Assembly: GCA_002840435.1 (NCBI GenBank)
Contig: PHAT01000004.1
Span: 248,001-312,000 of the forward strand
Origin: Deltaproteobacteria bacterium HGW-Deltaproteobacteria-6
GTDB lineage: Bacteria; Desulfobacterota; Syntrophia; Syntrophales; Smithellaceae
DNA length: 64,000 nt
Direction of reading: 5' to 3'
The notes under the pieces were generated by a model. It saw nothing but the letters and a program-made list of their open reading frames with translations. It was not told the origin of the DNA and did no database searches. The position numbers were made by a program, and so were the translations under genes. Positions 1 through 64,000 of the stretch are shown here, one piece after another (positions within the stretch are counted from its first letter, which is position 1; every line of letters starts with the position of its first letter).

Positions 1-668
1 GAGCGGCGCTTGCAAACGGCGGCTACAAAGGCATGACGGAAACCGTGATTGCCGGCATCGCCGCGCTGGCCATGCGCAAGGCGGGCAGCGTGTCGGAGTG
101 GAATTTCGCGGGGCTCAATGAAATTTCCAGCGGATTCCGCACGGGACTGGGCGCGTGCACGCCCCCCACCACCAAGGAGATCATGGCGGGCGAGCCGCTG
201 ATGCTGGATTTCCACGCCATGTTCAAACTGGCGCTGGGCGACCACTCGCACAATTATCTGATCGGACCGGCGACCAAGCGCCAGCGCTGGCACGCGGATA
301 ATTTTGTCGCGATTATTCAAAAAGTTATTGATCATTACCGCGCCGGGACTACACCCGGGACGCTGGCCGCAACGATGATGGACTTTGCCGAATCGCGCGG
401 CTGCGGTGATTTTATCCAGCCGGCCTGCGAACACGGAATCGGTCTTTTCGGCGATGAGTGGCGCATCGGTTCCGTCGTCAATTCCGAACTTCCTTACTGG
501 ACGGACCAGGATCACGTTTATCAGGAAAACGAAATGGTCGTCTGCGCGATGCAGTATGCCGCACCCGATGAGAACATCGGCTTCCGCTATGAAAATGATA
601 TCGTCATCACCAGAGACGGCTGTGAGGTCCTGTCCAAATATCCGCTCGGCATTGAAGAAATTTCCTGA
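1..668 (+). CDS. M24-family metallopeptidase (Xaa-Pro peptidase/creatinase fold), 5' truncated
   Basis: The reading frame is open from the left edge, so the N-terminal domain lies outside the window and only about 222 C-terminal residues are seen. The pita-bread fold signature is present: an Asp pair region (MLDFHAMFKLALGDHSH), a metal-ligand His in EHGIGL, and two downstream Glu ligands (ENEMVV and FRYENDIVIT). This is the usual M24 layout for dimetal aminopeptidases such as Xaa-Pro dipeptidase, although creatinase-like and non-peptidase members share it. The first ATG inside the window (position 33) is internal to the domain and is not the real start. A terminator-like hairpin follows about 50 bases after the stop. 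Family assignment is firm; the substrate is not known. Confidence 0.85.
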   Translation, partial: AALANGGYKGMTETVIAGIAALAMRKAGSVSEWNFAGLNEISSGFRTGLGACTPPTTKEIMAGEPLMLDFHAMFKLALGDHSHNYLIGPATKRQRWHADNFVAIIQKVIDHYRAGTTPGTLAATMMDFAESRGCGDFIQPACEHGIGLFGDEWRIGSVVNSELPYWTDQDHVYQENEMVVCAMQYAAPDENIGFRYENDIVITRDGCEVLSKYPLGIEEIS

Positions 669-717
669 ACCCGGATTACCGGGGCATCCAGTTTAATTGG
701 AGAAGCAGCGCCCCCGA

Positions 718-748
718 ATTCTCCCCCCTTTAAAAAAGAGGGGAGAAT
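718..748 (+). terminator. Probable intrinsic terminator after the M24 gene
   Basis: Arms at 718-731 and 735-748 (ATTCTCCCCCCTTT / AAAGAGGGGAGAAT) pair over 14 positions with one mismatch around an AAA loop. A short T-rich tract (CTTTTC) follows. The weak T tract keeps confidence moderate. Confidence 0.5.
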
Positions 749-805
749 CTTTTCTCGCGGGCAGCAGGTTGGGGATAATGCTGTCATGAAAAAAAGAAAT
801 AAAAA

Positions 806-1726
806 ATGAAAAACGCACCTCTTCCCTGGCCTCTGGACCTGCCGCGGTTTTTCTGGCAGCGAAAAATATTCGGCCGCAAAATCCCTCTGTTGGCGAGTTT
901 CAAAGTTACCTATCGCTGCAATCTGGCCTGTCTGGCCTGCCCTTTTCATCTGCGCGCCGATGATGAAGATGCTCACATGTCCCGGAGCATTGCCGTTCGC
1001 GCTCTGGAAGCCCTCCACCGTCTCGGAACCCGCATGGTCGTTTTTGAAGGAGGAGAGCCTCTCTTGTGGCGGGACGGGGCATACCGTCTTCATGATCTTG
1101 TCCGCTATGCCCGGAAACGATTCCTGCGCGTCGCCGTAACGACCAATGGAACACTGCCACTGGACGTCCCCGCCCATACCCTCTGGGTAAGTCTGGACGG
1201 CATGAAGGAGATACAGGATGACCTGCGCAGCCATTCCTTTGACCGTATCCGTACAAACCTCAAAGCAACAAAGCACCCCCGTGTGTTTGTTCATTGCACG
1301 CTCAATCGCCGCAACTTACGGGATCTGGAGCCGCTGTCCCGGTGGTTGAAGGAAATACCCCATATTCAAGGGATGACCGTCCAGTTTTTTTACCCCTACC
1401 ATCAGGGAGAAGATGACCTTGCCCTCTCAAAGGACGAACGCCGCGAGGCTATTTTGAAACTGCTGGAGCTGAAAAGGCGGGGATTCCCCATTTTGAACTC
1501 GGCGGGCAGGCTTCGGGCAATGATGGACAATTGCTGGCGCTGCCATGACGATATTTTGATCAACGTTGATCCGGACGGAACCATTACGAAAGGCTGCTAT
1601 GTGAAAAACCGCGGAGAAATCAACTGCGATGCCTGTGGCTTCACACCGGTTGCCGAAGCATCCGGCGCGCTGGACTTCAATCCGGGATCACTGTGGGCGG
1701 GATGGAAGTTGTTTTTGAAAACATGA
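806..1726 (+). CDS. Radical SAM protein with C-terminal SPASM-like cysteines
   Basis: A 306-residue protein with the radical SAM [4Fe-4S] motif CNLACLAC (C38, C42, C45) directly after a first beta strand, followed by the FEGGEPLL element that helps bind S-adenosylmethionine. The C-terminal 70 residues hold a second cysteine set (NCWRC, KGCYV, NCDACG), which suggests an auxiliary Fe-S cluster as in SPASM/twitch proteins. The substrate cannot be read from the sequence; no peptide precursor gene is adjacent. It stands alone, 137 bases after the M24 gene. Its TGA stop codon is also the first three bases of an inverted-repeat element (1724-1990), so the 3' end may have been shaped by that element. 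Confidence 0.85.
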   Translation: MKNAPLPWPLDLPRFFWQRKIFGRKIPLLASFKVTYRCNLACLACPFHLRADDEDAHMSRSIAVRALEALHRLGTRMVVFEGGEPLLWRDGAYRLHDLVRYARKRFLRVAVTTNGTLPLDVPAHTLWVSLDGMKEIQDDLRSHSFDRIRTNLKATKHPRVFVHCTLNRRNLRDLEPLSRWLKEIPHIQGMTVQFFYPYHQGEDDLALSKDERREAILKLLELKRRGFPILNSAGRLRAMMDNCWRCHDDILINVDPDGTITKGCYVKNRGEINCDACGFTPVAEASGALDFNPGSLWAGWKLFLKT

Positions 1727-1990
1727 TTCCATTTCTAAAGGAAGTATTTGCCATTTCGGCAAATATTCTCGGTAATGTAGCTTTTATTTATTATGCGCGC
1801 CCCTGCGGGAATGCACCACCGATCAAGCGCTGTCTTTGTTGGCGTCGCTTGCCCCCAGACGTGGGGGTCGTGGCTTTCTCAACGGATAGACCATACGGCT
1901 GGTCTCCTCCCACCTTGCCGCCGCGATATCATCATTGACGCGTGCCCTCGTGTGGCCTTTAGGCCATTAGGGTATTTAGAAATGGAATAA
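1724..1990. repeat. MITE-like inverted-repeat element, copy A
   Basis: Terminal arms at 1724-1739 (TGATTCCATTTCTAAA) and 1975-1990 are inverted repeats with one mismatch. The interior holds smaller hairpins: TATTTGCC/GGCAAATA near 1744-1764, CCCCCA/TGGGGG near 1852-1867 and TGGCC/GGCCA near 1953-1966. The core from 1822 to about 1938 aligns with the core of the second element at 34028-34155: both begin ATCAAGCGCT, continue CTTTGTTGGCGTCG, and end with a CCGCCGCG-TATCATC segment. No open reading frame of substance is present, so it is non-autonomous or a structured RNA element. It occupies nearly all of the space between the radical SAM and GNAT genes. Confidence 0.7.
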
Positions 1991-2010
1991 GTGGAAGTCA
2001 CGGCCCCTGA

Positions 2011-2862
2011 CTAGCCCAGTTCAAAACTGGTCACACCGAATATTTTGTCCAGAGGAAGCAAAGGCGCAGCACCGGAATACATGCGGGCGGTTTCAAAAAC
2101 CATTTGCATGTTATGGCGGCAAACAAGCGCACGGGCGCCGGAATTGGGCTCGGGAATATCCAGAAAAAATTCCTCACCAGATACAACGCCCGTCAGAGCC
2201 AGCAATAATTGCCCTGCGATTTCTTCACCATCTGCGAACAATGGACCGATTTTATAACCCTGCCGGCACTTTCTGATCACCCCGTACCCGGATAACTGCC
2301 CGTCCCGAACATAGCCCAACGCCGTGCTTTCCGGCTGATGGATCCAGCAATGCAGAAAAGCTGAACGTTCGGAGGGAAACATCCCGCGGTCATAAGTTGA
2401 AACCTCATGAAAAGGTATTTTGCGCAGATCGGCTATTTCAGGAACATTAATCACGCCGGAAGCAGCAATCCCGCGATATCGGATATTGCGATAAGCCATG
2501 CTGAAACCATATTTTTTATAAGCTTCCTGCTGCGCAACAACCGCATCATTTCCAACGGTGCGGTTGCCCATGTAAGCTGAGGCCTTCCGGATCAACTGAT
2601 GTCCGATTCCCTGACCGCGCAGTTCAGGTTTCACAATATAAAATCCGGCGAAGCCAAAATGCTCATCATAGGCTACCGCCGACAGACACCCCGCCGGTTT
2701 GCCGTTCTGCAAGGCCAGGAAAAATCCAGCGGGATCGGCCGCGTAAAAACATCGGGCATCCTGTACGCCCGGATTCCAACCTTCTCCGGCGGCCCATTCA
2801 ACGGCCACGCAGAATTCCCCCAGGCTCATCTTGCGAATTATTAAATTCTTTGCTTCATTCAT
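2011..2862 (-). CDS. Two-domain GNAT acetyltransferase (YitH-like)
   Basis: A 283-residue protein. Residues about 8-130 form a GNAT fold with the acetyl-CoA pyrophosphate-binding loop in LRGQGIGHQLIRKA, preceded by FAGFYIVKPE. The second half (about 140-275) looks like the smaller GNAT-related C-terminal domain that accompanies YitH-type proteins. Such proteins acetylate small amines or protein N-termini, but the substrate here is unknown. The gene lies 67 bases downstream of the alanine racemase gene on the same strand and may be cotranscribed with it. No clear Shine-Dalgarno is visible before the ATG. Confidence 0.8.
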   Translation of the reverse strand: MNEAKNLIIRKMSLGEFCVAVEWAAGEGWNPGVQDARCFYAADPAGFFLALQNGKPAGCLSAVAYDEHFGFAGFYIVKPELRGQGIGHQLIRKASAYMGNRTVGNDAVVAQQEAYKKYGFSMAYRNIRYRGIAASGVINVPEIADLRKIPFHEVSTYDRGMFPSERSAFLHCWIHQPESTALGYVRDGQLSGYGVIRKCRQGYKIGPLFADGEEIAGQLLLALTGVVSGEEFFLDIPEPNSGARALVCRHNMQMVFETARMYSGAAPLLPLDKIFGVTSFELG

Positions 2863-2929
2863 GGATAGTCATTTCACGCCGCCTTGCGCGACATTCAGGT
2901 TATCAGCGTATTCCTCATAGAAGAAAAGC

Positions 2930-4960
2930 CTAAACATCCCAGATGAAAATCACACCGCTTGTCGGGAAAATCCATTCTTCATGGGATATCCTGATATGGA
3001 TGGATTTGCCGCGGCTGGCCTGGATATCCGCGTGAGGATGACGACCGGCAAAAAAGCTTTCCGCCCGGACATTTTTCAAATTTGCGTTTTCATAATTGAA
3101 GTTGATCGAAAGCCCCCGCGTCGGGTATAAAAGATAGACGGGAAACGTCCGGTTGCCTTTGGCTTTCTTGGTGAGGATTTCGATTTCGATTTTGACTTCC
3201 CGGTTGATTTTTGATTTGAGTTTCTCGCTGCCGCACCAGACTTCGTAGCCCCGGCCGGTCTTTTTGGCTTCAATGATGGGGATATCCTCGCCGTCAATGC
3301 TCATCTTCTCAACGGTAAAATCGCGTTCCATCACCAGATCATCACCGCCCAGAATCCAGCGGTATTCGCAATGTTCGTCTTCAATCAGGGCTTCCAGCTG
3401 CGCGCTGTCCGAGGCGCAGCCGATCATAAAAATATCGCTGCGGATCGTTTTTTTATATTCGACATGGGTTCTCAACTGGAAATACGCCTCCGCGCGCCGC
3501 CTGTGTTCGGCGGCGTCGGGCAGCGGCGCAATGGTAATATCATAGCGGAAAGAAGAACGCAGTTCAAGCTGCCGGTCTTCCTTGCCGAACAGGGTTTCAA
3601 ACATTTCATAGTATATGGCGTCGCCGAGTTCTTCATTGCGCGTGCGGGTCTGTAAGCAATGGCGGATGATATTGTCGATGCGCGCAATGGATTTTTCTTC
3701 ACCGGGAACAAATACCCGTCTCAGCCGGGGTTCCACCGCATCGGTTTTCCCTTTTTGCAAAAAGACGCGCGGCGCGCGTTTGCCTAGCGCGCAAAGCACT
3801 TCATAGCTGATTGTCTTTGCTTTTGCGGCAATTTCGCTGGCGCTGATATATTCGGACTGCTGCCTTCCCAGCAAAACCACTTCATCGCCGATGTCGCAGT
3901 CCGGAATATGCGTGACGTCCAGCGTGCACATGTCCATGGACACCCGCCCGATAATCGGCGCGCGCCGGCCGCGAATCAGCGCTTCACCCTGATTGGAAAG
4001 AATAAAGGGATAGCCGTCGCCATAGCCCACCGGGATAGTCGCCACACGGGTTTTGTTTTTGGTGATATATGTTCTGTTGTAGCCGATGCCGTAGCCCGCG
4101 GGAAATTCCTTGACCAGCACGATAGTCGTTTTGAATGACATAACCGGCAGCAGCGTGGCCCTGGCTTGGGTTTCCTCTGACGGATAGATACCGTAAGTCA
4201 TAATGCCGGGACGCGTCATTTCCAGTTTCAGCGCCGGGTAATTCAGGATCGCGCCGCTGTTGTCCATGTGTTTGACGGGGATGTCGATGCCGAGGCGCTG
4301 CAATTCGGCAATAAGCCCGGAGAATAATTGCCACTGCTGATCATTATAAGCGGTCATGACTTCGCTCGATGCAAAATGGCTGAACAATCCCTCCAGGGTA
4401 ACGTGGGAGAGGGTTTGAATGGTGCGTATCAAATCCAGGGCCTCACTGTGCATTGTGCCGCCCCGTCCCATGCCGGTATCGACTTCCACATGAACGGATA
4501 AAGTCCGTGAGGCGCGGGCCAGTTGTTCTTCGAGCGCACGGACAAATCCCGCGTCGGAAACAGACGGCGTAAGGTGGTATTTGATCATGTCGGGGATCTC
4601 CGACAAAGTGGAAGGTCCCAGAATAACAATGGGGGCTTCGATGCCACTCACGCGCAGCTGAACACCTTCATCGGCATTGGCCACACCCAGCATGCGGGCG
4701 CCCGCGCGCAGTGCGGCGTGGGATATTTCAATAGCGCCGTGACCGTAGGCGTCCGCCTTGACGGTCTGCATAAAATCAACCCCATCGCCGATCAGCCGCT
4801 TGATTTCCCGGAGATTGGCGGTAAAGTTGTCCAGGTCCACTTCCACCCAGCTGCGATATTTTTGTTCGTTTCTCAGAGGCATATTTTGTTTCAAATCCTC
4901 ATGGATCAAAGCATCGTGTGCCTGTCCTTCCGGTGTGCGCCCACGGGATGGCACCGTCAC
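2930..4960 (-). CDS. alr: Alanine racemase with long C-terminal extension of unknown function
   Basis: The first 400 residues are a complete PLP-dependent alanine racemase (L-Ala to D-Ala for peptidoglycan). The PLP lysine is K68 in VKADAYGHG; the Tyr-bearing motif GYGIGYNRTY, the GYGDGY element and GRVSMDM (residues about 290-350) are intact. Residues about 400-676 are an extension absent from ordinary 360-390-residue racemases: a charged helical part (RIDNIIRHC, NEELGDAIYYEMFETLFG), then a beta-rich, basic part rich in KIEIEI-type strands. I do not recognise it. The start used is a GTG at 4960; an ATG at 4882 (residue 27) has GAGG 14 bases upstream and begins nearer the conserved domain, so it may be the true start. 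A GC-rich hairpin sits just upstream (4986-5002). Confidence 0.88.
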   Translation of the reverse strand: MTVPSRGRTPEGQAHDALIHEDLKQNMPLRNEQKYRSWVEVDLDNFTANLREIKRLIGDGVDFMQTVKADAYGHGAIEISHAALRAGARMLGVANADEGVQLRVSGIEAPIVILGPSTLSEIPDMIKYHLTPSVSDAGFVRALEEQLARASRTLSVHVEVDTGMGRGGTMHSEALDLIRTIQTLSHVTLEGLFSHFASSEVMTAYNDQQWQLFSGLIAELQRLGIDIPVKHMDNSGAILNYPALKLEMTRPGIMTYGIYPSEETQARATLLPVMSFKTTIVLVKEFPAGYGIGYNRTYITKNKTRVATIPVGYGDGYPFILSNQGEALIRGRRAPIIGRVSMDMCTLDVTHIPDCDIGDEVVLLGRQQSEYISASEIAAKAKTISYEVLCALGKRAPRVFLQKGKTDAVEPRLRRVFVPGEEKSIARIDNIIRHCLQTRTRNEELGDAIYYEMFETLFGKEDRQLELRSSFRYDITIAPLPDAAEHRRRAEAYFQLRTHVEYKKTIRSDIFMIGCASDSAQLEALIEDEHCEYRWILGGDDLVMERDFTVEKMSIDGEDIPIIEAKKTGRGYEVWCGSEKLKSKINREVKIEIEILTKKAKGNRTFPVYLLYPTRGLSINFNYENANLKNVRAESFFAGRHPHADIQASRGKSIHIRISHEEWIFPTSGVIFIWDV

Positions 4961-5089
4961 GCCGCCTCGCGAGACCTCCTGCCCTGCCGCCCGCAGGGCG
5001 GCGACCTTCAGATGATCAGATGGTCACGTTATCTATCAAGGGGTCGGCATTGAAGTGTAAGCGACAGGCAATCTTTATGCATGGATAAA

Positions 5090-5115
5090 GATTTCTCCCT
5101 GCGGTTTAAATAACA
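5090..5115. repeat. Single-arm copy of the 17.3-kb inverted repeat
   Basis: GATTTCTCCCTGCGG at 5090-5104, followed by TTTAAATAACA, closely matches the right arm of the palindromic repeat at 17306-17383 (GATATCTCCCTGCGG). The partner arm is missing. It lies between the divergent-from-each-other 3' side of the cyclase gene and the 5' side of alr. Confidence 0.4.
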
Positions 5116-5129
5116 AAGGGGAATCGTTA

Positions 5130-7394
5130 TTACTTTTTCGTCATCACAAACACGCCGTCCCAGGGTTCAGCCGGCGGATGTTCCTTTAGATTTTTGCACC
5201 GTTCGATATACATGGTCGCCGGGAAATCGCCGGGCCGGATGTCCAAAACGGTCTGGAATGCAGCAATCGCCTCATCCCATTTCCCTTCACGATACAGCAC
5301 CAGACCTTTATCAAAGGCATCAATCATGGATTTAAAATCGGGTTCATCTTTCTTTTCCGCAAGCAACTCATAGATTCTTACCGGTTTGACTTTTCCTTTG
5401 ACACGCACAAAGTCCAGCTCGCGACAGCACATGACATCTTTCACTTTTTCATACGTAAACTCACTGATGATGATATTGGTTCCGTATTCCTTGTTGGTGC
5501 CTTCAAGCCGGGAACCCAGGTTGACCATGTCTCCCATCACCGTATAATCAAAGCGCATCTCCGAACCCATATTGCCGACGTTCATATCGCCGGAATTGAC
5601 GCCGATGCCGATGTTAAAGACGCGGCGCCCTTCCTCTTTCCATTTCTTCTGCAGCCTGTGCAGCTCCTGCATCATGGCCAGCGCGGTGAGGCAGGCGCGT
5701 TTGGCGTGATCCGGCTGATCGAGCGGCGCGCCAAACACGGCCATGATGGCGTCGCCCATATACTTGTCGAGCAGGCCTTCATACTCGAAAACCTTGTTGG
5801 TCATGGCGGTAAGGTATTCGTTAAGCAGCGCGACCAGTTCCTGCGGCGTCAGCCCTTCCGACATGGTGGTAAAGCCCCGGATATCCGAAAACAGGACGGT
5901 CAAGTCTTTCTTGTCGCCACCGAGTTTAAGCTTGGCGGGGTCTTTGAGTATTTCGTTGATCACCGAGGCGTTCAAATAATATTGAAATGCGCCGCGTATT
6001 TTTTTCTTTTCCCGTTCTTCTTTAAAATAATGGTAAATCGTGATGCCTAGATAAATCGTCGCCATGGTCAAAAGCGGATAGACCAGGTTCAACCAGATAT
6101 TGAACTTGAAGAAAACAAAAAAATTGATGGCGGCAAAAGCGGCAATCATCAGAAAAGCGGCGATCATTCCGGCTATCGGCCGCAGGCGTGGAATCAAAAG
6201 ACCCAGCACCAGTCCGAAAAAGATAATCGCGAAAACATCAATAAAGCGGGTTAAAGAGGAATGGGTGAGGAAATTCTGATGTAAAATATTATCAATGACG
6301 TTGGCGTGGATTTCGACACCGGAAAAGACGGCGGAAAAAGGCGTCACGCGCAGATCATAAATGCCAATGGCCGTCGCTCCGATCAGCACAATCTTATTGC
6401 GGAAAGTGTCCGGCGGAATTTTTTCGGAAAGAATTTCGGAAATGGAATAATGGGGAAATGTCCGGGGTGGTCCCATGTAATTAATCAGCAATCGGCCGGA
6501 TTCATCCGTAGGAATTACCGTATTTCCGATGGCAATGCTCTTAGCGCCATATTCTTCAAGATTCAAAGCCAAACCCGGAAAATCCCAATAGGCATGGACT
6601 AATGAAACGGCCAGCGAAGAATAACAATTGTTTCCAAACGCGATGATCAGCGGCGACCAGCGGTTGGACCCGTCGCTGTCGGGCAGCATGTTGAAATAGC
6701 CGTTGTTTTGCGAGGCGCGGGCGATCTGTGGAATGTTGGTTTCCGGCGCATAAGCGTGCGGCAGATACGATTCATCGGGTTTATCCGTCGAGGAGTTGAT
6801 CATCCCATAGCGTGAATTTTCTATAAGCGCGGTATTCTCGGCGATTTTCTTCTCTGTGAAGTGCGCCAGCTCCTTGTCGTTGCCCTTGCGCGGAAAATGA
6901 AAAAAGTAACCCAGTGTTACATTTTTTGCGTTTTTAATGGATTCGGCCAGAATCGCGTCCGTGTCGGCAACGGTTCTTTTCCTGCGCAGCAGACTGACGA
7001 CGTTGGGATTGGAAATGCCGCTTTTTTTCATTTCGGCGGCAAGCGCGTCAATCATTTTAATATTGGCATTGGCATCCGGCTCCGCAAAAACGATATCAAA
7101 GCCGACGGCCTTCGCGCCGCCCTTTTTTAACTTGTTGACCAACTGGGCGATCACCGTCCGCGGCCAGGGCCAGCGCCCAAGTTCCGCCAGGCTTTTTTCA
7201 TCGATGACGGCAATGACGGTTTCACCGCCGGTTGGCAGCTGGCCGCGAGACGCTATGCGCAAATCCAGCGTTTTGAGTTCCACTACCCGCAAAAACTGAA
7301 AATCGGACAGGAACAACACCAGCGCAATCAGCAGCACAAAGATGGTAATCTTGAGCGGCGTGACCTGTAAAATGGTTTTCAATTTTTGATTCAT
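5130..7394 (-). CDS. CHASE2-domain class III adenylate cyclase
   Basis: A membrane-bound cyclic-nucleotide cyclase of about 754 residues. After one N-terminal membrane helix comes a periplasmic CHASE2 sensor (TVIAVIDEKSLAELGRWPWPR to the NKIVLIGATA element), then three membrane helices, then the cyclase domain. The cyclase has both metal Asp residues (LFSDIRGFT and GDAIMAVFG), the Lys in LDKYMGD, and the Asn/Arg transition-state pair in GDMVNLGSRLEG, consistent with an active ATP cyclase. The C-terminal 60 residues form one TPR-like helix pair (FDKGLVLYREGKWDEAIAAF). The ATG at 7394 is preferred over one ten codons upstream because AGGGAAG lies about nine bases before it. Monocistronic by position. 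Confidence 0.88.
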   Translation of the reverse strand: MNQKLKTILQVTPLKITIFVLLIALVLFLSDFQFLRVVELKTLDLRIASRGQLPTGGETVIAVIDEKSLAELGRWPWPRTVIAQLVNKLKKGGAKAVGFDIVFAEPDANANIKMIDALAAEMKKSGISNPNVVSLLRRKRTVADTDAILAESIKNAKNVTLGYFFHFPRKGNDKELAHFTEKKIAENTALIENSRYGMINSSTDKPDESYLPHAYAPETNIPQIARASQNNGYFNMLPDSDGSNRWSPLIIAFGNNCYSSLAVSLVHAYWDFPGLALNLEEYGAKSIAIGNTVIPTDESGRLLINYMGPPRTFPHYSISEILSEKIPPDTFRNKIVLIGATAIGIYDLRVTPFSAVFSGVEIHANVIDNILHQNFLTHSSLTRFIDVFAIIFFGLVLGLLIPRLRPIAGMIAAFLMIAAFAAINFFVFFKFNIWLNLVYPLLTMATIYLGITIYHYFKEEREKKKIRGAFQYYLNASVINEILKDPAKLKLGGDKKDLTVLFSDIRGFTTMSEGLTPQELVALLNEYLTAMTNKVFEYEGLLDKYMGDAIMAVFGAPLDQPDHAKRACLTALAMMQELHRLQKKWKEEGRRVFNIGIGVNSGDMNVGNMGSEMRFDYTVMGDMVNLGSRLEGTNKEYGTNIIISEFTYEKVKDVMCCRELDFVRVKGKVKPVRIYELLAEKKDEPDFKSMIDAFDKGLVLYREGKWDEAIAAFQTVLDIRPGDFPATMYIERCKNLKEHPPAEPWDGVFVMTKK

Positions 7395-7556
7395 GCAGTA
7401 TTCTTCCCTAAGTTCCGAAATCATACCAAAACGCCGGGTAAAGTCAAGCTGTCCTTTGTTTCCCCGGCAGATGTTTTGTCAATGATCCAGCCCGAGACGA
7501 TGCATCATCGGATTTTGCTTAATATGTAAAAAAATGAATAAATAATCAATCAATGC

Positions 7557-7585
7557 TTGAAAGAAAAATAAATTTAAACTAAAAT
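7557..7585 (+). promoter_or_regulatory. Sigma70-type promoter for the desulforedoxin-like gene
   Basis: TTGAAA (7557-7562) and TAAAAT (7580-7585) are separated by 17 bases inside a very AT-rich stretch (about 7510-7605), which could act as an UP element. The mapped start would give a leader of about 55 bases ending in the GAGGAGG ribosome-binding site at 7635-7641. Confidence 0.5.
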
Positions 7586-7649
7586 TAAGTAAATTTGAAT
7601 AAATAGAGGGCGGAATTTAAGACCCATCAACAACGAGGAGGGAACACAA

Positions 7650-7919
7650 ATGTCAAATGTAAAACCTGGTGATGTTCTGAGTTGTGAAGTATGCGGACTT
7701 GCTGTCATTGTGGATGAGGAATGCGGCTGCGCGATCGCCGAACTGATCTGTTGCGAGGAGCCGATGGAAAACAAAGGTCCCAAACCGCCCAAGAAAGTGG
7801 TCGCACCGCCGAAAAAGAAAGCTGTTGTGAAAAAGGCAAAACCGGCCGCAAAGAAACAGCCGGCTAAAAAAACAGCCGCCAAAAAACCGGTAGCAAAAAA
7901 GAAAGCCGCCAAAAAATAA
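7650..7919 (+). CDS. Desulforedoxin-like domain fused to a histone H1-like Lys/Ala/Pro tail
   Basis: An 89-residue protein in two parts. Residues 1-40 resemble the desulforedoxin fold: KPGDVLSCEVCGLAV gives a C-x2-C pair, and ICCEEPM gives the adjacent CC pair that completes a rubredoxin-type Fe(Cys)4 (or Zn) site; an extra CGC lies between them. Residues 44-89 are a low-complexity tail of Lys, Ala, Pro and Val with repeated PAKK/AAKK units, as in bacterial histone H1-like proteins. The tail should be disordered and bind nucleic acid or another polyanion. A strong ribosome-binding site (GAGGAGG) lies eight bases before the ATG. The fusion suggests a metal- or redox-responsive DNA-associated protein, which is inference. 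Confidence 0.82.
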   Translation: MSNVKPGDVLSCEVCGLAVIVDEECGCAIAELICCEEPMENKGPKPPKKVVAPPKKKAVVKKAKPAAKKQPAKKTAAKKPVAKKKAAKK

Positions 7920-8029
7920 TTTAGATCATCCGGGTTATGGTTGCCCCCGTTCAGACCTCGGATTGGAGAGGCCTGCGGCTTTGTATTCTCTGTTTGCCGG
8001 CACCGATTTCGACAGTCGATAATATTTTC

Positions 8030-8227
8030 ATGAAAAAAGTCGTTCATCAAAAAGATACGGAGACGGTCCGGTTTCCGTCGGCGCATAAAAACGGCAGGAA
8101 TAACGTCTGGTGCGGCAAGTTCGGTTACTTCATTGATCTGGACGCCTGCCAGGCGCGCTCTTATCAGAAGAGCGTCTGCCGCCGCTGTTATGCGTCTTTG
8201 TTGCAGGTGCCTCTGCCCTTTGATTAA
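8030..8227 (+). CDS. Small cysteine-containing hypothetical protein
   Basis: An open frame of 65 codons from the ATG at 8030 (the frame continues upstream to 7937 but that part is not protein-like). The sequence has WCGKFGYFIDLDAC and SVCRRCYASLLQ, so four cysteines including a C-x2-C pair that could form a small zinc site. No ribosome-binding site is evident. It lies between the desulforedoxin-like gene and the convergent HerA-like gene. I do not recognise a family; the spaced cysteines and the conserved-looking ending (LLQVPLPFD) are the main reason to keep it. Confidence 0.4.
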   Translation: MKKVVHQKDTETVRFPSAHKNGRNNVWCGKFGYFIDLDACQARSYQKSVCRRCYASLLQVPLPFD

Positions 8228-8296
8228 AATAAAGTTATTTTTCACTCCCTGATAAAGCGCAGGCGCGTTTTAGCGTCTGCACTTTGGCGGAAATAT

Positions 8297-9838
8297 TTAA
8301 CGGCGGCGTCCGCCGCCCAGCAATGACCCCAGCACACCACGTACAATTTCCCGTCCAACGGATGAACCGATGGTTCGCACGACGCTTTTAGCGGCGGTTT
8401 GCACCAAACCGTCGGTTTTCCCTCCGCGGGGTCCGGTGCGTCCAAATAATAAATCACCCACGGCGCCGCCCAATATTCCTCCGCCTTCCTGCGCGGGCGC
8501 CTCAGAACCCGTTTGCCCGCCCGGCTGCACGGGGGCAGGTTCGCCCTGAACGGAGGCGCGCAGTTTTTCATAGGCCGATTCGCGGTCCAGCGCCTTTTCA
8601 TAGTGCCCGTAAATGGTGGAACGACTGATGGCCGCCTGCCGCTCGGCATCGCTTAAAACACCCAGACGCGAATCAGGCGCAATAACAAAAGACCTCTCCA
8701 CCTGAGCCGGACGGCCTTTCTCATCCAAAAAAGAGATCAGCGCTTCGCCGACACCCAGCTCAGTAATCGCATCATACGTGCTGAAGGCGGGATTGGGACG
8801 CATGGTATCCGCCGCCGTTTTAACCGCTTTCTGATCGCGGGGCGTAAAGGCGCGCAGGGCATGCTGGACGCGGTTGCCCAGCTGGCCCAGAACGGTTTCC
8901 GGAATATCCAGCGGATTTTGCGTCACGAAATAAACACCCACGCCTTTAGAACGAATCAGACGCACCACCTGCTCGATTTTTTCCAGAAGCGCGGCCGGTG
9001 CGTCATTAAACAGCAGATGGGCTTCATCGAAGAAGAAAACCAGTTTAGGCGCTTCGACATCTCCCACTTCGGGCAGCTGCTCAAAAAGTTCAGACAGCAT
9101 CCACAGGAGAAAGGTCGAGTAAAGTTTGGGATTATGATAGAGCCTGTCGGCGGCCAGCACATTGACTACGCCGCGCCCTTCGCCGTCGGTTTGCATCAGG
9201 TCGGCAATGTTCAGCATCGGCTCCCCGAAAAATTTGTCGCCGCCCTGTTCGTCAAGACCTAAAAGCCCGCGTTGAATCGCGCCCACGGATGCCGCCGAGA
9301 CATTACCGTATTCCGTGGTGAACTGTTTGGCGTTGTCGCCCACGAACTGGATCATAGCCCGCAGATCCTTCAGATCTAGCAAAAGCAGTCCGTTGTCGTC
9401 GGCAATTTTAAAAACCAGCGTCAACACGCCGGACTGAGTTTCGTTAAGATTGAGCAGCCTCGAGAGCAAGAGCGGCCCCATGTCGGATATGGTGGCGCGC
9501 ACCGGGTGTCCCTTTTCCCCGAACACATCCCAGAACACGGCTGTACTGGCGCGCGGCTGAAAATCCTTGATGCCGATCGATTCCAGCCTTTTCATCATTT
9601 TCTCCGAGGCAACGCCTGCCGCCCCGATGCCGGCAAGGTCTCCCTTAACGTCCGCCATAAAAACCGGGACGCCGATGGACGCGAAGGATTCGGCCATCTT
9701 TTGCAGTGTGACGGTTTTCCCCGTACCGGTGGCGCCCGTAATAAGTCCATGGCGGTTGGCCATATTCGGCAGCAGAACAATTTCTTTTCCCCGAGACATT
9801 GCGATTTTTAATGGTGTAGTCATCTTAATTTTTATCAC
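8297..9838 (-). CDS. HerA/YjgR-like DUF853 ATPase
   Basis: A 513-residue ATPase of the HerA-FtsK class in its DUF853 (YjgR) branch. Walker A is GATGTGKT (residues about 35-42), followed by [12 protein letters not shown]; Walker B is [11 protein letters not shown] near residue 270; a Gln/Asn-rich sensor ([11 protein letters not shown]) and an Arg-containing segment follow. The C-terminus is a Gly/Arg-rich tail ([11 protein letters not shown]). The biological role of this branch is poorly defined; related ATPases translocate on DNA. The GTG start at 9838 has GGAG only two to three bases upstream, while an ATG at 9823 has it about 17 bases upstream, so the exact start is unsettled. Confidence 0.85.
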
Positions 9839-9888
9839 CTCTCCTTATTCATCATCCATTATTACGGAACGCAGAAAAACCCTTTCCG

Positions 9889-9913
9889 GCAGGTCAGAAT
9901 AATCCCGACCTGC
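9889..9913. terminator. Hairpin between the HerA-like and histidine kinase genes
   Basis: GCAGGTC (9889-9895) and GACCTGC (9907-9913) form a seven-base-pair stem with an 11-base loop. A TTTTCTCTCTC tract follows on the plus strand; on the minus strand GGGTTTTT occurs about ten bases past the stem. It probably ends transcription of the minus-strand kinase gene. Confidence 0.4.
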
Positions 9914-9937
9914 TTTTCTCTCTCTTGTTACAACGTT

Positions 9938-11836
9938 TCATCCATCATTTGGCACCGGATATTGACCGGAATCCTGAATCGCCGCAAGGCATTTGCCGTC
10001 AATCGTTCGGCGCACGGCATAGGCCAGTTGAACCATTTCGAAGGGTTTCATGAGAAACTCCCGGATACCCAGTCTGGCAGCCTCCGCCCTCGATATATGT
10101 TCACTGTACCCTGTGCAGATGATAATGGGCAGATCCGGCCTCAGCTCCAGCATTTTATGCGCCAGCTTATCACCGGTTAACTGCGGCATGCTCATATCGG
10201 TAATGACGGCATCAACCCGCTCGGGGGCAGCGGCGAAGAAATGATAGGCCTCCATGCTGCTGGTCTTAACAATTACCTGATATCCCAGGCTCTCCAGCAT
10301 TTCACCGGCTATCTCGCCCAGGGCCTGTTCGTCATCGACATACAGAATGGTTTCCGTTCCGGTGGGCATGACGTCCTCTTCCCGCGCGTCTTCCGGCTTT
10401 CTCCGGTCTTCAACCTCCGGGAAATAGACGTCAAAAGAGGTTCCTGTTCCCTGCGCGCTGCGGCAGACAATGGCGCCTCCGTGGCTTTTAACAATGCCGT
10501 GCACAACTGAAAGGCCCAGGCCCGTTCCGCGGCCAGCCTCTTTCGTGGTGAAATAAGGTTCAAAGACCCGCGCAGAAACCTCGGGTGTCATGCCGTGACC
10601 GCTGTCGCAGATCGTCATTTTAAGATAGGGGCCTGATGGAAGTTGCAGCTCGCGCGCCGCTCTTTGTTCATCCATGTACTCTCGTGTGAGGCGGACCTCC
10701 AGCACGCCGCCGTCCTTGTCCATGGCATGAACAGCGTTGTTTAATAGATTCATGATGATCTGATGGATATAGGTTGAACTGGACAGAATCAGGCCGGAGT
10801 CGGCGTAATATTCTTCAACTTTAATATTGGCCGGAATCAATGAACGCATCATCTTGAGCGCTTCCGAAACAGACTCGCTGAGTTTAAGAGGCGCCACGCT
10901 GATTTCAGACTTGCGGCTGAAGGTCAGAATCTGGTTGACCAGCGCTTTGCCGCGTTCACCCGCTTTCAGGATTTCGGCAACTTTCCTGCGGCTTTTATCA
11001 TCCGCGCCGGGATCGGAAAGCGCCAGTTCCGAATAACCGATGATGGCGGATAAAATGTTGTTGAAATCATGAGCGATGCCGCCCGCCATTGTTCCGATGG
11101 CTTCCATTTTCTGGGCCTGATCCAGTTCGCCCTGAAGACGATCTTTTTCTTCCTCGATTTTCCGCCGTTCGGAAATCTCGGTGCGCAGCGCTTCATTAAT
11201 GGCTTGTAATGCCTCTCTCTCCTGCTCGAGCTGTATGCGCAAATTATGTTCATGGAGGAGCAGCTCGCTCATCCGGTCCAGGAGCAGACCGACAGGCAAA
11301 CCCGCAAACAGGGAAACAAGCGAGATGCTGACAATGAACATAACCCACAAGCTGAAAGGCTCCGTATAGATCGCCGCCCATGATGACAGATATAGACCGG
11401 CCTGCCAGTATAATACCATCAGCAAAATGAGATTGATCACCGTGGTCACAATGGCGGCGCGGACGCCGAATAGAAAAGCGGCGCTGACGACAGACATCAC
11501 CAGCCAGCCCGGCCGGGCGTAAAGAGGCCCCAACGTAATAATAAAGGTCAGCATCAAACCATAAAGCAGGATAAAAAAAATTTTAATAAAATGGGGCGTA
11601 TATCTTATCCACAGAAGCGCGGTGATAAACGCGATGATAAAGAGTTCTAAAATAATCAGGTCGTATTTCCCCTGCTTAATGTAGGTTGGAAGTGAAAATA
11701 TCAGTCCGACGGGAAGGATGACTAAGGCAAAGAAAAGCATGAACCTGATATAGTATACGCGCCAGCCTTCGAGGTCTTGAAACTCCTTGAGTTCTTTGCC
11801 GGGCAATATTCTTTCGAAAAGCTGTTTTAACGTCAT
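9938..11836 (-). CDS. Membrane hybrid histidine kinase with C-terminal receiver
   Basis: A 632-residue sensor kinase. Residues 28-185 hold about six membrane helices with little periplasmic sequence, so the signal is likely sensed in or near the membrane. A coiled coil (190-245) leads to the HisKA domain with phospho-accepting H256 in GGIAHDFNNIL. The ATPase domain shows the N box NLLNNAVHAM, G1 DSGHGM and G2 GRGTGLGL. A linker joins a receiver domain with phosphorylatable D547 (DAVITDMSMPQ) and Lys in FLMKPF. No separate response regulator is adjacent, so output may be via a distant phosphotransfer partner. GGAG lies seven bases before the ATG. Confidence 0.88.
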   Translation of the reverse strand: MTLKQLFERILPGKELKEFQDLEGWRVYYIRFMLFFALVILPVGLIFSLPTYIKQGKYDLIILELFIIAFITALLWIRYTPHFIKIFFILLYGLMLTFIITLGPLYARPGWLVMSVVSAAFLFGVRAAIVTTVINLILLMVLYWQAGLYLSSWAAIYTEPFSLWVMFIVSISLVSLFAGLPVGLLLDRMSELLLHEHNLRIQLEQEREALQAINEALRTEISERRKIEEEKDRLQGELDQAQKMEAIGTMAGGIAHDFNNILSAIIGYSELALSDPGADDKSRRKVAEILKAGERGKALVNQILTFSRKSEISVAPLKLSESVSEALKMMRSLIPANIKVEEYYADSGLILSSSTYIHQIIMNLLNNAVHAMDKDGGVLEVRLTREYMDEQRAARELQLPSGPYLKMTICDSGHGMTPEVSARVFEPYFTTKEAGRGTGLGLSVVHGIVKSHGGAIVCRSAQGTGTSFDVYFPEVEDRRKPEDAREEDVMPTGTETILYVDDEQALGEIAGEMLESLGYQVIVKTSSMEAYHFFAAAPERVDAVITDMSMPQLTGDKLAHKMLELRPDLPIIICTGYSEHISRAEAARLGIREFLMKPFEMVQLAYAVRRTIDGKCLAAIQDSGQYPVPNDG

Positions 11837-12389
11837 GATGATCTCCGGTCGTCAGCTTCTGACGCCATTTTAGTAACGTCAGTGTGCCCTGAAGAAGATT
11901 TTCAAATTTCAACCCATTAGCCGTTGTTCAATAATAACTGTGACATTTTCATATCATAACCGGCATAAGGGCCGTCACGAAAAGAATAGACAGGTAACCA
12001 TTATTTCTTAACGCTCCCTGAGAACAGGCAAAAATCATGCTGCACAGCAGGCCCATATCGTTTTTACGTGATCTGAAGATCAAAGAGCGACGGGCTTGTG
12101 GATAAGACGCTGCCCTTGAATTAAACTATAAGAACAACCATCTGAGCTGTCAATAAAAAATAACGCAACGCGGCAGGCGCAAGAAGCAAAACCCCTTCAG
12201 GAGAGCCTTCTTCAATTACCAAAAAGCTTCTGACCTGAGCCCAGCTTTAAATTGGCATTGGTCTCCGTTTATGCTATATCCACACAGTATTCCGGCAGGG
12301 GCCGCAGCCAACCGCGCCCTGATGCACGGAATCGAGGAATGCAGTTATAGTGCTTCATTCCTTCATCCTTAATCAGAACCGGTGTCAGC
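11837..12389. other. Intergenic region between divergent histidine kinase and STAS-ABC operon
   Basis: About 550 bases with no credible gene. It holds the promoter region of the minus-strand kinase gene on the left and the promoter box at 12241-12280 on the right. The 110-base leader after that box contains GC-rich segments (near 12296-12335) but I could not draw a convincing riboswitch. No repeats or mobile-element remains seen. Confidence 0.5.
12241..12280 (+). promoter_or_regulatory. Extended -10 promoter box before the STAS-ABC operon (shared with paaK)
   Basis: CCAGCTTTAA (12241-12250) is followed by TTGGCA (12252-12257), a 17-base spacer and TATATC (12275-12280) with the extended -10 TGC directly before it. 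The same 40-base arrangement, about 30 of 40 bases identical with no gaps, precedes paaK at 35091-35130. The identical upstream CCAGCTTTAA, outside the core promoter hexamers, suggests a common activator site. Confidence 0.55.
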
Positions 12390-13607
12390 ATGTTTGAATA
12401 CACCATAACTCATAAAGATTCCTGCCAGTGCGTGACGGCAAAAGGGCGCATTGATGCGCTTTCCGCGTCGGAAATTCAAAAAGTTTTTCAGCAATTGATT
12501 CTGGAAGGCGGGCGGGTATTGCTTGCCGATCTCTCGGGGGTTCATTACATCAGCAGCGCGGGACTACGGACGTTCATCAGCGCGCAAAAAGAGCTCAAAA
12601 AAGTGGGCGGTGAAATGCTGCTCGCGGGCCTTACGCCGCAGGTGCAGGACGTCTTTAAAGTCAGCGGCCTGGATCAACTTTTCCGCATCGTGCCTGGCGT
12701 TGATGCAATCGGAGCGCAATCCTCCGCCGGTTCGGAGGCCGCACCCGGCCATCAGGTGCGGACCGATCAGATTTCCCTTACGTACATCGAAAAGGACGTT
12801 CCCCCGGGTTCTCTTTTTCTGATTGGTTCAACCGCTAAAATGGAAAACGCCTCCTATTCTGAAACAGACGTGGTGGCCGTGCCGGCTTCCCTAATGCGCT
12901 CGGGCTGCGGACTGGCCGCGCTGGGCGACAGCTTTGCGGAATATCAGAATCTTTTCGGCGAGGCGATGGTGGTGAACGCCAACTTTTTTTACTACCCCGC
13001 CGTCCGCCATCCGTCCGTCGATTTTATGCTGGGGGCCCACGCGGACCCCGCCGCCGCCTACAAGTTTCTGCATGGCTTCGGCGTCAATGGCGAGCCGCGG
13101 TATCTCCTGTCTTTCAAAAGCGAAAACGGCGCGTTGGATCTCACGGCGCTGATCAATAGTTTCCTGACCATTTCCCGGGCGAATCTCATCAGCGTGACAA
13201 TGCTTGCCGAAAGCAAAGGCATCTGGGGCATGAACATTAAAAGACCGCCGGTGGAAAACCCGCAAACCGCCCGGCGCGAAAATATTTTCAGCAGCGGATC
13301 CTTTTCCGACTGGTTTGACTTTCCCGTGGAACCTATGCATGCCGGAGCGGTTGTCGCCGCAACGGGCATCATCACACGCAATCCCGGGGAGCTGCCCGGG
13401 GCGATTCAGCCTCTTTTTTCCGGCGGCAATTTATTTCATCTGCACGGCGGCATCTTTGACAAAGCGCCCATCAGCAATAACCTTCAGGATTTCGACCGAG
13501 AACTGGCGCGCGTTTTCAATGAACTGGACGTGTTTAAAATTCAGCACCTCCTCGGACAATCCCGGTTTGCCGGCGGTTTGGCAAGCCTGACGGAAATCGG
13601 GGTATAA
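12390..13607 (+). CDS. STAS-domain protein with uncharacterised C-terminal domain, first gene of an ABC operon
   Basis: A 405-residue protein. Residues 1-105 are a STAS domain of the anti-sigma-factor-antagonist kind, with the phosphorylatable Ser motif YISSAGLR (S55/S56). Residues about 120-405 form a second domain I do not recognise; it has alternating hydrophobic strands (GSLFLIGSTA, DVVAVPASLM, AVVAATGIIT) and no membrane segment. Two bases separate its stop from the GTG of the fused permease gene, so it is translationally linked to the transporter. A STAS head gene is unusual for this ABC family. Inference: it senses state by phosphorylation and controls transporter activity or a signalling output tied to substrate occupancy. 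The ribosome-binding site is weak. Confidence 0.75.
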   Translation: MFEYTITHKDSCQCVTAKGRIDALSASEIQKVFQQLILEGGRVLLADLSGVHYISSAGLRTFISAQKELKKVGGEMLLAGLTPQVQDVFKVSGLDQLFRIVPGVDAIGAQSSAGSEAAPGHQVRTDQISLTYIEKDVPPGSLFLIGSTAKMENASYSETDVVAVPASLMRSGCGLAALGDSFAEYQNLFGEAMVVNANFFYYPAVRHPSVDFMLGAHADPAAAYKFLHGFGVNGEPRYLLSFKSENGALDLTALINSFLTISRANLISVTMLAESKGIWGMNIKRPPVENPQTARRENIFSSGSFSDWFDFPVEPMHAGAVVAATGIITRNPGELPGAIQPLFSGGNLFHLHGGIFDKAPISNNLQDFDRELARVFNELDVFKIQHLLGQSRFAGGLASLTEIGV

Positions 13608-13609
13608 CC

Positions 13610-16429
13610 GTGGAACTCTGGGTCGGCGCGATCAACCTCGGTTTTTTATACGCCTTTATGGCGATGGGCGTCTTCATCACATTCCGCATTCACGATTTCG
13701 CCGATATCACCGTGGATGGCAGTTTTGTCACCGGCGCAGCCATGACGGCCGTCCTCATCGTTACGGGCGTCAATCCCTGGATCGCGCTTTTGCTCTCCTT
13801 TCTTACGGCATCCGCCGCGGGTGCGATCACGGCGCTGATCCACACCCGCTTTCAAATCAACGGGCTTCTGGCCGGCATCATGGTCATGACCGGCCTGTAT
13901 TCCATTAATCTGCACATCATGGGCCGATCCAATATTCCCCTGCTCAACGAACCGGGACTCATCGCGGGCATGAAAGACATCAACCCCGGCCTGCCCTATG
14001 AAATATGGCTCTGCCTGATCTTCGGCGCGGTCATCACCGCATTCTGGCTTATCATCTCATTGTTTTTCCGGACGGACTTCGGCATCTCCATGAGAGCCAC
14101 CGGCAACAATCCCGCCATGGCGGCCGCTTCCGGCATCAACGTCAATGGCATGAAAATTTTCGGCATCGCGCTGGCCAACGGACTGGTCGGCATCTCCGGC
14201 AGTCTGGTCGCTCAGTATCAGGGCTTTGCCGACATCGGCATGGGCATCGGCTCCATCGTCTTCGGACTGGCGGCTGTCATCATCGGCGAAACGATCCTGC
14301 CTTTGAGGTCGATCTGGGCCAAGACCCTGAGCGTCATTGCCGGCTCCATCATTTTCCGCCTCATGGTGGCCCTCGCACTGTACGTCGGTTTGAATCCCAT
14401 TGATTTGAAGCTGATCACCGCCGTCTTCGTCCTGGCGATCCTCGTCGCGCCGACAATCCTTCAGAAAAAACCGGCAAAAACCCCTGCTGCCGCATCGCGT
14501 TTATCTTCGTTTTTTTCCGGAAAGAAGCCGGTCATTGCCTTTGGCCTGCTGATCGTTCTGGCGCTGGGCGGGGTTTTCGCTTACACGATGTCCGGGAAAA
14601 AACTTTCCACCGATCAGCCGAAGCTGCGCATCGGCGTGGTGCAACTGAGCAATCATGATGTGCTCAATAGGACGCGGGACGGCTTCATCCGGGAGCTGGG
14701 CCGGCTGGGCTATGAAGACGGCCGGAACGTGACCCTCTATCTGGAAGATGCGAACGGCGACATGGCCACGGTCAACAGCATCCTGGACAAATTTCTGCAG
14801 GAACGCGTGGATGTGGTGGTGCCCATCTCCACCGGCTGCACGCAGGCGGCCATCAACAAGATCAAAGACAGACCCGTCGTTTTTGCGACCGTCGCGAATC
14901 CCTTTCTCATCGGCGCAGGCACATCCGATACGAATCATTTGCCCAACGTCACCGGTGTTTATGGAGCGGTGCCGATGGATAAAATGATTGAACTGACCAC
15001 CGCGATCCTGCCGGGAAAAATCAAAGTCGGCTGTATCTGGGACCCGTCTCAGGTGAACGCGGTATTCAATGTCCGACAGCTACAGGCCCAGATCGCCAAG
15101 CACCCCGAAATTACCTTTGCCGGCGCCACCGTCACCGGATCGTCGGAAGTTCAGCAGGCCGCGCAGGCATTGACCGGGCAGGATATCGACGCGTTTGTGC
15201 TGGTCACGGATAATATCGTTTTTTCCGCCCTGGAATCCGTCATCAAAGCAGCCGATGCCCGCGGGATACCGGTCATTCTGAGCGATGTGGAACGCCTGGA
15301 TGACGGTGCTCTGGCCGCCTGCGGATACGACTATACCCAGAGCGGCACGCAGGCGGCGCGTCTGGTTGCCCGCATCCTCAAAGGGGAAAGCCCGTCACGG
15401 ATTCCTTTTGAACGCTACCGGAACCTGACCATCGGCTACAATCCCGATGTCGCCAAAAAGCTGGGGATTAATATACCACGGGCTATGCTGGCTAATGCCA
15501 CACCGATCACGGGCGGCGCAAAAAAAGATGCAGGGTCCAAACGCCTCGCGCTCTTTGTCTTTTCCGACAGCACCCTTTTGGAACTGACTGCCAGGGGCAT
15601 TCAAGATGAACTTAAAAAAAGCGGCGTTTTGCGGGAACACAATATGACCGTCGATGTGAAGAACGCTCAGAATGAATACAGCACCGGACAGGCGATTGTG
15701 CAGGACATTGTCCGGCAGAATTATGATTACATCATCACGGCTTCGACAATGTCATTGCAGATAACGGCCAACGGCAACAAAAAGATCCCCCACATTTTCG
15801 GCGCGGTGACCGATCCCTACCGGATGGGCGTCGCCAGAAACGCAGCCGATCACATTCCGAATATTACCGGTGTAGCCACGTTCCAGCCCGTAGAATCCAC
15901 GATTCGCGCGATACGGGCCATTTTCCCGAAGGCAAAACGGATCGGATTGGTCTGGAATCCCTCGGAAGCCAATTCGGAAGCCTGCACGCTGAAAGCGCGG
16001 GCCGCGGCCCGCCAATATTCCTTTGAACTGGTGGAAAGAACCGTAACCCGTACGGATGAAGTCAAAGACGCGGCGATGGCCGTCATCAACGCTGGCGTCG
16101 ACGTGTTTTTCACGTCCGGCGACAACACCGTGATTCTGGCATCAGCGACCGTCGCACAGGTCATGCAGGAGCACAAAATTCCCTATTTCACCAATGATCC
16201 TTCCGACATCGAACGCGGCGCGTTCTTTTCCATCGGGGCCGACTATTATCAGGTAGGTCGGGAAACGGCCAAAATGGCTGTTCGCGTGATCAACGGCGAC
16301 AATCCCAAAAACATTCCCATCCGGGAGTACGTACCTGAAGCGGTGGGCGTTTCACTTGCGCTGGCCGCACGCTACGGCGTAACCATTCCGGCCGATCTCC
16401 TGAAAAAAGCAACCGTGGTAAAGAGGTAA
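13610..16429 (+). CDS. ABC transporter permease fused to two tandem substrate-binding domains (TrpXY-like family)
   Basis: A 939-residue fusion. Residues 1-290 are a permease of the branched-chain/simple-sugar type (BPD_transp_2), with about eight membrane helices and the ITVDGSFVTGAA and GISMRATGNNPAMA motifs typical of TrpY-like permeases. After a linker, a further membrane helix (about 306-327) leads to two homologous periplasmic-binding domains of the ABC_sub_bind (TrpX-like) family at about 335-640 and 642-939, each starting with an RIGVVQLSN or RLALFVFSD strand and containing a P(N/x)ITGV element. In this family the three parts are normally separate proteins. Having two binding domains in one chain means a permease dimer would display four. 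Starts with GTG, two bases after the STAS gene. Confidence 0.85.
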   Translation: MELWVGAINLGFLYAFMAMGVFITFRIHDFADITVDGSFVTGAAMTAVLIVTGVNPWIALLLSFLTASAAGAITALIHTRFQINGLLAGIMVMTGLYSINLHIMGRSNIPLLNEPGLIAGMKDINPGLPYEIWLCLIFGAVITAFWLIISLFFRTDFGISMRATGNNPAMAAASGINVNGMKIFGIALANGLVGISGSLVAQYQGFADIGMGIGSIVFGLAAVIIGETILPLRSIWAKTLSVIAGSIIFRLMVALALYVGLNPIDLKLITAVFVLAILVAPTILQKKPAKTPAAASRLSSFFSGKKPVIAFGLLIVLALGGVFAYTMSGKKLSTDQPKLRIGVVQLSNHDVLNRTRDGFIRELGRLGYEDGRNVTLYLEDANGDMATVNSILDKFLQERVDVVVPISTGCTQAAINKIKDRPVVFATVANPFLIGAGTSDTNHLPNVTGVYGAVPMDKMIELTTAILPGKIKVGCIWDPSQVNAVFNVRQLQAQIAKHPEITFAGATVTGSSEVQQAAQALTGQDIDAFVLVTDNIVFSALESVIKAADARGIPVILSDVERLDDGALAACGYDYTQSGTQAARLVARILKGESPSRIPFERYRNLTIGYNPDVAKKLGINIPRAMLANATPITGGAKKDAGSKRLALFVFSDSTLLELTARGIQDELKKSGVLREHNMTVDVKNAQNEYSTGQAIVQDIVRQNYDYIITASTMSLQITANGNKKIPHIFGAVTDPYRMGVARNAADHIPNITGVATFQPVESTIRAIRAIFPKAKRIGLVWNPSEANSEACTLKARAAARQYSFELVERTVTRTDEVKDAAMAVINAGVDVFFTSGDNTVILASATVAQVMQEHKIPYFTNDPSDIERGAFFSIGADYYQVGRETAKMAVRVINGDNPKNIPIREYVPEAVGVSLALAARYGVTIPADLLKKATVVKR

Positions 16430-16432
16430 ATC

Positions 16433-17245
16433 ATGATCACCCTCACCAACATCCATAAGAAATTCAATGCCGGCACGCAAAATGAAGTGTACGCCTTGCG
16501 GGGAATTGATCTCACCATCCGCGAGGGCGAGTTTGTCACCATCATCGGCACGAACGGTTCGGGAAAATCGACCCTGCTCAACGTGCTTTCCGGGACTATT
16601 TCCCCCGACATGGGAAGCGTGTTCATCAATGACCGGGACGTCACAAAACAGAAGGATTATCAACGGGCTCATACGATCTCACGGGTTTTCCAGAACCCTT
16701 TCATGGGAACCGCCCCGGATATGACCATTGCGGAAAATCTGTTGATTGCATCGCTTCGGGGCCGGAAGCACCTTCTGCGGATGGGGCTCACCGCCCCGCG
16801 CCTGGCCTCGTTCCGCACACATGTGGCCCGCCTGGAGATGCAGCTTGAAGACCGGCTGGACAATATCATCGGCTCGCTTTCCGGCGGGCAGCGTCAGGCT
16901 GTAAGCCTTTTGATGGCCGTCATCCTCAGGCCGGATGTGCTGCTCCTGGATGAACATACCGCCGCGCTGGACCCCAAATCGGCGGCCCAGATTATCGCCC
17001 TGACCAAAGCGTTTGTGGAAAGAGAAAACCTGACGACCTTCATGGTGACGCACAGCATGCAGCAGGCCCTCGAACTGGGCTCCCGGACGCTGATGATGCA
17101 CAAAGGACGGATCATCGACGATATTTCCGAAAAGGAAAAAAATCAGATCACGGTGGATAACCTGCTGGACAAGTTCGCCCAGCTTCGCAAAACGGAGAAA
17201 CTGACCGATGAGATGATTGAACAACTCAGAAGGGACTATCTGTAG
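16433..17245 (+). CDS. ABC transporter ATP-binding protein (partner of the fused permease)
   Basis: A 270-residue ATPase with all nucleotide-binding motifs: Walker A GTNGSGKST (residues 39-47), signature LSGGQRQA, Walker B LLLDEHTAALD and the switch His in VTHSM. It starts three bases after the permease-SBP fusion gene stops, so the two are in one operon. The sequence type (RVFQNPFMGTAPDMTIAEN) matches ATPases that accompany TrpX/TrpY-like transporters. Imported substrate cannot be told from the ATPase; aromatic amino acids or other small organic ligands are candidates from the family. Confidence 0.88.
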   Translation: MITLTNIHKKFNAGTQNEVYALRGIDLTIREGEFVTIIGTNGSGKSTLLNVLSGTISPDMGSVFINDRDVTKQKDYQRAHTISRVFQNPFMGTAPDMTIAENLLIASLRGRKHLLRMGLTAPRLASFRTHVARLEMQLEDRLDNIIGSLSGGQRQAVSLLMAVILRPDVLLLDEHTAALDPKSAAQIIALTKAFVERENLTTFMVTHSMQQALELGSRTLMMHKGRIIDDISEKEKNQITVDNLLDKFAQLRKTEKLTDEMIEQLRRDYL

Positions 17246-17305
17246 CTGACCAAACACGCCGAGGGCGGATTCGCAAATGATATTGCTTTGTCGCTTCGAC
17301 TATTT

Positions 17306-17383
17306 TGTCACTTCGAACCGAAGGGAGAAGTCCTAATCGACCTGACTGAAATAAAAAGATATCTCCCTGCGGTCGATATGACA
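17306..17383. repeat. Palindromic intergenic repeat between convergent genes
   Basis: Left arm 17306-17332 (TGTCACTTCGAACCGAAGGG...) and right arm 17358-17383 (…TCTCCCTGCGGTCGATATGA…) are imperfect inverted repeats with a 25-base loop. A single right-arm-like copy occurs at 5090-5115. The element sits between the 3' ends of the ABC ATPase gene and the glucan synthase gene, where it could act as a bidirectional terminator. It resembles REP-type intergenic palindromes. Confidence 0.55.
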
Positions 17384-17393
17384 ATGACAGCCG

Positions 17394-20300
17394 TTACAAC
17401 TTAACGGGCAGGACCACTTCGACGATGTGTTCTTTGTGATCATCCACCAGCGCAATCTCCGCACCGGGTATGGTTAAGCCGTCTGACGTCATGACGGCAT
17501 GATCCGCTTCTCCTGCGGCCTGACGGATGACGATATGATAAAGTGTTTCCCCGTACCGGTAATGAATTTTAACGTCTTCCCAGGATTGTGGCAGACACGG
17601 CGCAAAACTCAGCCTGCCGTTTTTCAGAGTGAGTCCCATCAGCGATTCCACGATCAGCCGGTACATCCAGGCGGAAGAGCCGGTAAACCATGTCCACCCG
17701 CCGCGCCCGATATGCGGCGCGACCGCATAGACGTCTGAAGAAATCACATAGGGCTCGACTTTATAAATTTCCACCTCCTCAGGCGTCCGGGCATGATTGA
17801 CCGGATTGATGATGTCCAGCACATCCCAGGCGCGTTTCCGGTCGCCGAGCCTGGCAAAAGCCATGGCCGTCCAGATGGCCGCATGCGTGTATTGTCCGCC
17901 GTTTTCCCGCACACCCGGCACATAACCTTTAATATAACCCGGCTCCATCTCCGACTTATCGAACGGCGGGTCCAGGAGCTGAACCAGTTTTTTATCCCGA
18001 TGCACCAGAAATTCATCTACCGCGTTCATCGCAAGGCGGGCTCTGGCTTCATCTCCCGCTCCGGACAGCACGGACCAGCTCTGGGCCACCGAATCAATGC
18101 GGCATTCCGTATTGGTGCACGATCCCAATGATAATCCTTCATCGCTGTATGCGCGCCGGTACCAGCCGCCGTCCCAGCCTTCCCGCTCAACGTTGTGCCG
18201 AAGTTGCGCCGCTTCCTTCCCGCACAAATCGGCAAACGGTCCATCGTCTTTCAGGCGGGCAATTTCCGCAAACCTGACAAGCACGTCATACAGAAAGAAA
18301 CCCATCCAGATACTTTCGCCCTTCCCCTCATCCCCGACTTTATTCATGCCGTCATTCCAGTCGCCGGACCCCATGAGAGGCAGCCCGTGACTGCCAAATC
18401 TCAAGCCTCTCCGGACAGCCCGCACACAATGGTCATATAAACTGCTTTTTTCATCTGACACACCCGGCAGATCGTAATAGGAATCTTCATCCGCCCGGAC
18501 CTGGCGTCCTTCCAGGAAACGGATGCTTTCATTTAAAATTCCGGAATCACCGGTGCTGTCGATATAGCGGCTGACGGCCAGAGGCAGCCACAGGTAATCG
18601 TCCGAACATTGCGTGCGCACACCCCGGCCGGTAGGCGGATGCCACCAGTGCTGGGCGTCACCCTCTGTAAATTGGCGGCTGGCGCACAAAAGCAGGTGCC
18701 CGCGGACAAGGGCCGGTTCGGCATAAACCAGCACCATAACATCCTGCAACTGGTCGCGGAAGCCGAAAGCGCCGCCTGACTGGTAATAACCGCTCCTAGC
18801 CCAGAGCCGGGAAGACAGTGTCTGATATATGAGCCAGCCGTTCGTCAGAATATTGAGTGACGAATCGGGTGTCTCAATCTGCACGACGCTCAGCGTTTTT
18901 GCCCAATATCGATGCACGATTTCCAATTCCTTTTGCGCAACCGCCGATCCCCGGAAGCTCTCCACCGTTTTACTGGCATCGTCTGCGCCCCTTCTCCCGG
19001 TGACACCCAACCGGAAAATGGCCTCGTGCTCCTGCCCGTCCGCCAATCCAAAGGTCGTCTGGATGGCGCCGCAGGGATCAAGACCGGCGCCGACACGGCC
19101 CGACAGATGCTCCCGCGTCAACGCCTGCGGCCGGGACAGTTCTCCGTTGCGGCCGATAAATTCGTCCCGATCGCACGTGAGCGTCCGCGTCGGATCATCC
19201 CCGTCGAAAAAAGCCACCCGGTCGGCAAAATCCGTGTTGTAAGGATTTCTGGCAAAAAGCGCCCCGCTTCCCGCATCCACCTCCGTTGTGACGTGCATGG
19301 CTGTCTTCGGCTGCAAATCACCCAGCACCCACTCCAGATAACCGGTCACGGAAAGGGTGCGGTTACGCCCCGATTCATTCGTCACTTTTAAAACCATAAA
19401 CTTGACCGGCGCGTTCAAGGATACATAGATCCATAATTCCGATTTGATGCCGTCTTCTCTGTGCGTAAAAACACTGTACCCGAAACCGTGGCGGCAGACA
19501 TAAGGCGTTGCACCCGGGCAGGGGAGCGGCGTGGGAGACCAGACCTGCCCGGTTTCTTCATCGCGGATATAAAACGCTTCGCCGCTTGGGTCGCTCACCG
19601 GATCGTTATGCCACGGGGTAAGGCGGTATTCATGGGCATTTTCACTCCATGTCGATGCCGAACCGCTTTCGGAAATAATTGATCCGAAGCGGGCGTTCGC
19701 CAGAACATTCACCCAGGGCAGCGGCGTTTTCTCCCCGGGTTTTGTGATGATGACATATTCACGTCCGTCAGGAGTAAATCCCCCGAGCCCGTTTTTGAAA
19801 ATCAACCCGGGATAAGAAACCGCCGCCTCGTCCTGGCTTTTCGCGCCGGGATTGCGGAGCGGTTTCAGAAGCGGCACAGGCGTATCCTTCTTTTTGCGGC
19901 GGCTGATCTGCTCCTCAAGCGTCCCCATATCATCCCTGATGATGACGCGGGCAACCGTTTGAAAAAGAAGCCGGTCTTCACTGGATATCTGATCACCCGG
20001 CCGCACAAAAATGCCGCCCGGCCGATCGGCGGCCCTGGTTTCCATGCTGGTGGCAATCAGTCCCGCAATCTGGTCGTGAAGCGCCTGCCGGTAAATGGCA
20101 TTATCCTCGTTCCAGATGACCAGATCGACGGCCAGACCTTTTAAACGCCAGTAGGCATGCGCCTGCTGGAGCTGACGGACCAGTTCAATGTTGGCATGAT
20201 CGCCGATCTGCAAAAGCACAATGGGTAGATCGCCGGAAATCGCATAGCCCCATAAGCCGGACTGTCCGCGGCGGTTTCTCACAATGATCTTCGGATCGGC

Positions 20301-23300
20301 CCGGAACGACGCATTGGCGTAAATAACGGAACCGGCCAGACGTCCGTAAAGCTGCGCGTCGTTGTGTGTCGCATTGATTTGCCTGAGCGTGATCTGGCTG
20401 TGCGTCCAGGCCAGAGTAAAGACGCGGTCGGCCAGGCGGTTGTCTGAATATTTTTCAACAAGGGCCAGCGCTCCGGCGCGGGTTTCGGCAATACCGGACA
20501 CAATATCGATGGTTGCCGATTCCCCGGCGGCAAGTTTGACCGGACGGCGAATCGAAACAACCGGATCCAGAACGGAGCCTGCCGTGTTCGAGAGGGCCTG
20601 CACCCCGTCCGCCGACCTGTTCATCGCCACAGGACAGGACAGCGTGTTGCCGCGGCCGACAAACTGCAAACGATCCGTTTCATAAGAGACCTCGCGGCCA
20701 TCCGTGCCGTGCACCACCATTAAATGAAACGTCCAGTAGGCGGGTTCATCCTTGGAGCGCGGTCTTCGCGTGCAGAGAATCGCCTGGCGATCACGGATAA
20801 TTTCCGTCTGAACAAAAAGATTGGAAAACGCCGGATGGATCGCATCGGCCGCAGGCGTCGCGATGACCACTTCCGCGTAACTGGTGATATCCAGTTCACG
20901 GCGTTTTCTGGAACGGTTGGTAATGCGGATGCGCCTCAGTTCCATATCGTCTTCCGGCGACACGGCGATCTGAGTGTAGGTGTTGATTTCATCATCGCGC
21001 CTGCGAAACTCAACTTTCGCATCGGAAAAAATAGCCTCGTACCGGTCCGGCTTCTTCAGCGTCGGCTGATAGGCATTGGACCAGAATTCTCCCGTGACCA
21101 CATCGCGGATATAGCAGAACATGCCCCATGGATCGCGGGTGGCGTCTTCACGCCAGCGCGTCACCGCCAGATCTTTCCAGCGGCTGTATCCGGAGCCGGC
21201 ATTGGTAATCATGACATGGTATCTGCCGTTGGACAGAAGCTGCACCTCCGGCACGGATGTATCGGGAGTTTCGATAACGCGTGACGGAACTTTCTGCGGA
21301 CCCGCCGCCTTCCGGATATTCGTATCGTCGGTGATTTGCCGGTAGAAGGAAAGGGCTTTGGGAATGCGTTCCTGAAGCAAAAGCATTGCCGATTGAAACA
21401 TCGGCTCGGACTCAAAACGCTTCTGCATCGGGCGGTCCAGGAGGAGATGGGCCATCGACAGCAGGCTCATCCCCTGATGATGCGACATGAAAGACCGCAC
21501 GGCAACGCTTTCAACGCCCGCGGGCAGACGTGAGGCGGTGAAATCCAGCGCTTCATAAAAGCCGTATGTCCCCAGCATGCCTTTCGCGGCCAGACGCTGG
21601 AGATTCACGCAGGCCTCCTGAGGCGCGATCATCAGCGCCAGCGCTGAAGCGTACGGTGCCACCACCAGATCGTCGCCGAGCCCCCGTTTAAGACCCAGAC
21701 CGGGGACGCCGAAGGCGCGATACTGGTAGTTGAGATGGACATCGATGTTATTATAACCGGATTCTGAAATGCCCCAGGGCACGCCTCTTTTCTCCCCATA
21801 CGCTATCTGCCTTTTCACCACCGCCTTGTAGGTTTGGTCCAAGAGCGTGTTTTCATAATTCGGCATGATCAGAAGCGGCATCAGGTACTCAAACATCGAT
21901 CCGTCCCAGGAAAGGAGAACGGGATCACCTCCCGGATTGGTCAGCATGCGTCCCAGGGCAAACCAGTTTTCCTTCGGCAGCTGCCCCTCGGCAATGGCGA
22001 CAAAACTGCAGAATCTGGCCTCGGACGCCAGCAGGTCATAGAAGCTCCGGTCCCTGCGGCGTTCGCCGACGCTGTACCCGATCGTCAACAGCTGACGTCC
22101 CTTGTCATAGAGGAAGCTGTAGTCCATGCCGGCCAGTTCCCCTGCTCTTTTAACCAGGCAATTGATGGCGGCCAGTCTTTCCTGCGCCTTCCGGTTTCCT
22201 TCCATGACCAGTTTCTGAAACTCCGCAAACCACGCCTGTTCTCGGCTGTCGGGAGCAGGCCCGATCATTTCAGAAGCGGCGGAAAGCCACCCCGCGGACC
22301 GGTCTGAAACATCCCGCAGAGTGGGGATGCCGATTTCCTCAAAAATACGGGCAGCCCTGCCGGGCGGACCACTCAGCGTCACCCAGGGACAGAATACAAT
22401 CAGTTCATCCGCCGCATCACGGCATTGATGGACAAGGGACTGCGCCCAGCCATATGCCTGATCTTGCCGACCCGCCGTGAGCGATTCGGCAAGGATGGAG
22501 GCGGACTGCGCCAGCATATCGAGACGCAGCCACAAGTCGTTGAGGGTCGCCCCCTGGAAAGCCATGAGTGAATCGAGATGTTTTTTCAATTCAGCCAGCT
22601 CATTTCCGGATGCATTTCCGGCCATGTCTTTGAGGACCCTCCAGGTGTCAGCAAGTCCTTCCGCCAATCGACTGCCCGGCAAATTCCTGTCGGGAAGATC
22701 CAGAAGACCCTGCCTCAGCGTCAGCAGAGAACCCCCAAGATTACCACTGTCCACGGTCGATATATAATGCGGCGGCAGCGTTCTTAAACTTTGCGTGTCA
22801 TACCAGTTATAAAAATGGCCCCGGTGGCGATCCAGTTTTTCCATGGTCCCAAAAGTGTTCGCGGTGCGGCTGATCAGTTCACCGGCTGTCATGTAACCGA
22901 AATCATAAGCGGATAAATTGGAAAGCAGCGCCAGTCCGATATTGGTGGGTGATGTGCGATGGGCAACCACGGCGCCGGGATGCTCCTGATAGTTGTCCGG
23001 AGGCAGCCAGTTGTCCGCCGATGCAACAAACGTTTCAAAAAACGCCCAGGTTCTGCGGGCGGCTTTTCTTAAGAAAACGATCTGCTCGTCTTTCAGGATG
23101 ATCCCCTCTTTTACGGAAGGCCGGCTGACCCACCAGGTAATGACAGGAGACAAAAACCAGAGGGCCAGCACCGGCGCCGCCGCACATATCGCGGCGGGCG
23201 TCCCCGACCAGAGCAGATAAGTCCATACCGCGGCGGACAGGAAAGGCGCTATCCACATGGTCCTGCAGGATGCCGCCAGATCATTTCCGGCGCGATGCGC

Positions 23301-26132
23301 CTGGTTGCTGAACGGATTCCACTCCAGCAGTCGCTTGTGTGTCATAAGCATCCGAAAGCTGGTGCGCACGATCGCATCCAGACTGTACAGCGCTTCGTAC
23401 GGCAGACAGACGATCGTAAATAAAATCTGCAGACCGTGCCTTCTGGCCTGACGCATCATATAGGTTAAGTGGTCACGCCACAACACGTCTCCCGGTTTAC
23501 GCAATACATCCAGGATGACGGAGCCGGCGGAAGGAATCAGCAGAATCCCCGCCACCAGAAGCGTCCACAGCCAGGCAGGCTGCAGGATCGTCCAACCGGC
23601 GATCAGCAGAATGGTCAGGGCGGCGGGCACAAGGCTACGGCGGAGGTTATCGAATATTTTCCACTGGGAAAGCATCGAGAGGGCATTCTGTCGATATGCT
23701 CCGCCGAAAACGGGGACCTTTGATCTCAGCCAACCGGCAATTTGCCAGTCCCCGCGAATCCAGCGGTGTCTGCGGCTCACATCCGCCCGGTACTGGGCCG
23801 GATATTCTTCATACAATTCCACATCGGAGATAAACCCGCTCCTGGCATGGCACCCTTCGATCAGGTCATGACTGAGAATCCGGTTTTCGGGAAGACGGTC
23901 ATGCAGCACCTTTTCAAACGCATCGACATCATAAATTCCCTTGCCGACATAAGACCCTTCACCGAAAACATCCTGATAAATATCGGAAACCATGCGCGTG
24001 TATGGGTCGATCCCCGTCTGGCCTCCCCACAATCGCGAATACCGGGTCTGCCTGACCCCGGATAAGCTCTCCGTCAGCCTGGGTTGAAGGATGCTGTAAC
24101 CGTCGTAAATGATTTTTTTTGATTCGTCAAAACGGGGACGGTTCAGCGGATGGGCCATCGTCCCGATAAATTTCTCCGCGGCATCACGGGGAAGCTGCGT
24201 ATCCGTATCCAGCGTAATGACATACTTGACATTGGATAATAATTCCGCGGCGCCGACAATCTTGGAAAAACAATCTTTCGCGCCGCCTCTGAGCAGGGCG
24301 TTCAAATCGGCCAGCTTGCCGCGTTTGCGTTCATAACCCATCCATATTTCTTCTTCCGGATTCCAGCGGCGCGGACGGTGAAACAGAAAAAACGATCCTT
24401 CTTTGGCGCCCCGGTATTTCTCGTGGAGCTCCTTGATCCCTCTCTCGGCCAGACGCAAAAGTTCGTCATCTTCGGGCATTTTTTCTGAAGCGGCGTCACA
24501 AAAATCAGTCAGCAAGCCGAAGTGCAGGTTATTTTTCCGGTTCGTCAGAAATCGAATTTCCAGCGCTTCGATCAAATCCTTCACGTTTTGAACATTGTTG
24601 AGCATGGTGGGAATGACCACCAGCGTGCTCGACTCCGGCGGAATTTCCATGGAAAAATCCAGGCGCGGCAGGGGCTGCGGACGTGCAAACTGCGTGGCCA
24701 GCCAGTTGGTCAACGCCACGCCCAGCGAGCTTGCGGAAAGAACCAGGACAAGCGCCAAAGGCAACAGTATCCAGCCGTGAATGCCCGCCTTCTGAATCCC
24801 GGCAAGCAGGTATCCCGCCAGTAATAAGGTCATCCCGATGATGCAACCCAGATAGAGCAATAGAGGCACCCGGCAGAGAACCCTCCTTGCGGCCTCGGTG
24901 AAAGAAAGGCGCATCTGCGCGCTTTTTTCCAGCTGCGGCAATCCTTTGTTAATCAGATAAAAACCGACATGAACCATCCGCTCATCACCGCTTTTTTGCG
25001 ACAGGGCTTCTCTGGCTAAATCAACGGCTTTTTGCGCGACATCCCTTTCGAACATCGGAGAGTTTTTGGCGATTTTTTCCACGACATGACGATAATGGTC
25101 CCGTGTGACAAAATCCATCCGGGGATAAACATCGGCCGGATCTTCCCGCAGTATTTTTTCAACGACGCTCAGGGTCTCGACAAATTCACGCCAGTCCATC
25201 GTCGTCAGAAACCGGAGAGAGCCGATGCTGTTGCTGACCGACGCCTGGTCCGCGGCCAGTTGCTGATTCCCCGTCTGAATCATCTGTTCAATGGTCGAAT
25301 GCGATTCGGAAAGCCGCTGTTCAATCCAACCCAGAGGCAGGGCCAGCGCCGGACTCTTTCCCTGCAAACGGCGCGCAAACTCCGCGACAAAAGTACTGGA
25401 AAGCGCCGGATCGGACTTCGCCATATCCGCAATAACGAGGACGAGATTTTTGGGGTCCCGCCTGGCAATTTCAACCATCCGGTCCGCCCAGTCATTGGCG
25501 CGCTCCCGGTCGGCGATATCGGCCATGATACGCGTTCCCATCCGCCGGAGATTTTCAATCAGAGCCAGACGCAGCATGATCGGGATGGCCCACAACTCAC
25601 CGAGTTTCAAATGGGAAACCGTCTGGTAGTTCGTAACAAAGTTAACCAGATTTTCCAGATCCACCCGGCCGTCGCCATGGGAAATGATCTGACGCGCGAT
25701 GTCATAAACCCGGGGCAGTCCGGCTGAAGGTCCGGAGGCAAGCCAGGGCAGGCTCCGGCTGAAGCTGCGGGATAAGTGCCGCTTGGCCGTACGGACATTT
25801 TCTTCAATTAAATAAAAGTTATCCAGCAGCCACTCCTCGGCCGGGGCGGCGGGGCGATTGGCCAAAACGGCGGCCGTCAACCGCCGGATGGTTTCCTCCA
25901 GAACTGCTTCATTCTCATGGAGCCGCTCCAGCAGTTTTTCGGTCGCTTTTTTACCGGTTAGTTGATGCAGGCCCGCCAGTTTTCTGGCATGCCGCTTCAT
26001 TTGTTCTGAACTGAGCAATTCCGATCGCAGAGGAAATTCGTCGCGGGCATATTTCTTCCCGGAACGCCTTTTCGAAAAGCGCTTTTTTAAAAGTAAAAAA
26101 GTATCGGTCGCTGTCTTGTAGATCAAATTCAA
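17394..26132 (-). CDS. ndvB: Cyclic beta-1,2-glucan synthase (NdvB/ChvB-like)
   Basis: A giant membrane protein of about 2912 residues with the full NdvB order: N-terminal helical region (to ~430), membrane helices (~430-510), a GT84 glycosyltransferase domain with LDTDTQLPRD (D-x-D) and RRHRWIRGDWQ (near 812), more membrane helices (~835-1005), a glucoamylase-like domain (WDGSMFEYLMP, ~1410-1440), two carbohydrate-binding beta-sandwich regions and a GH94 phosphorylase domain with the acid GSGDWNDG (near 2616). The family polymerises UDP-glucose into beta-1,2-glucan, cyclises it and trims its length; product is periplasmic. The start is placed at a TTG (26132) because AAGGAG lies seven bases upstream; a GTG at 26201 gives a longer frame without such a site. 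It follows the phosphofructokinase gene closely, so an operon is likely. Confidence 0.9.
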   Translation of the reverse strand: MNLIYKTATDTFLLLKKRFSKRRSGKKYARDEFPLRSELLSSEQMKRHARKLAGLHQLTGKKATEKLLERLHENEAVLEETIRRLTAAVLANRPAAPAEEWLLDNFYLIEENVRTAKRHLSRSFSRSLPWLASGPSAGLPRVYDIARQIISHGDGRVDLENLVNFVTNYQTVSHLKLGELWAIPIMLRLALIENLRRMGTRIMADIADRERANDWADRMVEIARRDPKNLVLVIADMAKSDPALSSTFVAEFARRLQGKSPALALPLGWIEQRLSESHSTIEQMIQTGNQQLAADQASVSNSIGSLRFLTTMDWREFVETLSVVEKILREDPADVYPRMDFVTRDHYRHVVEKIAKNSPMFERDVAQKAVDLAREALSQKSGDERMVHVGFYLINKGLPQLEKSAQMRLSFTEAARRVLCRVPLLLYLGCIIGMTLLLAGYLLAGIQKAGIHGWILLPLALVLVLSASSLGVALTNWLATQFARPQPLPRLDFSMEIPPESSTLVVIPTMLNNVQNVKDLIEALEIRFLTNRKNNLHFGLLTDFCDAASEKMPEDDELLRLAERGIKELHEKYRGAKEGSFFLFHRPRRWNPEEEIWMGYERKRGKLADLNALLRGGAKDCFSKIVGAAELLSNVKYVITLDTDTQLPRDAAEKFIGTMAHPLNRPRFDESKKIIYDGYSILQPRLTESLSGVRQTRYSRLWGGQTGIDPYTRMVSDIYQDVFGEGSYVGKGIYDVDAFEKVLHDRLPENRILSHDLIEGCHARSGFISDVELYEEYPAQYRADVSRRHRWIRGDWQIAGWLRSKVPVFGGAYRQNALSMLSQWKIFDNLRRSLVPAALTILLIAGWTILQPAWLWTLLVAGILLIPSAGSVILDVLRKPGDVLWRDHLTYMMRQARRHGLQILFTIVCLPYEALYSLDAIVRTSFRMLMTHKRLLEWNPFSNQAHRAGNDLAASCRTMWIAPFLSAAVWTYLLWSGTPAAICAAAPVLALWFLSPVITWWVSRPSVKEGIILKDEQIVFLRKAARRTWAFFETFVASADNWLPPDNYQEHPGAVVAHRTSPTNIGLALLSNLSAYDFGYMTAGELISRTANTFGTMEKLDRHRGHFYNWYDTQSLRTLPPHYISTVDSGNLGGSLLTLRQGLLDLPDRNLPGSRLAEGLADTWRVLKDMAGNASGNELAELKKHLDSLMAFQGATLNDLWLRLDMLAQSASILAESLTAGRQDQAYGWAQSLVHQCRDAADELIVFCPWVTLSGPPGRAARIFEEIGIPTLRDVSDRSAGWLSAASEMIGPAPDSREQAWFAEFQKLVMEGNRKAQERLAAINCLVKRAGELAGMDYSFLYDKGRQLLTIGYSVGERRRDRSFYDLLASEARFCSFVAIAEGQLPKENWFALGRMLTNPGGDPVLLSWDGSMFEYLMPLLIMPNYENTLLDQTYKAVVKRQIAYGEKRGVPWGISESGYNNIDVHLNYQYRAFGVPGLGLKRGLGDDLVVAPYASALALMIAPQEACVNLQRLAAKGMLGTYGFYEALDFTASRLPAGVESVAVRSFMSHHQGMSLLSMAHLLLDRPMQKRFESEPMFQSAMLLLQERIPKALSFYRQITDDTNIRKAAGPQKVPSRVIETPDTSVPEVQLLSNGRYHVMITNAGSGYSRWKDLAVTRWREDATRDPWGMFCYIRDVVTGEFWSNAYQPTLKKPDRYEAIFSDAKVEFRRRDDEINTYTQIAVSPEDDMELRRIRITNRSRKRRELDITSYAEVVIATPAADAIHPAFSNLFVQTEIIRDRQAILCTRRPRSKDEPAYWTFHLMVVHGTDGREVSYETDRLQFVGRGNTLSCPVAMNRSADGVQALSNTAGSVLDPVVSIRRPVKLAAGESATIDIVSGIAETRAGALALVEKYSDNRLADRVFTLAWTHSQITLRQINATHNDAQLYGRLAGSVIYANASFRADPKIIVRNRRGQSGLWGYAISGDLPIVLLQIGDHANIELVRQLQQAHAYWRLKGLAVDLVIWNEDNAIYRQALHDQIAGLIATSMETRAADRPGGIFVRPGDQISSEDRLLFQTVARVIIRDDMGTLEEQISRRKKKDTPVPLLKPLRNPGAKSQDEAAVSYPGLIFKNGLGGFTPDGREYVIITKPGEKTPLPWVNVLANARFGSIISESGSASTWSENAHEYRLTPWHNDPVSDPSGEAFYIRDEETGQVWSPTPLPCPGATPYVCRHGFGYSVFTHREDGIKSELWIYVSLNAPVKFMVLKVTNESGRNRTLSVTGYLEWVLGDLQPKTAMHVTTEVDAGSGALFARNPYNTDFADRVAFFDGDDPTRTLTCDRDEFIGRNGELSRPQALTREHLSGRVGAGLDPCGAIQTTFGLADGQEHEAIFRLGVTGRRGADDASKTVESFRGSAVAQKELEIVHRYWAKTLSVVQIETPDSSLNILTNGWLIYQTLSSRLWARSGYYQSGGAFGFRDQLQDVMVLVYAEPALVRGHLLLCASRQFTEGDAQHWWHPPTGRGVRTQCSDDYLWLPLAVSRYIDSTGDSGILNESIRFLEGRQVRADEDSYYDLPGVSDEKSSLYDHCVRAVRRGLRFGSHGLPLMGSGDWNDGMNKVGDEGKGESIWMGFFLYDVLVRFAEIARLKDDGPFADLCGKEAAQLRHNVEREGWDGGWYRRAYSDEGLSLGSCTNTECRIDSVAQSWSVLSGAGDEARARLAMNAVDEFLVHRDKKLVQLLDPPFDKSEMEPGYIKGYVPGVRENGGQYTHAAIWTAMAFARLGDRKRAWDVLDIINPVNHARTPEEVEIYKVEPYVISSDVYAVAPHIGRGGWTWFTGSSAWMYRLIVESLMGLTLKNGRLSFAPCLPQSWEDVKIHYRYGETLYHIVIRQAAGEADHAVMTSDGLTIPGAEIALVDDHKEHIVEVVLPVKL

Positions 26133-26204
26133 TTTTTGTCTCCTTGTTGGCGAACAGAGGCGGCCGTCATCTCCCGGAAAAACATCTTTCTTGCCGGGCA
26201 CATT

Positions 26205-27302
26205 TTAGAGAATTGATCGTTTGCCGTTATAACGTTCAACATCATAATATTTATCCACATCGATGAGATTCAGGTGATCGGTCACATCTTTCATGGGCAC
26301 CGATGTGATTTCCCCGTGGCGGTAGCTGACCATCCTGCCGAAATCCTCGTTGACGATCATGTCCACGGCCGCAATCCCGAACCACCGCGCCATCAGGCGG
26401 TCCCGGGCCGACGGCGCTCCGCCCCGCTGCAGGTGGCTTAAGACGACATAGCGGGTTTCCAAACCCGTTTTCTCCTCGATTTCCTTTGCGAGATGGGCGG
26501 CAATGCCTCCCAGCGACCGGTGCCCGAACTCATCCACCTTGTTGTCCTTGCAGAATTCCTGATGGACGGTCATGGTCGCACCCTCGGATACAACGAGAAT
26601 ACTGTATTGAATCTCCCGGCCGCGGCGTTCTTCAAGCAGCGTACAGACCCGTCCCATATCAAAAGGGTGCTCGGGAATCAGAATGATGTAAGCGCCGCTG
26701 CATTCACCGCCGTGCAGGGCGAGCCAGCCCGCGTGCCGGCCCATGGTCTCCACCACGAAGATCCGGTTATGCGAACCGGCGGTTGTCCGGAGACGATCAA
26801 TCTCTTCCATGATGATATTCACCGCCGAATCGAAGCCCAGTGAATAATCGGTGCCCGCCAGATCACCGTCAATGGTCTTGGGAATACCGACCGTCTTGAT
26901 GCCCAGATGGTAAAGCCTGGAGGCCACGCCGAGCGTATCCTCGCCGCCGATGGCCACAATGACGTCAATGCCCAGCCTGGCGATATTCGAAAGCACCTTT
27001 GCGGAGGTGTCCTTCACGGGATTAAACGGATTGGTCCGCGATGTCCCGAGATTGGTCCCCCCGTGACGGTCCCATGTCCGCACGATCTCTTCGTCGAGTT
27101 TCAGGGTATGCCGGGCGAGGCTTTCAGGACTTTCCGGATCAACCGCCACAAGCCCCCTCCATCCTTCGCGGATGCCGATCACATCAAACTTGATGCGATG
27201 CTTTTTCTCCAGAAGAGGATCGAGGGCCGTTTTGGTCACCCATTTAATCGCGCCGTTGAGCCCCGGGCAATCACCGCCACCCGTTAAAACAGCAATTCTC
27301 AT
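26205..27302 (-). CDS. pfp: Pyrophosphate-type 6-phosphofructokinase
   Basis: A 365-residue group III-like phosphofructokinase, beginning MRIAVLTGGGDCPGLN. ATP enzymes carry Gly at the position after GGD/E and Gly in PGTIDND; here the motifs are GGEDTLG and PKTIDGD, so Asp and Lys occupy the two diagnostic sites, as in diphosphate-dependent enzymes (fructose-6-P + PPi to fructose-1,6-bisP + Pi, reversible). The MGRHAGWLAL element for substrate binding is intact. The ATG at 27302 is preferred over an upstream one at 27380 because GAGGA lies eight bases before it and it matches the family N-terminus. The glucan synthase gene begins within about 70 bases downstream. PPi dependence follows from residues, not from assay. 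Confidence 0.88.
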   Translation of the reverse strand: MRIAVLTGGGDCPGLNGAIKWVTKTALDPLLEKKHRIKFDVIGIREGWRGLVAVDPESPESLARHTLKLDEEIVRTWDRHGGTNLGTSRTNPFNPVKDTSAKVLSNIARLGIDVIVAIGGEDTLGVASRLYHLGIKTVGIPKTIDGDLAGTDYSLGFDSAVNIIMEEIDRLRTTAGSHNRIFVVETMGRHAGWLALHGGECSGAYIILIPEHPFDMGRVCTLLEERRGREIQYSILVVSEGATMTVHQEFCKDNKVDEFGHRSLGGIAAHLAKEIEEKTGLETRYVVLSHLQRGGAPSARDRLMARWFGIAAVDMIVNEDFGRMVSYRHGEITSVPMKDVTDHLNLIDVDKYYDVERYNGKRSIL

Positions 27303-27734
27303 AGCTATTTTCCTCAAAAGATTATTCGATTGTTTCGTTACAAATAAAAAATAGACGACGTTACAATTCTTCTTGATCAATCAGCAGAAAGGCAGTTGGA
27401 TATTTAAATCGAGTGAAACGGCTGCTCCGTATATCACAGTTAACAATCTGTTTTTTCCTTCGCACCTTGAGGTTTCGGCAACGTAACAGGATGCCAACTG
27501 TTATTATTAATAATATTGCATATTTCTTAATTTTTTTCAACTGAAGAGTTTCAGGCAAACCAACTGAGACAGCGCCCTGTTATGTGCCGCCGGTCGATGA
27601 ATGACCATTGAAATTTGCCTGCTTTCCGCCGCGCCCGCAAAGCGTGAACAGCAGGCTATAGACGAACCCGGGGATTACGAAATGAAACCGCTGTCATCTC
27701 CCGCACCGATCGGCCGTCAATCTTATTTTGCCTG
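27303..27734. other. AT-rich intergenic region upstream of the phosphofructokinase gene
   Basis: About 430 bases without a credible gene. It contains a 14-base perfect palindrome TATTATTAATAATA (27502-27515) and, on the minus strand, a TTGAAA followed by AT-rich sequence near 27510-27540 that could be a distant promoter for the phosphofructokinase-glucan synthase operon. The part near 27570-27720 is GC-richer and featureless to my eye. Confidence 0.35.
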
Positions 27735-30146
27735 TTATCTCACTTTTCCGATCGGGAATGCCTGCCCGCTTATTGATATGGTGGGATACTGGGCTTTCTT
27801 GAAGATCTTTTCGGCAAGGGACGGCACTTCATTGTCCACGTAATCCGCAAGCTCCGTCGTTTTTACATAGCCGGTATTGCCCTTGTCGGCTTTTCCTTTC
27901 AATCCTTCCGTCAGCACGTACGTAAACAAGCCATGGCCCTGATAACCTTCCAGAGCTTCCTGCATGGACGTCGAGGCCGAAAGAATGGTCGACCCGACCG
28001 CCCGACTGAGAATCTTCATGGCCGTATCTTCGCTCATGCCGCGCGTCAGCATTGCCACCTGGATGGCCTCGCCCAAAGCGCCCGCATTACAGGTGTCGAT
28101 GATAATCATTTTTTTTGTGGCCGGGATATTACCGATCAGCTCCTTGAATACCGACTGGCCGATGGCGTCGGTTTTGAGCCTCTCTGTCCTCGTTGATCCG
28201 ACATTCGAGGTCACCAGAAAGTATTCTCCATCATCGACTGTTCCGTGGCTGGCGACATATAAGACAAACAGGTCGTCAGGGTTTAAAGACTGCATGGCTT
28301 TGAGTTCTTTCAGGATGTTTTCTCTTGTCGTCTCTTCTCTGGAAGAAAGCATCTTTACTTCCACCTTCTCAAAAAGAGGCGAAGCGCCTTTCTTCAGCGT
28401 ACTGGCAAAAAGCGTCGCATCGGCAACGGCATAATTCAGCTGGAGCCTGGGATTTTTATATTCGTTAATACCGATGACCAGAGCATGAAGAGAAGGCCTG
28501 CCGGTTGTTTTAAATGATGCTGTTATCGTTTGAGTGGCGTCCGTGCTTTGCATGGTATTGTCGGCGTTAAAGGCGATGGCCCGTATGGAGTTCGAGCCAC
28601 TGGTGAGCTTCAACTGATATGTCTTATGGATTTCGTTCCGACTGGATGTGACAATATTGACACCTCTGGCACTGTCCAGCATGACCGCCGAGCCATTGAG
28701 GTATAGTCTGATATCGCCGATTCCCCCGCCGGCATCGGTAATCTTTAATTTAATGGAAGCGTCGCTTTTATCCGTAGCGGCCGGTGTATCAACTATCGCT
28801 ACAATCGGCGGAGGTTTTATATCGGCCATCTTCCTGTACTCTTTGATGGAACCGCCGGCAAGCGCATACTGCACTAAATCCGGCCGGTAAAAAGACTCGC
28901 GCAGTTGGGCAATCGAGTATGCCCTGCCGCCCACCGTGACGTCCATGTACTGGTCGCCTTTTTCCGAGGAATTATAATATCCGTTCGGTGTTATCACCAG
29001 CCATTCGCCGTCCTCAAAGGCGATCATGGCGGCAAGCTCCTCGCCGGTTGCGGTGTCGCACAGTCTTGTCGAGGCCAGGGATTCAACGACGGCCGTCCTG
29101 CCATCGGGGGAAAATGCCGCAGATGGAATGATATTATAGAGATTGCCCTCGAGCTCGTCGGCAATTTTCAATTGCCTGACCATCACGCCGGTGGAAAGAT
29201 CCCAGATTTTGTATCGCCCTCCCAGATCGCCGGTCAAAGCAAATCGGTTGTCCGGGGAAAAAGCGACGGCCCAAATCTTATTCCATGTGGCACTCAAATC
29301 CAGAGCGCCTGATGCGATAACACTTGAGCCAAATTCCCGGATTGGATTGCCTGTTGCCGCGTCCATGATGATAAATTTCATCATTCTGCCGCCCAGCCCC
29401 TGAACATCCTGGCATAACGCACATATCTGCCGCCCATCCGGCGTAAAATAAGGCAGACAACTGCTTTTGCCGGTTGTTGTCTTCCATATTTCTCTTTCTG
29501 TCGCTAGCTCTTTCAAAGAAATAGAATGTCTGTCCCGTATCAGAATATTTTTCCCGTCCGGTGAAATCCGGCCCTTTTTTCCAAGCCATAAAGCAGCCGG
29601 TTTATCACCGGCGAATTCTTTCACGACTTGAGACGATGCAAGGTCGTATAACACAATGATTTCCGATCCGGACCAGGTGTCAGCCTTGAAACCCAAAAGA
29701 TATTTGCCATCCTGTGAATGGACAACCTTCCCGCTCGTCCCCCTCAGGCCGGATATTTTTTTTATTTCATTGCCTGTGGCCATGTCCCATATTCTGATCG
29801 TATCGTCATTACTGATGGATGCGATGGTCTTCCCGTCAGGCGCATAGTCTACACCGGTGATACCGCCCGTGTGTCCTTTAAACTTTCTGATCTCTTTTCC
29901 TGAAATGACATCCCATAGTCTTGCCGTATTATCCCATGAGCCTGAAACAACACTTTTTCCATCCGGAGAGTAATCTACGGTAAATACAGGAGGCACCTGC
30001 TTTTTCACGTCGATAGTCATGCCGCCTGTTTTCACGTTTACCCTGGGCGTTACGGCGCAGGCGGCAATCAGTATCATTAAGAGTACGGGCAGAACCCGAG
30101 GCAGGATTGTCCCGGCATATGTTTTTATCACACATGTCTTTTTCAT
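27735..30146 (-). CDS. Lipoprotein with WD40 repeats and a C-terminal caspase-fold (C14) peptidase domain
   Basis: An 803-residue protein. The N-terminus has a lipoprotein signal (hydrophobic helix ending LIAAC, Cys near 30), so it is anchored outside the cytoplasm. Residues about 50-390 hold WD40 repeats (SPDGKSVVSGSWDNTARLWD, APDGKTIASIS). A short Ig-like linker follows (~450-530). Residues about 540-795 are a caspase-fold domain with the catalytic dyad H634 (VASHGTV) and C686 (IIDTCNAG). The family are cysteine endopeptidases, often Arg/Lys- or Asp-directed; specificity is not evident. AAGGAG lies seven bases before the ATG. A second, unrelated caspase-fold gene lies at 43886-46135. Confidence 0.88.
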   Translation of the reverse strand: MKKTCVIKTYAGTILPRVLPVLLMILIAACAVTPRVNVKTGGMTIDVKKQVPPVFTVDYSPDGKSVVSGSWDNTARLWDVISGKEIRKFKGHTGGITGVDYAPDGKTIASISNDDTIRIWDMATGNEIKKISGLRGTSGKVVHSQDGKYLLGFKADTWSGSEIIVLYDLASSQVVKEFAGDKPAALWLGKKGRISPDGKNILIRDRHSISLKELATEREIWKTTTGKSSCLPYFTPDGRQICALCQDVQGLGGRMMKFIIMDAATGNPIREFGSSVIASGALDLSATWNKIWAVAFSPDNRFALTGDLGGRYKIWDLSTGVMVRQLKIADELEGNLYNIIPSAAFSPDGRTAVVESLASTRLCDTATGEELAAMIAFEDGEWLVITPNGYYNSSEKGDQYMDVTVGGRAYSIAQLRESFYRPDLVQYALAGGSIKEYRKMADIKPPPIVAIVDTPAATDKSDASIKLKITDAGGGIGDIRLYLNGSAVMLDSARGVNIVTSSRNEIHKTYQLKLTSGSNSIRAIAFNADNTMQSTDATQTITASFKTTGRPSLHALVIGINEYKNPRLQLNYAVADATLFASTLKKGASPLFEKVEVKMLSSREETTRENILKELKAMQSLNPDDLFVLYVASHGTVDDGEYFLVTSNVGSTRTERLKTDAIGQSVFKELIGNIPATKKMIIIDTCNAGALGEAIQVAMLTRGMSEDTAMKILSRAVGSTILSASTSMQEALEGYQGHGLFTYVLTEGLKGKADKGNTGYVKTTELADYVDNEVPSLAEKIFKKAQYPTISISGQAFPIGKVR

Positions 30147-30503
30147 GGGTTTACTCCTTAAATGCCCTTAAAAAATCATATCATTCGACTCATCGCGGTC
30201 CGCCCCTCAGTTAGTGTGAACACACAAATCAGACGGCCGGAAAACCGGGCTCACTGTTTCAGGAAGTCCGCAAACAACAAAACCCCGCCTCTTTTCAGAA
30301 ACAGGGTTTCAATAATTTCGCCATGGCATCCCCCTTTTAAAAAGGGTTCAAATGGTCTGTTAACCGGTTGACAATGCCTTATTTACGTTCGTATTTATGT
30401 GCTCCCAACTGATAAAATAGTCAAGAGTTTGTTTAATGGCCTCAAGACTACCGATGGATTTTAGAGTTAAATGCCGTGGACGCCGCAGAACCGCCGGCTT
30501 TTT
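30147..30503. other. Intergenic region between the PAS and WD40-caspase genes
   Basis: About 360 bases without a gene. It contains the minus-strand terminator at 30279-30310 and a short CCCTTTT/AAAAGGG palindrome at 30332-30346. A TTGACA at 30363-30368 points rightwards, where no plus-strand gene starts, so I do not call it a promoter. Confidence 0.45.
30279..30310 (-). terminator. Intrinsic terminator downstream of the PAS gene
   Basis: On the minus strand, AAACCC pairs with GGGTTT, with an inner TCT-GAAA-AGA hairpin carrying a GNRA-type tetraloop. It is followed by TTTTGTTGTTTG. Distance to the PAS gene stop is about 195 bases. Confidence 0.55.
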
Positions 30504-31961
30504 TCACCGCTCTTCATGCGCCTTTTCATAAAACTTTTTTGCGCAATCGGGACAAAAACTATGGCTGAATTCGGCTCTGGAGTGATCACTGATGTAATTT
30601 TCCAATTGCTCCCAATACCCTTCATCGTTGCGAATTTTCTTGCAGGATGAACAAATGGGAAGCATACCGCTCAGCACCTTGATTTCCGAAAGCGCGTTCT
30701 GGCGCTCCGTCATCAAGCGCTCCCGCTCGCAGGCGTCCTTTTTACGTTCGGAAATATCGCGCGTTATTCCCAGCATTCCGATAAATTTATGATCCTGATC
30801 GCGCATGGCGTTGAAAACAGTCTCCGTCCAGATGGTCGATCCGTCCTTGCAGATTTCTTCCAGTTCAAGAGTCCTTATTCTATTCCGATTAGGATTTCCA
30901 CAGGCTTCAATCGCCATCTCCTCGGCAAAAGCTTTCGCTGCGGTTTCCAGCGATGCCGGGGTTAAAATATCCTCAATCGACTGCGTCATAACCTCTTGTG
31001 CCGTGTACCCGCGAAGCCTAGCAACCGAGGGGCTTACATAGAGAAACCGCCAGTTTTTATCCATGGTGAAAATGACATCCGGAAGGGTTTCCGTCAACAG
31101 ACGGTATTTCTCTTCGGATTGGCCAAGCGCCTCCTGCGCGCGCTTGAGGTCGTCAATATCCGTCACCATCGTCAGGAAAAAATCTTCACCTCCAATGCTG
31201 ATTTTTGACGAATTGAACAAACCCTGTCGCAATTCACCATCCTTGACGCGCATCCGCAGTTCGAGATTTTTTACGAATCCGTTGCGGTGATATTCCTCCA
31301 GAAACAATGTCCGTTGTTCCGCCGTAATATAGCCGATCTCCGTCGAGGTTTTTCCGATCATTTCTAAACGCTCAAGATCCATGACTTTGGCAAATGCCTC
31401 GTTGACATCCACATACCGGCCGTCTTTCATAGCCGTTATGGCCAGCGGAATCGGACTTTTCAAAAAAGATTCGGCAAATTTCTTCTCGCTTTCTATGAGG
31501 GTCTTCTCCACCCGCTTACGGTCGGTGATATCGGTTACCGATATGATTCCGGCGGGGCGCCCCCCGATCATGGTGGATGATCCGGCCAGATCCGCCCATT
31601 TTTCCAAACCATCTTTTGTGATGATCTTGAATTCGTAACGATTGATCGTTTTTTCACCCTGCTGACGCTTCCGGCCGCGCTCCCGGACGAGCGCCAAGTA
31701 ATCGGGATGAACGATGTCCCAGATGTTCATGTTGAGGAATTCTTCTGCGGAAAAACCGGTCATCTGCTCGGCAGCCCTGTTCACGTATATCCAGCGGCTG
31801 TTCTGATACAGCATGACCGCGGCAGGCGTCGATTCGGCAAGAGACCGGAATTTTTCCTCACTCTCCTTCAGTTCCTCCTGGAACCTGCCGGCTTCCGCGA
31901 CTGCCGCCTCCAGGATTTTAATCCTCTGTTCCAATTCCTCATAGGCGGGTTTTTTATTCAC
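30504..31961 (-). CDS. Triple-PAS sensory protein with C-terminal zinc-ribbon-like motif
   Basis: A 485-residue soluble protein with a short N-terminal coiled coil and three PAS domains (about 35-155, 160-275, 285-410), each with PAC-type endings (ISVTDITDRK, MVTDIDDLK, LGITRDISERK). There is no kinase, cyclase or HTH domain. The last 60 residues carry a C-x2-C ... C-x2-C set (PICSSCKKIRNDEGYW and SFCPDCAKK), probably a small zinc-binding module that is common at the end of PAS proteins in this phylum. The signal and partner are unknown. It starts with GTG, 11 bases after GGAGG. Confidence 0.85.
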   Translation of the reverse strand: MNKKPAYEELEQRIKILEAAVAEAGRFQEELKESEEKFRSLAESTPAAVMLYQNSRWIYVNRAAEQMTGFSAEEFLNMNIWDIVHPDYLALVRERGRKRQQGEKTINRYEFKIITKDGLEKWADLAGSSTMIGGRPAGIISVTDITDRKRVEKTLIESEKKFAESFLKSPIPLAITAMKDGRYVDVNEAFAKVMDLERLEMIGKTSTEIGYITAEQRTLFLEEYHRNGFVKNLELRMRVKDGELRQGLFNSSKISIGGEDFFLTMVTDIDDLKRAQEALGQSEEKYRLLTETLPDVIFTMDKNWRFLYVSPSVARLRGYTAQEVMTQSIEDILTPASLETAAKAFAEEMAIEACGNPNRNRIRTLELEEICKDGSTIWTETVFNAMRDQDHKFIGMLGITRDISERKKDACERERLMTERQNALSEIKVLSGMLPICSSCKKIRNDEGYWEQLENYISDHSRAEFSHSFCPDCAKKFYEKAHEER

Positions 31962-32200
31962 GAAAAAAGAAACCTCCAGTTGCCGGGACAGCAGTTTTCC
32001 ATAAAACCGTGTCTTTCAGTTATTTATCTTGCTAAAATTGTACGCCTTTATTGCCATTGGATTGCTTTTTTTGACGGGCCAGTATAAGCAGATTGACAAA
32101 CCAAGTCAATAATTTTCACAAGCGCAAACACCATTTACCAAACTTGACCCCCCTGTCTTTCGGTGATAAATGAGACCTCAGTTCTATTGCGAGGATCATA

Positions 32201-34030
32201 TTGAAGAAAAACAAACAGGATTCTTTCTGGGGTGGTGTTGTCCGTTCTATGGGGATTGTGTTCGGCGACATCGGTACAAGCCCCATCTATACCCTGACCG
32301 TTGTGTTTGCCCTGACCCCGAGAAACCAGGACAGCGTCCTGGGAATTCTTTCCCTCGTTGTCTGGACATTGCTGATCCTGGTCACCGCCGAATATGCCTG
32401 GCTGGCCATGAGCCTCGCCTATAAGGGACAAGGCGGAGAAATCATGCTGCGGGAAATTCTGTCGAAAACGCTTAAACCCGGCCGCAAACTGGCCTTCGCG
32501 GGATTGCTGGCGTTCATCGGCGTCTCGCTTTTGCTGGGCGACGGCGTCATCACACCGGCCATCACCATCATGTCCGCCGTGGAAGGCATCCTGCTTGTTC
32601 CGGGTCTGGGAAATTTGCAAATGGAAATCCTGATTCTGATTGCGCTTGTGATTGCCGTGGGACTTTTTACCGTTCAATCCCGGGGCGTTGATAAAGTCGC
32701 CGGGGTCTTCGGACCGGTCATGGCCGTCTGGTTTATTTGTCTGGCGGTGACGGGTCTGGTTTCCGTCGCCACCATGCCGGGAATCCTGAAGGCCGTCAGC
32801 CCCTACTATGCCTTTAAATTTCTCTCGGAAAACGGACTGGCGGGATTTTTTGTCCTTTCCGAGGTTATTTTGTGCGCCACGGGCGGCGAAGCCCTGTATG
32901 CCGACATGGGCCATTTGGGCAAGAAACCGATTCTGCATGCCTGGTATTTCGTGTTTGTTGCGGTTCTGCTCAACTATATGGGTCAGGGCGTCTTTGCCAT
33001 CCAGCATCCTGAAGTCAAATCCCTGCTTTTCGGCATGGTCCAGCACCAGGCTTCTTATCTTTACATTCCTTTTCTCCTGCTCACCGTTGTGGCAACCATT
33101 ATCGCGTCGCAGGCGATCATCAGCGGAACTTTTTCCGTGGTCTACCAGGGCATTACCACAAGGCTCATGCCGCTCATGAGAGTCGCCTACACCTCCAGCG
33201 AGATGAAATCACAGATCTACATTCCCGTCGTCAACGGAACATTGATGTGCGCCGTCATCTGCATGATCCTGATCTTCCAGAGATCGGAAAACCTGGCCGC
33301 GGCATACGGCATGGCGGTAACCGGATCAATGACCATTACCGGTCTGATGATGATTCTGGTATTTTCAAACATGAAAAGCAAAAGGATGAAATGGAAACTG
33401 CCCGTCGCCATCATTGTGACCGGCATTGCTTTTATGTATTTTGTGGCCACCCTGAGCAAGCTGCCCCACGGCGCTTATTGGTCGCTGATCCTGGCCGCCG
33501 TCCCCTTAACCCTGATTCTCATCTGGACAAAGGGCCAGAAACACCTGTACGAATCTTTGCGGCCGCTGGATTTTGACACCTTCCGGATCAGTTATGAACA
33601 AATCTACGCCAAGGGAAGAAACATTGCCGGCACAGCCCTTTATTTCTGCCGGGGCTACCAGATGATCTCACCCTATATTGTCCACAGCATCTTTCGCAGC
33701 AACATTATTTACGAACGGAATGTGCTCATTTCCATCAGCCGTACCGATGAACCCTTCGGCCTGAACATCCAGATGAAACAGGATCTGGCGCCGGGTCTGG
33801 AGGCTCTCGAAGTGGAAGCCGGATACCGGGAAATTCTTGATATCGAGGGTCTGATTAAAGAACAGGGCATTCAGGAAAAGGTCATCTTTTACGGGGTGGA
33901 GGATATCGTCACGCGCAATCCCATCTGGCGGGTCTTCAGCCTGATCAAACGGGTCACGCCCAATTTCGTGCAGTTCAGCAAGCTGCCGCCCAGCCGGCTG
34001 CAGGGGATTGTCACGCGGGTGGAAATGTGA
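32201..34030 (+). CDS. kup: Kup-family potassium uptake permease
   Basis: A 609-residue K+/H+ symporter. The N-terminal signature GDIGTSPIY (residues 22-30) and LLGDGVITPAI are diagnostic, with about 12 membrane helices followed by a cytoplasmic C-terminal domain (~450-609). The start is a TTG with GAGG about seven bases upstream; no ATG in a better place was found. A 6-base inverted repeat, ATTGAC/GTCAAT (32091-32109), lies in the upstream region and could be an operator. The TGA stop is the first three bases of an inverted-repeat element (34028-34155), as for the radical SAM gene. A 303-codon antisense frame over this gene is not considered real. Confidence 0.92.
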   Translation: MKKNKQDSFWGGVVRSMGIVFGDIGTSPIYTLTVVFALTPRNQDSVLGILSLVVWTLLILVTAEYAWLAMSLAYKGQGGEIMLREILSKTLKPGRKLAFAGLLAFIGVSLLLGDGVITPAITIMSAVEGILLVPGLGNLQMEILILIALVIAVGLFTVQSRGVDKVAGVFGPVMAVWFICLAVTGLVSVATMPGILKAVSPYYAFKFLSENGLAGFFVLSEVILCATGGEALYADMGHLGKKPILHAWYFVFVAVLLNYMGQGVFAIQHPEVKSLLFGMVQHQASYLYIPFLLLTVVATIIASQAIISGTFSVVYQGITTRLMPLMRVAYTSSEMKSQIYIPVVNGTLMCAVICMILIFQRSENLAAAYGMAVTGSMTITGLMMILVFSNMKSKRMKWKLPVAIIVTGIAFMYFVATLSKLPHGAYWSLILAAVPLTLILIWTKGQKHLYESLRPLDFDTFRISYEQIYAKGRNIAGTALYFCRGYQMISPYIVHSIFRSNIIYERNVLISISRTDEPFGLNIQMKQDLAPGLEALEVEAGYREILDIEGLIKEQGIQEKVIFYGVEDIVTRNPIWRVFSLIKRVTPNFVQFSKLPPSRLQGIVTRVEM

Positions 34031-34155
34031 TTCCATTCCCAAATCAAGCGCTCCCTTTGTTGGCGTCGTCTGTCGGCTTCCTCAGCGTATATACAATACG
34101 CCTCGTCACCTCCTCCTAGCCGCCGCGGTATCATCTTGATTTGGGAATGGAATCA
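34028..34155. repeat. MITE-like inverted-repeat element, copy B
   Basis: The 21-base terminal arms at 34028-34048 (TGATTCCATTCCCAAATCAA...) and 34135-34155 are perfect inverted repeats. The 86-base interior aligns with the core of copy A (1822-1938), including ATCAAGCG, CTTTGTTGGCGTCG and GCCGCCGCG-TATCATC, but lacks the CCCCCA/TGGGGG hairpin insert. The outer arm starts precisely at the kup stop codon TGA. No coding capacity. Confidence 0.8.
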
Positions 34156-34196
34156 GGACTCTAGCGGCAACGATCCATTTCTCTTTTCCGTGGTCT

Positions 34197-34604
34197 TCAG
34201 CGATTCAAAAACGTCATGGTCAGGACATTGCTGTCGCCTTCACGCCGATAGGCCACCTTGTCGGTCATCTTGCGGATAAAAAACACACCCATGCCGCCGA
34301 TTCTGCGTTTTGTCAGATCGGATTCCACATCCGGGGCGGCAAGGGACAGCGGATCGAAAGAAACGCCCGCATCGCGGATTTCAATGGTCAGCGACGGATC
34401 ATCTGAAACCAGACAGCGTATTTCGACCTCTCCCTGATCCCGGGCATAGCCATGCACGAACACATTGACCAGCGCCTCTTCCACAACCAGTTCGATCCGA
34501 TTCAGAGCGCTCTCGGAAAATCCTCTTTTTTCAGCCTCGGTCCTGATAAAAGTCAGCAACTCGTGCAGGCTTTCCACCCGGGCGGGCATTTGTTTGATCA
34601 GCAT
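34197..34604 (-). CDS. RsbW-like anti-sigma factor / serine kinase (HATPase)
   Basis: A 135-residue protein with the GHKL ATPase fold of anti-sigma serine kinases: N box RIELVVEEALVNVFVHGY (near 37-54), G1 IRDAGVSFDP and G2 RIGGMGVFFI. In partner-switching systems such a kinase phosphorylates a STAS antagonist and otherwise binds a sigma factor or effector. The STAS gene lies 22 bases upstream on the same strand, giving a two-gene operon. No PP2C phosphatase or sigma factor gene is nearby, so the target is encoded elsewhere. Confidence 0.88.
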   Translation of the reverse strand: MLIKQMPARVESLHELLTFIRTEAEKRGFSESALNRIELVVEEALVNVFVHGYARDQGEVEIRCLVSDDPSLTIEIRDAGVSFDPLSLAAPDVESDLTKRRIGGMGVFFIRKMTDKVAYRREGDSNVLTMTFLNR

Positions 34605-34626
34605 AGACCATCACTGCGGCTGGACG

Positions 34627-34962
34627 TTATCGCACGGCGTCTTGTGCCGCTCCGAGGTTGTCGAAGGAGGGGATCAGAGCGATGAATCCCGAAATGGTGA
34701 ACACGTCTTTCACGTTATCCCGAAGCCTGGCCATACAAAGCTTTCCGTCACGCGCTTTCATTTTCTTAGCGGTGGTAAGAAATACTCTCAGGCCGGCGCT
34801 GCTGATGTACTCGAGCCCGTCCAGATCAAAAATCAGCTTTTTTCCCGGTTGTTCAAACCACGAATTGAGCTGCTCTTCCAGTTGAGGAACGGATACGGCG
34901 TCCAGTCTGCCTTTAATCGCAAAAACAGAGATATCTGACTCATTGGTGACAACAATTTCCAT
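34627..34962 (-). CDS. STAS anti-sigma factor antagonist (RsbV/SpoIIAA-like)
   Basis: A 111-residue single STAS domain with the phosphorylatable Ser motif YISSAGLRVF (near residue 53) and the usual beta-alpha order. It is the likely substrate of the kinase encoded 22 bases downstream: dephosphorylated, it would bind the kinase and free its target. AAAAGGAG lies seven to eight bases before the ATG. Divergent from paaK. Confidence 0.9.
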   Translation of the reverse strand: MEIVVTNESDISVFAIKGRLDAVSVPQLEEQLNSWFEQPGKKLIFDLDGLEYISSAGLRVFLTTAKKMKARDGKLCMARLRDNVKDVFTISGFIALIPSFDNLGAAQDAVR

Positions 34963-35090
34963 AAATATACTCCTTTTGTTATGGTTCGAGCTTAAAATAC
35001 ATTCTGATTGTTTAGTATAGAAAGAACATGCTTAGCTGTCAATGAATTTTACTGCGGACGATCAGGTGAAAAATTCCCCTCTCTTTTCGT

Positions 35091-35130
35091 CCAGCTTTAA
35101 TTTGGATTTGCAGTGAGTTTATGCTATAGG
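35091..35130 (+). promoter_or_regulatory. Extended -10 promoter box before paaK
   Basis: CCAGCTTTAA (35091-35100), TTGGAT (35102-35107), 17-base spacer and TATAGG (35125-35130) with TGC directly before it. The layout is the same as at 12241-12280, including the upstream CCAGCTTTAA and the GTTTATGCTATA block. It lies 39 bases before the paaK ATG. Confidence 0.55.
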
Positions 35131-35168
35131 AATTCAAATATTTTTTAACCTGAGGAGAACCGTAACCC

Positions 35169-36476
35169 ATGATCTATAATGAAGAATTTGAAACACTCCC
35201 CCGGGAAGCCCTGGAAGCGCTGCAACTCAAAAGACTGCAACAGGTCGCCTCGCGGCTTTATCATAATGTTGGTTTTTATAAAAAGTCTTTTGACAAAGCG
35301 GGCGTCTCGCCGGACCATCTGAAAACGCTTGGCGACCTGAAACGATTCCCTTTTACCACCAAGCAGGATTTGCGGGATAATTATCCTTTCGGATTGTTCG
35401 CCACGCCGATGAGCAACGTCGTGCGCCTGCACGCCTCTTCGGGCACCACAGGCGCGTCCACGGTGGTCGGCTATACGAAGCGCGACATTGACACCTGGGC
35501 GGAATTGATGGGGCGGTGCTTTGTTGCCGCTGGCCTCACCAAAAACGACATCATCCATAATGCATACGGGTACGGACTGTTCACCGGGGGTTTGGGCGCT
35601 CATTACGGAGCGGAGAAAATCGGCGCCAGCGTCATCCCGATGTCCGGGGGCAACACCAAACGGCAGATCACGATTTTGCAGGACTTCGGACCTACGGCCA
35701 TCTGCTGCACACCTTCTTATGCTTTGAATCTGGCCGAACAGGGACGAGCCATGGGCGTGGATATGCGGGCGCTTAAACTGCGCGTGGGCGTCTTCGGCGC
35801 AGAACCCTGGAGTGAACAGATGCGCCAGGAAATTGAAAAAGTGCTGAACCTCACCGCGATGAATATTTACGGCCTGTCCGAAATCATGGGCCCCGGCGTG
35901 GCCATGGAGTGCACCGAAGCACGCGACGGCATGCATATCTTTGAAGATCATTTTCTGGTGGAAACCATTAATCCGGAAACGGGCGACGTATTGCCTCCGG
36001 GCGAGGAAGGCGAGCTGGTCTTCACAACACTGACCAAGGAAGCCTTTCCGCTGATCCGGTACCGGACTCGCGACATATCCCGTTTGAACCCCGCGCCCTG
36101 CCGCTGCGGACGGACGCATTACCGCATGGGCCGCGTCATGGGCCGAAGCGACGACATGCTGATCATCCGCGGCGTCAATGTCTACCCCTCGCAGATCGAA
36201 GCCGTGCTGGTGGGCATTGAAGGCCTCGAACCGCATTACCAGCTCATCGTGAACCGGGAAGGCACGCTGGATACGCTGGAGGTTCAGGTGGAGCTTTCGG
36301 AAAAACAAGCCGCCAATTTTGACGAGGTCAAGGTGCTGCAAAAGCTGGAGGGGCAGCTGAAGAAAGACATGAAAGACTACCTGGGCATCACCGCCAAAAT
36401 CAAACTGGTCGAGCCCAAAACCATTCAGCGCTTTGAAGGCAAGGCCAGCCGGGTGATTGATAAGAGAAAGTTGTAG
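35169..36476 (+). CDS. paaK: Phenylacetate-CoA ligase
   Basis: A 435-residue adenylate-forming enzyme of the PaaK group (phenylacetate + ATP + CoA to phenylacetyl-CoA + AMP + PPi). The AMP-binding loop is [10 protein letters not shown] (S90-G95); the [12 protein letters not shown] and RTRDISRLN elements and the C-terminal lid with [17 protein letters not shown] are intact. Length matches the family. In syntrophs, paralogues may act on other aryl acids. GAGGAG precedes the ATG at about ten bases. Its 3' end converges on the ABC ATPase gene with only seven bases between, and no terminator is visible. Confidence 0.92.
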
Positions 36477-36483
36477 ACGGGAT

Positions 36484-37584
36484 TTATGATTTCGATGCCG
36501 GATCGGCGATGATAATTCCGGATCCCTGGCTCCAGATCAGCCAGACCTGTTCTTTCAGTTCATAAGGCATGACCATCCCGTCGATAAAAAGGTAATTGAG
36601 CAGTTGCACATCCAGAAGCCTGCCATCCGGCAGGCGGATGGCATAACGTGTCACATCGCCGAGAAACGTGCTCTGCTCGATAATGCCGTTGAGACCGTTC
36701 TCATGGCTTTCCGGTTCCAGAAGGCTGACCCGGATCTGTTCCGGGCGGACTCCATAAAGAACCCGCTGTCCCGGTTGAAACGGATATAACCCGCGCCGGT
36801 GCACCAGCCGCTGCCCGACGATTTCTATTGCGCATTGCTTCCCGGTAGAAACCTTTACCTGCCCTTCAAAAAAATTGATATCGCCCACAAAGTCGGCTGT
36901 AAACTGTGTTGACGGACTGTAATACACGTCACTGGGAAGCCCGTATTGTTCGATATGTCCTTCATTGACAATGGCAATCCGGTCGGCCAGTTCGAAGGCC
37001 TCCTCCTGATCGTGGGTGACCATCATGGTGGTGATACCCGTCTCCCGGACAATCTTCTTTAATAACTGACGGAGCGCTATCCGGGTCTTGGCGTCCACCG
37101 CTCCGAAAGGCTCATCCAGCAAAAGCACCCGGGGTTCATACGCCAGGGCCCGCGCCAGGGCCACCCGCTGCTGCTGCCCACCCGACAACTGCCCGGAGTA
37201 CCGCAAACCCAGTCCCGGCAATCCCACCAGATCCAGAAGCCTGTCGCTGCGACCCTGCCGTTCCGACAGGGACATGTTTCTGATTTTCAATCCGAACTCG
37301 ATGTTCTGCGCAATGGTCATATTAGGAAAGATCGAATAATTCTGAAAGACAAATCCGAGGCCGCGCTGCTGCGGGGGCAAATGGGTAATGTCTTTGCCGT
37401 TCAACAATACCTGTCCCTCATCGGGTTCGATGAGGCCGGCCACGATGCGCAGGATGGTGCTTTTTCCGCTGCCGCTTGATCCAAGCAGCACCGCCAGTTC
37501 ACCGTCTTCCACATTGAGCGACACATGATCCACCACGGCATGGCTGCCATATCGTTTACTAATGCTTTCAATAGCAATGGACAT
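36484..37584 (-). CDS. Sulfate/thiosulfate- or molybdate-type ABC importer ATPase
   Basis: A 366-residue CysA/PotA-class ATPase. Walker A GSSGSGKST, signature LSGGQQQRVALARAL, Walker B LLLDEPFGAVD and switch His VTHDQEE are all present. Residues about 240-366 form a TOBE-type regulatory region. It lies 54 bases after the permease gene in the order binding protein, permease, ATPase. The ATPase alone does not tell which oxyanion is carried. Confidence 0.88.
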   Translation of the reverse strand: MSIAIESISKRYGSHAVVDHVSLNVEDGELAVLLGSSGSGKSTILRIVAGLIEPDEGQVLLNGKDITHLPPQQRGLGFVFQNYSIFPNMTIAQNIEFGLKIRNMSLSERQGRSDRLLDLVGLPGLGLRYSGQLSGGQQQRVALARALAYEPRVLLLDEPFGAVDAKTRIALRQLLKKIVRETGITTMMVTHDQEEAFELADRIAIVNEGHIEQYGLPSDVYYSPSTQFTADFVGDINFFEGQVKVSTGKQCAIEIVGQRLVHRRGLYPFQPGQRVLYGVRPEQIRVSLLEPESHENGLNGIIEQSTFLGDVTRYAIRLPDGRLLDVQLLNYLFIDGMVMPYELKEQVWLIWSQGSGIIIADPASKS

Positions 37585-37638
37585 TATTCACCTCGACGAT
37601 TGCAACAAAACAGAAAAGACCCCCCGGCATGGGATTCA

Positions 37639-38466
37639 TCAGGGCGTCCCTTTCCTGCCCGTATGTGCGGCAAAATAAAGGATCACGGAAAAAAGAATGA
37701 AGGAAAGAATCGCCAGAACGGTGGCCACGGCATTTGCGGCCTGGATATTGCCGGCTTCAAACTGAGAAAAAATATACAGAGGCGCTGTTTGTGTCCGCAG
37801 TCTCAGGTTTCCCGAGACCATAACCGTTGCACCGAATTCTCCCAGCGAGTGGGCAAAGGTCAGCAAAGCGCCGGTGATCAGCCCCCCCTTCAGCGCCGGG
37901 AAAACGATATGCCGGAACGCCTGCAAACGGCTGGCGCCCATCGTATAGGCCGCTTCTTCATAGGTTGTTTCCAGCCCGTCCAGCACGGGTTTGAGCGTTC
38001 CCAGCATGTAGGGGAAGGTCACGAAGATGTGCGCCAGAAGGACCGCCACGGGCGTGAACATGGGCTGCATCCCCAAGGGTTCCAAAGCCTTCCCGAAAAG
38101 ACCGATGGGCCCCCACAATAAAAGCAGGGATGTGCCGACCACCACATTGGGAATGGCCACCGGCAGGTTCAGGATAATGCCCAGCTGCTCACGCCCCGGG
38201 AAACGGGTTTTGCTGAGGACATAAGCCGCGTAGGTGCCGAGAATGGTGTTGATGACAGCCGTGGCAAAGGCGATGATCAAGCTGAAGCGGATGGCAAAAA
38301 GGACATCCACGGTAACCAGCGAGGCGGCAAAATTACCAAGACCTTCCCGCAAAGCAAAGATGAAGACCGAGGTCAATGGCAGGAGCAGAAGCGGCAGCAT
38401 CACCAGGACCAGAAACCCGGCCGGAAGAATGGCTGCGATCCTTTTATACATGTTGCCCTGTTTCAT
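37639..38466 (-). CDS. Oxyanion ABC importer permease (CysT/CysW/ModB type)
   Basis: A membrane protein of about 275 residues with six helices and the EAA loop GLETTYEEAAYTMGASRLQAF that contacts the ATPase. LGEFGATVMVSG is typical of sulfate/molybdate permeases. The start is placed at ATG 38466, 11 codons inside the longest frame, since AAGGAG lies eight bases before it and the codon overlaps the upstream stop as ATGA. Sulfate importers usually have two permeases (CysT and CysW); only one is encoded here, which would have to homodimerise. Confidence 0.88.
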   Translation of the reverse strand: MKQGNMYKRIAAILPAGFLVLVMLPLLLLPLTSVFIFALREGLGNFAASLVTVDVLFAIRFSLIIAFATAVINTILGTYAAYVLSKTRFPGREQLGIILNLPVAIPNVVVGTSLLLLWGPIGLFGKALEPLGMQPMFTPVAVLLAHIFVTFPYMLGTLKPVLDGLETTYEEAAYTMGASRLQAFRHIVFPALKGGLITGALLTFAHSLGEFGATVMVSGNLRLRTQTAPLYIFSQFEAGNIQAANAVATVLAILSFILFSVILYFAAHTGRKGTP

Positions 38467-39515
38467 GGCTTTAACTCCTTGAGGACGCCGTTTTTCCATA
38501 TTTTATCAATGATCAAATCCCTGGCTTTCTGCCAGCCGCCGAAATCCTCGATCAGGAACGGATCATGAATATGTCCGAATTGCCGATTCACTGCATTCAA
38601 ACGCTGGTCAACACTGCGAAACCCGTTTTTAACAAAAATACGCTGGGCTTCCTCGCTCCAGAGAAAGTCGGTAAACGCGTCAATGAGCTTCCTTTCCTCA
38701 TGGGAAACATGGGATTCGATAACGACCACGGTGTGCTCACTGAGAATAGTGCTCCGGGGATAAACGATTTCAAAGGGAGGTGAACCGTTCCCACGGCTCC
38801 AGAGCGCATCCTGCTCGTAAGTGACCAGAGCATCGCCAAAGCCGTTGTCAAACTGGGTTTTCGCGGCCCTGCCGCTGCTGGCCTGAATCTTCACGTTGCG
38901 CCAGACGCCTTGCAGCATGGACTTGCCGGCATCGGGACCTGCGCCGGCCTGTCTGACGGCCGCCCCGTATTCGGCAACAATGGCCCAGTTGGCCGCCCCC
39001 GAGGTGAGCGGGTCCGGATGGACAATGCGGATTCCGGGACGGGCCAGGTCAGCAAAACTCCGTATATTTTTGGGATTGCCGGGCCGGACAACAATCACGA
39101 ATGGGGTGCGGTTCAGGATACCCTGATGGGGCAATGCTTTCCAGGTTTCGCCGCGGATCACGCCGGCCTTCATGAGCCTCTGGACATCCAGCTCCGTGGA
39201 AAGGATGGCAAGCTCCGCAGGGGCGCCCATGATCAACTGGTTCGTGACAGTTCCCGATCCGGCAAATGAGCCGATCAGTTCCACGTCCTGCCCGGTCTGG
39301 GCCTTCCATTTTTTTTGAAAGGCGGGAAATACATTTTTGGCGATCACGGATTCGAGAATGGCGAATCCATAGAGAACGATCGTCTGCGGAGGTTTGTTTC
39401 CGTGGAACGGCAGCCAGGGATAGATGGTCCAGACAAACAGCGCCAGCACCAGGCAGACCATTACCGTTTTTCGCAGCCGTTGATGATTAGTGTATGTTGC
39501 GGGATGAATCGCCAT
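38463..39515 (-). CDS. Sulfate-family ABC substrate-binding protein
   Basis: A 350-residue binding protein with an uncleaved-looking N-terminal membrane helix (residues 17-32), then the type II binding fold. The HPDPLTSGAANWAIVAEYG motif and the C-terminal FLWSEEAQRIFVKNGFR element are hallmarks of the sulfate-binding (Sbp/CysP) family. It would capture an oxyanion in the periplasm for the permease encoded next, with which it overlaps by four bases. A strong promoter lies about 200 bases upstream (39714-39742), and the leader carries a 19-codon open frame (39545-39604). Confidence 0.87.
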   Translation of the reverse strand: MAIHPATYTNHQRLRKTVMVCLVLALFVWTIYPWLPFHGNKPPQTIVLYGFAILESVIAKNVFPAFQKKWKAQTGQDVELIGSFAGSGTVTNQLIMGAPAELAILSTELDVQRLMKAGVIRGETWKALPHQGILNRTPFVIVVRPGNPKNIRSFADLARPGIRIVHPDPLTSGAANWAIVAEYGAAVRQAGAGPDAGKSMLQGVWRNVKIQASSGRAAKTQFDNGFGDALVTYEQDALWSRGNGSPPFEIVYPRSTILSEHTVVVIESHVSHEERKLIDAFTDFLWSEEAQRIFVKNGFRSVDQRLNAVNRQFGHIHDPFLIEDFGGWQKARDLIIDKIWKNGVLKELKP

Positions 39516-39950
39516 AAGAAAGCTTTATCGTTTTTTCCATTCTCTTAGAATTTCACCCTGCGTTCGCACGCATAAAGTTCATGGATGGCAATCTTGTATT
39601 TCATTTCCTGCAGGCACCTCTCCCGTCATTGATCATCATGAAACGATCTCAGCGCGAAGATGAGTGCCGAGGATATATTCTTTGCTGGATGAAACATTGT
39701 TTCCCGGGCGGGAAGTATACGAAGAACAATATGGAGTGTCAATAAGATAATGGCCTTCCGTGTTGATTACCGATTGAACGGAAACAGGCCGGCCGCAACC
39801 GCTGATGCTTTATTAAAAGTCCCGGTATTGTGAATTACGATTTGAAAGGTGTAACGCGGCAATCAGCCGGAACTGAGCGACCGGCTGCCTTGTTTTGAAA
39901 AAACAGATAAGACAGCCCGTGGCTGAAGTGAGCAAATCAGAAAAGATGAT
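39516..39950. other. Intergenic region: leader of the sulfate-type ABC operon and unassigned sequence
   Basis: About 435 bases. The part at 39516-39707 is the predicted transcribed leader of the ABC operon and includes a possible short leader peptide frame on the minus strand (39604 down to 39545, product MKYKIAIHELYACERRVKF). The minus-strand promoter is at 39714-39742. The remaining 200 bases towards the kinase gene show nothing I can name. Confidence 0.4.
39714..39742 (-). promoter_or_regulatory. Strong sigma70-type promoter for the sulfate-type ABC operon
   Basis: On the minus strand, a perfect TTGACA (39742-39737) and TATACT (39719-39714) are separated by 17 bases. This is the best consensus promoter seen in the window. 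It would give a leader of about 190 bases before the binding-protein ATG at 39515. Confidence 0.65.
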
Positions 39951-41726
39951 TCACGCCGTATGCATCAATACCGCCAGATCATTGATAATCGCCTGGTAGT
40001 CCTGATATCTCTCCCCGGGAATTTTTGCCATCATTTTCCCGATCAGATCAGACAGCCCGCGGGAAAGGCCGGGATTTTTTTTCTTCAGCGGAACCAACTC
40101 ATCGTTTAAGTGTTTAGAGAAAATGGCTTCAACAGAATCTCCTTCAAAGGGAGGCACTCCCGCCAAAACATGGTAAAATGTGGCGGCCAATGAATAGATA
40201 TCGCTTCGGCAGTCCTGCTGCTGACCCTTAATGCATTCGGGAGACACATAAAGCGGCGATCCAAACCCTTCTGTTTTTTTGTTTGTTCCGTCATTGACGG
40301 TGGCAACCCCGAAGTCCAGGACCTTCAATATGCCCTGATCATCGATCATGATATTTTCGGGCTTAATATCCCGATGGACAATCCTTTGCCGGCTGACAAA
40401 ATCGAGTGTCTGGCACGTGGTCAGGAAGTGTTCCAGGACTTTTGCCGTGTTGAGTTTATCTCGATTCTTGATCATATCCACGAGCGTTCCCCCGCTGATG
40501 AACTCCATGGCAAAGTAGAGGACATCGCCCATTTGGTCAATGTGGTATATTTGCGCGATATTGGGATGAGTCAGGCGGGACACCAATCGCGCTTCTTTGA
40601 CAAACATATCCCGGTAGGACGCGATCGTCGAAAGATTATAAGAGATAATCTTCATGGCCACATTGCGCTCAAGAACGACATCCCATCCTTTAAAAACACC
40701 CCCCATGCTGCCGGCGCCGATAAAGGACATCGCCTTATAGTTGCCCAGCTGCTTTCCAATAAGACTATGATAGAATTTAATTTCCAGCGCCTTATCAACT
40801 TGCTGCTTTTTGTCCCCCATGCGGGCGGTGATGGCTGCATCATTTGTTTTTTCGATGGACGTTTTATCCGCTTCAGAAGACCTGGCCTGCGTGTCGTTGC
40901 GGGTTTTAATGTAATGACAGGCTTCGATCCATTCCCCGGAGGGTTCTACTTTTACGCCAATTTCCGCCGAAAGCTGATGCCCGCTTATTGAAATATGCCT
41001 GATGTGACTTTCAATAACGCATGTTCCGCCGGGCAGCGGCATTCTCAGGTAAAGCAGCATGCCGAGTTTGCCGAGGAGGGACGTTTCCATCAGAAGTCCT
41101 TCTGCGCTGATATTGGTTATCCGGCCGGGCATCCATAAAACGGCATCGCGGGATATTTCAATGCTGATCATCTGCTTAGGTATTGTTCTTTCGCTGTCCC
41201 GCCGCTCTTTTGGCGCCGGAGGGAACTCAGCCTGCCCGGCAAAGGATTCCTGATGCGCTTCCTGGGGTGGCGCAGATATGCTTTCATTGCCGGCCAGGGG
41301 CGGCAGCAATTTGCCCATGCGTTTTATTAAAACCATGGAGACCTCTTCATCCGGAGCGTAGGCGATGAAATCCGCAGCTCCCATGTCAAAAGCCTCCAGA
41401 ACCGTTGAGACCTCCACTTCCAGAGTAACAAAATTAGACGGGACGAAAAATACAAAAGGGATCTTCTTCAAGAGGGAACTGTTCTTGAGAATTCTGAGGA
41501 ATTGATAGCCGCTGGCATCCGCAAGCTCACTATCGCAGATAATCAGTGCCACTGCATTTTTGGACAGCAAATCCAGGGCATCGCTCATCGTGGTTGCCGT
41601 GAGCACCGGGTACCCGGTGCCGAGAAGAGACTGGCAAACCGCAGCCAGAATTTTCTTTTCGCGGTTTACCAAAAGGATGTAGCTTCTAACGTTCATAAAT
41701 CCCGGTCCGAAAAAATATCCAGTCAT
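39951..41726 (-). CDS. REC-PilZ-Ser/Thr protein kinase
   Basis: A 591-residue protein with three parts. Residues about 15-135 are a receiver-like domain with an Asp in IICDSELAD, but the usual acidic pair is replaced (VNREKK) and the conserved Lys is missing, so phosphorylation is doubtful. Residues about 170-285 are PilZ-like with RITNISAEGLLMET, resembling the c-di-GMP-binding signature. Residues about 330-585 are a Hanks-type kinase: Gly loop IGAGSMGGVFKG, Lys in AMKII, catalytic HRDIKPEN (D453) and DFG. It is the last gene of a four-gene signalling operon. An ATG at 41696 (residue 11) is an alternative start; neither has a clear ribosome-binding site. Confidence 0.88.
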   Translation of the reverse strand: MTGYFFGPGFMNVRSYILLVNREKKILAAVCQSLLGTGYPVLTATTMSDALDLLSKNAVALIICDSELADASGYQFLRILKNSSLLKKIPFVFFVPSNFVTLEVEVSTVLEAFDMGAADFIAYAPDEEVSMVLIKRMGKLLPPLAGNESISAPPQEAHQESFAGQAEFPPAPKERRDSERTIPKQMISIEISRDAVLWMPGRITNISAEGLLMETSLLGKLGMLLYLRMPLPGGTCVIESHIRHISISGHQLSAEIGVKVEPSGEWIEACHYIKTRNDTQARSSEADKTSIEKTNDAAITARMGDKKQQVDKALEIKFYHSLIGKQLGNYKAMSFIGAGSMGGVFKGWDVVLERNVAMKIISYNLSTIASYRDMFVKEARLVSRLTHPNIAQIYHIDQMGDVLYFAMEFISGGTLVDMIKNRDKLNTAKVLEHFLTTCQTLDFVSRQRIVHRDIKPENIMIDDQGILKVLDFGVATVNDGTNKKTEGFGSPLYVSPECIKGQQQDCRSDIYSLAATFYHVLAGVPPFEGDSVEAIFSKHLNDELVPLKKKNPGLSRGLSDLIGKMMAKIPGERYQDYQAIINDLAVLMHTA

Positions 41727-41778
41727 ATTTTAAATGCATTCCGCAAGCGGTCATCCTGTATATCATATATTTACAAAC

Positions 41779-42624
41779 CTACGGCATGGTCGTTTTCGGT
41801 TTGATAAAAACATGCAGGGCAAACGACTGATTTCCCGCTTGAAATATGAGCACGGCGACGGAGGTATGCTGAAAATAACCAATCTGGTGGCCGGGACCGA
41901 CAACGACCGAAGGCAGCGTAATTTCAAAATGGTAAGGTTTGCCGACAAACTCTTTTTTCGTGGAGCCGCTGATCATGTTGATAATTTCACTGACACCGTC
42001 GTGAATCAATTCAGCGTCGATGGAACTCTCATCCGTTCCCATCATTTTTGCGACGATCATTTTTGCCAGATCCCAATAAAAAGTGACGACAAGCGTGCCT
42101 TCGGCATTTCCGGAAAGGCCCATGATACCGGAAACATCACCGAATATTCTGATGGCATTGGAGAAATAAACTTTTTTGAAATCCACCTCCAGCGCGGCCA
42201 TCGTTCTGAGGATATGGCAGGTGTTCTTGATAAAAGGACGCAGATACTCCAGTTCTTCTTCCAGAGGCTCCCGGTTGGGGATTAAATAACCTTTGATAAT
42301 ATGCTTGAAGGCGGGTGACGGGTCCGCCACAGACAGCACTTCCGTTGCGCCTGCGATCATATAGGGTTGCGACGTGATATCCTGCTTCTGACCATGAATA
42401 AGAATAATGGGTATATTCTGGAAGTTGCAGGCATACCGCAATTTGCAGATTTGCCGTACAACCTGCTCCTGATTTTTGTCCATCCAGAGAATAATCATGT
42501 CACAATCGCTGATGACCATTTCGAGATGAAATTTTTCATATTGAATATTGCAATCTTCGCCTAGCAGGCCCGAAAGTACTTTTTCGATTTTTGGGCTGCA
42601 ACCAATTCCCAGTATTTTTTTCAT
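41779..42624 (-). CDS. Degenerate receiver fused to a CheX-like phosphatase domain
   Basis: A protein of about 281 residues. The N-terminal 120 residues look like a receiver fold (KKILGIGCSP, DMIILWMDK, IPIILIHGQ) without the acidic pocket. Residues about 130-281 resemble CheX/CheC phosphatases: VLRTMAA-like HILRTMAALEV, GDVSGIMGLSG, and the active-site pattern D-x3-E-x2-N in DGVSEIINMISG. Such proteins dephosphorylate CheY-P, and a CheY-like gene is next upstream. The ATG at 42624 is preferred over the longer frame because GGAGG lies eight bases before it. Confidence 0.82.
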   Translation of the reverse strand: MKKILGIGCSPKIEKVLSGLLGEDCNIQYEKFHLEMVISDCDMIILWMDKNQEQVVRQICKLRYACNFQNIPIILIHGQKQDITSQPYMIAGATEVLSVADPSPAFKHIIKGYLIPNREPLEEELEYLRPFIKNTCHILRTMAALEVDFKKVYFSNAIRIFGDVSGIMGLSGNAEGTLVVTFYWDLAKMIVAKMMGTDESSIDAELIHDGVSEIINMISGSTKKEFVGKPYHFEITLPSVVVGPGHQIGYFQHTSVAVLIFQAGNQSFALHVFIKPKTTMP

Positions 42625-42752
42625 AGAAACAACCTCCATTTTCTTTTCATGGTCAATAATTGGGATTGCCTGATGGAAGTCTGAGGCAGGCAGTTATCGA
42701 TATCGCTTTGCCCGCGCGGCACCCGGTTCCCGATACCGGCGGACAGCGATTT

Positions 42753-43124
42753 TTATTTTCTTCCCAACACCTGATGAATTGCGTCTATCAGTTGATCCGC
42801 GGTAAAGGGTTTGGTGAGATAGTTCTGAGCGCCTGCGCTGATGGCTTCGTTAATTCTGTCGTCTTCAGACTCCGTTGAGACCATCAATACGGGAATCTTC
42901 TTAAAACGATCATCAGCCCGCATGCTTTTTATAACATCAATGCCGTTCATGACAGGCATATTCCAGTCGAGAAGCACCAAATTTATATTTTCGTCACCGG
43001 CTTCCAGGATATTCAACGCTTCCCTGCCGTTCGCCGCCGGGACAGCCTCAAAACCAATCGATGCGACCGCTTTTACGACAATACCGCGCACTAAACGTGA
43101 ATCGTCTGCAACGATCAATTTCAT
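42753..43124 (-). CDS. CheY-like response regulator
   Basis: A 123-residue stand-alone receiver with the complete active site: D7/D8 (VADDS), D53 (LLDWNMP), Thr/Ser in MVSTES and Lys in YLTKPF. GGAGG lies eight bases before the ATG. It is encoded between a PilZ-like gene and the REC-CheX gene, so it is the likely substrate of the CheX domain. No dedicated kinase is encoded nearby. Confidence 0.92.
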   Translation of the reverse strand: MKLIVADDSRLVRGIVVKAVASIGFEAVPAANGREALNILEAGDENINLVLLDWNMPVMNGIDVIKSMRADDRFKKIPVLMVSTESEDDRINEAISAGAQNYLTKPFTADQLIDAIHQVLGRK

Positions 43125-43156
43125 GTCTGTTTCCTCCTCGTTTCCGTGAACTGGAA

Positions 43157-43516
43157 TTATATGGATTCCAGATCATACGTACGTGTTAAATCGATCTCGA
43201 TGCCCCACCTTTCGCCATCCGGCATGGACCTGGTGCGAACAACTTTGCCTATTAAGTTTATTTTCCCCTTGTCTTTCAGGTTAAATGAAACTTTCACCGC
43301 CTTACCCTCAGAAAATAATTTTTCCGAAAGAATATAGAAAATGTCCAAAGAGAAATACAATAAATGCACCGGTTCACCTTCAACCTTAACTTCAATCTTG
43401 TTTTTTTCATCATCGGGAAGATTGCCTGTATTGAGTTCATATTTGTGTTCTCTGTTCACTTGGAAAACTCTATTATGATTATGGTTATGCGTTGATTCTT
43501 TATGAAATATTACCAT
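43157..43516 (-). CDS. Small PilZ-like domain protein
   Basis: A 119-residue protein with a PilZ-type beta-barrel pattern (LYFSLDIFYIL, GKAVKVSFNL, LIGKVVRTRSMPDGERWGIEI). The RxxxR and DxSxxG residues that bind c-di-GMP are not evident, so it may be a degenerate PilZ that works by protein contacts. The His/Asn-rich N-terminus (HNHNHN) is odd. It is the first gene of the four-gene operon, 32 bases before cheY. Confidence 0.6.
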   Translation of the reverse strand: MVIFHKESTHNHNHNRVFQVNREHKYELNTGNLPDDEKNKIEVKVEGEPVHLLYFSLDIFYILSEKLFSEGKAVKVSFNLKDKGKINLIGKVVRTRSMPDGERWGIEIDLTRTYDLESI

Positions 43517-43885
43517 TTTCCCCGGGCAGCATATGGAAGTCGGCGTATGTGTTCATTGAATATGCCGCCGGTTACTGATTGAAATATTCGATCAACGATG
43601 AAGTTTAAGTGGGGTACAAGGCAGCAGAGGCTTACCTGCATTGAAAACATACCTCACACAGTACTCTCCCCTTTCGTCCCGTTCGTGCCATCCGCCAAAG
43701 CAAGGCACACGCGGGAAACAGTATTGAGTATCAGAAGAATTGTCAGTGATATGCATCACAGTTAATAAAACTTATTTTGAAAAAAGTCCGACGGGATTAT
43801 TTTATATCGGCAGGGACCGGGTGAATATGGTTCTGCCTTTTTTAATTTATGCATTGATTGATTATTACCTGAAGTTAATTTTTTA
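43517..43885. other. Intergenic region between the ankyrin-caspase gene and the signalling operon
   Basis: About 370 bases without a credible gene. The half nearest the ankyrin gene (about 43740-43885) is AT-rich. I looked for a c-di-GMP riboswitch because of the PilZ context but the conserved core is not there. No inverted repeat long enough to name was found. Confidence 0.35.
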
Positions 43886-46135
43886 TTATCTCAGCAGGAA
43901 TCGTCCGGCCAGTTTTTCCGGTGCGGGATGAAGACTGGGGCTTTGCTGGACGTTGATCTGCCTCGCCTCGTCCTCGACCTGTGGTTTAACTGTTTCGTAA
44001 ATTTCGGACAGGCTCTTTTTCCCTTCCTTCAGCGCCAAAAGAAAATAATAGGTAAAAACACCGTGGCCTTTTTCGGGCGACGAGGTGGATATCTGAACGC
44101 CCTCTGTCGCTGAGAGCACTGCTAAATTATTTGCCTTGACCGGCGCTTCAGCCATCATCACCAGCGGCCTTGCGCCCTGCGCCAGGACGCTTCTTCCTCC
44201 GGAACCGGAAAAGCACGAATCCAGTAAAACGACAATTTGAGCCGCCTTCAATTTGCCAAGTTTCTCATAAAGTCTTTTCAATGAATAGCCCGTGTCATCA
44301 AGATAACCCGGGTCGCCGTCAAACGGCACAATATACGCGTCTCCCGTTTTAGGTTCGGGAGCGCCGTGACCTGAATAATAAATAACGACCTGGCTGCCCT
44401 TTTTTATTCTGTTCGGGAGCCATGTTTCCACTGTTTTCTTGATATCGGAAAGGCTTGCTTTATCATCAATAAGAAGAGCAATATTCCTCTCCTGATATCC
44501 CAGAGCTTTCAGGTAATCCTTCACGATGCCGGCATCGCTTTTGGAATACTCGGATTTGGGTAATCCGCGATAGTTTTCTATTCCGATGACAACGGCAATA
44601 TCATTTTGTCTCGGCGCCGATTTGAAATCGGGTATTTCGTGGATGTTTACAAACAATTTTTCCTTAACAGCTGATTTCGGGCTATACGAAGGCGTTGCGG
44701 TTTTTTTTGCGGCATATTTATTTTTTGCGTCGCGCAGCGCCTGTTTGGCCTTATCCATGCCGTATTTCTTTGCCGTCTCCACCGGCGTATCGCCCTTGTT
44801 GTCCTCCTTACCTGCATCCGCGCCATTTTCGATGAGAAGATGGATCATCTCAACATTGCCGTAGCGAGCCGCTTTATGCAAAGGCGTCTCACCATCGTTG
44901 TTTTTTGCATTGACATCGGCTCCCTTCTTAATTAGAAATCGTGCCATATCCGTCTTGCCTTCGGCCACCTGATGCAGAAGCGTTTCTCCATATCTGTACC
45001 GATCGTTTACATTTGCGCCCCTTTCAATAAAAAAACCGGCTAAATTGGTCTTCTTATGGTAAACTGCATCTTTCAGAGCCTCTTTCTCGTCAACAATCGC
45101 ACCCTTTTCCATCAAGACTTGCACAACCTCAAGATAACCGTCCATTATTGCAAAACTCACGGGTGTTGAACCCAAGTTGTTTTTCGCACTCACATCTGCG
45201 CCTTTTTCGATGAGAAGGCGGACAATATCAGTCTGCCCTTCGCTCGCCGCCTTATGCAAAGGGGTCCAGCCAGTTTTGTCTTTCGCATTGACATCTGCGC
45301 CTTTTTCCAGGAGAAAGCGGACAAGATCGATCTTTTTGCTTGAGACCGCGCTGTGCAAAGGCGTTGCGCCGTATTCATTTTTTGCGTCCACCTTGGCGCC
45401 CTTTTCAACGAGAAGGCGGGCGATATCAGTCATCCCGGAGAGAGCCGCCGAATGCAAAAGTGTCGAGCGGTCTCCCTCATTCACATTAGCGCCCTTCTCA
45501 ATCAAGACTCTCATGGTGTTTATATTTTTATGAATAAGCGCCAAATAGAGAGGGGAATGGCCACCTTTCGAATTTACATTTGCACCATTTTCAATGAGGA
45601 AACGGGCAATCTCAGCATTATTGTTTTTTGCGGCGTAATCTAAAGGTGTCATGCCGTTCTTGTCTCTCGTGTTAACATCAGCACCTTTTTGAATGAGGAG
45701 GCGGGCAACATCGTTCCCCCTCGAGTCTACTGCCAAAATCAGAGGGGTCTTACCATACTTGTCTTTTACGTTTAAATCTGCGCCTTTCTCCGTCAAAATG
45801 TTCACGATATCAGTTTTTTTTGTAAATGCCGCCACACGATGCAACGGAGTCCAACCGATATTTTCTTTCGTATTGACATCCGCTCCTTTTTCAATGAGAA
45901 AGCGGGCAATGTCTGCTTTTTCATAGACGGTTGCCCAGCATAAAAGACTACAACCAGCCTTGTCTTTTAAGTTTACATCCGCTCCTTTTTCAATGAAGTC
46001 GCGCACGTAATTAATATCTCCGCGCTTTACGGCGGATATGGCATCTTCAAGACTCTGTGCACCGGCCTCAATCGTACAGACCGTAATGATTATCAGTAAA
46101 AAAGCTGCGAAAACGGATGTGAGTAGTTTCTTCAT
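43886..46135 (-). CDS. Secreted ankyrin-repeat protein with C-terminal caspase-fold peptidase
   Basis: A 749-residue protein with an N-terminal signal peptide (ends near EAGAQS). Residues about 28-465 hold about 13 ankyrin repeats, many with the same LLIEKGADVNAKDK-type ending. After a linker, residues about 515-749 form a caspase-fold domain with the dyad H590 (YYSGHGAPEP) and C641 (LLDSCFSGSGG), matching the classic C14/metacaspase pattern. A role in proteolysis outside the cytoplasm controlled by ankyrin-mediated binding is inference. The highly similar repeats suggest recent internal duplication. The other caspase-fold gene of this window is at 27735-30146. Confidence 0.9.
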   Translation of the reverse strand: MKKLLTSVFAAFLLIIITVCTIEAGAQSLEDAISAVKRGDINYVRDFIEKGADVNLKDKAGCSLLCWATVYEKADIARFLIEKGADVNTKENIGWTPLHRVAAFTKKTDIVNILTEKGADLNVKDKYGKTPLILAVDSRGNDVARLLIQKGADVNTRDKNGMTPLDYAAKNNNAEIARFLIENGANVNSKGGHSPLYLALIHKNINTMRVLIEKGANVNEGDRSTLLHSAALSGMTDIARLLVEKGAKVDAKNEYGATPLHSAVSSKKIDLVRFLLEKGADVNAKDKTGWTPLHKAASEGQTDIVRLLIEKGADVSAKNNLGSTPVSFAIMDGYLEVVQVLMEKGAIVDEKEALKDAVYHKKTNLAGFFIERGANVNDRYRYGETLLHQVAEGKTDMARFLIKKGADVNAKNNDGETPLHKAARYGNVEMIHLLIENGADAGKEDNKGDTPVETAKKYGMDKAKQALRDAKNKYAAKKTATPSYSPKSAVKEKLFVNIHEIPDFKSAPRQNDIAVVIGIENYRGLPKSEYSKSDAGIVKDYLKALGYQERNIALLIDDKASLSDIKKTVETWLPNRIKKGSQVVIYYSGHGAPEPKTGDAYIVPFDGDPGYLDDTGYSLKRLYEKLGKLKAAQIVVLLDSCFSGSGGRSVLAQGARPLVMMAEAPVKANNLAVLSATEGVQISTSSPEKGHGVFTYYFLLALKEGKKSLSEIYETVKPQVEDEARQINVQQSPSLHPAPEKLAGRFLLR

Positions 46136-46460
46136 AAAATACTCCCTTGTTTTTAAATCGCGCCCCCTTCCGGCTTCTTGATCAGTTTCCGGTCTTCTCT
46201 CTGATCACTGACATGCCCCAGGGATACTTTTATCATAGGTCGAATCAGAGTTCAGCCATATTTTGATTGCTTCTGATTGAAAGGTCGGATGAATCAGCAA
46301 AATAAGAACAACAGCCTTACAGGACGGACGATCCAGTCTTTTATGAAACGCGATGCCAAAGCTTGTCCGAGGCCCCTTTAAGCAGCCGGAGCGGAATTTT
46401 GTTCCGCTCCGGCCTTTCATACTTCCGGTCTTCTTGCCCTTAAGCCAAGGTTTGTTTGAA
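46136..46460. other. Intergenic region between acyl-CoA dehydrogenase and ankyrin-caspase genes
   Basis: About 325 bases. The main feature is the strong hairpin at 46385-46413. The rest should carry the promoter of the minus-strand ankyrin-caspase gene near 46140-46250, but I see no good hexamers. Confidence 0.4.
46385..46413. terminator. Strong hairpin after the acyl-CoA dehydrogenase gene
   Basis: GCCGGAGCGGAA (46385-46396) and TTCCGCTCCGGC (46402-46413) form a perfect 12-base-pair stem with a five-base loop, 48 bases after the dehydrogenase stop on the minus strand. The T tract on either side is poor (CTTTC or TGCTT), so it may stop transcription weakly or protect the mRNA 3' end. Confidence 0.55.
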
Positions 46461-48287
46461 CTACATGAAACTTTCTTCGGGGATGTCGATCGCGCTGCGG
46501 TCGCCGCACTTCATCGCCTTCTCGTATCCGAAAATATCCGGAACATGATTCATGACATAGAATCTGGCAGTGGCGATTTTGCCCTTGTAGAAATCGGCAT
46601 CGACGCTGCCATTTTCTTTGAGCTTGGCTGCCGCCATGAGCGCCTGGTCGAGCAGCAGCATGCCGCAATAAACTCTGGCGCCGGCATGCATGGTCCGGGT
46701 GGCGTAGAGCTGCTTCATCTGCTTATCGCCTTTCGTCCAGGCGGCATTCATATCCACGATATCCTTGAAAGCCGCCATGGCATCCGCCATCATCGCGAAC
46801 TCCGCAGCAAATTCATCGGTTTTCTTGCCGGCCACGAAGTCGTCGATTTCTCTCACCCACTTCGCAAACGGTTCGCCGTTTTGCATGGTAAATTTGCGGC
46901 CGGTGTAGTCCTGCGCCTGGATGAAGTTGGTGCCTTCCCAGATCCCGTAGATCACGACATCCCGGTAAAGTTCCGCCGGAGCATACTCTTCCGTAAAGCC
47001 GTAGCCGCCGTGGCACTGGATGGCATCCCCGGTGGTCAGCCTCGCCATATCGGATGTATAGGCCTTGCACAGCGGGTTGTTGATTGCAAACATGTCATCA
47101 TAATAGCATCGCTCTTCTTTCGTGGCGGCATCGACGGCCAGATCACGATAGAGATAAGACTTGTAAATCAAAGCCCGGCAGGCTTCCAGAATGGATTTCT
47201 GGGACAACAACATGCGGCGGACATCTTCGTGCTCGATGATGCGGACGCTGGGGCCCTTGGGGTTGGTGGAATGTTTGCTCTGCACACGGATTTTGGTGTA
47301 ATCCAGAGCGGAGTAATAAGCGGAGCCAATGCATCCCAGGGAAAATAAGCCGGTGTTCAGACGTTCTTCGTTCATATAGGCAAACATCTGCTTCATGCCG
47401 ATGCCGCGGCCGTCCACCACTTCCGCCTCGCCGACCATCCAGCCGTAGCAGTTATCGTTTTCACCCATGGACAGGGTGGCGGTCGTCGATCCGTGAATGC
47501 CCAGTTTGTGCTCAATCCCCATGGTGGTGACGTCGTTCCAGGCGCCTAAGGAGCCATCGTCGTTGACCCAGAACTTGGGAACGATAAACAGGGAGATGCC
47601 GGCGGTGCCTTCTTTGGCGTCCGGGGTCTTGGCCAGCATCAGGTGGATGATGTTTTCCGCCAGGTCATGGTCGCCCGAAGAAATGAAGCATTTTGTGCCG
47701 GTGAGCTTATACTTGCCGGGAACATCCGTGGGAACGGCCCGGCTCTTAACCGCACCGACCTCGGAGCCTGCGCCCGGTTCGGTAAGCCCCATGGTGCCGC
47801 CCCATTCACCTGTCCGCAGTTTGGGCATAAACAGGTCCTGCTGTTTTTGGGTGGCGAATTCATGAAGCACGGTGATCGCGCCCTGGGTCAGACACCAGAA
47901 CATGACGATCGACGGCGACGCCGCGGACTGCATCTCCAGGATCGGAGCATACCAGCACAGCGGTATTTTGCCTTCGCCGCGGTAGCCGAACTGGGGTCCC
48001 AGTTCCGCCTCCATAACGGTTTTATAAACATTCTTGAACGAGTCGGGGGTAACAACCGCATGTTCATTGCCGCCAACAAATTTTGCGCCGGGCTCATCGG
48101 CATCTTTATTGGCAGGACACATCACGTCGCGGCAGACTTTGAAGTTCACATCGAGGAAACTGTCGATGTCGTCCATCCCGTAGTAATCCTTGTAAGCGTC
48201 AAGGCCCAGGAGCTTTTCCACGCCGAGCCATTCTTTGATCTGGAACATGATGTCCCGCGTCTGATACAACCAGTTACTGTGTGCCAT
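46461..48287 (-). CDS. Acyl-CoA dehydrogenase, long (about 600-residue) form
   Basis: A 608-residue flavoprotein of the acyl-CoA dehydrogenase fold with the extended C-terminal domain found in the longer family members (DmdC/AcdA-like). Visible motifs are GLTEPGAGSEVGAVKS, KCFISSGDHD, and IQCHGGYGFTEEY; the catalytic base is the Glu in YGIWEGTNFIQ. It oxidises an acyl-CoA to the enoyl-CoA, passing electrons to electron-transfer flavoprotein. The ATG at 48287 is chosen because GGAGG lies eight bases before it. A crotonase gene is 194 bases upstream on the same strand, so the two could serve the same pathway. Chain-length specificity is unknown. Confidence 0.92.
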   Translation of the reverse strand: MAHSNWLYQTRDIMFQIKEWLGVEKLLGLDAYKDYYGMDDIDSFLDVNFKVCRDVMCPANKDADEPGAKFVGGNEHAVVTPDSFKNVYKTVMEAELGPQFGYRGEGKIPLCWYAPILEMQSAASPSIVMFWCLTQGAITVLHEFATQKQQDLFMPKLRTGEWGGTMGLTEPGAGSEVGAVKSRAVPTDVPGKYKLTGTKCFISSGDHDLAENIIHLMLAKTPDAKEGTAGISLFIVPKFWVNDDGSLGAWNDVTTMGIEHKLGIHGSTTATLSMGENDNCYGWMVGEAEVVDGRGIGMKQMFAYMNEERLNTGLFSLGCIGSAYYSALDYTKIRVQSKHSTNPKGPSVRIIEHEDVRRMLLSQKSILEACRALIYKSYLYRDLAVDAATKEERCYYDDMFAINNPLCKAYTSDMARLTTGDAIQCHGGYGFTEEYAPAELYRDVVIYGIWEGTNFIQAQDYTGRKFTMQNGEPFAKWVREIDDFVAGKKTDEFAAEFAMMADAMAAFKDIVDMNAAWTKGDKQMKQLYATRTMHAGARVYCGMLLLDQALMAAAKLKENGSVDADFYKGKIATARFYVMNHVPDIFGYEKAMKCGDRSAIDIPEESFM

Positions 48288-48481
48288 GTTCAATTCCTCC
48301 TGTTGAAAATTAAAGGCGTAGAATGAAACGAATCATCTTCCCTGTAAGATTCAAAACCCTCTTACCCGATCCGCATACATGCCCCCTGCCAGAGCATTGA
48401 TTCATGCAAAGCCGTTGTTCATTTACTGCCGTTTAAAAAATATCAACACGTCCACCCTCTTTGCCGTCCGTGCCCCTGCGG

Positions 48482-49264
48482 TTATTTCCCCTTAAATACC
48501 GCGGCGCGCCGTTCGATAAACGATTGCAGACCCTCCCTCATATCTTCACTTTTCATGACCTGGGCCACATCCTGAAACATGACCGCCTTGGCCGCTTCAT
48601 CCCCCTCCAGAGCGGCTTTACGGCATGACGCCAGCGCTCCCCGAACTCCCAGGGGTGCGGCGCGCGCCACGCTGCGGGCAAGCTCCAGCGCTTTCGTCAG
48701 TTGTTGGCCCGGCTCTGTCACTTGCTGCACCAGGCCCAGACGATAAGCTTCCGCCGCGCTCATTTCATCTCCCGTCAGCATGTAACGCTGGGCGTTGGCC
48801 CAGCCGATCTCTTTGGGCAGTCGGAGCGTTGCGCCGGCTGCCGGAAAAAACCCGCGTTTGACCTCCAACATGGCAAAACGGGTATCGGCGGCCGCCACCC
48901 GGATATCCGTGCTGAGCATCATCTCAAATCCCCAGGTGTAGCAATACCCCTGGGTTGCCATGACAATCGGCTTCGCGCAGCGCCTGTTGCTCATGACGTA
49001 AAACGGATCAATTTCGTCATCCCCAATGAAAGGAAACCCTTTGCCTGCGTCAAATGTACCGCCCCAGTCGGTCAGATCCAGGCCGGATGTAAAGTGCGGA
49101 CCGGCCGCATGGACCAGTCCCACGCGCGCCTCGTCATCCTGATCCAGGCGGAAGTAAGCCCGGCCGATCTCGTGATACATGGCCTGCGTCATGGCATTGT
49201 ATTTTTCCGGCCGGTTAATTTCAATGAACAGGATGTGATCTTCAATTTTAACGTCGACAGTCAT
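48482..49264 (-). CDS. Enoyl-CoA hydratase/isomerase family protein (crotonase)
   Basis: A crotonase-fold protein of about 260 residues. The oxyanion-hole element FTSGLDLTDW is present, and both catalytic Glu positions of enoyl-CoA hydratase are kept: GFEMMLSTDI and AMLEVKRGFFPAAG. This agrees with hydration of a 2-enoyl-CoA, though crotonase relatives also catalyse isomerisation or hydrolysis. The start is placed at ATG 49264, 22 codons inside the longest frame, to match the family N-terminus (VDVKIEDHILFIEINRPEK). Next downstream gene is the acyl-CoA dehydrogenase. Confidence 0.87.
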   Translation of the reverse strand: MTVDVKIEDHILFIEINRPEKYNAMTQAMYHEIGRAYFRLDQDDEARVGLVHAAGPHFTSGLDLTDWGGTFDAGKGFPFIGDDEIDPFYVMSNRRCAKPIVMATQGYCYTWGFEMMLSTDIRVAAADTRFAMLEVKRGFFPAAGATLRLPKEIGWANAQRYMLTGDEMSAAEAYRLGLVQQVTEPGQQLTKALELARSVARAAPLGVRGALASCRKAALEGDEAAKAVMFQDVAQVMKSEDMREGLQSFIERRAAVFKGK

Positions 49265-49508
49265 AAAAGCTTCGTTACCTTCAGATACTTTACTGACCGG
49301 GAGTATAAGGAAAGGGCCCGCGCGTGTCAACGCAATATTGCTGTCGTTTTCAACATCTCTCCGGCGTATTCGGTAATTCTATTGATTACGATTATTTACA
49401 ACGGATTAAGGGGCAGGATACGCTGCTTATTCTTGCTTCCAAACCACCCGCCTGTTCTGATGACGCGGTTTACTATTTCAACAATACGTTTTCCCGCAGG
49501 GTTTGCCG

Positions 49509-51089
49509 CTAAAAGTCCGTCTGCTCCATAACGGTCATGGCTGCCGGTTTTTGAAAAGATGAACCGACCGTGCCCGCTTTCATGGAAAAGCCGGATGTTC
49601 TTCCCGCATCGTTCTGCTCCGTCTTGAAAATGGTCATGACACAGGCGAGATTTTCCGCATTGCCGGCGGTCTGCTGCGTGGTGACATTCATTTCGGCAAT
49701 AGCCCGGTTGACCTGATCAATACCCTGGGATTGTTCTTTCGAAGCGGCGGCGATCTCGCTCATCAGATCGACTACTTTATTGGCGCTGCCGGTGACCTGA
49801 CTGAAGGCTGTGCTCGTCGCCGTGACCAGATTTTCACCATTTTTCACTTTGCGGACAATATCGCCGATCAGATCGGAGGATCCTTTTGCCGATTGCGTGG
49901 CTCGCATGGCCAGATTCCGCACTTCATCGGCCACGACGGCAAAGCCCGCTCCGGCTTCTCCGGCGCGCGCCGCTTCCACGGAGGCATTGAGCGCCAGCAG
50001 ATTGGTCTGAAACGCAATCTCGTCAATGCTTTTGACAATCTTCTGGGTCTGTTCGCTGGCCTTGGCGATTTCGATCATGGACTGCTTCAGTCCCCCCATG
50101 GATTCATTCGCCTTATTAATGGCGTCGCGCGCGGAAAGCATCAGCTGGTTGGCCGCTTCCGTATTTGCCGCATTCTGGCGGGTCATCGAGGCGATTTCAT
50201 CCAGAGACGCGGAGGTTTCTTCAATGGCCGCGGCTTCCTGGGAGGCCGAATCCGACAGCCCGCCGGATATTTGCATCGCCTGCCCCACGGCATGATTCAT
50301 TTTACTGCGCATGGTGTTGACGGACTCAACAAGAGCGCCAATTTCATCGTTTTGTTTCAATTCAATTTTCTGAGTAAGATCACCGTCGGCTAATTGTTTT
50401 ACAACATGGATCGTCCGATTGATCGGTTTTAAAACGATGCGGGTTACTAAAATACTGACGGCAAAAGACAGAACGACCGCAATGGCTACAACCACCAGAA
50501 AAATCATCACGGTTATATTAAAAGACGCAACTGCGGCGTCATATTTTTTCTTGCTGGATTTATCTTCGAATATCAGCAGGTCTTTAAGAAACTTATTCAA
50601 GTCCTTATACAGGTTATCGGTCGCGGTCATAATCTGAATGGCCATGTCCGGACTAACGGCAGCCGCATTAAAAATGCCCAAAACGCTTTTCTGATATTCG
50701 ATCAGATGATCGGAAGCGGATTGAAAATATTTTTTCTCCTCCGGAGTGAGCGAACCGGATCCAAGCTGCTTCTTGATAAGCTCAACATCTTCCGTCAAAA
50801 GATCTTTCTGTTGTTTGATTTCCCGGGCAATCTCTTCCGCGCTGTAATTGGTTTTCATCCAGTTGAGAATCCGGGAAAGGTTCCCGTGAACACTGGACAC
50901 ATCGTTTTGGATCCTGGCGCTGTTCTGATATTGTTTAAATCTGTTGTTGTAAATATCATCCAGCGCGTCCCTTTGCAGGGCAAGGCTGAAATAAGTGCCG
51001 ATGGACAGGAGAATTAGAAAAAAAAGAACAACAACCGGCGCCACCAGCATTTTCTTTGCCAGCTTTAAATTATTAAAATAATCGCTCAT
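49509..51089 (-). CDS. Methyl-accepting chemotaxis protein
   Basis: A 526-residue chemoreceptor. A membrane helix (about 15-35), a periplasmic four-helix-bundle ligand domain (about 36-190) and a second membrane helix lead to a HAMP domain (RIVLKPINRTIHVVKQLADG). The cytoplasmic signalling tip IDEIAFQTNLLALNASVEA is intact, with flanking coiled-coil methylation helices. No CheW or CheA gene is adjacent. A secreted Cache-like protein is encoded 217 bases upstream on the same strand and may be a ligand-binding partner. Confidence 0.92.
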   Translation of the reverse strand: MSDYFNNLKLAKKMLVAPVVVLFFLILLSIGTYFSLALQRDALDDIYNNRFKQYQNSARIQNDVSSVHGNLSRILNWMKTNYSAEEIAREIKQQKDLLTEDVELIKKQLGSGSLTPEEKKYFQSASDHLIEYQKSVLGIFNAAAVSPDMAIQIMTATDNLYKDLNKFLKDLLIFEDKSSKKKYDAAVASFNITVMIFLVVVAIAVVLSFAVSILVTRIVLKPINRTIHVVKQLADGDLTQKIELKQNDEIGALVESVNTMRSKMNHAVGQAMQISGGLSDSASQEAAAIEETSASLDEIASMTRQNAANTEAANQLMLSARDAINKANESMGGLKQSMIEIAKASEQTQKIVKSIDEIAFQTNLLALNASVEAARAGEAGAGFAVVADEVRNLAMRATQSAKGSSDLIGDIVRKVKNGENLVTATSTAFSQVTGSANKVVDLMSEIAAASKEQSQGIDQVNRAIAEMNVTTQQTAGNAENLACVMTIFKTEQNDAGRTSGFSMKAGTVGSSFQKPAAMTVMEQTDF

Positions 51090-51134
51090 GCAGGCCCCTC
51101 ATGATTCAGGATAAATGTGATGAAAAAGGAGAAA

Positions 51135-51194
51135 TCACCGGCAGGAAAAAAGATTCAACAGCCTTCGGACGGGAAAATTGCTTCCTGCCGGTGA
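51135..51194. other. Long perfect inverted repeat between Cache-like and MCP genes
   Basis: TCACCGGCAGGAA (51135-51147) and TTCCTGCCGGTGA (51182-51194) are perfect 13-base inverted repeats with a 34-base loop. On the minus strand the second arm ends in a short TTTC tract, so it may be a terminator for the Cache-like gene upstream, or a structured leader for the chemoreceptor mRNA. Confidence 0.5.
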
Positions 51195-51306
51195 AAGAAA
51201 AGGTCATACTATTTAATTCCAGCCCCGCGCTCCCTGCTTTCGCAAGGCGTTGACAAACCGCAATTTATTCTCATCATTGCAGCCCGGCCGGAAACGACAA
51301 ACCATG

Positions 51307-51813
51307 TTATTGGGTTCCTTCATAAAACGTTATCATGTCGACCTTGCCGAATTTCGAACCACAGTCCACAACCGTGGCAATCAAGGTGCGCGCTTCGGCT
51401 TTTTTCAGTTTCGGATTGAACCACCGGTAGCCGACCTCCGCATATCCGCTCTTCTGGCACTTCTCAATACACTCTTTGATGAAGGTTTTGCCGTCCGCGT
51501 CTTTAACAGCCATGGTATTCGTTCCGGTCATGACAGGCACCCTGCCGTGAGCCAGGGTTGTGCCTTTCCAGTCTCCGGCCGCCGAGAAGGCGTTGGCGTA
51601 AGTCGTGTTCCAGATACTCTTAACATTGTTTATTTCCGCAAAAGATTTTTCACAGCCGGCCTCGCCTGCGTAAGCAACCAGTTTCTTGTTGAACTCCTTC
51701 GCCTGGGCCAGCGTGGCCTTTTTCTCCTGTGCTGAAGCATTGCCGGCGGGCAGCATGAAAACCAGCGCCATGACCATCAAAAAAAACACCGTACCCCTCG
51801 TTGTTGTTTTCAT
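51307..51813 (-). CDS. Secreted single-Cache-like domain protein
   Basis: A 168-residue exported protein with a clear signal peptide ending at ASAQ-EKK. The mature part begins with a long helix (ATLAQAKEFNKKLVAYAGEAG) and continues in the Cache (sCache) pattern including GYAEVGYRWFNPKLKKAEART. Cache domains bind small ligands, mostly carboxylates or amines. Free secreted versions are often found near chemoreceptors or sensor kinases, and a chemoreceptor gene follows here. Four cysteines (EAGCEK, IKECIEKCQK, VVDCGS) may form disulfides. No membrane anchor. Confidence 0.72.
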   Translation of the reverse strand: MKTTTRGTVFFLMVMALVFMLPAGNASAQEKKATLAQAKEFNKKLVAYAGEAGCEKSFAEINNVKSIWNTTYANAFSAAGDWKGTTLAHGRVPVMTGTNTMAVKDADGKTFIKECIEKCQKSGYAEVGYRWFNPKLKKAEARTLIATVVDCGSKFGKVDMITFYEGTQ

Positions 51814-51983
51814 TTTGAATCTCCTTTTCTTTGAAATCCTCTATTTCATTATTTTAAACTGAAAGGCATCCATTTTGTCTTTCAGCCTCACCTTCATCTC
51901 CCCGGAATCCCGCTGAACAGCCATCTTCGTTTGCGGCAGACCGGAGCATTCACCTCTGCCTTATTGGCAGGCTAAAGAAAGCA

Positions 51984-52031
51984 TCTTCACCCTCCGCCTG
52001 GCAGAAAGAAGGGGAAGAAAGAGGGCGAAGA
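51984..52031 (-). terminator. Possible terminator after the CoA-transferase operon
   Basis: TCTTCACCCTC (51984-51994) and GAGGGCGAAGA (52021-52031) pair over 11 positions with one G-U type pair on the RNA. On the minus strand, TGCTTTCTTT follows the stem. It lies 47 bases beyond the subunit B stop codon. Confidence 0.45.
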
Positions 52032-52077
52032 CGTTCTTTCTGTTTTTACCAGGAATTTCGGTGACGGCGATCCCTGC

Positions 52078-52902
52078 TTACGCCTTCGCCTTTTGCGCCA
52101 TTTTCTTCATGATGTTGGTTACGACCAGTTCGGTCATCAGCTTTCGTCCGGCCGCCTGGGCCGGGGCGAATCGCCTGACAAAATCAATCTCCTCTTCCGT
52201 CGGATGATCCGTCTCTGAAACATTGGGCGATATTTTCAGGTCCCAGGGGACATCTTTCTTCACATCTTCAATGCGAACGCGCGGATGAATCTGGGCAAGA
52301 TACAACTCCTTGCTCACGGGATCGAACCGGAAAACCCCCTTGGTGGTCAGGAGCATGGACGGACCGCTGCCCTTGGGGTAGCGTCCGGTTTTTTCCCGGC
52401 TGTCGCCGCCTTCCAGATAACCGGGAGAGGTGACGTAATCGAGCTTGTTGACGAACTCGCCGCCCAACATGGTCAGGACCGTTCTTTTCGCGTAGGAAAG
52501 AAAATCCGCCGCCCCGCCCGAGCCGGGCAGGCGCATGGTCGGCTTGTCATAATCGCCGATCACCGTGGTATTGAGATTGCCGAACTTGTCGATCTGGGCC
52601 ACACCGAGGAAACAGACATCCACAAATCCGCGGTAGGTCATCGTGAAGGCGGAAAAGAGATCCGTGGCATAAGCAAACCCGCGCAGGGCGTTGGCGTCGG
52701 CAATATGATTAAGGGGCAACAGCGGTTCAAAATCAAAGATGCCTGATTCCATGATCAGCGTAGCATGGGGGGCATAAATGGCTTTGGCCAGAGCACCGGC
52801 CGTGGTCGGAAGCCCGACGCCCAAAACCACGTTTTCATAATCACGAATTTCCTTTGCGACGGTAATAATCAGCAGCTCTTCCAATGTATATGCCTTACTC
52901 AT
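52078..52902 (-). CDS. CoA-transferase subunit B (glutaconate CoA-transferase family I)
   Basis: A 274-residue beta subunit. The MESGIFDFEP element holds E52, which corresponds to the Glu that carries the CoA thioester in glutaconate CoA-transferase; its presence argues for a transferase rather than the related IpdAB-type ring hydrolase, which lacks it. KFGNLNTTVIGDYDKPTMRLPGSGG is typical for the family. The gene overlaps subunit A by eight bases. The complex moves CoA from a donor acyl-CoA to a free carboxylate; which acid is used is not visible, but the adjacent GntP-type transporter suggests an imported one. Confidence 0.87.
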   Translation of the reverse strand: MSKAYTLEELLIITVAKEIRDYENVVLGVGLPTTAGALAKAIYAPHATLIMESGIFDFEPLLPLNHIADANALRGFAYATDLFSAFTMTYRGFVDVCFLGVAQIDKFGNLNTTVIGDYDKPTMRLPGSGGAADFLSYAKRTVLTMLGGEFVNKLDYVTSPGYLEGGDSREKTGRYPKGSGPSMLLTTKGVFRFDPVSKELYLAQIHPRVRIEDVKKDVPWDLKISPNVSETDHPTEEEIDFVRRFAPAQAAGRKLMTELVVTNIMKKMAQKAKA

Positions 52903-53941
52903 AAAGCGCCCCCTTCTCTTTCAGGAACTTTTCAAATTCTTCTATCGTCACACCCATGTTTCTTTCCCGCCCTTCGTTATCCCAAATGGAGGTAAACGCG
53001 GCCCCGTAATTTGCCGGAGCGGAATAAAACGCCTTCGCCCGGATGCCGTCCAGGGTTCCACTGCCGAATTTTTGCGCATAGTGATCGATATAAGCTTCAC
53101 GGTCCTTGCAGCCGAAAACCCATTCATCCATCCAGGCTTTCATGGCTTTTTCTTCTCCACAGGACATGGCAAACAGGCTGAACATGAAGCGATCCAGATT
53201 ATAGTAGCCGATGACTTCCGTCGGGTTGGCGCCCCAGGGGATTTCCACCACCGCATCGACCCGGTACGCGGGGATCAGCGTCAGATGGGGGCTGGACACG
53301 ATGACGTCGTGTTCGACAATTTCTTCACACGAAACAATAATTCTCTTGCTCGCGAGAGCCGCGGCGGCGACGCTTCCGAGCGCTCCCCAATACTGGGCAT
53401 TCCCGTATTTATCCGCGCGCTGCACATGAACGATGCACACATCGGGATTGGCCGCCGGAACAGTGAGAATTTCCTTGCCGCTATAGGGACACGCCATGAC
53501 CCGGTATTTATCTTCACCCATGAAGGTGCGTTTCCGGAACAAATCGGTATCAATGGCCCCTTCCAGAACCGGAATAAACGTAAAGCCGTGCATGCCCGCC
53601 ACCAGCCTTGCGTTGTATTGAAAATTTGTGTAGTCCTCCATTTGCAGCGACTGGGCCTTAAGGGCGCGCTCTACGGCGGACCCGCCGGACCTGCCGCCGC
53701 CCCGATAAACATACGTGCTTACCAGGCGCTCCACGCAGCCTGCTTCCACCAGGACTTCTACATCGATAACGCCGGATTGCGAATACACGGTTAATTTCTT
53801 TTTCTGCTGGCGGGCAACCTCGTAAACAAGCGCCATGGAAGCGGCAACCGTATAGTTCCCCAGAATCAGACTGCAACCGTCATAAACATATTTGCCGATT
53901 GCTTCTTTAGCACTCATGATTTTGTTTCGTTCTTCAGACAT
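52895..53941 (-). CDS. CoA-transferase subunit A (glutaconate CoA-transferase family I)
   Basis: A 348-residue alpha subunit, partner of the overlapping subunit B gene. It carries family elements KEAIGKYVYDGCSLILGNYT at the N-terminus, the VYRGGGRSGGSAVERAL loop and VCIVHVQRADKYGNAQYWG. Length fits GctA. IpdA-type steroid-ring hydrolases are the main alternative reading. It lies 96 bases downstream of the GntP-family transporter gene, which is likely in the same transcription unit. Confidence 0.87.
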   Translation of the reverse strand: MSEERNKIMSAKEAIGKYVYDGCSLILGNYTVAASMALVYEVARQQKKKLTVYSQSGVIDVEVLVEAGCVERLVSTYVYRGGGRSGGSAVERALKAQSLQMEDYTNFQYNARLVAGMHGFTFIPVLEGAIDTDLFRKRTFMGEDKYRVMACPYSGKEILTVPAANPDVCIVHVQRADKYGNAQYWGALGSVAAAALASKRIIVSCEEIVEHDVIVSSPHLTLIPAYRVDAVVEIPWGANPTEVIGYYNLDRFMFSLFAMSCGEEKAMKAWMDEWVFGCKDREAYIDHYAQKFGSGTLDGIRAKAFYSAPANYGAAFTSIWDNEGRERNMGVTIEEFEKFLKEKGALYE

Positions 53942-54037
53942 AAAAACCTCCCTGCATAAATACGTCTCCTTCTAATGATGATCGTTTCATCCCGCTTTTT
54001 GCGGGGCGATAGTTAATTCTCCGGCAGATGGCATCCT

Positions 54038-55345
54038 TTAGTAAATGGCGATTCCGATGGGAATCACGACTACCAGCGCCGCAAGCGTTGCAAGAATGTG
54101 CGTAAAAAATACATGCTTGTAAGAATTCATGTGCGTCAGTCCGGCTACGGCGAGAAAGGTGATAATCACACCGTTATGCGGCATGGCGTCAAAACATCCC
54201 GCAGACATGGTCGCCACCCGATGGATCAGTTCGGGAGGAAGTCCCAAACCCACGTACTGTTTCGCCAGGGTCTCCAGAACAATGCCCAGACCGCCGGATG
54301 CCGAACCGGTGATGGCGGCCATGACATTGGTGGCAATGGACAAAGACACAATAGGATGCATCGGCAGCGTCATCAGCCACGCCGTGACCACTTTGAAACC
54401 GGCCGTTGCGGCAACAGCCATACCGTAACCCACATCAGCGCAGGTATTGACGATGGGGATCACCGTATTCAGGGCGCCTTTGTTGAGCGTATCCAGAATA
54501 TTGGCGAACTTCTTCCAGAAAAAAGCAAGACAGACAACGGTTCCGCCGGTCAGAGCCCAGACGGCATCCAGCTTGAATATATTCAGCATGACAATAACAA
54601 CCACCATGGGAATGATGCTCAGCCAGACATTGGGAAGATTCTCCGCCGTCGCCGATGCGCCTTCACCACTCGCCACGCCGATACCCGCAGGCGCGACATA
54701 TCCCTCGCCACGGGCCTGGTATCTTTTGATTTGAATTTTCGCATAGACGTAGGTGAAAACAAAAACGATGACCGATGCGATGATGCCGATCAGAGGCGCA
54801 GCCATCGGGGTCGAAGCCATGTATTTTGTGGGCATGATGTTAAGAATCTGGGGCGAACCGGGCAGCATGGTCATCGTGATGGAGCCGATTCCCAGGGCAA
54901 AAGAGATGGCAAAGAGATGCCAGGGCATATTCAATTCGCGCCACATCGGCCTCGCGATGGGAATCAGCGCAAAGACAACGACAAAGAGACTCACGCCGCC
55001 GTAGGTGAGAACCAGGCCGATAAAACCGGCCGCCATAATGGCCGCCATGGGATTGTTGCGCCCGATGAGTTTCAGGATACCTTCGGCCATGGCTCTGGCG
55101 GCGCCGCTGTCCTCCATAAATTTGCCGAAGATGGAACCGGCCAGAAAGAGCAGATAAAATTTCCCGGCGTAGCTGATGAACCCCTTCATATAAGGCCCGG
55201 TCAGTGTGGGCAAAACGTCCATGCTGGAAAAAAGAGCCACGACGATAGCCGCGAGCGGCGCAATCACGATGATGTGCCATCCCCTTAAAGCCATCACAAT
55301 GATCATGATCAATGAAATAATTATTCCGATAATACTCCAATCCAT
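54038..55345 (-). CDS. GntP-family carboxylate/gluconate permease
   Basis: A 435-residue membrane protein with about 12 helices and the GntP-type features LTYGGVSLFVVVFALIPIARPM, GSITMTMLPGSPQ and the C-terminal FDAMPHNGVIITFLAVAGLTH. Members import gluconate and related hydroxy or keto acids by proton symport. The placement directly upstream of CoA-transferase genes suggests the imported acid is activated to its CoA ester. A hairpin-rich leader precedes the gene (55429-55477). Confidence 0.88.
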   Translation of the reverse strand: MDWSIIGIIISLIMIIVMALRGWHIIVIAPLAAIVVALFSSMDVLPTLTGPYMKGFISYAGKFYLLFLAGSIFGKFMEDSGAARAMAEGILKLIGRNNPMAAIMAAGFIGLVLTYGGVSLFVVVFALIPIARPMWRELNMPWHLFAISFALGIGSITMTMLPGSPQILNIMPTKYMASTPMAAPLIGIIASVIVFVFTYVYAKIQIKRYQARGEGYVAPAGIGVASGEGASATAENLPNVWLSIIPMVVVIVMLNIFKLDAVWALTGGTVVCLAFFWKKFANILDTLNKGALNTVIPIVNTCADVGYGMAVAATAGFKVVTAWLMTLPMHPIVSLSIATNVMAAITGSASGGLGIVLETLAKQYVGLGLPPELIHRVATMSAGCFDAMPHNGVIITFLAVAGLTHMNSYKHVFFTHILATLAALVVVIPIGIAIY

Positions 55346-55428
55346 TCCATACCCTCCTCATTAGCTGAATTCGGCGAACGCTTTTTTCGCCTGATCCGCA
55401 CTTAGGATATGTCAGGGAAAGTAACAAT

Positions 55429-55477
55429 TGGGGCGAAGCCCCATACAGGGGGAGGCAGACCCCACTTTTATATGGGG
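55429..55477 (-). promoter_or_regulatory. Tandem G/C-rich hairpins in the leader of the GntP-family gene
   Basis: TGGGGC-GAA-GCCCCA (55429-55443) and CCCCA/TGGGG (55460-55464 with 55473-55477) form two successive stems in the space between the response regulator gene and the transporter gene. They could be a terminator for the upstream two-component operon or an attenuator; ATTGTTACTTT on the minus strand after the first stem is a weak T tract. Confidence 0.35.
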
Positions 55478-55583
55478 GGAGACCCTACCGTCATCAACGG
55501 TCATTGGAAGGTGTTCAGAATAAATCGAGATATGGCTGCGGCGAATTTACGGCTCGTCCCGCTTAAGCGGGATTAAAGAAAGG

Positions 55584-56252
55584 CTAGTCGCTCCAAAGCT
55601 CCGGGTCCACGACCCCGACCTTGATGGCATATTTCAGAAGCTCAAACCGGTCGTGGATATCGAGTTTTTTCATAAGGCTGGTGCGGTGTTTTTCAACTGT
55701 TTTTGGACTGATAAAGAGAAGATCAGCGATCTTACCCGTGGAGTGCCCCTGAGCAACCAGACGAAAAACCTGCTGTTCCCGCTCCGTCAGCAGATCATAA
55801 CCGCTGATGGACGGAGCGCTCCCTTGGCCTTTGACATATTTCTGGATGACTTCCGCTTTCAGCTTGGAACTGAGGAAATACTCCCCCCGGTGGGCCATCC
55901 GGATCGCCTTGAGAATATCCGAACTGGGAGACGCCTTGAGGACGTAGCCCAGCACACCGGAGGACAAAAGCTCTCTGACACAGCTTTCTTTCCCATGCAT
56001 GGAAAATATGACAATCCGCGTCTTCGGCACCGTGTCGCGAACAAGATTGGCAACTTCCAATCCCGTGATATTCGGCATCGTGATATCGAGGAGCACAACA
56101 TCGGGATGAAGCCCTTTGATCTTTTCCAACGCTTCCGCGCCGTCCCCGGCCTCGCCGATCACTTCCATATCCGGCTGGCTGTTCAGAAACTGTTTCAGGC
56201 CTTCCCGCACAATGCTGTGGTCGTCGGTTACCAACACGCGAATCTTTTTCAT
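55584..56252 (-). CDS. NarL/LuxR-type response regulator
   Basis: A 222-residue regulator with a receiver domain (acidic pair in LVTDDHS, phospho-Asp in VVLLDITMPNITG, Lys in YVLKASP) and a C-terminal LuxR helix-turn-helix (LTEREQQVFRLVAQG, SPKTVEKHRTSLMKKL). It is the cognate partner of the histidine kinase encoded 15 bases upstream. Its most likely targets include the transporter and CoA-transferase genes immediately downstream. AAGGA lies about nine bases before the ATG. Confidence 0.92.
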   Translation of the reverse strand: MKKIRVLVTDDHSIVREGLKQFLNSQPDMEVIGEAGDGAEALEKIKGLHPDVVLLDITMPNITGLEVANLVRDTVPKTRIVIFSMHGKESCVRELLSSGVLGYVLKASPSSDILKAIRMAHRGEYFLSSKLKAEVIQKYVKGQGSAPSISGYDLLTEREQQVFRLVAQGHSTGKIADLLFISPKTVEKHRTSLMKKLDIHDRFELLKYAIKVGVVDPELWSD

Positions 56253-56267
56253 GATGTTTTCCTTCCG

Positions 56268-57728
56268 TTAAACCGGAATCTCCGCCCGGATGGTCGTTCC
56301 TTTGCCCGGCAGCGAAGATATTTCAAAAGACCCGCCCAGGGATACCGCCCGCTCCCTCATGGTGAGGAGTCCGATGCCCTCGCCTTCCCTGCGCTTTTTT
56401 CTTTCCCGGCCTGACTCGTTTTGTCCCACCCCGTTGTCCCGAACGGCTAGAATAACATGGGGATGGGAGTAGGTGAGCATGATATCGACCGAGGTTGCCC
56501 GCGCATGTTTGGCAATGTTCGTCAGGCTTTCCTGAACGATCCGGTAAATAGCCAGTTCGATTTCGGGATTCAACCGCTTCTTGAGACCAAGCGCCTTGAA
56601 CTCAACGTGAATGCCCGGCTGGTTGGCTTGGAATTTCTCGATATGTCTGGTCAGGGCGGGGATCAGAACCATCATGTCCAGAATATCCGGACGAAGGTAA
56701 GAGGTGGTCTTGCGCACGATATCGGCTAACATTTCCACATTCCGCACCAGTTTTTCATAACGCTGTTTTTGCGCGATGTCATGGGAAGGAGCGATCTTCC
56801 GCAAAGAATCCAGGTCAAAATGCATCGCCGTAAGGATTTGTCCCACATCATCATGGAGATCGCCCGCAAACATCTTTCTTTCCTCTTCCCGAACCTTTAC
56901 CAGGCGCCGGGACAACTGGCGTATTTCCTCTTCGGCCTTTTTGCTCTTCGTGATATCGATAAAATTAGCGACGACCGACGGCTTTCCCATATACATGGCA
57001 TGCGTCGCCCGTAGCTCGACCCAATGGATTGTTTTCCCGTCTTTTTCTAAAATTCGAAACGAATAATGTTCAGGCGTCAGCTGCCCTTTTTCACGCATCA
57101 GGCCGCGCTCTTTAACGATGGCCCGGTCTTCCGGGTGAACGAATTCCCAAAAATATTTTCCCAGGAGATCGTCAGGCCTGTCGTAGCCGGCCAAATCGGC
57201 ACAGCGTTGATTGGCAAACAGAAAACGGCCGTCCTGATGGACGAGAATGGCTGAAAGGGAATTCTCGACAACCGTGCGGTACTTCTCCTCCGATTCTTTG
57301 AGCGCCCGCTCGGCCAGCTTCCTGTCTGTAATGTCAACGATAAACCCTTCATAACCGATAATCTTTCCCACGGCTGTTTGACGGACAAAACCGGTGACCC
57401 GGACATCGAAGATCTTTTTATCGATCCGGCGAAACTGCGTTTCAAAGTCCTGAATGAATCCCTGATCGGCGATAAGGTCCTGAAAGCGCTTTCTGTCGTC
57501 CGGATCGGCATAGAAGGAGCGAATGGAAATCTTACCGATGAACTCCTCCCGCGATTCACCGCCCAGCATGGCAACGCCTGCTGAATTAATGTCCAGAAAA
57601 ATACCGTCATAATTGGTTACGTAAACAAGGACGGGAGACTTCTCAAAAATGTGTCTGATCCATTTCTGGGGAACCTTGTGAACGTTTTGTTGCGGCTGAT
57701 TTGATTTCATTTTCTTATTATCCATCAT
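56268..57728 (-). CDS. PAS-domain histidine kinase of the NarX/HisKA_3 type
   Basis: A 486-residue kinase without membrane helices. Two PAS domains (about 25-145 and 150-275) are followed by a HisKA_3 dimerisation domain with the phospho-accepting His in AGDLHDDVGQILTAM, and a HATPase domain with QESLTNIAKHA and GEGIGLLTMRERA. Pairs with the NarL-type regulator 15 bases downstream. The soluble PAS layout suggests a cytoplasmic or membrane-permeant signal. The start is one of two adjacent ATGs without an obvious ribosome-binding site. Confidence 0.9.
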   Translation of the reverse strand: MMDNKKMKSNQPQQNVHKVPQKWIRHIFEKSPVLVYVTNYDGIFLDINSAGVAMLGGESREEFIGKISIRSFYADPDDRKRFQDLIADQGFIQDFETQFRRIDKKIFDVRVTGFVRQTAVGKIIGYEGFIVDITDRKLAERALKESEEKYRTVVENSLSAILVHQDGRFLFANQRCADLAGYDRPDDLLGKYFWEFVHPEDRAIVKERGLMREKGQLTPEHYSFRILEKDGKTIHWVELRATHAMYMGKPSVVANFIDITKSKKAEEEIRQLSRRLVKVREEERKMFAGDLHDDVGQILTAMHFDLDSLRKIAPSHDIAQKQRYEKLVRNVEMLADIVRKTTSYLRPDILDMMVLIPALTRHIEKFQANQPGIHVEFKALGLKKRLNPEIELAIYRIVQESLTNIAKHARATSVDIMLTYSHPHVILAVRDNGVGQNESGRERKKRREGEGIGLLTMRERAVSLGGSFEISSLPGKGTTIRAEIPV

Positions 57729-58028
57729 GATCCGTCAGGTAGCGGCTTATTTATATTATAGGGTAGTAAATTATAACTCAAGGCATTTTTGTGCAGGTCA
57801 GGCGTACGTCCCGTCCGGCTAAAGGGGATGACCCCTAGAGCAAACGAGACGATATTATTGTCAAAACGCAATACCCGGAAGTGCAATCCGCCGGACATTT
57901 CGTTTCCCCGGGATGAGGCATCAGAATGGCAGCATGACCTGTCAGGGCAATCCTGGATCAAAGATACAATATTATCTTGACTTGCCCCAGCACTCTTCTT
58001 ATGCTAAAAATAAAATCAAATCAGCCAG
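57729..58028. other. Divergent promoter region between the kinase and PAS-GGDEF genes
   Basis: Three hundred bases without a gene. The right end holds the plus-strand promoter at 57982-58010. The left part should contain the promoter of the minus-strand two-component operon, which I could not pick out. No repeats noted. Confidence 0.4.
57982..58010 (+). promoter_or_regulatory. Extended -10 promoter for the PAS-GGDEF gene
   Basis: TTGCCC (57982-57987), 17-base spacer and TAAAAA (58005-58010) with TTATGC directly before, giving an extended -10. The TTATGCTA block is shared with the promoters at 12241 and 35091. The predicted start lies only about 12 bases before the first ATG, so the leader is very short. 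Confidence 0.4.
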
Positions 58029-60572
58029 ATGAGTTTATTGATGAAAACAAAGAGCAGGAACACGGATACCAGAGTCTCCGGCCGTTCCCGGGGAACCGAA
58101 ATAATCGCTTTAAGCAAACCCGTCGGAACGGATGCACAACCGGCATCTTCAGCCGCCGATGCCCCGGTCACCCGCGGCGGGACCGAAAGAAAAAATATCA
58201 AATCCGGCCGGGATCGACACCAGATTTTCCTGGATAACATTCAAGATGCCTGCGTTGAAATTAATCCGAACGGGAAATGCACCTTCTGTAATGAAGCCGC
58301 CCATCAGATGCTGGGATATTCCCGCGAAGAATACATGAATCTCAGACACCGGCAGAGATACGCGACGAAAACAGAAGCGGATAAAGTCTTGAATATTTTT
58401 AAAGAGGTCTACCATACGGGCGTTCCCGCCAAACTCTTTGAATCGGACGTGCGCCGTAAGGACGGCTCCGTCATCACCATGGAAATGATGATTTCCCCCA
58501 TCCTGACCGGCCGGAAAGGCATTGCCGGTTTTCGGGGAGTGGGCAGGGACATCACGGCCAGAAAAGAAACGCAGGATATTCTCCGGCAGAGTGAAGCGCA
58601 CTACCGCAGCTTATTTGAGCACACGAAGGCCATCATGTTTCTCATCGATCCGGACACCGGCCGGTTTGTTGATGTCAACCTGACCGCCTGCTCCTACTAT
58701 GGATATTCAAAAAAAGAATTTCTGCAGAAGAAAATTACGGACATCAATACATTAAACGAGGACGATGTCCGCCAAAAGATGCTCATGGCCAAATCGGAGC
58801 AGCGCAGCCATTTTTACTTTACGCACCGCCTCGCCTGCGGCGCTTTGCGCCCTGTTGAAGTATTCACCAGCCCCGTGGAAATCGGCGGCAGAAAGCTTCT
58901 GTACTCCATCATCCACGATATTACCGAACGCCGCGAGGCGGAGGAAGCCCTGCGCCACAGCGAGGAAAAATACCGGACCATTATTGAAAATATGCAGGAC
59001 GCCTATTTCGAATGCGACCTGTCCGGAACATTCATTTTTGCCAACAAAGCAGCCAGCGATACAATGGGCTATACGCCTGACGAATTACTGAAACTGGATT
59101 ACCGCGCATTCACAAGACCGGCAACATCAAAAAAAGTAAAAGAAGTTTTTCAGCACACTTTTGAAACCGGCATTCCCTGCACCCTGTTTGACTACGAAAT
59201 TGTTCTGAGAGACAAAACCACGCGCATTCATCAGCTGAATGTCGGACTGATGCGGGATACGGACGGGCATCCCGTAGGCTTCAGAGTTGTTTCCCGGGAT
59301 GTAACCGAACGCAAGCGGGCGGAAGAGGAACTGCGCGCGAGCGAGGAAAAATACCGTTCCATCCTGGAAAATATGACGGAGGGATATTTCGAGAGCGGCA
59401 TAAGAGGCCGCATCACATTTGCCAATGACGCGGCCTGCGCCATGATGGGCTATACAAGAGAACAACTCCTGAATATCCATTACCGGCAGTTCACGACGCC
59501 CGAAACAAGAAAAAGGATAACGGAAGCCTACCGGCAGGTTTATCAAACGGGACTGGCCAGTAAGCTGGGCGATTACGAAATTATCAGGGGGGACGGCAGC
59601 ATTCGCACCCATCAATTGAGCATTGGATTGATGAAGGACGCGGCAGGCGGCAAAACCGGCTTCCGGGCCGTAGCCAGAGATATCACCGAAAGCAAACAGG
59701 CGGAAGAAGCGCTGCGTCACAGCGAGGAAAGAATCCGGGTGCTCTTCAACAATATCCCCGTCCCCACGGTTGTCTGGAAAGGATACAAAAATAATTTAAT
59801 CCTGATGGAATACAACGACGCGGCGCTGCAATATACCGGCGGTAAAATTCTCGAAGCCGTCGGCAAAACGGTGGAGGAATGTTACCCGAATGCGCCGCAT
59901 ATTGCCGCTGATATGCACCAATGTTTTTCTTTGCAGACGCATATCGAAAAGAGTTTCTGGTTCAGGGACGGTCATGCGGATGAAAAAAAATATGTAACCA
60001 TCAAATATGCTTTTGCGCCGCCGGACAACGTCATCATGCACGTCAACGACATGACCGCTCAAAAGAAAGCTGAAGAAAACCTCAAACACATCAGCATTCA
60101 CGATGCCCTGACCGGCCTTTACAACCGCTTTTACTCGGATGCCGAAATCAGCCGCATCAAGTCCAGCCGCCTTCGTCCCGTCAGTTTTATCGTCATGGAT
60201 CTGAACAACCTGAAAGTTGTCAACGACGAAGACGGGCACGCCGCAGGTGATCTCTGCATCAAAAACACAGCCAATCTGCTCAAGCAGGCTTTCCGGCCGG
60301 AAGATATGATCGCCAGAATCGGCGGTGATGAATTTATTATCATGCTCCCGCTGGTTGACGAAGAAACCTGCGCTCAGGCGCTGACGCGCCTGAAGAACAA
60401 CGTGGCGCAATTCAACCTGAACGCGGCCCGGCCGATCAGTCTTGCCGCGGGGTTTTCCACCGCCCGCGCCGGTGACGACATAGAAGCGTTGATCGCCAAA
60501 GCCGACCGCCGCATGTATCAGGAAAAAGCCCGAATGAAGGCCGTTGCCGGAAACGAAAAACACATCCCGTAG
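58029..60572 (+). CDS. Multi-PAS diguanylate cyclase (GGDEF)
   Basis: An 847-residue soluble protein. Five PAS domains in series (about 55-185, 190-305, 315-435, 440-555, 565-670) show near-repeat joints (SEEKYRTIIENMQDAYFE, SEEKYRSILENMTEGYFE), which points to internal duplication of the third and fourth. The C-terminal 170 residues are a GGDEF domain with intact active site RIGGDEF and Asp in VMDLNNLKVVND, and an inhibitory RxxD site (RPED) five residues before GGDEF. It should make c-di-GMP from two GTP with product inhibition. An ATG four codons in (58041) is an alternative start. Divergent from the two-component operon. Confidence 0.92.
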   Translation: MSLLMKTKSRNTDTRVSGRSRGTEIIALSKPVGTDAQPASSAADAPVTRGGTERKNIKSGRDRHQIFLDNIQDACVEINPNGKCTFCNEAAHQMLGYSREEYMNLRHRQRYATKTEADKVLNIFKEVYHTGVPAKLFESDVRRKDGSVITMEMMISPILTGRKGIAGFRGVGRDITARKETQDILRQSEAHYRSLFEHTKAIMFLIDPDTGRFVDVNLTACSYYGYSKKEFLQKKITDINTLNEDDVRQKMLMAKSEQRSHFYFTHRLACGALRPVEVFTSPVEIGGRKLLYSIIHDITERREAEEALRHSEEKYRTIIENMQDAYFECDLSGTFIFANKAASDTMGYTPDELLKLDYRAFTRPATSKKVKEVFQHTFETGIPCTLFDYEIVLRDKTTRIHQLNVGLMRDTDGHPVGFRVVSRDVTERKRAEEELRASEEKYRSILENMTEGYFESGIRGRITFANDAACAMMGYTREQLLNIHYRQFTTPETRKRITEAYRQVYQTGLASKLGDYEIIRGDGSIRTHQLSIGLMKDAAGGKTGFRAVARDITESKQAEEALRHSEERIRVLFNNIPVPTVVWKGYKNNLILMEYNDAALQYTGGKILEAVGKTVEECYPNAPHIAADMHQCFSLQTHIEKSFWFRDGHADEKKYVTIKYAFAPPDNVIMHVNDMTAQKKAEENLKHISIHDALTGLYNRFYSDAEISRIKSSRLRPVSFIVMDLNNLKVVNDEDGHAAGDLCIKNTANLLKQAFRPEDMIARIGGDEFIIMLPLVDEETCAQALTRLKNNVAQFNLNAARPISLAAGFSTARAGDDIEALIAKADRRMYQEKARMKAVAGNEKHIP

Positions 60573-60605
60573 TGTTCATCTGTCTGAATCATTGGATAAC
60601 CATGA

Positions 60606-61055
60606 TTATCGTGAGGCCATGATGCTTTCAACCATCGCGGCGGCATCGCGCACACAGGGACGGCAAATTAAATTAAAATATTCGTTGTCTTTATAAAATT
60701 CCTGTCCCGCAGGCGTGGCCAGATCGCAGCCGCTTAATAATTCCCGGCAAAGGCAGGAACCGTGTCTACCGGAAAACCGGTTCATGAATTCACGGATTTT
60801 TGAATACGTCAAATCCGTTTCGGCGCGGCTGTCATTCTTTCCCCTGCCGAATTTTAAGCCAAGCGCCATGATCCCGCCCGATACGGCGCCGCAGATCTCA
60901 CCCTGACGCCCCATCCCGCCCCCGAAACCGCACGAAAGCTTTAAGGCGGAATCCGCATCCAGCCCCAACCCGTCGCAGAAAGAAAATAAAACGGACTGTG
61001 AACAATTATAACCTTCCATAAATTTTGCTTCAGCTATTTCCGAATGTGTTTTCAT
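60606..61055 (-). CDS. C_GCAxxG_C_C family redox/metal protein
   Basis: A 149-residue protein of the C_GCAxxG_C_C family (PF09719). Conserved cysteines are seen in YNCSQSVL, ALKLSCGFGGGMGRQGEICGAVSGG, GSCLCRELLSGC and ICRPCV. The family is thought to bind a metal or cluster and is common in anaerobes, but its reaction is unknown. It ends 33 bases from the converging PAS-GGDEF gene and is divergent from the marR-hgcAB cluster, with about 165 bases between starts. AAGGA lies seven bases before the ATG. Confidence 0.87.
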   Translation of the reverse strand: MKTHSEIAEAKFMEGYNCSQSVLFSFCDGLGLDADSALKLSCGFGGGMGRQGEICGAVSGGIMALGLKFGRGKNDSRAETDLTYSKIREFMNRFSGRHGSCLCRELLSGCDLATPAGQEFYKDNEYFNLICRPCVRDAAAMVESIMASR

Positions 61056-61184
61056 GATTCATCCTTCCATCAGGTTTCCATTTTTACGTTGATCATGCGC
61101 GGTTAGAATAACATTTTTACTATAAGATTCAAATGATTATTGGCCTGTCGGCTATCGTCCATCACCCCTGCGCCGTCTTTGTGC

Positions 61185-61217
61185 TTGACAAACCCGATTA
61201 TAGTTGTATTATACAAC
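61185..61217 (+). promoter_or_regulatory. Promoter of the marR gene with overlapping palindromic operator
   Basis: A perfect TTGACA (61185-61190) is followed after 16 bases by TATTAT (61207-61212). The palindrome GTTGTA-TTA-TACAAC (61203-61217) covers the -10 hexamer, the usual position for an autorepressor of the MarR class. Expected transcription start is about 61219, only three bases before the ATG at 61222, so the mRNA would be leaderless or nearly so. Confidence 0.65.
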
Positions 61218-61221
61218 CAAT

Positions 61222-61689
61222 ATGAAAAAGACTTCACTGAATCATGACGGGTTCATAGACATGTTCATCGGACTTTCTCAGGCGGCGCGCTGCTGCAGGC
61301 AGGATACCGCTTTTTGCGAGGGCGTTACCTTTCATCAGTTTGTCATTCTGGACGCCGTGGTAAAAAACAGGGCGCTGAATATTTCCGACTTGCACAGAAT
61401 CCTGTTCGTGGAAAAAAGCACAACAACAAGACTGGTGAATCCTCTGATTCAAAAAGGACTTTTAACGAGAGAGAAATCAAGCCTTGATTCCAGGGCCTTT
61501 GTGCTTACCCTGACGAAGGAAGGCAGCATCGTTCACCGTAATGTGCACACCTGTCTTGATGATTTTTTCAATAAAGTAGCGGGGAATCTCCCGGTCGGCA
61601 GGAAAGATGAGGTCTTACAGACTGTGCAAATTTTTATCGACGCGATAAAGAACGCAGCAGGCGCCTGCGGTTGTTGTAATACCAAGTAA
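61222..61689 (+). CDS. MarR-family transcriptional regulator preceding hgcAB
   Basis: A 155-residue winged-helix regulator: LNISDLHRILFVEKSTTTRLV is the recognition part and TREKSSLDSRAFVLTLTKEG the wing. Cysteines are frequent for this family: RCCRQDTAFCEG near the N-terminus and ACGCCNTK at the C-terminus, the latter looking like a metal or redox ligand site. The frame could begin at a TTG six codons earlier, but that codon lies inside the -10/operator region, so the ATG is preferred. hgcA begins 54 bases after the stop. Inference: it represses its own gene and controls hgcAB; the effector may be a metal, thiol or oxidant. Confidence 0.85.
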   Translation: MKKTSLNHDGFIDMFIGLSQAARCCRQDTAFCEGVTFHQFVILDAVVKNRALNISDLHRILFVEKSTTTRLVNPLIQKGLLTREKSSLDSRAFVLTLTKEGSIVHRNVHTCLDDFFNKVAGNLPVGRKDEVLQTVQIFIDAIKNAAGACGCCNTK

Positions 61690-61726
61690 ATCAACATTCT
61701 AATATTTGATAGCAACTTGGTATAAA
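61679..61726 (+). promoter_or_regulatory. Inverted repeat and extended -10 promoter in front of hgcA
   Basis: ATACCAAGT (61679-61687) and ACTTGGTAT (61715-61723) are perfect inverted repeats 27 bases apart, with a nested ATCAA/TTGAT pair between them. The right arm overlaps TGG-TATAAA (61718-61726), a good extended -10. The left arm overlaps the marR stop codon. It may act as an operator, as a terminator for marR or as an RNA switch. GAGGATGG at 61732-61739 supplies the ribosome-binding site for hgcA. Confidence 0.5.
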
Positions 61727-61743
61727 TATAGCGAGGATGGAAT

Positions 61744-62916
61744 ATGGAAGAAAAAAAACAATATGGTGGCCCGAAAGACAAATTAATTTTCCCGATCATT
61801 TCGGAACAGAAACCAGGCTGCGGCTGCGGGGCTGATACCTCCACGGACACGGTGAGCACACCTCCCGGAATGGATCAGGCCTTTGTAACCGGATCGATTG
61901 CCACACCCGCCGGCGCTATCCCGAAGGTAGGATCCGTATTAACAAGCCGGGATCGCTGGGGGACGATCAAAGCCCGCTGGGGCGTGGGCAGAATGGACTA
62001 TGCGATTGATCCCGGGCTTTACGCGTTGGGCCAACCTGATTCGAAATCGCCCGTTCTGGTTACCGCCAATTACAAAATGAGCTTTGATTATCTGAGGCAG
62101 GCCATCCCCGACCGAAACGCCTGGATTCTGGTTCTGGACACCAAAGGCATCAACGTCTGGTGTGCGGCGGGCAAAGGCACGTTCGGCACGGAGGAACTCG
62201 TCCGGAGAATAGAATTAAGCGGCCTTGCCAAAGTTGTCGGACACCGAATAATCATCCTTCCGCAACTTGGCGCTCCGGGAGTTGCGGCGCATCAGGTCAA
62301 ACAGCTATCCGGCTTCAAAGTTAATTACGGACCGGTGCGCGCCGTCGATTTGCCCGCTTATCTGGACGGCGGGATGCAAAAGACAAACCGGATGAGAGAA
62401 ATAACCTTTCCCCTGAAAGAACGCGCTGTCCTGATTCCCATTGAGCTTCTGTCAGCGTTCAGGCCCTTTTTGATGCTGTCGCTTGGTCTATTAGCCCTGG
62501 CAGGGCTCTTGGGGCCAGACAACTTTCTGATGAACCTCGTCCACATCGGATTGTTTGCCGTGGCGGCGCTCTTCCTGGCTGTTATGGGCGGAGCGGTAAT
62601 CAACCCCCTGCTTTTGCCCTGGCTGCCGGGACGCGCCTTCTCCGTTAAGGGATTGTTCATCGGATTGGTCATCGCCTCCGGGCTGATTTTTCTGTCCGGC
62701 GCCGATTTACAGTCGCCGGCGGGCGGGCTCGCCGCCTTGTCGTGGCTGCTGATTATCCCCGCCGTCGCCGCTTATCTGGCCATGAATTTTACAGGCTGCT
62801 CGACTTACACATCGCTGTCCGGTGTTAAAAAAGAAATGCGGTTTGCTTTACCGCTGGAAATCACGGCGGGAGTTCTCGGGCTGGCCGTGTGGATCACATC
62901 GCTGGTCATCGCATAG
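61744..62916 (+). CDS. hgcA: Mercury methylation corrinoid protein HgcA
   Basis: A 390-residue protein with the diagnostic HgcA cap-helix motif NVWCAAGK (N137-K144); C140 is the proposed lower-axial ligand to the corrinoid cobalt. The N-terminal 220 residues form the cytoplasmic corrinoid-binding domain (CO dehydrogenase/acetyl-CoA synthase corrinoid-protein type), and five membrane helices follow (about 225-388). HgcA carries the methyl group that is transferred to Hg(II), giving methylmercury, with HgcB as reductant; its normal cellular role is not settled. An extra Cys pair, PGCGCG, sits near residues 25-29. hgcB starts eight bases after the stop. Confidence 0.96.
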   Translation: MEEKKQYGGPKDKLIFPIISEQKPGCGCGADTSTDTVSTPPGMDQAFVTGSIATPAGAIPKVGSVLTSRDRWGTIKARWGVGRMDYAIDPGLYALGQPDSKSPVLVTANYKMSFDYLRQAIPDRNAWILVLDTKGINVWCAAGKGTFGTEELVRRIELSGLAKVVGHRIIILPQLGAPGVAAHQVKQLSGFKVNYGPVRAVDLPAYLDGGMQKTNRMREITFPLKERAVLIPIELLSAFRPFLMLSLGLLALAGLLGPDNFLMNLVHIGLFAVAALFLAVMGGAVINPLLLPWLPGRAFSVKGLFIGLVIASGLIFLSGADLQSPAGGLAALSWLLIIPAVAAYLAMNFTGCSTYTSLSGVKKEMRFALPLEITAGVLGLAVWITSLVIA

Positions 62917-62924
62917 GAGAAAAT

Positions 62925-63251
62925 ATGGAACGGATGACATACTTAAAAGACGTCGTAACCCTGGAAATGAATACGCAAAAATGCACCGGCTGCGGCATGT
63001 GCCTCACCGTCTGCCCGCATAATGTGTTTAAAATAATTGGGAAAAAAGCGGCAATTGCTGATCGCGACGCCTGCATGGAGTGCGGCGCCTGCAGCCGGAA
63101 CTGCAAGACAGGGGCCATCAGTGTTCAATCCGGCGTCGGTTGCGCGGCAGCCGTCATCAACGGCATGCTGGGGCTAAACGGCGGCGAATGCTGCTGCGGA
63201 CCTCAGACCAAGGAAGCGGACCCCGGAAGAAACTATGGTTGTTGCCCCTGA
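62925..63251 (+). CDS. hgcB: Mercury methylation ferredoxin HgcB
   Basis: A 108-residue ferredoxin with two [4Fe-4S] motifs: C20-x2-C-x2-C-x3-CP and C50-M-E-C-G-A-C-S-R-N-C, the latter the HgcB hallmark. Beyond the clusters there is C73 and several C-terminal cysteines (ECCCG at 88-92 and a final GCCP), matching the extra cysteine and terminal Cys pair thought to bind Hg(II) or pass electrons to the HgcA corrinoid. The ATG at 62925 is used because TAGGAG lies six to seven bases before it; the longer frame from 62889 overlaps hgcA without support. The extra triple Cys block is more than many HgcB proteins show. Confidence 0.95.
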   Translation: MERMTYLKDVVTLEMNTQKCTGCGMCLTVCPHNVFKIIGKKAAIADRDACMECGACSRNCKTGAISVQSGVGCAAAVINGMLGLNGGECCCGPQTKEADPGRNYGCCP

Positions 63252-63624
63252 GTACGCGTGAAGCGCATCTTGCGTGCCGCACCGGCCCGGCGGATGCCGG
63301 GTGAAGTGACACGGCGGCAAATGACGGGTGGATTCCGGTTGAAACCATCCGGATGATCCCCAGGCGCTTAAACATGGGTAAAATCAACCCATCTACTTAA
63401 TATTATTTACTTTATCTTTTGAGCTCTTGACTTTGACCGGGCTTTCCGGTAAGGATATCCCGGTCTTCTCAAATGACCTCAATGAATTATGGATATCGGA
63501 CTTGGGCAACATTTACACAGAATCACCTTCCGTAGCTATCATTGGGGATCTATGCGCCTTATCATCTCAAATTTCACAAAAAAAATCATTCCCGCCAAAA
63601 TGGGGGTAAAGGAGGAAATATATT
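63252..63624. other. Intergenic region between hgcB and the GAPDH-like gene
   Basis: About 370 bases without a credible gene. A GC-rich stem CCGGC/GCCGG (near 63281-63299) follows hgcB without a T tract. ACCGGG/CCCGGT (about 63436-63463) is an inverted repeat upstream of the GAPDH-like gene, and TTGACT (63427-63432) could be part of its promoter. The centre is AT-rich (63396-63420). Confidence 0.4.
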
Positions 63625-64000
63625 ATGGTAAAAAGTAGCACACAGGACAGCAGGCTGCCGGTACTCGGCATTAACAGTCTGGGACGAATCGGCAAACTGA
63701 CTCTGTGGCATCACGTCGGCAGAAAGTATTTTAAAGAAATCGTCGTTAATCAGGGCCGCGACATCGGCATGGGTATGGAAACCATTGCCCGCCTGATTGA
63801 AGCGGATGCCACCTACGGGTTGCTCCATCGTTTTCTCTACGGCTACAAGGCGCAGCCTTGTATACAGATTACGGATGAGAAAAACGGCAAGATGATCATT
63901 GACGGTATACCGGTAACGATTCTCCGCGAGCAGCGAAACCCCCTCAATATTCCCTGGCGTCAATATGGCGCGGATATTGTTGTGGATTGCAGCGGCAATT
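63625..64000 (+). CDS. Glyceraldehyde-3-phosphate dehydrogenase-like protein, 3' truncated
   Basis: An open frame runs from the ATG at 63625 off the right edge; 125 codons are seen. GINSLGRIGKLTLW is the NAD(P)-binding glycine motif of GAPDH-type dehydrogenases (usually GINGFGRIGR), followed by VVNQGRDIGM, DATYGLLHRF (the usual D-S-T-H-G position) and WRQYGADIVVDCSGN. The catalytic Cys domain lies beyond the window. The departures from the classic motifs suggest a divergent GAPDH or erythrose-4-phosphate-type paralogue. GGAGG lies nine bases before the ATG. It is not cotranscribed with hgcB as far as can be judged from the 373-base gap. Confidence 0.8.
   Translation, partial: MVKSSTQDSRLPVLGINSLGRIGKLTLWHHVGRKYFKEIVVNQGRDIGMGMETIARLIEADATYGLLHRFLYGYKAQPCIQITDEKNGKMIIDGIPVTILREQRNPLNIPWRQYGADIVVDCSGN

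Follow-up and report, generated by a model that had tools for sequence, protein, structure and literature searches.

Importers of the TrpXYZ/CD0873 type are built from three protein families, namely ABC_sub_bind, BPD_transp_2 and ABC_tran. The cassette described here lies in a 64,000-nucleotide stretch of DNA from Deltaproteobacteria bacterium HGW-Deltaproteobacteria-6 (hereafter the window) and uses the same three families. It differs from these importers in that its binding domains (one to three copies among relatives) are fused to the permease, that a gene for a STAS protein with a metal-type domain has been added, and that its ATPase belongs to a separate clade. In addition, the first of its two binding domains (SBD1) carries Asn430 where solved relatives have the TDP Asp.

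GlnP belongs to the BPD_transp_1 family, whereas the permease of the present cassette belongs to BPD_transp_2. Tandem binding domains covalently tethered to a transmembrane domain are already known in principle from GlnPQ, where they are N-terminal to the membrane domain (PMC8025302); here they are C-terminal and joined through an extra helix. The available part of that source mentions no STAS partner for GlnPQ (PMC8025302).

STAS proteins are known as subunits of ABC transporters mainly from MlaB. MlaFEDB resembles our cassette in that its ABC operon includes a STAS protein and its ATPase has a C-terminal tail with a tyrosine (for MlaF, PMC7367683), but it is an MCE lipid transporter rather than an importer with binding domains, and the STAS protein found here has an extra domain. 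Authors writing in 2016 considered the Mla system unique in having a STAS subunit (PMC5016091), and a 2020 paper on MlaFB, which also mentions an effect of SLC26 STAS domains on CFTR, found no further example of a STAS-ABC complex in the solved structures (PMC7367683). With the RsbU/RsbV/RsbW and SpoIIA systems the cassette shares a STAS domain with a conserved serine and, near some of its copies, RsbW-like and SpoIIE genes; the likely target here is an ABC transporter, and no sigma factor was noticed, incidentally, among the recurring neighbours. A limited literature search, covering few subscription journals, found no published description of an importer that combines a STAS/metal-domain protein with tethered binding domains.

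Gene organization of the cassette

The cassette consists of three genes on the forward strand: the STAS head gene (12390-13607), an open reading frame of 405 aa; the permease/binding-domain fusion gene (13610-16429), which encodes 939 aa from a GTG start; and the ABC ATPase gene (16433-17245), which encodes 270 aa. The STAS stop codon is followed by the fusion gene after 2 bases, and the fusion gene by the ATPase gene after 3 bases. ABC_sub_bind (383 bits), BPD_transp_2 (88 bits) and ABC_tran (108 bits) all passed the Pfam gathering scores. The gene coordinates and Pfam matches thus bear out the preliminary description of a STAS gene leading an ABC operon, two bases from the permease gene.

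GC content showed no sharp step at the cassette, and the sequence preceding it was AT-richer. A promoter/terminator scan revealed no promoter-like site on the forward strand between position 11800 and the STAS gene, and no Rfam match reached the gathering score anywhere in the 64-kb window. Upstream lies a divergent MASE11 hybrid histidine kinase/response regulator gene (9938-11836, reverse strand); another hybrid kinase, which matches MASE11 weakly (12701-14554), occurs near an unfused relative of the cassette, L169. Downstream, a single frame of 2,935 aa (17394-26201, reverse strand) looks, by eye, like a protein of the cyclic glucan synthase type.

Architecture of the permease fusion

In the AlphaFold2 (AF2) model predicted for the fusion, with a mean pLDDT of 79, the permease helices end at residue 285 and are followed by a linker of low confidence, a further helix (residues 306-328) and two binding folds; with a pTM of 0.39, the packing of these domains is not trusted. 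The BPD_transp_2 permease domain occupies residues 1-285 (13610..14464, forward strand), with a Pfam match at residues 7-275 and AF2 helices at residues 2-285. Binding domain 1 (SBD1; residues 339-632, 14624..15505, forward strand) has the TrpX/CD0873 fold, and binding domain 2 (SBD2) extends over residues about 644-939 (15539..16426, forward strand). Pfam likewise finds two ABC_sub_bind stretches, the better at residues 341-631, and with the AF2 model confirms a permease fused to two tandem binding domains.

The extra membrane helix that had been proposed between permease and binding domains (residues 306-328, 14525..14593, forward strand) was recovered both in the AF2 model and as a hydropathy peak at residues 308-326. 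Since the NCBIfam TrpX model (NF041285) matches residues 314-630 of the fusion beginning at model position 5, the helix is apparently a kept TrpX signal helix. The whole fusion scores 378.3 bits against this model, below its curated cut-off of 390. The protein looks like a permease joined to a TrpX whose signal helix has been retained as a membrane crossing, and this helix would place the binding domains outside.

An assembly join inside the fusion, set beforehand as a test, was ruled out because relatives have the same layout, including a protein of 939 aa in another assembly of the genus (G056) whose permease is 94% identical. In a survey of 395 genomes from the phylum, the best 15 permease matches, the window included, all lie in a frame that continues into a binding domain; in G334, a contig end cuts the frame inside that domain.

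Predicted ligands of the binding domains

Structural matches of the binding domains include proteins solved with Phe, Trp and Tyr bound (3lkv, 3lft and 6hni). In CD0873, tyrosine is selected through Glu263, with Tyr279 at a second site; in relatives that bind Phe or Trp, the first of these positions is Ala, and the Trp binder has Gln instead of Tyr (PMC6816091). At these selectivity positions, in alignments judged by eye, SBD1 has Asp559 and Tyr575 (each in 19 of 20 rows), while in SBD2 residue 863 is variable and Tyr879 is present in 14 of 14 rows. Asn430 of SBD1 (14 of 20 rows) stands at the position where SBD2 keeps the TDP Asp, residue 735, in all 14 rows. Because the two domains differ at the selectivity and TDP Asp positions, they probably bind different compounds, and the residues also indicate that SBD2 probably resembles an ordinary aromatic amino acid site more closely than SBD1 does.

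A STAS protein with a decarboxylase-fold domain

The STAS domain of the head protein occupies residues 1-105 (12390..12704, forward strand; Pfam STAS, 67 bits, residues 6-105), and Pfam finds no match beyond it. Residues 1-117 match SpoIIAA/RsbV structures with Z-scores up to 19.0 (1vc1), while the NCBIfam MlaB model gives 12.9 bits against a cut-off of 90. Ser56, within the motif YISSAGLR, was invariant in all 34 rows that have letters at this position. Loss of the phosphorylatable serine was considered as the SSAGL motif seemed shifted; it was dropped because the profile alignment sets Ser56 on the first serine of the SpoIIAA DSSGL motif, which we take to be Ser58 of SpoIIAA.

Residues 140-405 (12807..13607, forward strand) form a second domain. 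The preliminary description regarded this C-terminal region of about 280 residues as an unknown domain, but its fold is recognisable. In the AF2 model of the head protein (36 sequences; pLDDT 87.4, pTM 0.83), these residues resemble acetolactate decarboxylase (ALDC; 6j92; Z 17.9 over 199 residues, rmsd 2.7) and human PTD012 (1xcr; Z 14.9 over 232 residues, rmsd 4.2), and these matches led us to reject the notion of a domain with no known fold. His350, His352 and His386 are identical in all 35 rows reaching them and Glu191 in 36 of 36; the H350-x-H352 motif, H386 and E191 are the residue set that a metal site of the decarboxylase/PTD012 type would need. PTD012 binds zinc through three histidines (PMC12435205). 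Eight ALDC sequences from related genomes contain an invariant Gly-Glu, an HxH and a further histidine in the same order as the head protein.

At the sequence level, the domain stands apart from these proteins. The ALDC profile (PF03306) matched neither the head protein nor 15 C-terminal domains at E-values up to 1, and an hhalign comparison of the domain with ALDC showed no significant relation (probability 0.4%, E 0.14). In a non-significant alignment to the ALDC profile, FGE191 falls on the DGE motif of ALDC. The spacing from HxH to the third histidine is 34 residues here (H352 to H386) and 11 in ALDC (H172 to H183), the intervening stretch being filled by a helix in the AF2 model (residues 365-378), and only the present domain is fused to STAS. 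A search for DUF1907/PTD012 in 99 genomes found none, but its controls were silent too, which makes it uninformative. Hence, the C-terminal domain is predicted to share the ALDC/PTD012 fold with a metal-type residue set, while lying outside the ALDC family by sequence.

Distribution of the cassette and its relatives

A permease match was found in 63 of the 395 genomes surveyed in the phylum, and the loci of the best 30 were examined. The first 15 were all fused, each with a STAS gene directly upstream (15/15, window included), so that the domain order and STAS head gene that were to be sought in relatives are indeed present there. Of the other 15, three had a distant STAS gene and 12 had no visible STAS gene, although one of the latter (L037) offered only 116 upstream bases. 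The STAS C-terminal domain was detected in 10 of 155 genomes of the window's class and in 3 of 20 of the same genus, several of them incomplete; this patchy occurrence suggests horizontal transfer.

Searching genome contigs with only the C-terminal domain of the STAS protein as query yielded 38 loci, nearly all from metagenome assemblies. Their phylum labels, taken as given, were Deltaproteobacteria/Thermodesulfobacteriota, Planctomycetota, Aminicenantes, Omnitrophota, Acidobacteria, Ignavibacteria and Bacteroidota, with two vaguer ones. The permease was also present in 36 of the 38 loci (missing in L081 and in L094, where a contig end truncates the locus), which indicates that the cassette is conserved. 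Complete fusions carried two binding domains in 14 loci, three in ten and one in seven; of the remaining loci, one was broken (L087), four were cut by contig ends and two had no permease. A frame of 641 aa lies between the cassette genes in L075. The STAS gene of L056 (5395-6621) is split by a stop codon, and the fusion of L087 (6236-9074) is spread over two frames, which in both cases may reflect decay or sequencing error.

Unfused relatives were also found. L049 and L050 encode a separate two-domain binding protein, and L170 (4169-7936) and L171 (8449-12219) a separate protein of 1,255-1,256 aa with four tandem ABC_sub_bind domains, in each case beside a STAS/decarboxylase-fold gene, a permease and an ATPase. 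The pair of binding domains seen in the window is thus one state among several, with one to three in fusions and four in an unfused relative. Accordingly, the earlier estimate of four binding domains per dimer holds for the presumed homodimer of the window's protein but is not universal.

In three loci (L081, L167 and L168) that encode a STAS/decarboxylase-fold protein, tblastn of the stretch examined found no such permease, binding domain or ATPase, so this protein is not tied to the transporter in every locus. The L167 protein (4062-6443, reverse strand) joins the unit to a TCAD9/APH-like domain of the kinase type and lies beside large sensor-like proteins. The occurrence of the unit apart from this transporter is in keeping with a module for signalling or sensing that was recruited by the transporter.

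A conserved tail on the STAS-linked ATPases

We compared the ATPases of 29 fusion-type loci (nine of the 38 loci were dropped as they had no near-full ATPase), six unfused STAS-linked loci and 20 ordinary loci. A C-terminal tail with a near-terminal tyrosine (Tyr269 in the window) was present in 29/29, 6/6 and 0/20 of these, respectively. Thr40, Ser43, Ala156 and Ser208 were common to the STAS-linked ATPases, and each occurred in at most one of the 20 ordinary ones. In the ATPase tree, which includes one very long ordinary row (L141), STAS-linked sequences made up one side of one branch (support 99/95) and the fusions formed one clade (100/99). As far as this sample shows, the tail was gained once, and since the STAS-linked ATPases form one clade, their tails do not count as independent evidence.

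The C-terminal extension of MlaF inserts Tyr261, Leu265 and Leu266 at the MlaF/MlaB interface (PMC7367683). The parallel between this docking and the tail of the STAS-linked ATPases is suggestive only, and it may point to control of the transporter rather than to a transceptor.

Partner-switch genes near the cassette

RsbW-like genes occurred in 8 of the 38 cassette loci and SpoIIE-like genes in 9, either of them being present in 14, compared to none of 20 ordinary TrpXYZ loci (Fisher p 9.5e-4; p 0.002 with a reduced case count of 12/36). The contrast is somewhat circular, as some queries were drawn from case loci L072 and L077; L094 and L099 carry the same assembly name, locus lengths vary among the 38, and presence in a locus can mean several kb off, as for SpoIIE in L080 and L083. 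In the other 24 loci, neither gene was found in the stretch examined, some stretches being short.

A dCache-HAMP-SpoIIE gene adjoins the cassette in L067, L072, L073 and L074. L072 and L073 have a complete set of a stand-alone STAS protein, an RsbW-like kinase, an NMT1 binding protein and a dCache-HAMP-SpoIIE phosphatase; L067, labelled Syntrophaceae, has the same set without NMT1. In L169, which is outside the 38-locus count, STAS, RsbW-like and GAF-SpoIIE genes follow the unfused cassette. NMT1-type genes adjoin the dCache-HAMP-SpoIIE gene in L072 (6776-7765), L073 (5548-6546) and L074 (14430-15425), and this adjacency suggests a periplasmic ligand input to the switch.

In the window, 17 kb from the cassette, a stand-alone RsbV-like STAS gene (34627..34962, reverse strand) and an RsbW-like HATPase_c_2 gene (34197..34604, reverse strand) are candidates for a partner-switch component and its serine kinase. 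No other HATPase_c_2 match in this genome comes near that of the kinase candidate (102 bits, the next reaching 32); the genome has five STAS matches, and a copy of the stand-alone STAS gene, 68% identical, lies directly downstream of the cassette in L067. No SpoIIE phosphatase was found in the window near the pair at 34197-34962; the three SpoIIE matches of this genome are all on another contig (contig 1), the best being a 407-aa protein that begins, by eye, like a response regulator. A Kup-type K+ transporter gene (32201-34030) adjoins the pair.

Proposed mechanism and alternative explanations

Going beyond the anatomy of the locus, we infer docking, phosphorylation, a direction of control, a ligand and a metal, and the most economical model has the STAS domain docked on the ATPase and switched through Ser56 and the decarboxylase-fold domain. 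The cassette would encode an ABC importer of the aromatic-amino-acid type, derived from TrpXYZ, whose permease carries one to three tethered binding domains. A dedicated subunit in the cytoplasm, in which a STAS domain open to phosphorylation is joined to a metal-type domain of the decarboxylase fold, would regulate it. This subunit would most likely dock through its STAS domain on the ATPase as MlaB does on MlaF, helped by the conserved C-terminal tail. Ser56 would be phosphorylated by an RsbW-type kinase and dephosphorylated by a SpoIIE-type phosphatase, which would switch docking and hence ATPase activity. The decarboxylase-fold domain may respond to, or convert, a metabolite in the cytoplasm that is related to the compound taken up, and its ligand- or metal-dependent state would be a second input to the switch.

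We tentatively favour such a regulated importer, set by a serine switch and a cytoplasmic metabolite, over the alternatives below. The conservation of the cassette among loci found through the STAS C-terminal domain, the STAS gene upstream of all 15 fusions, the invariant Ser56, the partner-switch genes in 14 of 38 loci, the tail of the STAS-linked ATPases and the decarboxylase fold with its three histidines and glutamate speak for it; the 24 of 38 loci with neither RsbW nor SpoIIE, the three loci that hold the unit apart from the transporter, and the location of this genome's SpoIIE genes on another contig speak against it. A fuller form, in which an RsbW/SpoIIE partner switch has an ABC importer as its output, turning uptake on and off after translation, with a metal-type domain reading the imported metabolite and as many as six tethered binding domains in each presumed dimer, is possible but open to more doubt.

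Metabolic coupling, where the decarboxylase-fold domain would be an active metal enzyme acting on the incoming compound and STAS would serve only as a dock, thereby channelling transport into the first catabolic step, appears rather unlikely. Glu191 and the three histidines are invariant in 27 rows, including relatives at about 20% identity, which a degenerate sensor would not need, and PTD012, of the same fold, has been identified as a zinc-binding 3-dehydro-L-gulonate decarboxylase (PMC12435205). However, the lack of any sequence relation to decarboxylases in hhalign and Pfam, the ALDC-unlike spacing of the third histidine and the partner-switch neighbours, which point to signalling, weigh against an enzyme.

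The preliminary description had proposed coupling to a phosphorylation-dependent sensor, possibly as a transceptor. The coupling itself gains from the invariant Ser56 and from the partner-switch genes found near cassettes and at no ordinary locus, but the ATPase tail rather suggests control of the transporter. A transceptor would signal inward when loaded, the state of the transporter deciding whether the STAS protein is free for an RsbW kinase and thereby releasing an output unrelated to transport. The RsbW, stand-alone STAS, SpoIIE and NMT1 genes adjoining several cassettes would suit this, as would the kinase-like fusion of L167, where no transporter of this kind was found in the 12 kb examined. 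Yet no separate output gene emerged among the scanned families recurring in at least 4 of 48 stretches: cassette genes aside, a scan of ten members showed sensors, kinases, phosphatases and NMT1 proteins, and two more recurring clusters beyond those scanned look like reverse-strand frames over the cassette. We regard a transceptor as improbable.

Equally improbable is an MlaB-like assembly factor, in which the STAS protein would be needed for the stability of the ATPase, with no regulated phosphorylation or sensing. Such a role would agree with the ATPase tail and with the requirement of MlaB for MlaFE assembly (PMC5016091), but it leaves the large conserved metal-type domain and the partner-switch neighbourhood unexplained. 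Finally, that the fusion is an annotation or assembly artefact can be practically dismissed: broken frames occur in two relatives (L056 and L087), but the same fusion recurs in many assemblies, including a single-contig genome (G169).

Implications

The regulated importer that we favour brings together an acceptor serine, a metal-type domain and partner-switch genes, which would make post-translational control of uptake directly testable in this family. The fusions with one to three tethered binding domains provide a natural series for asking why importers carry several.
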